This document shows positions 1 through 27,894 of a stretch of 27,894 nucleotides of DNA, piece by piece. The stretch comes from a virus. The position numbers and the translations under genes were made by a program. Position 1 is the stretch's first letter, and every line of letters starts with the position of its first letter. The notes beneath the pieces are model-generated. The model did no database searches. It had not been told where the DNA came from and worked only from the letters and a program-made list of their open reading frames with translations. Location: IMG/VR virus record IMGVR_UViG_3300044993_000755, positions 1 to 27,894 of that record. One strand, 5' to 3'.

Positions 1-870
1 CTGCTCTGACAGGTCGACGAACGCAGCGTCACGCTGCCAGCGCACGACGGGGGAATCGACGGCGCGAGCCTCGAGCAGCGTGCGCGGCAGGTACTTGCCG
101 CCGCTCTGGCGGGGAACGCAATCGAGCTCCTCGAGCGCCGCGTCGCCATACTGGTCGCGAATGTCCCGTGCCCACTCGAGCTCTCCCCGCTCGGTCCACA
201 CGATGCCTCGCTTGAGGCACACGCGCCGGTACAGCCCATCGGCGAGCGCATCTTCGAACGTCACCCGCTGCAGGTTGTAAGGCTTCTTGCCGGCGCGGAT
301 CTCCTCGCACAGTTGGTTGAACGGGTTGTCGACCCCGTCGTGCGTCGAGATGATGAGCACCCGACCGCCCCAGATCAGCAGGGCGAGAGCTGCCTTCAGG
401 AGCTCGCTCAGCTCATCGTGAAACGCAGCCTCGTCGATGATGACGTAGCCCTGCCGGCCGCGGAGTGAACGCGGGCGCGAGCAGAGCGCTACGATCTCGA
501 AGCCGCTTGCGAAGTTGATCCGGAAAGCCTGGATCTCGCGGTCGGCTCCCTTGTCGCCCTGTTCGATGAACAGGAACTCACTCACCTCGGCCGCGACGTG
601 CAGGAACTCGCGCGCCCACATGGCGCAGGTATCGATGAACTCCCGCGTCATGTCGCGGTTGTAGCCGATGTAGAAGACGTCTTGCCCGCCTGCCGCTCGG
701 TCTGCGCCCGCCGTCAGGACGGCGTCGGCACCGATGCCCCACGTTGCACCGATGCGCCGCGACTTCTCGCACACGACGACCTGATGCTTGCTCGTCGCAT
801 CGAGCAAGCGCTGCTGATAGCCGAGCAGAACCGTTTCGCCGTCGGCGATCTGCGGCAGCTGCTCAGCCAT
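1..870 (-). CDS. Phage terminase large subunit (Mu gp28-like), 3' part cut by window edge
   Basis: This is the ATPase/nuclease motor that packages DNA into proheads. Reading from the ATG at 870 to the left edge gives 290 open codons with no stop, so the C-terminal part, with the expected nuclease domain, lies outside. The visible part is the ATPase domain: a Walker A-like CEKSRRIGATW at residues 34-44, a Walker B YVIIDEAAF at 142-150, and a coupling-type STHDG at 175-179. The SRRIG form is typical of Mu gp28-type terminases. The gene overlaps the end of the upstream hydrolase gene by 8 nt, so the two are translationally coupled, and it is last in the leftward operon within the window. A portal gene would be expected next. 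The family call is firm; the full length is unknown. Confidence 0.93.
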   Translation of the reverse strand, partial: MAEQLPQIADGETVLLGYQQRLLDATSKHQVVVCEKSRRIGATWGIGADAVLTAGADRAAGGQDVFYIGYNRDMTREFIDTCAMWAREFLHVAAEVSEFLFIEQGDKGADREIQAFRINFASGFEIVALCSRPRSLRGRQGYVIIDEAAFHDELSELLKAALALLIWGGRVLIISTHDGVDNPFNQLCEEIRAGKKPYNLQRVTFEDALADGLYRRVCLKRGIVWTERGELEWARDIRDQYGDAALEELDCVPRQSGGKYLPRTLLEARAVDSPVVRWQRDAAFVDLSEQ

Positions 871-1525
871 CGATCCACCCTTCGAGCTCGTCGAGTCGCT
901 CGCCGGTTGGGGCGTCGGCAGGTGCGAGCTCGTCGTTCGTCCGGGCGAAGTGCAACGCCTCGGGAAGCGAGATGATCGAGCGCACGATCTTGCCGTTCTG
1001 CAGGTGAAGCTCGCCACCCGACCACCACGCTCGACGCGATCGCCGTGCGGCCTCGATGTGTTGGCGTCCGTTCGCCCACGCGCTGGCCACCATCGGGCCT
1101 TGGCCGAGGTCCCACGTGCGCAGGGTGAGGTCATCCAAGTCGTTGACGACCATCACGTGCGCGTCGCTCGAGTCGGGTCGCGCCCAAGAGATGATGATGT
1201 CTCCGGTGAGGAGAGCTTCGCCGGGGTGAGGTCGGCGAGCCACGGGGCAGGAGCCGAGCGGGCGCGCGCACAAGCGGGCGACGTTGACGACGGGGCGCCA
1301 ACCGTTGTGCTCGGTGCGGTTGATGAACGCGCACCGCACGCCGAGACGGTACAAGAGCCAGTGCCCCAGGTCGGCGCAGCTCGAGTAGGTCGGGCCCTTG
1401 TCGCGCCCCTCGGTGATCCAGCGGTAGACCGGATCGTTGGCAAGGCGACCCCCGACGCCCCGCGTCGCGAACTCGCACCATGCTTTGGCCGCGTCTCGAT
1501 AGAACTGCTCGGAGGTCGTGATCAT
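863..1525 (-). CDS. Putative NlpC/P60- or CHAP-like cysteine hydrolase (candidate endolysin)
   Basis: A 220-aa protein lying between the small and large terminase genes. Two segments resemble papain-fold cell-wall hydrolases: a Cys at residue 50 at the start of a helix (SSCADLGHWLLYRLG), and a TGDIIISW strand followed by His123 in DAHVMVVND. This is the Cys...GD...His order seen in NlpC/P60 and CHAP amidases/peptidases. I infer peptidoglycan hydrolysis, either lysis or DNA entry; no other lysin is visible in the window. The ATG at 1525 is preferred because GAGG lies 6 nt upstream. A GTG at 1537, overlapping the stop of the small terminase gene, is the alternative. It could also be an unrelated conserved phage protein, since no family-defining motif beyond this pattern is clear. 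Confidence 0.55.
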   Translation of the reverse strand: MITTSEQFYRDAAKAWCEFATRGVGGRLANDPVYRWITEGRDKGPTYSSCADLGHWLLYRLGVRCAFINRTEHNGWRPVVNVARLCARPLGSCPVARRPHPGEALLTGDIIISWARPDSSDAHVMVVNDLDDLTLRTWDLGQGPMVASAWANGRQHIEAARRSRRAWWSGGELHLQNGKIVRSIISLPEALHFARTNDELAPADAPTGERLDELEGWIDG

Positions 1526-1533
1526 GGGTGGCC

Positions 1534-2073
1534 TCACGCTGCGCGCTGCGCGATCCCGAGGATGCGCGCGCGAATTGCCTCGACAGTTCCCTCGCTGAGC
1601 CCCTGCTCGGTGGCCACCTGCGCCGCCGCGTCGGCGGCGTCCCGAGCGGTGCGCTCACGGATCCGGATCTCGACGTCGACATTCGACTTCCGTGCGGACT
1701 CGAGATCTTTGCACGCTCGCGCCAAGCGCCCGAAGTCCTCGAGGTCGATGCCATCGGCGTCGCTGCCGAGTTGCATCCGTGCGCGCAGAAGCAGCGCCTG
1801 CAAGGACTCGATGGCGAGTCGCCCCGCGTCGCCTGGCACTTGCTCGAGCTCACGCCCCAGCGCCTCGGCCATCTGCCGCGACAGACGAATGTCCTCAGCG
1901 ATGCGCTCGAAGTCTTGGCTGTACCGATGCACCGCCGACTTGCTGACGTCGGCGCCCAGCTTGCGCAGGTGATCGGTGACCTCCCGAATACCGAGGCGGC
2001 CATCGGACAGCAGGCGGTCGAGCTCGGCTCGGAGCTCCTGCGGCAGCTGTCGGACCTTGCTGCGCGGCGGCAT
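1534..2073 (-). CDS. Terminase small subunit (Mu gp27-like, DUF3486)
   Basis: A 179-aa protein of the DUF3486 family, found in Mu-like phages directly before the large terminase and thought to recognise phage DNA for packaging. The N-terminus PPRSKVRQLPQELRAELDRL is typical, followed by a helix-turn-helix-like stretch around residues 30-55 (GIREVTDHLRKLG..VSKSAVHRY). A helical, charged region around residues 100-160 contains IDLEDFGRLARACKDLE. The ATG at 2073 has GAGGAG 5-6 nt upstream and lies just beyond the stop of the gp26-like gene. Order and spacing match Mu gp26-gp27-gp28, except for the hydrolase inserted before the large subunit. Confidence 0.88.
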   Translation of the reverse strand: MPPRSKVRQLPQELRAELDRLLSDGRLGIREVTDHLRKLGADVSKSAVHRYSQDFERIAEDIRLSRQMAEALGRELEQVPGDAGRLAIESLQALLLRARMQLGSDADGIDLEDFGRLARACKDLESARKSNVDVEIRIRERTARDAADAAAQVATEQGLSEGTVEAIRARILGIAQRAA

Positions 2074-2074
2074 G

Positions 2075-2374
2075 TCAGCTCCTCGGGGTCGGGCGCTTCA
2101 CGCCCGGGTGACGAGCTCGCCCGGCGGCCACGTCACAGCCGCGCTCGGTCAGCGTGGCCACGGTGACAGATCCGGCGACGAGCTGGGAGGTGAGCAGCGC
2201 TTGCTCGGTGAGCCATGCCACATCACCGCGCACGGTGTCGCGGGAGACGTGGTGCCCGAGACTGTTCAGTGCCGTATGCAGCACCGAGTCGTTGGTGCTG
2301 TAGCCCGGCAGGCTCTCAAGCACCCGCAGCAGGGCAAGGCGACGGTCCTCGGCTAGGTGTTCGGTGAAGCTCAT
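2075..2374 (-). CDS. Mu gp26-like winged-helix phage protein
   Basis: A 99-aa protein matching the small phage proteins found between DUF2730 and DUF3486 in Mu-like phages, often annotated as ArsR-like or VpaChn25_0724 family. Recognisable blocks are SFTEHLAEDRRLALLRVLE, PGYSTNDSVLHTAL, VSRDTVRGDVAWLTEQ and the C-terminal VATLTERGCDVAAGRA. The pattern is that of a winged helix with the recognition helix around residues 43-58, so DNA binding is plausible, but the role in Mu is not established. The ATG at 2374 overlaps the DUF2730 stop by one base (TGATG) and has AAGGTGA upstream. It belongs to the packaging operon that starts at the late-type element at 2725-2743. Confidence 0.8.
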   Translation of the reverse strand: MSFTEHLAEDRRLALLRVLESLPGYSTNDSVLHTALNSLGHHVSRDTVRGDVAWLTEQALLTSQLVAGSVTVATLTERGCDVAAGRARHPGVKRPTPRS

Positions 2375-2691
2375 CAGGTCACCTTGTGCAGGTAGTCCTC
2401 GATCCGACTGAGTCGGACGAGGGCGGCAGCTTGCCCGGACTCGACGCCTGAGAACTTCGCCCCGAGCTCACGCACGGCGCCCGTCAGCTCCGCCACCTCG
2501 CGGGCCGTCGGCAGGTGCCGCACGCGTTCAGCCAAAACGCCGTGCTCGCGGCGTAGCTCGCCGACCTCTCGCTCGAGGTGCTCGACGTGCTCACGGGTCG
2601 CCCGGTGGCGCGCCTGTTGCCATGTGTAGGCGCCAACCATGGCCCACAGCACGAGCTGCAACACCTTCAGCGCGAGGTCCCAATCGGTCAC
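2374..2691 (-). CDS. DUF2730 family membrane-anchored coiled-coil protein (Mu gp25-like)
   Basis: A 105-aa protein with one N-terminal hydrophobic segment (about residues 8-24, LKVLQLVLWAMVGAYTW) followed by a highly charged heptad-like helix (about 33-60, HVEHLEREVGELRREHGVL) and a second helical region to the end. This is the architecture of DUF2730 proteins found next to gp26/gp27 in Mu-like phages; the function is unknown. The start is GTG at 2691; the purine-rich GGGGA touches it, which is too close for a normal Shine-Dalgarno, but no better in-frame start exists. It is the first gene after a 51-nt gap behind the Mor-like gene, and the gap holds one copy of the shared 19-bp late-type element. 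Confidence 0.78.
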   Translation of the reverse strand: MTDWDLALKVLQLVLWAMVGAYTWQQARHRATREHVEHLEREVGELRREHGVLAERVRHLPTAREVAELTGAVRELGAKFSGVESGQAAALVRLSRIEDYLHKVT

Positions 2692-2724
2692 TCCCCGTGC
2701 GTGCCACAGGGAGGGCCGCGCGAG

Positions 2725-2743
2725 CTGGACGGATGTGTTCCGC
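2725..2743 (-). promoter_or_regulatory. Late-type element, copy 1 (upstream of packaging operon)
   Basis: Read on the minus strand this is GCGGAACACATCCGTCCAG, identical over 19 bases to the copy at 11986-12004. It contains the inverted repeat CGGA-ACACA-TCCG (2730-2742). Its first base is the last base of the Mor-like stop codon, and its end is 33 nt from the GTG of the DUF2730 gene. It sits in the only gap of this part of the operon. I infer an activator-binding site or promoter element for the gp25-gp26-gp27-terminase unit; no convincing -10 box is seen. Confidence 0.7.
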
Positions 2744-3138
2744 TAGAAGTCTAAGAACGGCAAGCGCATCTGTCGGGCGTCGGCACGGCTTCGCTCGCGA
2801 CCCAACACGCTCCGAACATAGCGCTGGGTCGTTCGGGTGCGAAGCGCGATCTCACGATGGGCGACACCCTGATTTGCCAGGTCGATGATCTCGGCCTTCC
2901 GTAGGCGCATGAAGGCCCCTCGCGGGATGTCCACTCGCTCGCCGCCGTAGGCGCGGCAGATCTGTGCCCAGTGAGCGAAGCCGATGAGGCGGCAGATCTC
3001 ATGGTCCTCGCGCGGCGTCTTCGGGATGTGCACTCGTTCAAGGCCCCCGTATTTCTCGACGATCTGGAGAACGGCCTCGGGGGATGTGATCTCGGCCCAT
3101 CGCCTCAGAACCTCTGGCCAGGTTTCGAGGTCCGTCAC
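2743..3138 (-). CDS. Mor/C-family transcription activator
   Basis: A 131-aa protein with the Mor domain pattern: ITSPEAVLQIVEKYGGLERVHIPK (about residues 17-40), a central IGFAHWAQICRAYGGERVDIPRG, then a helix-turn-helix (about 82-112, KAEIIDLANQGVAHREIALRTRTT). In Mu, Mor activates the middle promoter and its relative C the late promoters; both act as dimers on dyad sites. Only one such protein is visible here, so it may do both jobs. The GTG at 3138 overlaps the gemA stop (GTGA). The C-terminus ends QMRLPFLDF; QMRLPF resembles the hexapeptide beta-clamp motif. Right behind the stop lies copy 1 of the dyad element, a likely target. Confidence 0.85.
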   Translation of the reverse strand: MTDLETWPEVLRRWAEITSPEAVLQIVEKYGGLERVHIPKTPREDHEICRLIGFAHWAQICRAYGGERVDIPRGAFMRLRKAEIIDLANQGVAHREIALRTRTTQRYVRSVLGRERSRADARQMRLPFLDF

Positions 3139-3545
3139 GCCGATCCTCCTCGGGCACGCCACGTCTTGAGGTTCTCGATGACGGTGTTTGCCTGCTCGGG
3201 GGTCAGCCATTCTGGATCGCTCACCCCCGTGAGTCGTTTGCAGAACGCGCGGAGCGCTGCGCGAGTAGGGGTGCGCACGAGACCTTTCCGTTTACACAGG
3301 TCCCCCCACAGTGCCCAAATTTTGCGCGCCTGCGGATTGTCGCTTGGGCGCTGCGCTGCTTGGTTCTTCGGCTTCCACCCCAGTCGCTTGAAGTGGTCGA
3401 CAACTTTCCCGAGTTGACGATCGTCAAGGTCGCGCGCGGAGCTCGCGCCCGCGACCTGCTCGAGCACCGCGCGGTAGGTGTCCTCGCTGAGGGCGAGGTC
3501 CTTCCGTGCGCAGTGCACCAGAGCGAGCAGGCCGCGGCGGTTCAT
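3135..3545 (-). CDS. gemA: GemA/gp16 family regulatory protein (DUF1018)
   Basis: A 136-aa member of the Mu GemA/gp16 family. Diagnostic blocks are LLALVHCARKDLALSEDTYRAVLEQVAG (residues 6-33), the DLDDRQLGKVVDHFKRLGWKP linker, and the C-terminal half with RKIWALWGDL, RTPTRAALRAFCKRLTGV and WLTPEQANTVIENLKTW. In Mu, GemA modulates host gene expression and DNA supercoiling; the biochemical role is still unclear. The ATG at 3545 overlaps the stop of the 71-aa gene (ATGA), and the gene runs directly into the Mor-like gene. The gemA-mor order is the same as in Mu. Confidence 0.92.
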   Translation of the reverse strand: MNRRGLLALVHCARKDLALSEDTYRAVLEQVAGASSARDLDDRQLGKVVDHFKRLGWKPKNQAAQRPSDNPQARKIWALWGDLCKRKGLVRTPTRAALRAFCKRLTGVSDPEWLTPEQANTVIENLKTWRARGGSA

Positions 3546-3757
3546 CGGGTGCTCCGTTCTTGCCAGTGTTTGAGGTTTGCGCGCGCTTCGCGGAGCTGAC
3601 GTTCCAGATCTTCGATCATCTCGCCAACCGTCACGCAGGTGCAGCAATCCCGTGCGGCGCGCCCTATGCATATTGGGAACCTCGGGCTGCACCCCGAGAG
3701 AGGCTTGCGCAGCAGCTTCGGGTCGCGCATCGGTCGCTTGGTGCGATCGCGGGCCAT
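3542..3757 (-). CDS. Small basic protein with cysteines, unknown
   Basis: A 71-aa protein I do not recognise. It is very basic at the N-terminus (MARDRTKRPMRDPKLLRKPL), has a cysteine cluster at mid-length (CSPRFPICIGRAARDCCTC), and ends in a predicted amphipathic helix (VGEMIEDLERQLREARANLKHWQ). The cysteines could bind a metal. It overlaps the upstream stop by one base and overlaps gemA by four bases, so it is embedded in the early operon. The coupling and the conserved-looking helix argue that it is a real gene; the function is unknown. Confidence 0.6.
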   Translation of the reverse strand: MARDRTKRPMRDPKLLRKPLSGCSPRFPICIGRAARDCCTCVTVGEMIEDLERQLREARANLKHWQERSTR

Positions 3758-4038
3758 CAGGCGCCCTCCTTCGGAACTCCGCGCATCTCGCTCCGACGCA
3801 GGAACGTCTCGATGATGGTTGCGAGGCGCCTCAGGTTCGGCCCGGGGACGAGCTCACCATCCACGATCTCAAGCTCCTTGGTGATGCGATCAAGCGGGAG
3901 TCCAACCTCCTTCTCGAGTGCCAGCAACGCCATGCTCGTGTCGAAAAAGAATCTCGTGCGCTGCAGCTCGGTCACCCGCGCGCAGAGCGAGAAGGCATCA
4001 ATCGCCTCTTGCGAGAGAAACACGATGCGGTTCGTCAT
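3757..4038 (-). CDS. Hypothetical early phage protein (93 aa)
   Basis: A 93-aa protein of unknown function. It begins MTNRIVFLSQEAIDAFSLCARVTELQ and has an overall helical character, with TRFFFDTSMALLALEKEVG in the middle and a C-terminal LRRLATIIETFLRRSEMRG helix. No cysteine motif, signal peptide or membrane segment is apparent. The ATG at 4038 overlaps the stop of the two-segment membrane protein (ATGA), consistent with translational coupling in the early operon. I cannot assign a family. Confidence 0.65.
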   Translation of the reverse strand: MTNRIVFLSQEAIDAFSLCARVTELQRTRFFFDTSMALLALEKEVGLPLDRITKELEIVDGELVPGPNLRRLATIIETFLRRSEMRGVPKEGA

Positions 4039-4253
4039 TGCCTCGCCCTCCGCTTGCGCTCCTTGACTCGGTCGAGCACGTAGGCGACCAGTATCACCAG
4101 CCACGCTGCGCCGATGGCGTACCCGAATAGGACGGCCTCGCCGATCTCGAACCTCTGCGGCGGCTTCGCTGTCGCCATGGCGATGGCCGCCACAGTGCCG
4201 GTCGCCAGAGCGATCCCGGCGTAGGCGTACAGCCCAACGGTCAACCAATGCAT
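4035..4253 (-). CDS. Small two-span membrane protein (possible holin)
   Basis: A 72-aa protein with two clear hydrophobic segments, about residues 3-27 (LTVGLYAYAGIALATGTVAAI) and 42-61 (AVLFGYAIGAAWLVILVAYVL), and a strongly basic tail (RVKERKRRARQ). Size, two spans and a positive C-terminus fit class II holins, but many small phage membrane proteins look the same, and it sits among early genes rather than beside the candidate endolysin. The ATG at 4253 gives a 13-nt overlap with the upstream gene; longer in-frame versions would add an Arg-rich leader and are unlikely. Confidence 0.6.
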   Translation of the reverse strand: MHWLTVGLYAYAGIALATGTVAAIAMATAKPPQRFEIGEAVLFGYAIGAAWLVILVAYVLDRVKERKRRARQ

Positions 4254-4573
4254 GTCTCGTCCTCCTCCTCGTCGTCGCTCGCCTCGTCCTGCCCGTAGAA
4301 GATTCGCTCGTGCAACTCTTCCCACTCGCCGGGCCAGAGAGCCTCACCGAGGCCGTCGGTGATCTCGCAGTCACCCGTCAGGTCGTGCTCGACGTCGATG
4401 GCTTCGCAGAGCGCGGCGGCTGCCTCGTCGCGTGCGCCGGTTCCTGCGAGCGCGATGGCGCGCTCGCAGAGCTCGAGCACCCGCTTGTACTCGGTGGCGT
4501 AGTGCTCAGCCCAGTAGCACAGGGCCTGCTGCACGGACTTGCGCAGCTCCGTCACCATTGCGTCGGTTGTCAT
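4241..4573 (-). CDS. Acidic hypothetical protein (110 aa)
   Basis: A 110-aa protein with an unusually acidic C-terminus (QDEASDDEEEDETCIG). The N-terminal half is helical (VTELRKSVQQALCYWAEHYATEYKRVLELCERAIALA) and the middle contains EAIDVEHDLTGDCEITDG and a Trp-rich WPGEWEELHERIFYG. Highly acidic small early phage proteins are sometimes DNA mimics, but nothing more specific supports that here. The ATG at 4573 overlaps the stop of the preceding zinc-knuckle gene (ATGA). Confidence 0.6.
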   Translation of the reverse strand: MTTDAMVTELRKSVQQALCYWAEHYATEYKRVLELCERAIALAGTGARDEAAAALCEAIDVEHDLTGDCEITDGLGEALWPGEWEELHERIFYGQDEASDDEEEDETCIG

Positions 4574-4941
4574 GGTGCCTCCGACGGTGAGGGCATCGGT
4601 TCGGGCAGGTCGATTCCGGCGAGCGGGTCGCGCCCGCCGTGCTCGAGCACCGCCCGACGAAACAGGTCGGCGCGCTCTCGCGCCTCACCGGCCTCACCGT
4701 GCCGCTGCTCCTTCGAAGCGACGACCGCGATCGCCGCGTGCATCACCGCGAGGTAGCGGGCAGAGGGGCGCTTGTCCCTTTCCTGCCCGGGTCGGTACTC
4801 GGCCCACACGCAGATCTGCAGGCGTCGAGGCACCATGCGCCAGTGCGACCGGCACATGAGCAGGCGCGGCGGAACCTCGACGGAGCACCCGACTGCATGG
4901 CAGCGGTGCGCCGGCACGAAGGGCCTCGGTGCGCCAGCCAT
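4570..4941 (-). CDS. Zinc-knuckle phage protein of unknown function
   Basis: A 123-aa protein with the pattern HRCHAVGC...LLMCRSHW, giving C14-x4-C19-x10-C30-x2-H33, which should bind zinc. It is followed by a signature MVPRRLQICVWAEYRPGQE-KRPS-YLAVMHAAIAVV. Proteins with this C...C...CxxHW...MVP...W..YRPGQ layout recur in many unrelated phages, but to my knowledge have no assigned function. The ATG at 4941 is chosen over a GTG at 4944 because it forms the ATGA overlap seen throughout this operon. The C-terminus is rich in Pro, Ser and Glu and probably disordered. Confidence 0.72.
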   Translation of the reverse strand: MAGAPRPFVPAHRCHAVGCSVEVPPRLLMCRSHWRMVPRRLQICVWAEYRPGQERDKRPSARYLAVMHAAIAVVASKEQRHGEAGEARERADLFRRAVLEHGGRDPLAGIDLPEPMPSPSEAP

Positions 4942-5267
4942 CACGCGCCCTCCGCGACAAGTGCCTCGGACTCGATCTGTCGCTCGATGGCGAGCCGCAA
5001 GCGGTCGCCGGTTCGGAGCTCATCGCGCAAGCGAGCGAGCTCCTCGTCGAGGTTGCCCCCGAGCTGCCCCACGATCCGGTAGCAGTGGGCCGCCACGATC
5101 GTCGCGTGGCGGATCACCTCGTCGGCGTCCCCGCTGTGCGCCTTCTCGAGCGCGCCCCATGCCTGCGCGGAGATGGTCTCAGCGAGCGAGACGATGGTGC
5201 GGCGCTTCTCCGCGTCGGGCTGCAGCTCGTCGGCGAGTCGCTCGAACTCCTCATGGTTCGTGGTCAT
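4941..5267 (-). CDS. Hypothetical helical protein (108 aa)
   Basis: A 108-aa, almost fully helical, charged protein (EEFERLADELQPDAEKRRTIVSLAE near the N-terminus; EELARLRDELRTGDRLRLAIERQIE near the C-terminus) with coiled-coil potential in the last 35 residues. No catalytic or metal-binding motif is visible and I do not recognise a family. The ATG at 5267 overlaps the stop of the 114-aa gene by four bases. The neighbours are small early-operon genes, so an accessory role in replication or host takeover is possible but unproven. Confidence 0.6.
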   Translation of the reverse strand: MTTNHEEFERLADELQPDAEKRRTIVSLAETISAQAWGALEKAHSGDADEVIRHATIVAAHCYRIVGQLGGNLDEELARLRDELRTGDRLRLAIERQIESEALVAEGA

Positions 5268-5608
5268 GCCCGCACCTGCTTTCCCTGCGCGCGGGCGGCG
5301 AGCACGAGGGCGGTGCCGGCGATGGCCTCGACGGCGCACCAGCGGATCTCTCGGATGCGGCCCGAGAGGATCTGACGGCAGAGCGCGGTCGCGAGAGGCA
5401 GATCGATGGTCGTCTCGTCGACCTGCTCCGCCGTGACCTCGGAGCTGGCGAGCTCGGCCGTCTCCAGTGCCTGAGCGTACCGGCGCAGGAAGTGCGCGAC
5501 GACGTGGCGGTTGATGGTGCCTTCCTCGATGAGGTAGGCGCATTCAAGGAGCCCTTTCCGGACTCGCGCAGTGGGCGAGATCCGGGGCTGGTTCACGCGG
5601 GTGCTCAT
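5264..5608 (-). CDS. Hypothetical early phage protein (114 aa)
   Basis: A 114-aa protein of unknown function. It has a basic N-terminal stretch (TRVNQPRISPTARVRKGLLE), a helical middle (VVAHFLRRYAQALETAELAS) and a C-terminal hydrophobic helix AVEAIAGTALVLAARAQGKQVRA that is too short and polar to be a confident membrane span. The ATG at 5608 overlaps the stop of the zinc-ribbon gene (ATGA). It is part of the uninterrupted early operon. Confidence 0.6.
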   Translation of the reverse strand: MSTRVNQPRISPTARVRKGLLECAYLIEEGTINRHVVAHFLRRYAQALETAELASSEVTAEQVDETTIDLPLATALCRQILSGRIREIRWCAVEAIAGTALVLAARAQGKQVRA

Positions 5609-6027
5609 GACCGACCCTCCTGGCACTCGCGCTCGAGCTCGAGCTGCAGGGCGAAGAGGTCGCGAGCGATCGCGTGGGCACGATGGTGCCGGCCGGAGTC
5701 GATGCACCTGCCGTACCGCGCGCGGTGGCCGTATGCCTTGTGGACGTGGTGCGCGATCCCGAGGGGCTGCCACGGATCCGGGTGCGTGGCCGCGCCCTGC
5801 TCGAGCACCTGCCGCACCTCCTCGAGGGCAGACGTCACGCCGACACGCGCCCACGTCTCGGGGTGGCGGTTCATGATGACGTCGACGATCCGGTCGAGCT
5901 CCGCCTGCAGGGCGGTGGCCTCCGCCTGGATGCACCAGATGCAGCGCCCGTCCAGTGTGGAGAGGCACTCTCGGTGGCAGGCCGGGCAGGTGATCGAGAG
6001 CTCTGACGTTTCGCGTGGCTTGCTCAT
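5605..6027 (-). CDS. Zinc-ribbon hypothetical protein (140 aa)
   Basis: A 140-aa protein with an N-terminal zinc ribbon, CPAC at residues 14-17 and CIWC at 29-32. A helix rich in Glu/Ala/Asp follows (AEATALQAELDRIVDVI), then a His- and Arg-rich segment (PLGIAHHVHKAYGHRARYGRCIDSGRHHRA) and a final helix (LFALQLELEREC). The zinc ribbon suggests nucleic-acid or protein binding. The ATG at 6027 forms an ATGA overlap with the DUF3164 stop; a longer version from 6075 would lie inside DUF3164 and is rejected. Family not recognised. Confidence 0.65.
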   Translation of the reverse strand: MSKPRETSELSITCPACHRECLSTLDGRCIWCIQAEATALQAELDRIVDVIMNRHPETWARVGVTSALEEVRQVLEQGAATHPDPWQPLGIAHHVHKAYGHRARYGRCIDSGRHHRAHAIARDLFALQLELERECQEGRS

Positions 6028-6653
6028 GACGCCACCTCCTCGACGCTCGCGAGGTCCAAGCTGATGGCCTGCCATTGTTCGGAGTCACCAACCCGCTCGT
6101 AGAAGCGGAGATAGCTCTTGGAGCTCGACACCTGAACGGAGTCGGAGATGGCGCGCATGGCGCGGAGCCATGTCGCATCGTCGATGTTCAGGCGGCGCAG
6201 TCCAAGCACGCGCTCGGTCGACACCTTGCCCTGCTTGTCGACTTGGAAGGCGTGCTCGACCAGCGCCCGGATCTTGTCGTCGCTGCCAGCCGACCACTCG
6301 CGAATGCACTCGTCGATGAGCCGCTTCGCAGCCTGCAGCCTCTCGTCGAACACCAGGTGATCGGCGATCTGCCGCGTCACCTTGAAGCGCCCATCGTACG
6401 AGAGGAGCGTGAGGTTACCCTTGCCGCCACCGACGGTGACGCCGTACTGCTCGGCGCTCAAGTCGACGAACGCCTGCAGGTCCCGGGCGGCCTCGGCTTT
6501 GAAGGCGGCGAGCAGCTTGGACAAGGCGACCGCCTTGCCGATGAGCTCGCGCACGAGGGAGTCGCGCGCCAGGTCGATGTCCTTCACCAGCTTGCGGGGC
6601 ACGAGGCGCCCCTGCGCGTCGACCATGTGGTCGACGATCGTCTCGTCAGTCAT
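6024..6653 (-). CDS. DUF3164 family protein
   Basis: A 209-aa protein of the DUF3164 family, a regular component of the early region of Mu-like phages downstream of the transposition genes. Typical blocks are MVDAQGRLVPRKLVKDIDLARDSLV near the N-terminus, the central YGVTVGGGKGNLTLLSYDGRFKV, and IRALVEHAFQVDKQGKVSTERVLGLRRL followed by W..AM.AISDSVQV...K.Y.RFYER. The biochemical role is unknown; its position suggests support of early DNA replication or protection. The ATG at 6653 overlaps the upstream stop (ATGA). An upstream extension to 6821 is an out-of-frame shadow of the neighbouring gene. Confidence 0.9.
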   Translation of the reverse strand: MTDETIVDHMVDAQGRLVPRKLVKDIDLARDSLVRELIGKAVALSKLLAAFKAEAARDLQAFVDLSAEQYGVTVGGGKGNLTLLSYDGRFKVTRQIADHLVFDERLQAAKRLIDECIREWSAGSDDKIRALVEHAFQVDKQGKVSTERVLGLRRLNIDDATWLRAMRAISDSVQVSSSKSYLRFYERVGDSEQWQAISLDLASVEEVAS

Positions 6654-6985
6654 CGGGAACCTCCAAAGAGGGAAGCTTGTCGGGGGTCGGTTTCGACCGG
6701 TCGCACCGAGGCGCGCCGCACGGGCGCGCTCGGGACCAGGTCGCTCAGGGGTGGAAGGTGGATGCCCTCGCGTGTGGCGATGGCGCGGAGCGCTTCGAGG
6801 TCGGCCCGCTCGAGGCGCCACGAACCGATGGCGCCCACGCCCTGGCCGCTGATGAGGCTCATCTCGTGAAGGGCCCCCATGCCGTAGCGGACGTGCACGG
6901 TGCGGCGCTCCTCGTCGAGTCGCATTGCGGCGACCTGCGTCTCGGCGCGGCTGACCGAATGCCGGATGGTCACCTTACGAAGCAC
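6650..6985 (-). CDS. Hypothetical protein with C-terminal beta-clamp-like motif
   Basis: A 111-aa protein I cannot place in a family. The first half looks like a small beta-rich domain (VTIRHSVSRAETQVAAMRLD, TVHVRYGMGALHEMSLI); the second has a helix (RADLEALRAIATREGIHL) and a Pro/Arg/Val-rich linker. It ends PRQASLFGGSR: QASLF at residues 103-107 matches the pentapeptide beta sliding-clamp-binding consensus, and a flexible tail is where such motifs usually lie. I infer contact with the host replisome. The GTG at 6985 has GGAGG 6 nt upstream and overlaps the preceding gene by 11 nt. Confidence 0.65.
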   Translation of the reverse strand: MLRKVTIRHSVSRAETQVAAMRLDEERRTVHVRYGMGALHEMSLISGQGVGAIGSWRLERADLEALRAIATREGIHLPPLSDLVPSAPVRRASVRPVETDPRQASLFGGSR

Positions 6986-7298
6986 GGCCCACCTCCTCGA
7001 TCTCGCAGGGGTAGCCGTCGACCGTGAGGGTGTGCGTCACAGGCTCGGGCCGCGCTGCGTCGCGATGCTTCCGGATGGCGGCCTGGATCCGGTCGATCCG
7101 AACGCGGAAGATCTTGACGAGCCGCTTGCTCCCCAGTCCGCCCAGGCTCAGGCGGTACCAGAGGGGCTCGAGCTTGGCCGGGTCGCTGCCGCTGAGTAGC
7201 TCAGGTAGCGACACCCCGTGCTCGATGGCGACGGTTTCGGCGATGGTGACGGCGCCCGCTTGGTACAGCGCGTGACGGATCTCGTTTGCTGGCGCCAT
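6975..7298 (-). CDS. Small protein with DnaA C-terminal-like helix-turn-helix
   Basis: A 107-aa protein. Residues about 19-80 (IAETVAIEHGVSLPELLSG ... LGSKRLVKIFRVRIDRIQAAIRKHRD) follow the layout of the DnaA domain IV DNA-binding fold: a helix with V(A)..HGVS..ELL, a middle helix, and a last helix resembling the 'R.(T)..A.(R)K' end of that domain. There is no AAA+ part. It lies between B and the clamp-motif protein, so binding to phage DNA or competing for DnaA-type sites is conceivable. The match is by eye and the TrpR/DnaA-like fold is only suggested. The ATG at 7298 lies immediately behind the B stop codon. Confidence 0.6.
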   Translation of the reverse strand: MAPANEIRHALYQAGAVTIAETVAIEHGVSLPELLSGSDPAKLEPLWYRLSLGGLGSKRLVKIFRVRIDRIQAAIRKHRDAARPEPVTHTLTVDGYPCEIEEVGRAS

Positions 7299-7299
7299 G

Positions 7300-8259
7300 T
7301 CAGACCTCCACCCCGAGGTTGTCGATGGCTGCGCCGATTGCCTCCGCGTCGACCGCGGCCTCGGCCGCGCTCTTGGCCAGTCGGCAGATCTTGACGACCA
7401 TGCGCAGCCCGCCTGGCCGGCGCGCGACGCGCTCGAGGAGGTCGTGAGCGGCGCGTTCCTCGACGCCGTAGCGCTGCGCCAGGATGCGCACGTCGGAGCG
7501 CTCGGGGCGGTCGAGCCAGAGGCGCATGCCGACCCGCGAGAAGAGCTGCGCGAAGTGGCTCGCCCGCGAGGGGCCCGTCAGTCGGGCATAGACCGTCTCG
7601 TTGCCGACGAGGGCGACACCGACGGGCAGCTCGGCTTCGAGGCACCAGTCGTGCAGGGAGCGGATCTCCTCGATGGCTGCCTGACTGAGGTGTTGAGCCT
7701 CGTCGATGATCAGGAGGCCCCCGCGGCCGGCGACCTTGCTGCGGATAGAACGGTTCAGTGCGCGCGCCCCGCCGGTGGCCTGAGCGTCGACGGCCTCAGC
7801 GATCTCCTCGAGCGCAGGCACCGGGGTCGAGCAGCTCGGCGACATGGTGGCCGCCCATACGTGGCGGTACCGGGCCCGATAGTGCGCGATGGTGCGGGTC
7901 TTTCCGGTGCCGGGGCCGCCGTAGATGGCGACGATCTCACCCTCCGCTTGGGCGTACCCGAGCGTGGCCATGATCCGGCGCGCGCTCTTGGTTTCGGCGA
8001 AGGGTTCGGTCGTGCCAGAGCGCCCGCCGACCTCTCGGAGCCACGCGAGCACGGCCTGCTCGAGCCCCGCAGCGTCCTTTACGTTCTCGCCGTCGAGCCA
8101 GCGCCCGAGCACCGGGTGCGCCACGTCGAGGCGCTTGGCGAGCTGGCGAAGGGTGAGATCCTCCCGCTCCTTGGCAGCATTGGCTCGCTGCCTCAGGTCC
8201 TTGTGAAGGGGCACGACGGTGCCGCTTTGCTCGGTTGCTGCGTTGGGTGTATCAGACAT
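7300..8259 (-). CDS. B: AAA+ ATPase, Mu B-like transposition protein
   Basis: A 319-aa AAA+ ATPase equivalent to Mu B, which binds target DNA, stimulates transposase A and directs insertion away from the phage's own DNA. An N-terminal helix-turn-helix (about residues 35-58, LTLRQLAKRLDVAHPVLGRWLDGE) precedes the ATPase: Walker A GGPGTGKT at 114-121, Walker B LLIIDEAQH at 182-190, then SLHDWC...VGVALVGNE (sensor 1 region) and a sensor 2 type region near RRPGGLRMVVK. Length and order fit the family. The ATG at 8259 has AAGGAG about 8 nt upstream. It follows A after an 84-nt gap in which I see no clear promoter. Confidence 0.93.
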   Translation of the reverse strand: MSDTPNAATEQSGTVVPLHKDLRQRANAAKEREDLTLRQLAKRLDVAHPVLGRWLDGENVKDAAGLEQAVLAWLREVGGRSGTTEPFAETKSARRIMATLGYAQAEGEIVAIYGGPGTGKTRTIAHYRARYRHVWAATMSPSCSTPVPALEEIAEAVDAQATGGARALNRSIRSKVAGRGGLLIIDEAQHLSQAAIEEIRSLHDWCLEAELPVGVALVGNETVYARLTGPSRASHFAQLFSRVGMRLWLDRPERSDVRILAQRYGVEERAAHDLLERVARRPGGLRMVVKICRLAKSAAEAAVDAEAIGAAIDNLGVEV

Positions 8260-8343
8260 AGCGGTTGGACTCCTTGCGGTGCTTTCGTTTCGGGTTCAGC
8301 CAGAGCGGGAGGCGCGCCAACGCCGCCCGCTCGCTTTGGGGGA

Positions 8344-10242
8344 TCATTCGCCGACGGCTGACCGTCGGGGGGTGAGCTTCGCCAGCGCGTTGCGGCCGAT
8401 GCGATCGATGAACTCGTCGTTCCGTTCGCGGCGGTCGCGCTCCTCGCGCGTCGGTGCCACGCGAGGCACCGCGGGTTCGATGCGTGCCACCTTCGACCGC
8501 GCCCGCTTCGGCGGGGCACCGAGTGCCGCTTCGAGGTGGAGCGCTTCGAGGTCGCTCGCGGTCATGCTGCGCTCGGCCTCGAGGACCTTCTTCTGGGCCT
8601 TCGCCCAGGCCGTCCGCTTGCGGGCGTGGTCGCGCGCTTGGCTACGGTCATCGAAGCCCGCAGCCTCGATGCACTCGGCGAAGCACACGAACTCGCCGCC
8701 AAGCCGGTAGACGTAGACGCCGCGCTTCGCGTTCTGCGGGTCGAACCGGAGCACGACGCGCTCGCCGCACAAGCCGACGAGCTTGTCGGCCCAGTAGCGA
8801 TTCCCGAGCAAGTGCACCTCGCCCGTCTGCTGCCGCACGCTCACCGCCTCCGCTGCGAGGAACAGGAGGCGCCGCTGCTCCTCGGTTATCCGGCGGATGG
8901 GCGCGCTCGCGTAGCTCGCCTCGAACGTCGCATCGAAGGACCGGCCGGCGCACACCTTGGCGCGTCGCTTCTCGCGAGCGTTGTGCTCGTTGATGCACAC
9001 CTGCACGAGCTGCACGAACGTGTCGAGCTCGACCGCGCGGGAGCCATAGTTGTGCGGCTTGTCCGTCGTGTCGCTGCCGGTGTAGGCACCCTCGCACGCG
9101 GGGTGCCGTGCGATGTCCTCGCAGAGGTCACGCCAGGCGCGCTCGATGGGCTTGGCCTGGCCGTGATAGGGCGTGGTCCAGTGCACCGACACGCCGAGCT
9201 GCAAGAGCACGCCCTTCGGATCGCCGGGCTGAGTCTTGAAGCGGAAGCGCCAGGCGCTCTGACCGGTGAGCCACTTGTTCGCGAAGCCGCGCCCGTTGTC
9301 GAGGTAGCACGCCTCGGGCACGCCGAAATGCTCGACGAGGTCGCCGAAGGCGAGGCGCACGAGGTCGCCGTGCTCCGTCTTGTCGAGACGCCAGCTCAGG
9401 ATCTTGCCCGAGTGGACGTCCTGAAAGCCGACGAGCACCGGGCGCGAAACCTCGCCATCGGGCCAGCGCACCATCACATCGAACCGGTGACCGTCGGCGT
9501 TCACGGCCTGCAGGGCGCGGAGGTGATCCTTGCTGCGCTCCTGCGCCGGGTAGAGTCGGGCGAGTACTTCGTCACCCTCGCGGGCCGCGACGATCGCCGC
9601 GTGGTCGACCTCCGCCTCGAGACGACGGCGCAAGGAGTGCAAGCTCGGGATGGGTGCCCACGCCTTCGCCTGCGCGATGGTGAGCAGTCGACGATAGCAA
9701 GCGGCGTAGGCCGGGCGCGCCGGGCGCAGGTAGTCGCTCTTGAAGTACTCCCACGCCTCGGGGTGGCACGCGGCAAAGGTCGCTCCACTGCGCCAGCTCG
9801 GGAGCAGCGCGGTCAATCGCTCTGACTCCGGCAGCTCGCGAGTTGCCAGGTACCAGCGTTGAACCGACCGCGCCGAGTGCTCGGTGTCCTCGGCCACGGT
9901 GGCGTACGCAACCGCTCGGGAGACGCCGTTGCGCACGAGCTCCTCGACGGCGCGCACGAGAGTGAGCCGCTCGCTGGCAATCTGCCGGAACGCCTCCGGC
10001 GCCTCCGCCAGCTCGGCGCCCTCGGTGGGCTCCGCCCCGCGTGCGGCAGCGATGCGAGCGAGAGCGGCCTGCGTCTTCCGTGGCAGGCTCGCCACCTCAT
10101 AGACGCGCGTGGTTCCGCCCCGCACCTGGCGCTCGGTGTAGCGCCACTCCTCGCGCTTCGCCTTCGCGAGCACCTTGCGCACCTTGCGCGGCACGCCGGG
10201 CAGCCCCATCGCCGCGAGCTCGCGAGCGGTGTAGCCGGTCAT
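8344..10242 (-). CDS. A: DDE transposase, Mu A-like
   Basis: The 632-aa transposase that binds the phage ends and catalyses strand transfer for integration and replicative transposition. N-terminal residues 4-54 (YTARELAAMGLPGVPRKVRKVL...YEVASLP) match the Mu DNA-binding winged helix. The catalytic triad is visible as D250 (VNADGH), D315 (YLDNGRG) and E367 (GQAKPIERAW), with spacings close to Mu A D269/D336/E392. A C-terminal beta-barrel region (about 480-540) and a basic, Arg-rich tail follow; the last helices would contact B and ClpX. The ATG at 10242 overlaps the upstream 100-aa gene (ATGA). All catalytic residues are present, so it is probably active. Confidence 0.96.
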   Translation of the reverse strand: MTGYTARELAAMGLPGVPRKVRKVLAKAKREEWRYTERQVRGGTTRVYEVASLPRKTQAALARIAAARGAEPTEGAELAEAPEAFRQIASERLTLVRAVEELVRNGVSRAVAYATVAEDTEHSARSVQRWYLATRELPESERLTALLPSWRSGATFAACHPEAWEYFKSDYLRPARPAYAACYRRLLTIAQAKAWAPIPSLHSLRRRLEAEVDHAAIVAAREGDEVLARLYPAQERSKDHLRALQAVNADGHRFDVMVRWPDGEVSRPVLVGFQDVHSGKILSWRLDKTEHGDLVRLAFGDLVEHFGVPEACYLDNGRGFANKWLTGQSAWRFRFKTQPGDPKGVLLQLGVSVHWTTPYHGQAKPIERAWRDLCEDIARHPACEGAYTGSDTTDKPHNYGSRAVELDTFVQLVQVCINEHNAREKRRAKVCAGRSFDATFEASYASAPIRRITEEQRRLLFLAAEAVSVRQQTGEVHLLGNRYWADKLVGLCGERVVLRFDPQNAKRGVYVYRLGGEFVCFAECIEAAGFDDRSQARDHARKRTAWAKAQKKVLEAERSMTASDLEALHLEAALGAPPKRARSKVARIEPAVPRVAPTREERDRRERNDEFIDRIGRNALAKLTPRRSAVGE

Positions 10243-10541
10243 TGGCTCACCTTGAGGGCCGCTTCCTTGAGCCTGTTGAGGAACGCCTCGACGTTGGGAT
10301 TCATCCGCACTCGAAGGACCAACTCAGATCGATTGCCCTTCTGAATGCGCTCGACGGAGGCGACTGGATCCCAGCTCTTGGCAGGAAACTCGGAAAGTGT
10401 CCGGACCAGCGCCCGAGTGCCTGCCCTTTTCCAGGAGTCGGCTACGAGGTCGGTCGCCGCCTCGCAGACCAAGTGAATGGCCTCGGAAACGTCGGTGCTC
10501 GAGGCTGGGAGCGTCAGCTCAACAAAGGTCGGGCTACCCAC
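10239..10541 (-). CDS. Hypothetical protein between ner and transposase (100 aa)
   Basis: A 100-aa protein of unknown function (SPTFVELTLPASSTDVSEAIHLV...). It has alternating strands and helices: a long helix AIHLVCEAATDLVADSWKRAG, then WDPVASVERIQKGNRSELVLRVRMNPNVEAFLNRLKEAALKVSQ. The GTG at 10541 has AAGGGGG about 5 nt upstream and overlaps the ner stop by 8 nt; its own stop overlaps the transposase ATG (ATGA). This tight coupling makes it a real gene. A longer frame starting at 10808 is a shadow of ner. It could influence transposition or its control; no family recognised. Confidence 0.72.
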   Translation of the reverse strand: MGSPTFVELTLPASSTDVSEAIHLVCEAATDLVADSWKRAGTRALVRTLSEFPAKSWDPVASVERIQKGNRSELVLRVRMNPNVEAFLNRLKEAALKVSQ

Positions 10542-10803
10542 GTCGGCCCCCTTTGCGGATGGGGTTGCCGTGTGCGTCGTAGCGATCGGGCCAGATCTTG
10601 TGCGGAGGCACCCCCAGGAAGCTCGCGATGATGCGCTCGCACCGAAGGCTCGGGCGCTTGAGGGCGAAGTAGAGGGCGGGCCGGCTGACCCCATTGTCAT
10701 CGGCGAGCCGGGCCATGCTGCTGCCGCGCATCCGTACAGCGGCCTTGATCTGTTCAGGGTGCCAACCTGGCTCGATGCAACTAGTCTCGCTTGGCAATGA
10801 CAC
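10534..10803 (-). CDS. ner: Ner-like DNA-binding regulator
   Basis: An 89-aa protein of the Ner/Nlp helix-turn-helix family. The core WHPEQIKAAVRMRGSSMARLADDNGVSRPALYFALKRPSLRCERIIASFLGVPPHKIWPDRY (residues about 14-74) has the diagnostic WH..I...R..G.S...L....G.S...L..AL....P..E..IA..L......IWP.RY pattern. In Mu, Ner is made first from the early promoter and represses both early transcription and the repressor promoter. The start is uncertain: GTG 10803 gives 89 aa and would be nearly leaderless from the predicted promoter, while TTG 10797 has GAGG 5-6 nt upstream. It is divergent from the repressor. Confidence 0.88.
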   Translation of the reverse strand: MSLPSETSCIEPGWHPEQIKAAVRMRGSSMARLADDNGVSRPALYFALKRPSLRCERIIASFLGVPPHKIWPDRYDAHGNPIRKGGRRG

Positions 10804-10809
10804 CTCATG

Positions 10810-10839
10810 AACTTAATCCCGGCACCTGCCGGTGGTCAA
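10810..10839 (-). promoter_or_regulatory. Predicted early promoter for ner-A-B operon
   Basis: On the minus strand TTGACC (10839-10834, 5 of 6 to the -35 consensus) is followed after 17 nt by TTAAGT (10816-10811), or after 18 nt by TAAGTT. The -10 match is weak, but spacing and position in the 53-bp ner/repressor gap fit an early promoter. Transcription would begin near 10804, almost at the ner start codon. The dyad at 10819-10832 lies in the spacer, so a bound regulator would block RNA polymerase. Confidence 0.5.
10819..10832. promoter_or_regulatory. Perfect dyad, probable repressor or Ner operator
   Basis: CCGGCA-CC-TGCCGG is a perfect 6+6 inverted repeat with a 2-bp centre, located between the -35 and -10 of the predicted early promoter. 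Two imperfect direct repeats flank it: ACTTAATCCCGG (10811-10822) and AACTAACCCCGG (10845-10856), 9 of 12 identical. Either could be operators for the divergent helix-turn-helix regulators. Which protein binds which element cannot be read from sequence. Confidence 0.5.
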
Positions 10840-10856
10840 GCGGAAACTAACCCCGG

Positions 10857-11363
10857 ATGGCCAAACGATCTCTGTTCGAGGGGCTCAGTCCCGAGCAGCG
10901 CGCGGCGCTTGCGGGTCGGATCCGCCTCATGGTCGAAGCGGTAGGGACGCAAACGGCTGCTGCCGAGGTGGCCGGCATCTCGCCCCGTCAACTCAGTGAC
11001 TACATTCAGGCGCAGGGCGCGCCGTCGTTCCTCCCGCTCATGCGCCTCGCGCTGCACACGGGATTTGACCTTAATTGGGTAGCCACAGGCGAGGGCGAGT
11101 CTCACCGCGCGCCTGAGGGGTGGCAGGCGCAGGCCGAGATCAAGGTGCTGCTCGCGCGACTGTCGCGGACGCTCGAGCCGGTGCTCGCGATCTACAGAGA
11201 AGCGGGGCTCAGTCTCTCCGAGGAGGATGGCGACGAAGTGATCGGGGGCCTGCTCGATGCGATCGAGGAAACAGAACTTCCCCCCGAGCTCTGGCCGCAC
11301 ACGACCGGTCTTATTCTCTACTGCCATCGGCAGGCGGTTCGCCTGCTCCGTGGCGTCGGCTGA
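10857..11363 (+). CDS. Helix-turn-helix phage repressor (immunity repressor candidate)
   Basis: A 168-aa protein with an N-terminal helix-turn-helix, residues about 32-80: QTAAAEVAGISPRQLSDYIQ, then PLMRLALHTGFDLNWVATGEG, a pattern common in CI-like and Mu-type repressors. The C-terminal half is helical and acidic (LLARLSRTLEPVLAIYREAG, GDEVIGGLLDAIEETELP) and has no S24/LexA peptidase motif, so RecA-dependent self-cleavage is not expected. It is divergent from ner, with only 53 bp between the start codons, the classic lysis/lysogeny switch position. No strong ribosome-binding site precedes the ATG; CGGA lies 12 nt upstream. Confidence 0.82.
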   Translation: MAKRSLFEGLSPEQRAALAGRIRLMVEAVGTQTAAAEVAGISPRQLSDYIQAQGAPSFLPLMRLALHTGFDLNWVATGEGESHRAPEGWQAQAEIKVLLARLSRTLEPVLAIYREAGLSLSEEDGDEVIGGLLDAIEETELPPELWPHTTGLILYCHRQAVRLLRGVG

Positions 11364-11374
11364 CCTTTCGCCGC

Positions 11375-11389
11375 TCAGCGCCCCGCTGA
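11375..11389 (+). terminator. Hairpin after repressor, possible terminator
   Basis: A perfect 6-bp stem (TCAGCG/CGCTGA, 3-nt loop) begins 11 nt after the repressor stop codon. It lacks a U-tract. The 3' arm can instead pair with 11398-11403, making two mutually exclusive hairpins. The position fits transcription termination, but the strength is doubtful. Confidence 0.35.
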
Positions 11390-11477
11390 CGGCCTGTTCA
11401 GCGCGCGACGGCCGAGGACAGCCACCCCACCCCGAGGGCGCATTGTCCACCCCGGACAGCGCCCGCAATCGGCCATC

Positions 11478-11496
11478 CCGTCCCGGCCCGGGACGG
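11478..11496. repeat. Perfect 9+9 interrupted palindrome
   Basis: CCGTCCCGG and CCGGGACGG flank a single C, making the strongest dyad in the convergent gap, 6 nt downstream of the stop codon of the minus-strand gene. It could be a terminator stem for that gene or a protein-binding site. A partial third copy of the arm (GTCGGGAC) follows immediately. Confidence 0.5.
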
Positions 11497-11502
11497 TCGG
11501 GA

Positions 11503-11946
11503 CTACGCACGCGCGGCACCCGTCCCGCGTGACTGGAATTGTGCGCCCCGTGCGGGCGTCGGCTCGGCGGGCAGCGGGGCCAGCCGATAGTTCCCAACGA
11601 CCCGGAAGGTCGTCGTCTTAACCCTTCGCCCCATCCCGAGTTTGCCCCGCTGCAGGCACTCGATGGGGCTGAGGCCAATCCCGTGGGGCGCCGGGTCGGT
11701 GACGTGCGTGCGGAGCAGGGCGCCCGCTGGCAGCTCGAGCTCGACGGTGCGCCGCCAGACCACCCCGGCGGGCGACGACTCGCCCCCGTTCAGGTCGACC
11801 TGCGCTGCAGGGTGGTCCTTTGCCCGCACCCATCCGTCGTTCCACCGCACGAACCACACCCGCAGGCGCTCGCCCCGGTCGACGACCGTGGCCTCGTCGG
11901 TGACGCACACATGGTAGGTAGGTAAGGACTTGCGGGAGTGCTTCAT
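11503..11946 (-). CDS. Orphan hypothetical protein (147 aa)
   Basis: A 147-aa protein, alone on the minus strand between repressor and virion operon. It is likely real, because its third codon positions are strongly G+C-biased along the whole length, as in the neighbours. The sequence is beta-rich (YHVCVTDEATVVDRGERLRVWFVRWNDGWVRAKD, VVWRRTVELELPAGALLRTHV) and ends in a long Pro/Ala/Arg-rich tail. There are no membrane segments or known motifs. The ATG at 11946 has a G-rich stretch just before it but no well-spaced Shine-Dalgarno. Its own promoter would lie in 11947-12040, shared with the late operon. Moron, lysogenic conversion or regulator are all possible. Confidence 0.6.
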   Translation of the reverse strand: MKHSRKSLPTYHVCVTDEATVVDRGERLRVWFVRWNDGWVRAKDHPAAQVDLNGGESSPAGVVWRRTVELELPAGALLRTHVTDPAPHGIGLSPIECLQRGKLGMGRRVKTTTFRVVGNYRLAPLPAEPTPARGAQFQSRGTGAARA

Positions 11947-11985
11947 GCCCCCGCACTATGGGCGCTGAGCCAGGGCGTTCGCGCC

Positions 11986-12004
11986 GCGGAACACATCCGT
12001 CCAG
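11986..12004 (+). promoter_or_regulatory. Late-type element, copy 2 (upstream of protease/capsid operon)
   Basis: GCGGAACACATCCGTCCAG, identical over 19 bases to copy 1. It contains the dyad CGGA-ACACA-TCCG (11987-11999) and ends 36 nt before the protease ATG at 12041. Similarity to copy 3 continues downstream (GCG-GCGCC-GGC). The place corresponds to the C-activated promoter PI of phage Mu. No clear -10 box is visible. Confidence 0.72.
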
Positions 12005-12040
12005 TTTGCGAGCGCCCCGGCGCCCAGACTCGACCCCGAC

Positions 12041-13207
12041 ATGCCCCTCGGGATCGAGATCTTCAAGGCGGGACGCCACACGGACAGCCGCGGGCGGACC
12101 ATCGAGTTCACCCCGGCGATGCTCGCCGCCATCGCAGCGGCCTACAGCGTCGACCTGCACGAGGCGCCCATCGTCCTCGGGCACCCGAAGGACAACGCCC
12201 CCGCCTACGGCTGGGTCAAGGGCCTGGGCGCCAGCGAGGGCGGCGGCCTGCAGGCGGACGCCGACCAGCTCGATCCTGCCTTCACCGAGGCGGTGCGTGC
12301 CGGTCGCTACAAGAAGGTGAGCGCGTCCTTCTACCACCCGGACAGCGCCAGCAACCCGACGCCGGGACAGTATTACCTGCGTCACGTGGGGTTCCTGGGG
12401 GCGCAGCCTCCGGCCGTGAAGGGCCTGGCGCCCGTGTCCTTCGCCGATGACGGCGACGACGTGGTGACGATCGACTTCGCCGACGAGCTCGACGTTGCGC
12501 GCCTGCTGCGCTCGCTGCGGGAGTGGCTCATCGGGCAGTTCGGGCAAGAGGAGGCCGAGAAGGCTCTGCCCGGCTGGTACGTCGACCACCTGCAGGAGCA
12601 GGGTGCGGTCGACGTCGCGACGCAGCGCGAGGAGCAGCCCGCCTATTCCGAGCAGGATGGTGCAGCCAGCAATCAACCCGCCCCCGAGAGCGGCAAGGTA
12701 CTTGAAAAAGAGAAAGCCCCCGCAGTCGCGCCGACTGCAGCGGATCCCGCGGCTGCGGGGGCGAACATTTCGGCGACCGAGTTCGCCGAGCGTGAGCGAC
12801 GTCTCGCCGAGCGCGAAGTCGAGCTCGCGCGCCGAGAGCGCGAAGCGGGGCGCAAGGCGCACGGCGCGTTCCTCGACGGGCTCGTGCAGGCGGGCAAGCC
12901 CTTGCCGCTCGAGCGTGAGCGAGTGCTCGACCTGTGCGAGGTGCTCGAGCACGGCGACGGCGCCGTGAGCTTCGCCGAAGGCGAGAGCCCCATCGGCCTG
13001 TTCAAGAAGCTCCTCGAGAGCCTGCCAAAGCAGGTCGACTTCGTCGAGCGCTCCGCGACGACCGGAACCGACGACGAGCTCGACGCCGAAGCCATCGGCC
13101 GCGCCGCGCTCGAGTTCGTCGAGGAGCAGCGTTCCAGGGGGATCACCGTCACGGCGACCGACGCCGTGCGCCACGTCAAGACCACGAAGGGACTCCTCAC
13201 CACATGA
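12041..13207 (+). CDS. Prohead protease/scaffold protein (Mu gpI-like)
   Basis: A 388-aa protein that should cleave scaffold and capsid proteins during head assembly. The N-terminal part shows Mu I protease blocks: IEIFKAGRHTDSRGRTIEFT, EAPIVLGHPKDNAPAYGWVKGL (His48) and YKKVSASFY (Ser94/Ser96, candidate catalytic Ser). From about residue 240 a long charged coiled-coil helix follows (EFAERERRLAEREVELARRERE), typical of the scaffold portion, which in Mu is also made separately (gpZ) from an internal start. The ATG at 12041 has only a weak ribosome-binding site, but no alternative start occurs before an in-frame stop at 11966. The stop overlaps the next ATG. Confidence 0.88.
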   Translation: MPLGIEIFKAGRHTDSRGRTIEFTPAMLAAIAAAYSVDLHEAPIVLGHPKDNAPAYGWVKGLGASEGGGLQADADQLDPAFTEAVRAGRYKKVSASFYHPDSASNPTPGQYYLRHVGFLGAQPPAVKGLAPVSFADDGDDVVTIDFADELDVARLLRSLREWLIGQFGQEEAEKALPGWYVDHLQEQGAVDVATQREEQPAYSEQDGAASNQPAPESGKVLEKEKAPAVAPTAADPAAAGANISATEFAERERRLAEREVELARREREAGRKAHGAFLDGLVQAGKPLPLERERVLDLCEVLEHGDGAVSFAEGESPIGLFKKLLESLPKQVDFVERSATTGTDDELDAEAIGRAALEFVEEQRSRGITVTATDAVRHVKTTKGLLTT

Positions 13208-13593
13208 TCATTTTCCGCGTCGCAGAACCCGTCACCCGGATCGCCGCGGGCGCCATCGCGCGCTATCGCATCGTCCGGGCCACCGACACCGACAACACCG
13301 TCGCCCAGGCAGCCGCCGCCACCGCGAAGCTCATCGGTGTCACGGGCATCGAGGGTGCAACCGAGGCGGGCAAGCGCGTCCCGGTCGAGCACTGGGGCAT
13401 CGTTCCCGTCGAGTACGGCGACGACACGATCGTTTTCGGCGACCCGCTCACCGCCGACGCCGACGGCAAGGCCGTGGTGGCGAGCCCCGGCGACATGATC
13501 ATCGGCTTCGCCAACGAAGGCGGAGACGAGAACACCATCGGCTCGGTGCTCATCGCGCCCGGGCAGCTCAGCGTCGAGGCGGCCTCTCCCTGA
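13204..13593 (+). CDS. DUF2190-type capsid decoration protein
   Basis: A 129-aa, beta-rich, Ala/Gly/Val-rich protein between protease and major capsid genes. Its layout (VTRIAAGAIARYRIVRATD, KLIGVTGIEG, VEHWGIVPVEYGDDTIVFGDPLTADADGKAV) fits DUF2190 head-decoration (cement) proteins that stabilise expanded capsids. The ATG at 13204 overlaps the protease stop (ATGA). A longer frame beginning at 12934 is only the out-of-frame region inside the protease gene. Confidence 0.8.
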   Translation: MIIFRVAEPVTRIAAGAIARYRIVRATDTDNTVAQAAAATAKLIGVTGIEGATEAGKRVPVEHWGIVPVEYGDDTIVFGDPLTADADGKAVVASPGDMIIGFANEGGDENTIGSVLIAPGQLSVEAASP

Positions 13594-13649
13594 CGGGCGC
13601 CTCCGGAAACCTCTCGGCTTCAACAACCCATCAGGACTGACAGCACACC

Positions 13650-14597
13650 ATGCCCGACGACAGCGCCTTTCCTCGCGACGAGCACCTGACCGCCATCGCG
13701 ATCGCCTACTCCAACCCGATGAACGGCTTCATCGCCGACGAGCTCCTGCCGCGGGTGACCGTGGGGAAGCGCGAGTTCAGTTGGTTCAAGTACCCCGAGT
13801 CCACCTTCTACGACATTCCCGAAACCCGGCTGAGCCCGCGGGGCAAGGTGGGCGAGGTCGAGCTGCGCGGCGAGAAGGAAACCTCGTCTTGCGAGGACTT
13901 CGGGATCCAGGTTCCCCTCAGCAATGACGACGTGGCCAATGCGCCCAAGGGTGTCGACCCTCGTGAGAAGGCGACCGAGCGCGCGACGCACATCGTTCTT
14001 CTCGACCGTGAGCGACAAGCCTCCGAGCTCCTGTTCGATCAGGCGACCTACCCGACGGGCAACAAGCGGGACCTGTCTGCGAGCTCCGGCGCGCAGCAGT
14101 TCCAGCAGACGAATGCCAAGCCGCTCGACACGCTCATCGACGGGCTCGAGGCGTGCCTCGTGCGCCCCAACGTGGTCGGCTTCGGCCAGCTCGCCTGGCG
14201 CTTCTTCTCGATGCACCCCCAGGTCGTCAAGGCCGTGCACGGCAACAGCGGCGACGCCGGCCGTGCCACGAAGGAGGCGGTCGCGCAGCTGCTCGAGGTC
14301 GACAAGGTGGTCGTCGGTCGCTCCTTCGCCAACAGCGTCAAGCCTGGCAAGGCGCCGGTCATGACGCGACTCTGGGGCGCGGCCGTGTGCGCGCTGTTCC
14401 TCGACCCCACGGTCGACACGAGCGGCGGCCTCACCTTCGGCTACACGGCGACCTTCGGCTCGCGCGTGGCCGGTTCGAAGCCCATCGACATGGGTCTCGA
14501 CGGCGGTGTTGCGGTGCGCAGTGGTGAGCGCCGCAAGGATCTGGTGGTCGCGCCTCGCGCCGGCTTCCTCTGGTACAACGCGGCCGTCGCGCCCTGA
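13650..14597 (+). CDS. Major capsid protein
   Basis: A 315-aa protein placed directly after protease and decoration genes, the position of the major head protein T in Mu. It begins with DEHLTAIAIAYSNPMNGFIADELLPRVTVGKREFSWFKYP, a pattern seen in capsid proteins of Mu-like and related phages, contains LSPRGKVGEVELRGEKETSSCEDFGIQVPLSNDD, and ends with a beta-rich region (FGYTATFGSRVAGSKPIDMG). The length fits an HK97-fold capsid protein without a scaffold domain, as expected when a separate protease/scaffold exists. The 56-nt gap before it contains a weak AGGA and no good copy of the late element. Confidence 0.88.
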   Translation: MPDDSAFPRDEHLTAIAIAYSNPMNGFIADELLPRVTVGKREFSWFKYPESTFYDIPETRLSPRGKVGEVELRGEKETSSCEDFGIQVPLSNDDVANAPKGVDPREKATERATHIVLLDRERQASELLFDQATYPTGNKRDLSASSGAQQFQQTNAKPLDTLIDGLEACLVRPNVVGFGQLAWRFFSMHPQVVKAVHGNSGDAGRATKEAVAQLLEVDKVVVGRSFANSVKPGKAPVMTRLWGAAVCALFLDPTVDTSGGLTFGYTATFGSRVAGSKPIDMGLDGGVAVRSGERRKDLVVAPRAGFLWYNAAVAP

Positions 14598-14615
14598 ACC
14601 TAACGAGGGCGGACC

Positions 14616-15017
14616 GTGGCATTCCTGACGGTGGCAGAGTTTCTCGCGCGCCTGGACGCCCAGGACGCTCGGGATCTCTCTGCCGCCCAAGGGGCCGAGG
14701 AACCCGACGAGACTCGCATCGGCGCATCGCTCGACGACGCCACCGCGGAGCTCGACGGTTACCTCATGCTACTGCCGGCCGGGCGCCGCCCTTCTGAGGC
14801 GACGCTCGGCCTGCACTGCTTCAAGGTGGCGCTGTACCTGCTGACCCTGAACCGGCCCGGCAAGGACTTCGAGCAGATCCGCAACGCCTACAACGACACG
14901 ATCGCCTACTACACGCGGATCATCGAGCGGAGTGGCGGGGCGAGTACTCCGATCGGCGGCACGGCCGACGCGCCCGAGCCGCGCTTCAACGACCGCACGT
15001 TGAAAGGGCTCGTCTGA
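14616..15017 (+). CDS. Mu gp36-like head-tail protein (DUF1320)
   Basis: A 133-aa protein of the gp36/DUF1320 family, usually located after the capsid gene and thought to act at the head-tail connector. Characteristic features are the FLTVAEFLARLDAQD start, the RIGASLDDATAELDGYL helix and the HCFKVALYLLTLNR segment followed by IRNAYNDTIAYYTRI. The GTG at 14616 is preceded by GAGGGCGG. The stop overlaps the next ATG by one base (TGATG). Confidence 0.88.
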   Translation: MAFLTVAEFLARLDAQDARDLSAAQGAEEPDETRIGASLDDATAELDGYLMLLPAGRRPSEATLGLHCFKVALYLLTLNRPGKDFEQIRNAYNDTIAYYTRIIERSGGASTPIGGTADAPEPRFNDRTLKGLV

Positions 15018-15544
15018 TGGCGCGCGACAGTCGCGGTCGGTTCGTCAAGGGCGGCGGCTCGGGCGGCGGGTCGAGCTCGGGCGCTGGCGTCTCGATGTCA
15101 GTAGAGTTCGATAGCTCCGACGTCGACCGCGCACTCGTCGAGCTCCTCAAGAACGTCAAGAACATCGACGCGGCTCTCGACGAGATCGGCGGCAGCCAGG
15201 TCGCCGAGACTCAGCAACGCTTCGAGCTCGAGCGCGACCCTCAGGGCAAGCGCTGGAGGGGCCTGGCGCGCTCCACTCTCGAGAAGCGGAGCAAGAAGGG
15301 CGGCACCGCGGCGCGCATCCTGCGCGACGACGCCGAGCTGTATGACAGCATCGTGCACCGCGTGGCTGGGCGCGGGGTGCGCTGGGGATCCAATCGGATC
15401 TATGCGCGCATCCACCAGCTCGGCGGGCAAGCGGGCCGCGGTCGTCGCGTGCGCATCGAGCCCCGTCCGTTCCTCGGTTTGAGCGAGGAAGGTAAGCGCG
15501 AGATCGTCGAGATCCTGCGCGACCACATCGAGGTCAGCCCATGA
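15017..15544 (+). CDS. Virion morphogenesis / tail completion protein (Mu gpG-like)
   Basis: A 175-aa protein of the phage virion morphogenesis family (Mu G, P2 S). After a Gly/Ser-rich, basic N-terminus, the core contains VDRALVELLKNVKNIDAALDEIGG, the conserved RDPQGKRWRGLARSTLEKR, RILRDDAELYDSIVHRV...VRWGSNRIYARIHQLGG, and RIEPRPFLGLSEEGKREI. The 'G..W..L...T' and 'L...G.L..S' blocks and 'YA.IHQ.GG...PRPFLG' are the family hallmarks. It acts in tail completion and head joining. The start overlaps gp36 and the end overlaps gp37. Confidence 0.9.
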   Translation: MARDSRGRFVKGGGSGGGSSSGAGVSMSVEFDSSDVDRALVELLKNVKNIDAALDEIGGSQVAETQQRFELERDPQGKRWRGLARSTLEKRSKKGGTAARILRDDAELYDSIVHRVAGRGVRWGSNRIYARIHQLGGQAGRGRRVRIEPRPFLGLSEEGKREIVEILRDHIEVSP

Positions 15545-16074
15545 TCGAGGCGCAACTGCTCAACCCCGTGGTCGAGCGTCTGCGGACGTGGGTCGCCCCC
15601 AGCTGGGCGCCGCCTCCGGACAACCCAAGCGCGACGCCCGTGCCCTACTTCCGAGACTGGAAGGTCGACCACTTTCCCGACGACGTCGAGCGCTACAACT
15701 TCAAGCCGTCCCGTCACGAGCTCCTCGTTGCCTATGAGCGCTCCGACTGGGAGGCTCCCCAGTCGCACGACCCGGTGAGCCAGCGGCGACAGATCGAGTT
15801 TTCGGTGACCGTGCTCGCGCGCTCGATGCGCGGCGCGCGCGGCGTCGTCGACACACTCGACCGCGTGCGGCAAGCGCTCGTCGGCTGGCGAGCGCCCACG
15901 GGCGGCGGGCCCATCTACGCCTACCGGGAAGAGTTCGTGAACGAGGACAACGGCGTGTGGCGTTACGTGGTGCTGTTCCGCCTGAACATCACCGACGTCG
16001 GCGCGCACCATACGACTCGCACGGGACCCGCGCTCACCGGGGCCGGCGTCACTCACCGAGGATGCGCAGCATGA
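15541..16074 (+). CDS. Mu gp37-like protein
   Basis: A 177-aa protein of the gp37 family, found in Mu-like phages between gpG and the tail sheath and probably a tail-terminator or connector component. Visible blocks are IEAQLLNPVVERLRTWV, PDDVERYNFKPSRHELLVAYERSDWE, RRQIEFSVTVLARSMRGARGVVDTLDRVRQALVGW, and WRYVVLFRLNITDV. The ATG at 15541 overlaps the gpG stop (ATGA) and its stop overlaps the next gene's ATG. The order G-37-38-sheath matches Mu. Confidence 0.86.
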   Translation: MIEAQLLNPVVERLRTWVAPSWAPPPDNPSATPVPYFRDWKVDHFPDDVERYNFKPSRHELLVAYERSDWEAPQSHDPVSQRRQIEFSVTVLARSMRGARGVVDTLDRVRQALVGWRAPTGGGPIYAYREEFVNEDNGVWRYVVLFRLNITDVGAHHTTRTGPALTGAGVTHRGCAA

Positions 16075-16370
16075 CGACCAAGCGATTCACCTACCACGGC
16101 CCGATGACCTCGATGACGCTGAAGGGTGGCGTCGAGGTGGTCCTCGCGCCGGGCTCCGAGGTCGAGCTCAACGACTCGATCGGGATCGTGCGCCGGCTCG
16201 TTGCGCGCGATCTCCTGCGCGAGTGCAAGGCCGACGCAACGCCCGCGCCCGTGGCGAGCTCGCCGGCTCCAAGCGGTCCCCCGTCAACCGACGACGAACC
16301 CTCCCGCGGCTCGCGACGCCGCAACGTCCCGCAGCTTCCTCCCGCGTCCGCACCTGAGGTGACCGAATGA
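16071..16370 (+). CDS. Small Mu gp38-like protein
   Basis: A 99-aa protein. The first 55 residues (FTYHGPMTSMTLKGGVEVVLAPGSEVELNDSIGIVRRLVARDLL) form a small beta domain like the short proteins (gp38/DUF2635 type) between gp37 and the sheath gene in Mu-like phages. The remainder is Pro/Ser/Ala-rich and probably disordered. The ATG at 16071 has GAGG at 16058-16061, 9 nt upstream, and overlaps the gp37 stop; an ATG at 16062 is less well placed. The family call rests on position and length more than motif. Confidence 0.72.
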   Translation: MTTKRFTYHGPMTSMTLKGGVEVVLAPGSEVELNDSIGIVRRLVARDLLRECKADATPAPVASSPAPSGPPSTDDEPSRGSRRRNVPQLPPASAPEVTE

Positions 16371-17803
16371 ACGACTTTCTCCACGGCGTCGAAACCGTCT
16401 CGATCGATGTTGGCCCCCGCCCGATTCGGGAGGTCCGCACGGCCATCATCTTCCTCGTCGGCACGGCCCCGATCCACCACGTCGCCGCGCCGCCAGACCC
16501 GCTCACCTCGGCCCTCAGCCTGAGCGACCGGGACGATCCGAAGTGGGGTCCGGACCTTCCGGGCTACACCATCCCGCAGGCGCTCGCTGCCATTCACGGC
16601 AAGGTGCAGAGCACGGTCATCGTGCACAACGTGTTCGACCCGACCGAGCATCACACCGACGTCGCAGCTGCCGACCTCGCTATCGCCGGAGGTGAGATCG
16701 AGCTCGCCCATGGCGACGTCCTGAATGTCGTCGTCAAGGCGGCAGGCGGAGAAGGTCCGAACCTCGTGCTCGGCACCGATTACACGCTCGACACCGTGGA
16801 AGGCGTGATCACGGTCGTGCCCGGTGGCGCGCTCAACGCGGCCTCTCAGGCAAACGTGGCCTACAGCTACGGCAACCCCGCGGCCGTGCAGGCCGCGGAC
16901 ATCATCGGCGACGTCGACGAGTCCGGGTTTCGCACTGGCCTGCAGGCGGCGCTCAGCGCTGCGGCGCAGTTCGGTTTCGGCCCGAAGCTCCTCATCGCCC
17001 CGGGCTATAGCCAGCTCGAGGGCGTGCGAGCGGCGATGGTACAGGTGGGCACGCAACTCCGGGCGCACCAGCTCGTCGACGTTCCCCTCGGCACGCTGCG
17101 AGAGGAGGTGATCGAAGGGCGTGGCCCCGAGGGTGACGTCGACCTCACCACGGCCGACCGCCGCCTCATCTACTGCTACCCGCACGTCAAGGCGTTCGAC
17201 CGTCGCGCCAACGCCAACCGACTCGAGCCACTCTCGCAGCACGCTGCGGGCGTCCTCGCTCGCACCGACCGCGAGCTCGGCTACTGGCACTCGCCGAGCA
17301 ACAAGCAGATCACGGGCATCGTGGGGCTCGAGCTCCCGCTCACGGCGAGCATCAACGACCCGAGCTCGGACGTGAACCAGATCAACGCGGCCGGCGTGAT
17401 GACGGTGTTCGCTGGGCATGGCAAGGGTCTGCGGCTCTGGGGCAACCGGTCGAGCGCCTTCCCTGGCAGTTCGGGTCTGATGACGTTCATCGCGCCGCAG
17501 CGCGTGCGGGACATCATCGACGAGTCGATCGAGCTCGCGGCGATGGATCACCTCGACGGGCCTATCGATGACGTGTTCATCAAGGCCGTGCTGGAGGACG
17601 TCGGCGAGTTCATCCGCAAGCTGATCGGCCGTCGCGCCATCTTGAAGGGCTCGCGCGTCATCTACGACCCCGCCGACAACCCCGTGAGCGACCTGGCCGA
17701 CGGCAAGATCGTGTTCACGAACATCTTCTGCCCGCCGCCCCCGGCGGAGCGGATCGTCTGGAAGTCGGTGGTCGACACCACCCTGCTCGCCAACCTCGTG
17801 TGA
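16367..17803 (+). CDS. Contractile tail sheath protein (Mu gpL / P2 FI-like)
   Basis: A 478-aa sheath protein, showing that the phage has a contractile (myovirus) tail. The N-terminus (GVETVSIDVGPRPIREVRTAIIFLVGTAP) and the block VIVHNVFDP are typical of the FI group. An inserted beta domain (about residues 90-170) precedes the core GFRTGLQAALSAAAQFGFGPKLLIAPGYSQ. The C-terminal assembly domain holds GLELPLTASINDPSSDVNQINAAGV, RLWGNRSSAFP...TFIAPQRVRDIIDESI and a C-terminal beta segment. The ATG at 16367 overlaps the previous stop. Confidence 0.95.
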   Translation: MNDFLHGVETVSIDVGPRPIREVRTAIIFLVGTAPIHHVAAPPDPLTSALSLSDRDDPKWGPDLPGYTIPQALAAIHGKVQSTVIVHNVFDPTEHHTDVAAADLAIAGGEIELAHGDVLNVVVKAAGGEGPNLVLGTDYTLDTVEGVITVVPGGALNAASQANVAYSYGNPAAVQAADIIGDVDESGFRTGLQAALSAAAQFGFGPKLLIAPGYSQLEGVRAAMVQVGTQLRAHQLVDVPLGTLREEVIEGRGPEGDVDLTTADRRLIYCYPHVKAFDRRANANRLEPLSQHAAGVLARTDRELGYWHSPSNKQITGIVGLELPLTASINDPSSDVNQINAAGVMTVFAGHGKGLRLWGNRSSAFPGSSGLMTFIAPQRVRDIIDESIELAAMDHLDGPIDDVFIKAVLEDVGEFIRKLIGRRAILKGSRVIYDPADNPVSDLADGKIVFTNIFCPPPPAERIVWKSVVDTTLLANLV

Positions 17804-17815
17804 GGCTGAACCACC

Positions 17816-18331
17816 ATGCAGATCGCAAAACTCTACAACGCGAATGTCTACCTCGACGGGGACCTGAACCTGCTCGGGCGGGCCTCGGAGATCACGCTGC
17901 CCGAGGTGGTCGCCAAGATCGAGGAGCACCGGGCGCTCGGCATGGTGGGCACGGTCGAGCTGCCCACGGGCATCGAGACGCTCGTCGCCAAGGTCAAGTG
18001 GCAGTCCTTCTTTGCCGACGCGATGGCGCGCAGTCTCAACCCGTTCCGGGCGGTCAAGCTGCAGGTCCGCTCCTCGCTCGAAGTGTACGAGGCCGAGGGG
18101 CGCATCGAGCAGGTGCCGGTGGTCTGCGCCATGACGGCGCGGTTCAAGAAGTCGCCGCTCGGTGGCTTCAAGGCCGGCGAGCACCAGGAGCGCGAGGAGG
18201 AACTTTCGGTGACCTACCTCAAGCTGACGGTCGGTGACCGGGAGCTCGTCGAGATCGATGTCGTCGAGAACATCTGGCTCGTCGACGGTGAGGATCTGCT
18301 CGCGGCCTACAACACGAACCTCGGAGGGTGA
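17816..18331 (+). CDS. Tail tube protein (P2 FII-like)
   Basis: The 171-aa major tail tube protein, which stacks inside the sheath. P2 FII-family features are the QIAKLYNANVYLDGDLNLLGRASEITLPEVV start, EHRALGMVGTVELPTGIETLVAKVKWQSF, a Phe/Leu-rich centre (ARSLNPFRAVKLQVRSSLEVYEAEG), and DVVENIWLVDGEDLLAAYNTNLGG at the end. The ATG at 17816 has GAGG about 10 nt upstream. The sheath-tube-chaperone-tape measure order is standard. Confidence 0.94.
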   Translation: MQIAKLYNANVYLDGDLNLLGRASEITLPEVVAKIEEHRALGMVGTVELPTGIETLVAKVKWQSFFADAMARSLNPFRAVKLQVRSSLEVYEAEGRIEQVPVVCAMTARFKKSPLGGFKAGEHQEREEELSVTYLKLTVGDRELVEIDVVENIWLVDGEDLLAAYNTNLGG

Positions 18332-18336
18332 CGAGC

Positions 18337-18705
18337 ATGGGAGACAACGAGAACACCACCACGCTCGCTGAGGTCTACGCGCCTCCGGCGTCCGAGGCTG
18401 CGACCCCGCGCCACACTGCGCCCATCGCCGCCGAGCCCGAGCGGCTCGAGGTCAAGCTGCCGAGCGGTGCGCGTGCCTCGGTGCTTTCGAAAGGCAAGGG
18501 CAAGCACGTACGGATGGCCTTCCGTATGGCCCCCGGCGGAGACCAGGGCGCGCTCATGTTCGCCATGATCGCCGTGAAGGTCCGGGTCAATGGCAAGCCC
18601 CTGACCGTCGAGGATGTGGACGAGCTCGACGATGAGGATGTGCTGTTTCTCCTCGGCAAGGTGATGGGGGGAAAAGGCGCACCGTCCTCACTCCCCAGCA
18701 CCTGA
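18337..18705 (+). CDS. Tail assembly chaperone, unshifted product (P2 E / Mu gp41-like)
   Basis: A 122-aa protein between the tail tube and tape measure genes, the site of the tail assembly chaperone pair in contractile and siphoviral phages. It has a disordered N-terminus, then RLEVKLPSGARASVLSKGKGKHVRMAFRM and helices (ALMFAMIAVKVRVNGKPLTVEDVDELDDEDVLFLLGKVMGG). The ATG at 18337 has GGAGGG at 18323-18328, 8 nt upstream, so it is preferred over a GTG at 18328. Just before its stop lies GGGAAAA (18669-18675) in the correct phase for -1 slippage. Confidence 0.88.
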   Translation: MGDNENTTTLAEVYAPPASEAATPRHTAPIAAEPERLEVKLPSGARASVLSKGKGKHVRMAFRMAPGGDQGALMFAMIAVKVRVNGKPLTVEDVDELDDEDVLFLLGKVMGGKGAPSSLPST

Positions 18706-18845
18706 CCATCCTGCGCATCGACGGCGGGCTGCCGTACGAGGTGATCGAGGAGCTCGATGAGGAAGAGCTCCTCGCAGCTTGGGAGGACTTCGCGGCGTAC
18801 TGTGAGGAGCGTGACCGTGCCGCACGCGCGGCCATGCCGAAGTGA
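18337..18845 (+). CDS. Tail assembly chaperone, -1 frameshift extended product
   Basis: Slippage by -1 at 18669-18675 (codons GGA AAA at 18670-18675) would add 56 codons read from 18675 to the TGA at 18843-18845, giving a product of 169 aa. The added part (RRTVLTPQHLTILRIDGGLPYEVIEELDEEELLAAWEDFAAYCEERDRAARAAMPK in outline) is acidic, helical and similar in style to the second halves of P2 E', lambda GT and Mu chaperones. It has no good start codon or ribosome-binding site of its own, and it fills the gap up to the tape measure gene. In known phages this minor product binds the tape measure and recruits tube protein. Confidence 0.8.
18669..18675 (+). other. Programmed -1 ribosomal frameshift site (GGGAAAA)
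   Basis: The heptamer reads G GGA AAA in the chaperone frame, the canonical X XXY YYZ layout, and is one base different from lambda's GGGAAAG. It is 27 nt before the zero-frame stop, and the -1 frame beyond is open for 56 codons. No obvious strong downstream stem was identified by eye. Confidence 0.85.
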
Positions 18846-18854
18846 GGCAACAGC

Positions 18855-21425
18855 GTGAGCGACTTCTTCCAACTTGCAATGGTGCTCTCGGTCATCGACC
18901 GAGCTACGGCGCCGCTGCGGCAGGTGAAGGAGTCGCTCGGCGGCGTCAGCGGCGCCGCGGACAAGCTGAAGGGCGCGGGCCAGTCGATGGTGATGACGGG
19001 CGGCCTCATGTCGGGCGCCGCCGGTCAGATCATGGGCGGCCTCGAGTCAATCATCGCGCCGGCCAGTGACATCGAGGAGGCCCTGGCGAAGGTCGCCACC
19101 GTCGTCACTCCGCTCGAGGGCACCGTCGTCGATGCGATGGGGCGCATCAAAAAGGCGGCCATCGACCATTCGCTCGCGCACCGCGACAGCGCCGCGTCGT
19201 TCATCGACACGACCTACGCGATGATCTCGGCGGGCCTCGATGAGGCTCAGGCCATCGAGGCGACGAGCACGGCGATGGCCGTCGCGCGGGCCACCATGGG
19301 CGACGCTGGCAAGGCCGCTGCCCTGGTGGCGGGCCTCTACAACAACGTCGGCGACAAGACTCGCAACGTCGGCGATGAGATGGCGCGCCTCGGTGACGTG
19401 GTCACCAAGACGCAGCAGACGTTTCAATTCGCCGATCTGAACCAGCTGAACGAGGGTCTCAAATACGGCATTCCTCAAGCGCTCGGCTTCGGGATCGCCA
19501 TCGAAGACTTGCACACGGTCATCGGCACGCTCAACAACGCCCAGATCGTCGGAAGCCAGGCGGGCACGTCCTTCGCTGCGACCATGCGCAGCATGAACAA
19601 GGCGTCGGCCGACATGGGCTTTCAGATCGCCCGGAACGAAAAGGGCGGCGTCGACTTCATTGGCACGATCAGGAACATCGAGAAGCAGTTCGGCTCCCTC
19701 GATCAGATGACGGAGGAGGTGAAGGAGGGCTTCGCTGGTGCCTTCGGGTCGGAGGCATGGGCCGGCCTCTCGCTCATGATCGGCAAGAGCGACGAGATGG
19801 CCGCCAACCTCGAAAAGGTCCGCGCCTCGGCCGGTGCTTCCGCGGAGGCTCAACGCATCATGACCGACACGTGGGGCGGCTCGGCGGACATCGTCAAGAA
19901 CCACCTCATTGCGTTCAAGGCCGCCCTCGCGACCGTCATGCCGCTCCTCGGTGAGCTCGCAAAGCACGCGAGCGCCGGCCTGGCGTGGGCTCGCGGCTTC
20001 GCGGAGGCGCACCCGACCCTCGTAAAGGTCGGCATGATCGGGGCAGTCATCACGGGCGTGCTCCTCACCATTGCCTCGTCGGTGCTCATCGCCGTGGGCG
20101 GGATGACGATGTTTGCGGGGCACGCGCTCGCCGGCTTCGCCGTCATGGGCAAGGCTCTCGTCGCGATCAAGGTCGGCTTCCTCGCGGGCACCAAGGCCGC
20201 TCTCGGTTTCGCTGCGGGGCTGCTCGCGTTGCCCATCACATGGATCGTGCTGGCCATCATCGCCGCGGTCGCCCTGATCTACATCTACTGGGAACCCATC
20301 AAGGCGTTCTTCCTTGGGCTCTGGGAGAGCGTGAGTGCGGCGTTCGTGTCGGCATGGGGGTCCCTCAAGGCAGCGTGGTCGGCGGTCACCGGCTTCTTCT
20401 CGGGCATCGTCGCGAGCGTTCGCGCCATCTTCGCTGACGGATGGGTCAAGGGCATTCGTCGGATTGTCGAAGGGTTCAACCCGGTCGTGCTCATCGGGCG
20501 CCTGCTGGCCCGCGTGGTGCCTTGGCTCCTGACTCAGGGCGCGCGCCTTGCGGTAGCGGCGGTCGAGCTTGGTGTGCGCGTTGGGACCGCGATGGTCGAT
20601 TGGCTCAAGGCGCTGCCTGCTCGCTTGGCGACCGCAGCGACGGCGCTGCTCGCCTGGGCGGCCATGCTCGCTGTGCGTCTCACCATCGCCATCATTGAGC
20701 GAGTGCAGGCGCTGCCGGGGCAATTGCTCGCCCTGGGCTCTCGCATCCTCGAAGCTCTGGCCGAGGGCGTTCAGGCTGCTTGGGGCGCGCTCATGAGCTT
20801 TCTCGGCTCGGTCTGGACGAGCATCGTCGATGCTGTGCGCGGCGGTCTGTTTCAGGACCTGTTCGCCATCTTCCGCGCGATCTCTCCCCTCGCTTGGATG
20901 GCCGACGCCTTCGATGCCCTAACGCAGTGGCTCTTCGGGTTCAGCCTGTACGACGCGGGGGCAAACATCCTCCGCACCCTGGTGAGCGGTATCAAGTCGA
21001 TGGCGGCGGCTCCCGTCGAGGCCATGCGAGGCGTCGTGCAGAAGCTGCGAAACCTCCTGCCGTTCAGCCCTGCGAAGGACGGCCCGTTGCGCGACCTCCA
21101 CCGGGTGAAGCTCATCGAGACGGTGGCCGACGCCGTGCGACCGGCGCCGCTGGTGAACGCGATGAGCGCTGCCGCCGGCCTCGCCCTTGCCGCGCTCCCT
21201 GCCACGGTGGCGCCCATTCCGGCCGGTGCGCGCTCGGCGTCTGCCGCTGCGGGCGGCGGCGCGGGTATGCACATCGGGTCTGTCACGATTGAGCTCAAGG
21301 GCGAGTACGGGCAGAGCGCGGTCGAGCAGCTCGAGCAGTGGCTGCGCGACCCGCACAACGTCGAGCGCATCGGCAACGCGCTCGCGAGTCTCAAGCGCCG
21401 CGAGGCCGGGAGGGATTACGCGTGA
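18855..21425 (+). CDS. Tail tape measure protein
   Basis: An 856-aa tape measure protein of the TP901-like core type, which sets tail length and passes into the host with DNA. The N-terminal conserved block contains ASDIEEALAKVATVVTPLEG, the STAMAVARATMGDAGKAAALVAGLYNNVGDK region and NAQIVGSQAGTSFAATMRSMNKAS. Two strongly hydrophobic stretches lie at about residues 390-430 and 454-478, followed by Trp-rich helices. The C-terminus holds PFSPAKDGPLRDLHRVKLIETVADAVRP, a common tape-measure end motif. The start is GTG at 18855 with TGAGG 7 nt upstream; the stop overlaps the next GTG. Confidence 0.93.
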   Translation: MSDFFQLAMVLSVIDRATAPLRQVKESLGGVSGAADKLKGAGQSMVMTGGLMSGAAGQIMGGLESIIAPASDIEEALAKVATVVTPLEGTVVDAMGRIKKAAIDHSLAHRDSAASFIDTTYAMISAGLDEAQAIEATSTAMAVARATMGDAGKAAALVAGLYNNVGDKTRNVGDEMARLGDVVTKTQQTFQFADLNQLNEGLKYGIPQALGFGIAIEDLHTVIGTLNNAQIVGSQAGTSFAATMRSMNKASADMGFQIARNEKGGVDFIGTIRNIEKQFGSLDQMTEEVKEGFAGAFGSEAWAGLSLMIGKSDEMAANLEKVRASAGASAEAQRIMTDTWGGSADIVKNHLIAFKAALATVMPLLGELAKHASAGLAWARGFAEAHPTLVKVGMIGAVITGVLLTIASSVLIAVGGMTMFAGHALAGFAVMGKALVAIKVGFLAGTKAALGFAAGLLALPITWIVLAIIAAVALIYIYWEPIKAFFLGLWESVSAAFVSAWGSLKAAWSAVTGFFSGIVASVRAIFADGWVKGIRRIVEGFNPVVLIGRLLARVVPWLLTQGARLAVAAVELGVRVGTAMVDWLKALPARLATAATALLAWAAMLAVRLTIAIIERVQALPGQLLALGSRILEALAEGVQAAWGALMSFLGSVWTSIVDAVRGGLFQDLFAIFRAISPLAWMADAFDALTQWLFGFSLYDAGANILRTLVSGIKSMAAAPVEAMRGVVQKLRNLLPFSPAKDGPLRDLHRVKLIETVADAVRPAPLVNAMSAAAGLALAALPATVAPIPAGARSASAAAGGGAGMHIGSVTIELKGEYGQSAVEQLEQWLRDPHNVERIGNALASLKRREAGRDYA

Positions 21426-21919
21426 TCCTGCTCGGTGACCTGCGCCTACCAGCTCTCGCGATCCGCTCCGTTGGCTTCCGCAACGGCGCGAGCTACGCGG
21501 TGCACGAGGTCATCGAGGGCAAGCCGCGCCGGCAATTCATCGGCGAGTCAGCCCCCGTCGCCTCGCTGAGCCTGTACCTGCATGTGGAGTACATCGCCCC
21601 GCGGCCCACCGTGACGGAGCTCCGGCGCCTCAACCTGGCGCGCGAGCTCCTCCCGCTCTGGACGAATGCTGGTTCCTTCTGGGGCACCTACGTCATCGAG
21701 GACGTCGACCATCGCCCCGTCTGGACGATGCCCGACGGGCGCATGATTGTGGCCGAGTGCGAGGTGAGCCTGACCGACCCTGGCGTCGAGTGGACGCTGC
21801 CGCGCCCGCGGCCCCTTGCGGTGGCAGGCAGCGCCCGCAACATCATCACCACGCCGAAGGCCGAGGACACGAGCCGGCCCATCGACGAGATCACCCCCCA
21901 GGAGATCGCGAGGGTCTGA
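21422..21919 (+). CDS. U: P2 gpU-like tail protein
   Basis: A 165-aa protein matching the P2 U family, a tail completion/terminator-type component encoded right after the tape measure. It starts ILLGDLRLPALAIRSVGFRNGASYAVHEVIEGKPRRQFIGE, continues with LSLYLHVEYI.PRPTVTELRRL and contains GTYVIEDVDHRPVWTMPDGRMI-AECEVSL; these match gpU features (start, FIG, 'G.FVI..I', 'EF.LSL'). The GTG at 21422 overlaps the tape measure stop (GTGA); a frame opening at 21338 lies inside that gene. Confidence 0.88.
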   Translation: MILLGDLRLPALAIRSVGFRNGASYAVHEVIEGKPRRQFIGESAPVASLSLYLHVEYIAPRPTVTELRRLNLARELLPLWTNAGSFWGTYVIEDVDHRPVWTMPDGRMIVAECEVSLTDPGVEWTLPRPRPLAVAGSARNIITTPKAEDTSRPIDEITPQEIARV

Positions 21920-22128
21920 TGTTCGTCGAGTACATCACCCGCGACGGCGACCGCTGGGACCTCATTGCTGAGGCGGCCTACGGCGACCCCTGGGCGTTCG
22001 GTCCCATCATCGAAGCGAACCCCGACGTCCCGATCCGTCCGGTGCTCCCGGGCGGCCTGCGCCTGCTCCTGCCCGTGCGTGAGCAGGCACCGACACCCGC
22101 GGCCGAGCTGCCGCCCTGGAAGCGATGA
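21919..22128 (+). CDS. X: P2 gpX-like tail protein with LysM-type fold
   Basis: A 69-aa protein of the tail protein X family. VEYITRDGDRWDLIAEAAYGDPWAFGPIIEANPDVPIRPVLPGGLRLLLP is a LysM-like domain (residues 3-55), followed by a Pro-rich tail. P2 X is an essential tail gene placed between U and D, exactly as here. The ATG at 21919 overlaps the U stop by one base and its stop overlaps the D start by four. Confidence 0.92.
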   Translation: MFVEYITRDGDRWDLIAEAAYGDPWAFGPIIEANPDVPIRPVLPGGLRLLLPVREQAPTPAAELPPWKR

Positions 22129-23408
22129 CGCAGGCGCCCAAGCCCGTGTGGCTCGTGACCTACGAGGGTCGAGATGTCTCGGACGAGCTGTCCCCGATGA
22201 TCGTCTCGTGCGAGTACACCGACGCGCTGCACGGCAAGAGCGACGCCATCGAGCTCACGCTCGAGGATCGGGCCGGGCGCTGGCGGTCGGGTTGGTGGCC
22301 TTCCGAGGGCGACGAGGTCGCCCTGCAGATGGGGCTCGATGGTGCCCCGCTCCTCGACTGCGGCCGGTTCAAGCTCGGCCCCGTGAAGCTCAAGGGCCCG
22401 CCGGATGTGGTCACGCTCTCGGGCCTGGCGACGGGCCGTGTGCAGCCCCTGCGCACCGAGCAGTCGCGCGCCTTCGAGGACATCACCCTTGCCGATGTGG
22501 TGAGCCAGCTCGCCCGCGAGTATGGGCTCGAGGTCGTTGGCGAGGTCTCTCCCATCCGGATCGGGCGGATCACCCAGAACCGCGAAACCACGCTCGCCTT
22601 TCTCCGGCGTCTGGCCTCCGAGTACGGCTACGCCTTCTCGATCCGCAGCGGGCGCCTCGTGTTCTACGAGCTCAAGGCGCTCGAAGCTGCGCCGCCCGTC
22701 CTGCAGATCGCGCGCACCGACCTCGGTGGATACGACTTCGAAGCGAGCGCACAGGCGACCTACGCCGCGTGCGAGCTGAGCTACTTCGATCCGGGGACCA
22801 AGCAGCTCCGCACCGTGCGGGTCGTTGAGCAGCATGCCCGGGAGCGCGTGGTCCTCGGCAGTGGGGCCGCCGGTCCGGTGGCAACCCGCCAGCTTCCAAG
22901 CCGCACCCTGCGCCGCGGTATGACCGGGGAGGATGTGAAGTGGTGGCAGAGCTTTCTCCTCGAGCAGGGGGCCGACGTGGGGGCAATCGATGGCGTTTTC
23001 GGGCGGCAGACCCACGCCGCGACGATGGCCTTTCAGCGCTCCGGCGGGATTGGGATCGATGGCGTGGCGGGGCCCGAGACCTACCGCACCGCGCTCGAGC
23101 GCGGCTACCAAACCCCGGGCGGCACCTCGACGCGCACCGAGGTCGTCGGCGATGTGCTCCGCATCGAGCGGCGCGTCGAGTCCGAGGAGCAGGCGCTTGC
23201 GCAGGCCCGCGCCGCTCTTGCGGAGGCGAACCGTCTGCGGCTGACCGGCAAGCTCGAGCTCGAGGGCCGGCGGCACCTGGTGAGTGGTGTCACCATCGAG
23301 CTCGGCGACATGGTCCGCGCCTCCGGCAAGTACCTCGTACAGGAGGCGAAGCACCGGATCTCGCGTTCGAACGGGTGGCGCTGTTCTGCGGAGGTGACCG
23401 TTGTATAG
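22125..23408 (+). CDS. D: Baseplate hub protein (P2 gpD-like) with inserted peptidoglycan-binding domain
   Basis: A 427-aa late control D / gp27-like hub protein that caps the tail tube and carries the spike. The usual blocks are present: VWLVTYEGRDVSDELSPMIVS, DAIELTLEDRAGRWRSGWWPSEGDEV, DITLADVVSQLAREYGLE, and NRETTLAFLRRLASEYGYAFSIRSGRLVF. Between the D-like halves, at about residues 262-327, sits a PG_binding_1-type domain (TLRRGMTGEDVKWWQSFL, AIDGVFGRQTHAATMAFQ, GIDGVAGPETYRTAL). The hub continues with RLTGKLELEGRRHLVSGVTIELGD. The insertion may help local cell-wall binding during penetration. The stop overlaps the next TTG start by 8 nt. Confidence 0.9.
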   Translation: MTQAPKPVWLVTYEGRDVSDELSPMIVSCEYTDALHGKSDAIELTLEDRAGRWRSGWWPSEGDEVALQMGLDGAPLLDCGRFKLGPVKLKGPPDVVTLSGLATGRVQPLRTEQSRAFEDITLADVVSQLAREYGLEVVGEVSPIRIGRITQNRETTLAFLRRLASEYGYAFSIRSGRLVFYELKALEAAPPVLQIARTDLGGYDFEASAQATYAACELSYFDPGTKQLRTVRVVEQHARERVVLGSGAAGPVATRQLPSRTLRRGMTGEDVKWWQSFLLEQGADVGAIDGVFGRQTHAATMAFQRSGGIGIDGVAGPETYRTALERGYQTPGGTSTRTEVVGDVLRIERRVESEEQALAQARAALAEANRLRLTGKLELEGRRHLVSGVTIELGDMVRASGKYLVQEAKHRISRSNGWRCSAEVTVV

Positions 23409-23940
23409 GCGCGGCGTCGTCGAGGAGCTCTCGCCAGGGCGCCATCAGGCGCGGGTCCGCTTCGCGGAGTCGAACGACCTCCTGAGCCCGTGGCTCGACG
23501 TCATCGTGCGCGCAGTTCACGCGGACAAGGAGCATGGCCTGCCCGCCGTCGGTGACCAAGTAGCCTGCATGCTCGACGAGCGGGGCGAGCAAGGGTGCGT
23601 GCTCGGCGCGATCTACTCGGAGGCAGACGCGCCGCCGGAGGGTAGTGACACGCGTCGCGGCTGGCACTTCGCCGACGGTGGCCGCGTCGAGTACGACGGC
23701 GAGACGCACACGCTCACGGTCATCGTCCCTGAGGGGATGGTGCACGTCCAAGGCCACGTGCAGATCGGCGGCGGCGCAGAGCCGCTCGCGCTCGCCGACC
23801 GTACCAAAGACCGCCTCGACGCCCTGGAAGAGTGGGCAAACCAGCACACGCACGGCACCGGCGTGGGCCCGAGTAGCCCGCCGACTCAGCCCGCTCCGAC
23901 CGCCGATCCGGTGGGCTCCGACGTTGCGAGGTCGGACTGA
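23401..23940 (+). CDS. V: Baseplate spike / assembly protein V (Mu gp45-like)
   Basis: A 179-aa central spike protein. The N-terminal OB-like domain (RRGVVEELSPGRHQARVRFAESNDLLSPWLDVI, LPAVGDQVACMLDERGEQGCVLGAIYSEAD) is followed by a beta-helical spike (WHFADGGRVEYDGETHTLTVIVPEGMVHVQGHVQIGG) and an HTHGTG tip-type motif at about residues 152-157, where P2/Mu-type spikes bind a metal through HxH. The start is TTG at 23401, which has GGAGG 6 nt upstream and no better alternative. The C-terminus is extended by a Pro-rich tail. Confidence 0.9.
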   Translation: MYRRGVVEELSPGRHQARVRFAESNDLLSPWLDVIVRAVHADKEHGLPAVGDQVACMLDERGEQGCVLGAIYSEADAPPEGSDTRRGWHFADGGRVEYDGETHTLTVIVPEGMVHVQGHVQIGGGAEPLALADRTKDRLDALEEWANQHTHGTGVGPSSPPTQPAPTADPVGSDVARSD

Positions 23941-24419
23941 TGGCCTTGTCACAGTCCGCGCTCGCCGCCGCGCTCGAGGACGTGTTCGGCGCCGCCGACC
24001 TCACGGCGGGCGAGGTTGCCGAGCTCCTTGCTGCCGCGTACGCCGACTATGCGAGCGAGGGCAGGTTTGGCACCTCGGAGCCGGAGATCACCGAGCTGCA
24101 GGTTGGGGCGCTTGAGGGGCCGCTTGCTGGTGCCCTTACAGATCCTGCGGCGGGCGCCGCCGCAACCTTCGCCGCTGCTTGGGGCGCCGGCCTCGCGGCC
24201 TTCTGGCTGGGGGTGCCCGTCGTCGGCGCTCAGGCAGGCGCGACGGTCGGTTGCCCCGGCGCCGCGTCAGCCCCAACCGCGATCGCTGCGGCCGTCTCAA
24301 ACCCCGGCAACACGGCCGCCACGGCGGCGCAGGGCATCGCCGCCGCTCTGCACACCGCAACCCAAACCGTCACCGCCAGTGTCGCACCCCCGCCGGGCAC
24401 GGTACTCCCCATCTCATGA
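23940..24419 (+). CDS. Ala/Gly-rich hypothetical baseplate-region protein
   Basis: A 159-aa, very Ala/Gly-rich protein between V and W. The N-terminus is helical (LSQSALAAALEDVFGAADLTAGEVAELLAAAYADYASEG). The middle has hydrophobic stretches (ATFAAAWGAGLAAFWLGVPVVG) but no convincing long membrane span, and the end is QGIAAALHTATQTVTASVAPP. Small proteins with an 'AALHTAT..V' ending occur near spike genes in other phages, which hints at a tail role, but I cannot name the family. The ATG at 23940 overlaps the V stop (TGATG). A holin-like role is less likely. Confidence 0.65.
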   Translation: MALSQSALAAALEDVFGAADLTAGEVAELLAAAYADYASEGRFGTSEPEITELQVGALEGPLAGALTDPAAGAAATFAAAWGAGLAAFWLGVPVVGAQAGATVGCPGAASAPTAIAAAVSNPGNTAATAAQGIAAALHTATQTVTASVAPPPGTVLPIS

Positions 24420-24422
24420 CCC

Positions 24423-24441
24423 GCGGAACACCTCCGACCAG
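24423..24441 (+). promoter_or_regulatory. Late-type element, copy 3 (upstream of baseplate W operon)
   Basis: GCGGAACACCTCCGACCAG, 17 of 19 identical to copies 1 and 2, with the dyad arms CGGA/TCCG intact (24424-24436). It starts 4 nt after the stop of the 159-aa gene and ends 33 nt before the GTG of gene W, in the only sizeable gap of the tail gene cluster. The surrounding CCCGCG/CGCGGG (24420-24425, 24444-24449) can also pair. Confidence 0.65.
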
Positions 24442-24474
24442 CACGCGGGCGCCTTGGCAGGCTAGAGATACCAT

Positions 24475-24840
24475 GTGGCGGACCCGCAAGCGCAGCAGTG
24501 GCAAACGCGCCTCGGTGGCGCGCCCGGTGAGCGCGTCGAGGGCATCGAGGAGCTCGAGCAGAGCCTGCGAGTCATCCTCGAGTCGGAGGTCGGCTCCGTC
24601 CCGGGCCGTTCGTCGTTTGGGATCCGGCGCGAGCAGATCCTCGACGCTCCTCTCGATTACGTCCGGGCTCTGGCGAGTCGTGAAGTGGTTCGAGCGGTGC
24701 GCGAAAGCGATCCGCGGATTGAGGTGGTCGCCGTGATCCCGGTCGGCGGCACTGAGGACGGGCGCCTTCCCTGCGAGGTGCATTGGCAACCCGCGGGGCA
24801 GGCCCTCGCGGAACCCCGGGTCACGAGGGCGGCGCTATGA
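24475..24840 (+). CDS. W: Baseplate wedge protein W (gp25-like, Mu gp46 position)
   Basis: A 121-aa protein of the GPW/gp25 family, part of the baseplate wedge. The hallmark is a helix with EELEQSLRVILESEVGSVPGRSSFGI, where the conserved 'I...L.T..GE....P.FG' motif is recognisable, followed by ILDAPLDYVRALASREVVRAVRESDPRIEV. The start is GTG at 24475, the only start in frame after a stop at 24463; the ATG at 24473 is out of frame. The ribosome-binding site is weak (AGAG). It is the first gene after copy 3 of the late element, and its stop overlaps the J start. Confidence 0.9.
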   Translation: MADPQAQQWQTRLGGAPGERVEGIEELEQSLRVILESEVGSVPGRSSFGIRREQILDAPLDYVRALASREVVRAVRESDPRIEVVAVIPVGGTEDGRLPCEVHWQPAGQALAEPRVTRAAL

Positions 24841-25982
24841 GCACTGCAGATCTGCCCGAGCCGGAGTTCGTGCACCGCGACGCCGAGCGGGTGCTGAGGG
24901 AGTGCATCGAGTTCGTCGAGAGTCCCGTGACGGGCCTCGGCCGAGCGCTGCAGCCCGGCCAGGTCGAGCGGGTCATGGTCGACCTTATCGCCTATCGGGA
25001 GATGGTGCTCCGGCATGCGCTGCAGGACGCGGGCAAGCAGACGCTCGTGCGCTTCGCGCGCTTCCCCATGATCGATTACCACGCGGACTTGGTGGGCACG
25101 GCGCGGCTTCCGGCCCGCGCAGCGACGACCTCGCTGGTGTTCGTGTTCGCCGTCCCGCTCGAGGCGCCATTGCCGATCCCTGCGGGGTTCGAGGTGGGCA
25201 GCCAGGATCGAAAGGTCGTCTTTGCGACCGACTCCGAGGTCGTGCTTGCTCCGGGCGCGACGGGTGTCACGTTGCCCGCCACGTGCACTCAGGCCGGCGC
25301 GGCGGGCAACGGCTACGGCCCGGGGCAGATCTCGCGCCTCCTGGGCACGCTCGGAGTGGTAGCCACCGTCGCGAACACCACGACCACCACAGGCGGCGCA
25401 CCGAGCGAGACGACCGAGGCGCTGCGCGAGCGCATCCCCGAGGCTGTGCGCGCGCTTTCCACGGCAGGACCTCGTGCTGCCTATCGCTTCTGGGCGAAGG
25501 CGGCGCACCCGGACGTGCTCGACGTCGACCCGAGTAGCCCCGAGCCTGGCCTTGCGCGTCTCGCGGTCCTCTCGCGCGCTGGCGATGGCGTACCCACCTC
25601 CGCAGTCCTCGAGGCCGTCGAGGAGATGTTCGAGGATGAGGAGATCACCCCTTGGCTCGACACCGTCGAAGTGGTCGCCGCCGAGCCCGTCGACTATGCG
25701 CTCGTCGTCGAGCTGACGCTGCGCCGCAGTCGCATCGGCACGGCTGAGACGGCTGCTTCTCTCGCGGCGGCAACCGAACGCGCGGAGGCTTTTGCTCTTG
25801 GGCTCAAGCAGCAGCTCGGACGCTCCCTCATCCTGACGCAGCTCTATGCCGCCGTGATGGGCCCTGACATCTACAACGCTGCCTTCCCGGGCCTCGACGA
25901 GGACATTGAGGTGTCCTCGCACCAGTGGCCCCGACCGACGACGATCACGGTGTCCGTGGTGGCGTACGAGGGGGCCGCGTGA
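24837..25982 (+). CDS. J: Baseplate assembly protein J (Mu gp47-like)
   Basis: A 381-aa baseplate wedge protein of the J family. It begins LPEPEFVHRDAERVLRECIEFVE, continues with VERVMVDLIAYREMVLRHALQDAGKQTLVRFARFPMIDYHADLVGTARLPA, the classical J block, and includes ATCTQAGAAGNGYGPGQISRLLG and TEALRERIPEAVRALSTAGPRAAYRFWAKAAHPDVLDV. The ATG at 24837 overlaps the W stop (ATGA), and its stop overlaps the GTG of gene I. Length and composition are ordinary for the family. Confidence 0.94.
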   Translation: MSTADLPEPEFVHRDAERVLRECIEFVESPVTGLGRALQPGQVERVMVDLIAYREMVLRHALQDAGKQTLVRFARFPMIDYHADLVGTARLPARAATTSLVFVFAVPLEAPLPIPAGFEVGSQDRKVVFATDSEVVLAPGATGVTLPATCTQAGAAGNGYGPGQISRLLGTLGVVATVANTTTTTGGAPSETTEALRERIPEAVRALSTAGPRAAYRFWAKAAHPDVLDVDPSSPEPGLARLAVLSRAGDGVPTSAVLEAVEEMFEDEEITPWLDTVEVVAAEPVDYALVVELTLRRSRIGTAETAASLAAATERAEAFALGLKQQLGRSLILTQLYAAVMGPDIYNAAFPGLDEDIEVSSHQWPRPTTITVSVVAYEGAA

Positions 25983-26620
25983 TTCCGGAGTCGGAACGCC
26001 TTTCCCTCCCGGCCGGGATCCGGGATGAGTCGATGCAGGTGTTGCTCGACCTGCTCGAGGCCCGCCTTGGTGGGCTCGATCCGAGCGTGCTGCTCGTGCA
26101 CCTGTTCGAGCACGTCGATGAGTCGGTGCTTCCGTCTCTCGGGTGGCAGTTCGATATCAGCGCTGATGCGTGGGCAGGGACGGATGAGGCTGGTCGCCGC
26201 GAGCTCATCGCCACGGCAATTGCTCGGCAGCGCAAACGCGGGACGGCGGCAGCGATCAAGCGAGCTCTGGCCGTCCTCGGCTACGACGAGGTGCACTTGC
26301 ACAAGGACACCGCGCTTCGGGCGGATGGCACGCTGCCGGCCGATGGCACGTTCGTGGCCGGTGCGGACGCGCACCCGTTCGCCTACTGGATCGTCCTCAC
26401 CTCCGACTTTTTGCACGAATCGGTGCGGCAGCGTCTCGTCGAGGTGGCCCAGGCATGGGGGCGCCTCGTCGGGCACGTTGCCCGCTTTTACTACGTGCTC
26501 AGCGCTGAGGACTTCGGCGACCTCACTCAGTACGAGCGGCAGCCGTTCAGCAACTCGCTGGTGCTCGAGGATGGGCATCTCCTCGTCGATGGCGGGGATC
26601 ACGTGTGGGTGTACAGGTGA
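25979..26620 (+). CDS. I: Tail protein I (P2 gpI / Mu gp48-like)
   Basis: A 213-aa protein of the P2 I family, linking the wedge to tail fibres. Typical blocks are ILLVHLFEHVDESVLPSLGWQFDISADAW-like (residues about 38-65), RRELIATAIARQRKRGTAAAIKRALAVLGYD and HPFAYWIVLTSDF...VRQRLVEVAQAWGRLVGHVARFYY. The GTG at 25979 overlaps the J stop (GTGA). The C-terminal LVLEDGHLLVDGGDHVWVYR is a small beta extension joining to the following fibre gene. Confidence 0.9.
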   Translation: MIPESERLSLPAGIRDESMQVLLDLLEARLGGLDPSVLLVHLFEHVDESVLPSLGWQFDISADAWAGTDEAGRRELIATAIARQRKRGTAAAIKRALAVLGYDEVHLHKDTALRADGTLPADGTFVAGADAHPFAYWIVLTSDFLHESVRQRLVEVAQAWGRLVGHVARFYYVLSAEDFGDLTQYERQPFSNSLVLEDGHLLVDGGDHVWVYR

Positions 26621-27894
26621 CGGTCCCCAACAAGCGGCAAACTGCCATCACGGTCGACGAGAACGACAACCTCATCGTCCCCGAAGGGAGGACGGTCGAC
26701 GGCGTCGACGTGTCGGAGCTACCCGGCGCTATCGCGGCGGCTGAGCAGCACGCGGAGGATGTTGCTGCGGCTGCCCAGGCGGCCGCAGAGAGCCATGCGG
26801 ACACGGTGGCCGCCAATGCGCAGGCAGCCGCACAGTCGCACGCGGCGACGGCCTTGGCCGGTCATGGTATCGACGACGCGCTTGCCATCGAGTCGAATGC
26901 CGGGGACCGGCCTCTCACGGGACTCAACTTTCTGGGGATCACGGTGGCGGATGACGGCACCGTTGCAATGCAGCTGACCAGCGGTGGCGCCAATGGCGGC
27001 TCCCCGAAAGTGTTCGCGGGCAACCGCTCGCCGCAGGGCAGCGTGAATGCGGACTTCGGAGATCTCTACCTTCGTGCCGGGGGTTCGACGACGACTTCGG
27101 GTCTCTACGTCGGCAACAGCGCGGGCGGCAGCTCCTGGCGCGTGTTCATCAACACCGCAGTGGGCGGGTCGTCGGGCTCGATCCCTCACTTGAACACCTC
27201 GTCAGTGGGGTTCTACTCAATCGACGCGACCTTCACGTATGAAGGGTCCGCGCGTGCTCTCGCCGTGCGCTCTCCTGGCACAGGCTCGTCAGCGCGGGGC
27301 TTCGTCAGCGCGGACAATGCAGGCACCACGCGGGGTTGGTTCGGTTACGTTGCGACAGGCACCAAGACGGTCCTCGACTTCACAGGCGCTGCGAGCGGCG
27401 GCGAGATTGTTGGCAGTGTCAACGTCGATGGTAACTGGACGTTCGCAGCGACCCGGACGCTCACCGTCAACACGCCCACGGCTGCAGGGCACGCCGCGAC
27501 CAAGGGCTACGTCGACGGCGCGGTGCCCACCTTCGCAGAGGGGACATGGTCGCCTACCGTCTCGAACCTGACGGGCTACGAGGCGACGCCCACCGTCGAG
27601 TGGGCGCGCTACACTCGCATCGGCAACATCGTCCGCGCCTCCGTTGCACTATCGTGCACCTTTACGACCGGCGGTCAGAAGCAGTTGCAAGTCACGCTGC
27701 CTGTTGCGCGCGGCGGCAATTTTGCCTCCAACTATCAGGCGACCGGCGGCGGCGGCGTCGAGTCGCCTTCCCCTACGTACACCGCTGGCTTTGTGCGCGC
27801 AGTGTCTGGAGCGCAGCGGGTGCGGTTCGTGGCCCCGGTCGCGGCTACCACCAGCACGGGCGCGATCCACTTCGAGTTCACTTACGAGGTCTGA
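26605..27894 (+). CDS. Tail fibre protein
   Basis: A 429-aa receptor-binding tail fibre. After a short adaptor (TVPNKRQTAITVDENDNLIVPEGRTVDGVDVSELPG) come Ala-rich heptad-like repeats (about residues 42-86, AEQHAEDVAAAAQAAAESHADTVAANAQAAAQSHA), consistent with a trimeric coiled coil. Gly/Ser/Thr-rich beta repeats follow, then the hinge TAAGHAATKGYVDGA and a C-terminal knob with GTWSPTVSNLTGYE...YTRIGNIVRASVALS, a common fibre-tip motif. GTG 26605 has GGGGA 6 nt upstream; GTG 26617 would overlap the I stop (GTGA) and is a fair alternative. The TGA is the last codon of the window. No fibre-assembly gene is visible yet. Confidence 0.88.
   Translation: MGVQVTVPNKRQTAITVDENDNLIVPEGRTVDGVDVSELPGAIAAAEQHAEDVAAAAQAAAESHADTVAANAQAAAQSHAATALAGHGIDDALAIESNAGDRPLTGLNFLGITVADDGTVAMQLTSGGANGGSPKVFAGNRSPQGSVNADFGDLYLRAGGSTTTSGLYVGNSAGGSSWRVFINTAVGGSSGSIPHLNTSSVGFYSIDATFTYEGSARALAVRSPGTGSSARGFVSADNAGTTRGWFGYVATGTKTVLDFTGAASGGEIVGSVNVDGNWTFAATRTLTVNTPTAAGHAATKGYVDGAVPTFAEGTWSPTVSNLTGYEATPTVEWARYTRIGNIVRASVALSCTFTTGGQKQLQVTLPVARGGNFASNYQATGGGGVESPSPTYTAGFVRAVSGAQRVRFVAPVAATTSTGAIHFEFTYEV

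Follow-up and report, generated by a model that had tools for sequence, protein, structure and literature searches.

Control of the late genes in Mu-like phages is known mainly from coliphage Mu. In Mu, the promoters Plys, PI, PP and Pmom depend on the activator C (PMC4461284), and the dyad bound by Mor is centred at −43.5, in a promoter that lacks a −35 hexamer (PMC4287176). The Mu gene order starts from gemA, which overlaps mor by 4 nt; a middle operon, C and lys follow, and I and P open further late operons.

The window, by which we mean the whole stretch of 27,894 nucleotides that was analyzed (positions 1 to 27,894 of IMG/VR virus record IMGVR_UViG_3300044993_000755), comprises most of the genome of a Mu-like transposable phage. 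It encodes a MuA-type DDE transposase, MuB, GemA and Mor, and a Mu portal was seen in a near-identical contig (L005; 99–100% protein identity in the genes compared), which reaches further left than the window and takes in the portal and MuF-like genes. The right end of the window coincides with the end of the tail-fibre ORF, and the right end of the phage lies beyond the contig. The features used below are as follows.

2374..2691, minus strand: DUF2730-like gene, first after copy 1 of the element and head of the lysis/packaging operon (PHROG 736, E 8e-10)
2725..2743, minus strand: copy 1 of the 19-bp element, Plys position, upstream of the DUF2730-like gene
2743..3138, minus strand: predicted late activator gene of the Mor/C family (131 aa), starting at GTG and overlapping gemA by 4 nt
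3135..3545, minus strand: gemA (PF06252, E 3e-36), directly upstream of the activator gene, as in Mu
7300..8259, minus strand: MuB
8344..10242, minus strand: MuA
minus strand: small and large terminase genes
10534..10803: small HTH protein
10857..11363: c-type repressor
11986..12004, plus strand: copy 2, PI position, upstream of protease I
12025..12030, plus strand: predicted −10 box CAGACT of copy 2, dyad centre +32 to +37
12041..13207, plus strand: head maturation protease I, first gene after copy 2 (PHROG 976, E 3e-112)
from 13650, plus strand: major head protein
from 16367, plus strand: sheath-sized ORF, assigned from size and Mu gene order
from 18855, plus strand: tape-measure-sized ORF, assigned from size and Mu gene order
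24423..24441, plus strand: copy 3, near the PP position, upstream of the gp25-like baseplate gene
24463..24468, plus strand: predicted −10 box TAGAGA(T) of copy 3, dyad centre +33 to +38
24475..24840, plus strand: GPW/gp25-like baseplate wedge gene, first after copy 3 (PF04965, E 3e-7)
plus strand: tail-fibre-like ORF, assigned from size and Mu gene order

The Mu releasin gp25 belongs to the DUF2730 family, which one study found in transposable phages only (PMC9239132); the Pfam match of the gene at 2374..2691 to this family fell below the cut-off (E 0.0019). Across positions 1–12040 the early block, lysis and packaging genes lie on the minus strand and the genes from I to the tail fibre on the plus strand, with the head module divided by the repressor region. 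Between a Gp27-like gene and the large terminase gene, positions 863–1537 encode a 224-aa protein with no Pfam or PHROG match, whose position would suit a lysis or packaging function. In L005, the MuF-like head protein (9996–11279) has a PBECR2 nuclease-like domain at its C terminus (PF18810, E 9e-19). The final 2 kb beyond it (11280–13376) lack recognisable phage genes and could be of host origin, in which case the left end of the phage would be there.

By sequence, the gene at 2743–3138 is a Mor/C-family late activator. Its product matches the Pfam Mor family (PF08765) with 30.8 bits against a cut-off of 24.9 (E 3e-7) and PHROG 836, 'late transcriptional activator' (E 1e-22), and by profile comparison it reaches the Mu C chain 9l0x (E 5e-4) and the Mor chain 1rr7 (E 0.01). 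The predicted monomer structure (pLDDT 79, pTM 0.53) placed the Mu C chain sixth in a Foldseek search (E 1.4) that returned no match with E < 0.001. The stop codon TAG occupies 2745–2743, and base 2743 doubles as the first base of the 19-bp element GCGGAACACMTCCGNCCAG, exactly as the original prediction had described.

Each of the three copies of the element contains CGGA-N5-TCCG. Allowing up to three mismatches, these three are the only matches in the window, compared with a mean of 0.09 in shuffled sequence, and none of 100 shuffles held three. The distance from the start of the element to the next start codon is 52, 55 and 52 nt for copies 1, 2 and 3, respectively. As at the C-dependent promoters of Mu, the dyad lies upstream of a predicted promoter without a −35 box and at a fixed spacing from the −10 box (that of copy 1 being poor), and the copies precede the lys/packaging, I and P/baseplate operons, the third lying near P and not at it. 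A search for a consensus sigma70 promoter in 2500–3200 found none.

We searched more widely for the element. In an exact 19-mer scan of IMG/VR, the loci besides L005 showed no match to the activator or transposase of the window and look like chance matches. Scanning with a 15-base core returned 78 stretches, of which only L005 was of the window's kind, and the generic pattern GGAM-N3-5-KTCC separated poorly from its reversed control (42 vs 26). The sequences in the activator alignment (A1) diverged too much for contigs to be scanned with it.

A more distant relative was found as a prophage on contig C531 of a Polyangia bacterium MAG (G002), whose transposase is 54–55% and whose activator is 42% identical to that of the window. 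The 17-bp core CGGAACACNTCCGNCCA occurs exactly twice, without mismatch, in this 9.4-Mb assembly. One site lies 13 nt past the activator stop on the plus strand; the other lies upstream of I on the minus strand, where I starts at dyad centre +46. G002 yielded no third site. Sites and two-strand layout alike are conserved between the window and this prophage. The activator also had matches in other Myxococcota genomes (G041, G094 and G351), where the stretches examined contained no repeated element. From the Polyangia prophage one may guess that the host of the window phage is of myxobacterium type.

Other Mu-like phages carry dyads of their own in the same places. We compared the 160 nt 3' of the Mor/C gene with the stretch before I in 22 phages in which both could be placed, leaving out KS10, in which both segments are one region. 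Of the remaining 21 phages, 13 scored better than at least 97.4% of 462 mismatched pairs, where about 0.5 would be expected. Eight had no significant match, among them Mu and G402 (p 0.10); for Mu, part of the published lys/I promoter match was recovered (p 0.10). The shared segments are nearly all palindromes (RR1-B, RcapMu, G386, G397, G401, G403, G404, G405, G406 and G389), the sequence of which differs between lineages. They mostly start within about 20 nt of the activator stop, with YPCBV-1 (+60) and G389 (+74) further away. Inverted repeats with arms of at least 6 follow 17 of 36 Mor/C genes, compared with 138 of 985 other genes in the same phages. A third site before a baseplate-region gene was also present in G405, G406 and RR1-B.

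Some of these phages show further repeats. RR1-B has four copies of one perfect palindrome (L012, positions 11531, 18995, 26072 and 31109), the third of which precedes the tape-measure gene with an imperfect −10 register. A strong inverted repeat soon after the Mor/C stop was also seen in G400, G387, G388, G396 and G398 (L245, L246, L218, L244 and L230, respectively), which stood outside the paired test as their I genes were not located.

The dyads of these phages share a spacing to a −10-like motif. Five phages supplied a first set of 13 sites, 8 of which had an A at centre +33 together with a T at +37 (0.45 expected), whereas the next best of 58 offsets reached 3 sites; we note that this register was first spotted by eye on part of this smaller set. 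In a second set of 28 sites from 14 phages, which are not independent because the phages are related, A...T occurred at +33 to +35 in about 22 sites and at any other offset in at most 2. For the nine phages new to this set, 13 of 18 sites matched. The spacing agrees with the position of the dyad bound by Mor in Mu, −43.5 (PMC4287176). Against the register of the relatives, the CAGACT of copy 2 is exact, the TAGAGA of copy 3 is off by one base and the GCACGC of copy 1 is poor. The −10 boxes had been called weak or missing; copies 2 and 3 do have one, and only that of copy 1 is truly poor.

Start codons also fall at a preferred distance from the dyads. An ATG or GTG at centre +44 to +49 was found at 21 of the 28 sites (18% by chance), with an ATG peak at +45 to +48. 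The I start codons of the window, G002, G401 and G402 are supported by the homologous N-terminus of I (I/HIF.AGRH), which begins a few residues past the promoter-proximal ATG. A predicted transcription start some 44 nt from the dyad centre would leave a leader of 0–4 nt; these mRNAs may therefore be almost or entirely without one, and many late mRNAs may be leaderless. A Shine–Dalgarno-like sequence precedes 1 of 20 such starts, compared with 66 of 279 (24%) long ORFs, a difference that is suggestive only (p 0.055). The feature is confined to part of the group, since RcapMu, YPCBV-1 and the lys gene of RR1-B lack it, and the I and lys starts of Mu show an apparent ribosome-binding site. Leaderless translation from GTG, as copies 1 and 3 would require, would be less usual. 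In the papers that we searched, no leaderless late gene of a transposable phage was described.

We then counted the activator genes. The original prediction had noted a single visible family member, and we found one Mor/C gene each in the window and in L005; the latter covers the region left of position 1 through the portal and MuF-like genes and holds no second one. To the right of 27,894 we infer that there is none. Among public Mu-like records, several of which are fragments, two Mor/C genes occurred only in Mu and D108; the other records with a match had several matches within one reading frame. Of 24 IMG/VR relatives, 23 had a Mor/C match, with one convincing gene each and an additional weak match in two. 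The G002 assembly contained one Mor/C gene over the cut-off. The two-step cascade of Muvirus type, with two Mor/C genes and a middle operon between them, was found in none of the window contig, L005 and G002. A single Mor/C gene thus appears to be usual among the relatives examined. The proposed compression of the cascade to one activator is well supported by the single gene in the window, L005 and relatives, and it is not an unusual arrangement, because Mu itself has the C–Plys order and other Mu-like phages have one Mor/C gene.

We consider it likely, with a probability of roughly 0.85, that the 19-bp element serves the Mor/C activator of this phage as its dyad operator, from which it would fire the late promoters. 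The activator dimer would bind CGGA-N5-TCCG immediately 5' of the −35 region, recruiting the host RNA polymerase to promoters that have no −35 box and a weak −10 about 33–35 nt from the dyad centre. The early operon (gemA–mor) ends with the activator gene, and no middle operon precedes the lysis/packaging operon, so one protein would switch on all three operons: lysis/packaging on the minus strand from copy 1, head/tail on the plus strand from copy 2, and the baseplate/fibre genes on the plus strand from copy 3. The observation behind the original prediction is real, and its reading appears mostly correct, with partial support: the copies do precede late operons on both strands, in the same layout as in G002, and that all late units are fired directly by one activator is something we infer.

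An unseen C-type activator encoded to the right of 27,894 could bind the element instead, the visible gene then being a Mor-type middle activator. Mu and D108 do carry two genes, and the contig stops at the end of the tail-fibre ORF, so the right end is out of sight. However, there is no middle operon for a Mor to serve, the 9.4 Mb of G002 hold a single Mor/C gene with the same element after it, and the Mu-like records examined besides Mu and D108 (several being fragments) have one convincing gene, which makes this alternative improbable. We regard it as less probable again that the element is a site for the transposase or the operator of another regulator, such as the c-type repressor or the small HTH protein. 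Although the phage does encode these other DNA-binding proteins, the early promoter region has no copy and the copies stand only before late operons, and in distant phages with different dyads the place recurs directly 3' of Mor/C and before I.

We give the least credence to a transcription terminator or an inter-operon RNA structure. In RR1-B, RcapMu and others the dyad forms a hairpin followed by T residues and could terminate there, and in Mu a hairpin follows C. The stem in the window and G002, however, is 4–6 bp with no T-run, and we rejected an intrinsic terminator for the window, as none was found in 2500–3200. Nor would a terminator account for the fixed distances of the −10 box (+33 to +35) and the start codon (+44 to +49) from the dyad centre.

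A more general picture can be drawn, which we put forward tentatively, at somewhat less than even odds. In most transposable phages outside the Mu/D108 group, a single Mor/C protein would read a lineage-specific operator at the end of its own gene and before the I and baseplate genes; the late promoters would have a fixed geometry with the start codon at the transcription start, giving leaderless late structural mRNAs, and the Mor and C of Mu would be a derived duplication. The C–Plys/PI/PP arrangement is known from Mu; what is added here is the common geometry, the activator-specific dyads and the possible leaderless late mRNAs, which, should they prove real, would be unexpected for the structural genes of a phage. 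The sites yield a promoter grammar that can be tested (a dyad, a spacing of 33–35 nt, an A...T −10 box and a start codon that coincides with the predicted transcription start), and the activator/operator pairs from many phages make it possible to study changes in operator specificity and to ask whether one-step switching is the norm.

Compared with the C system of Mu, the window shares a Mor/C-family activator whose gene is followed by the Plys position, sites before I and the baseplate region, and a dyad followed by a promoter whose −10 and −35 elements depart from consensus (PMC4461284, PMC4287176). It differs in several respects. Mu encodes Mor and C separately, on either side of a middle operon, whereas the window shows neither a second gene nor a middle operon, and the late genes of Mu run in one direction whereas those of the window lie on both strands. 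The third site of the window precedes a gp46/gp25-like gene, while PP of Mu is named for gene P; the I and lys starts of Mu, judged from sequence, have a leader with a ribosome-binding site, unlike those predicted here; and the dyad sequences are unrelated. With Mor and its promoter Pm, the window shares the 4-nt overlap with gemA and the position of the dyad (that of Pm is centred at −43.5, with no −35 hexamer). Mor serves one middle promoter, whereas the presumed site of the window recurs before three late operons. RcapMu, RR1-B, KS10 and POA1180 resemble the window in having a single Mor/C gene, and RR1-B and RcapMu also in a palindrome common to the segments downstream of Mor/C and upstream of I; in this group the dyad sequences differ, and most have their operons in one direction. 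KS10 also has an inverted, split head module, comparable to that of the window and called unique in 2008 (PMC2628397), and the Polyangia prophage has the same layout as the window.
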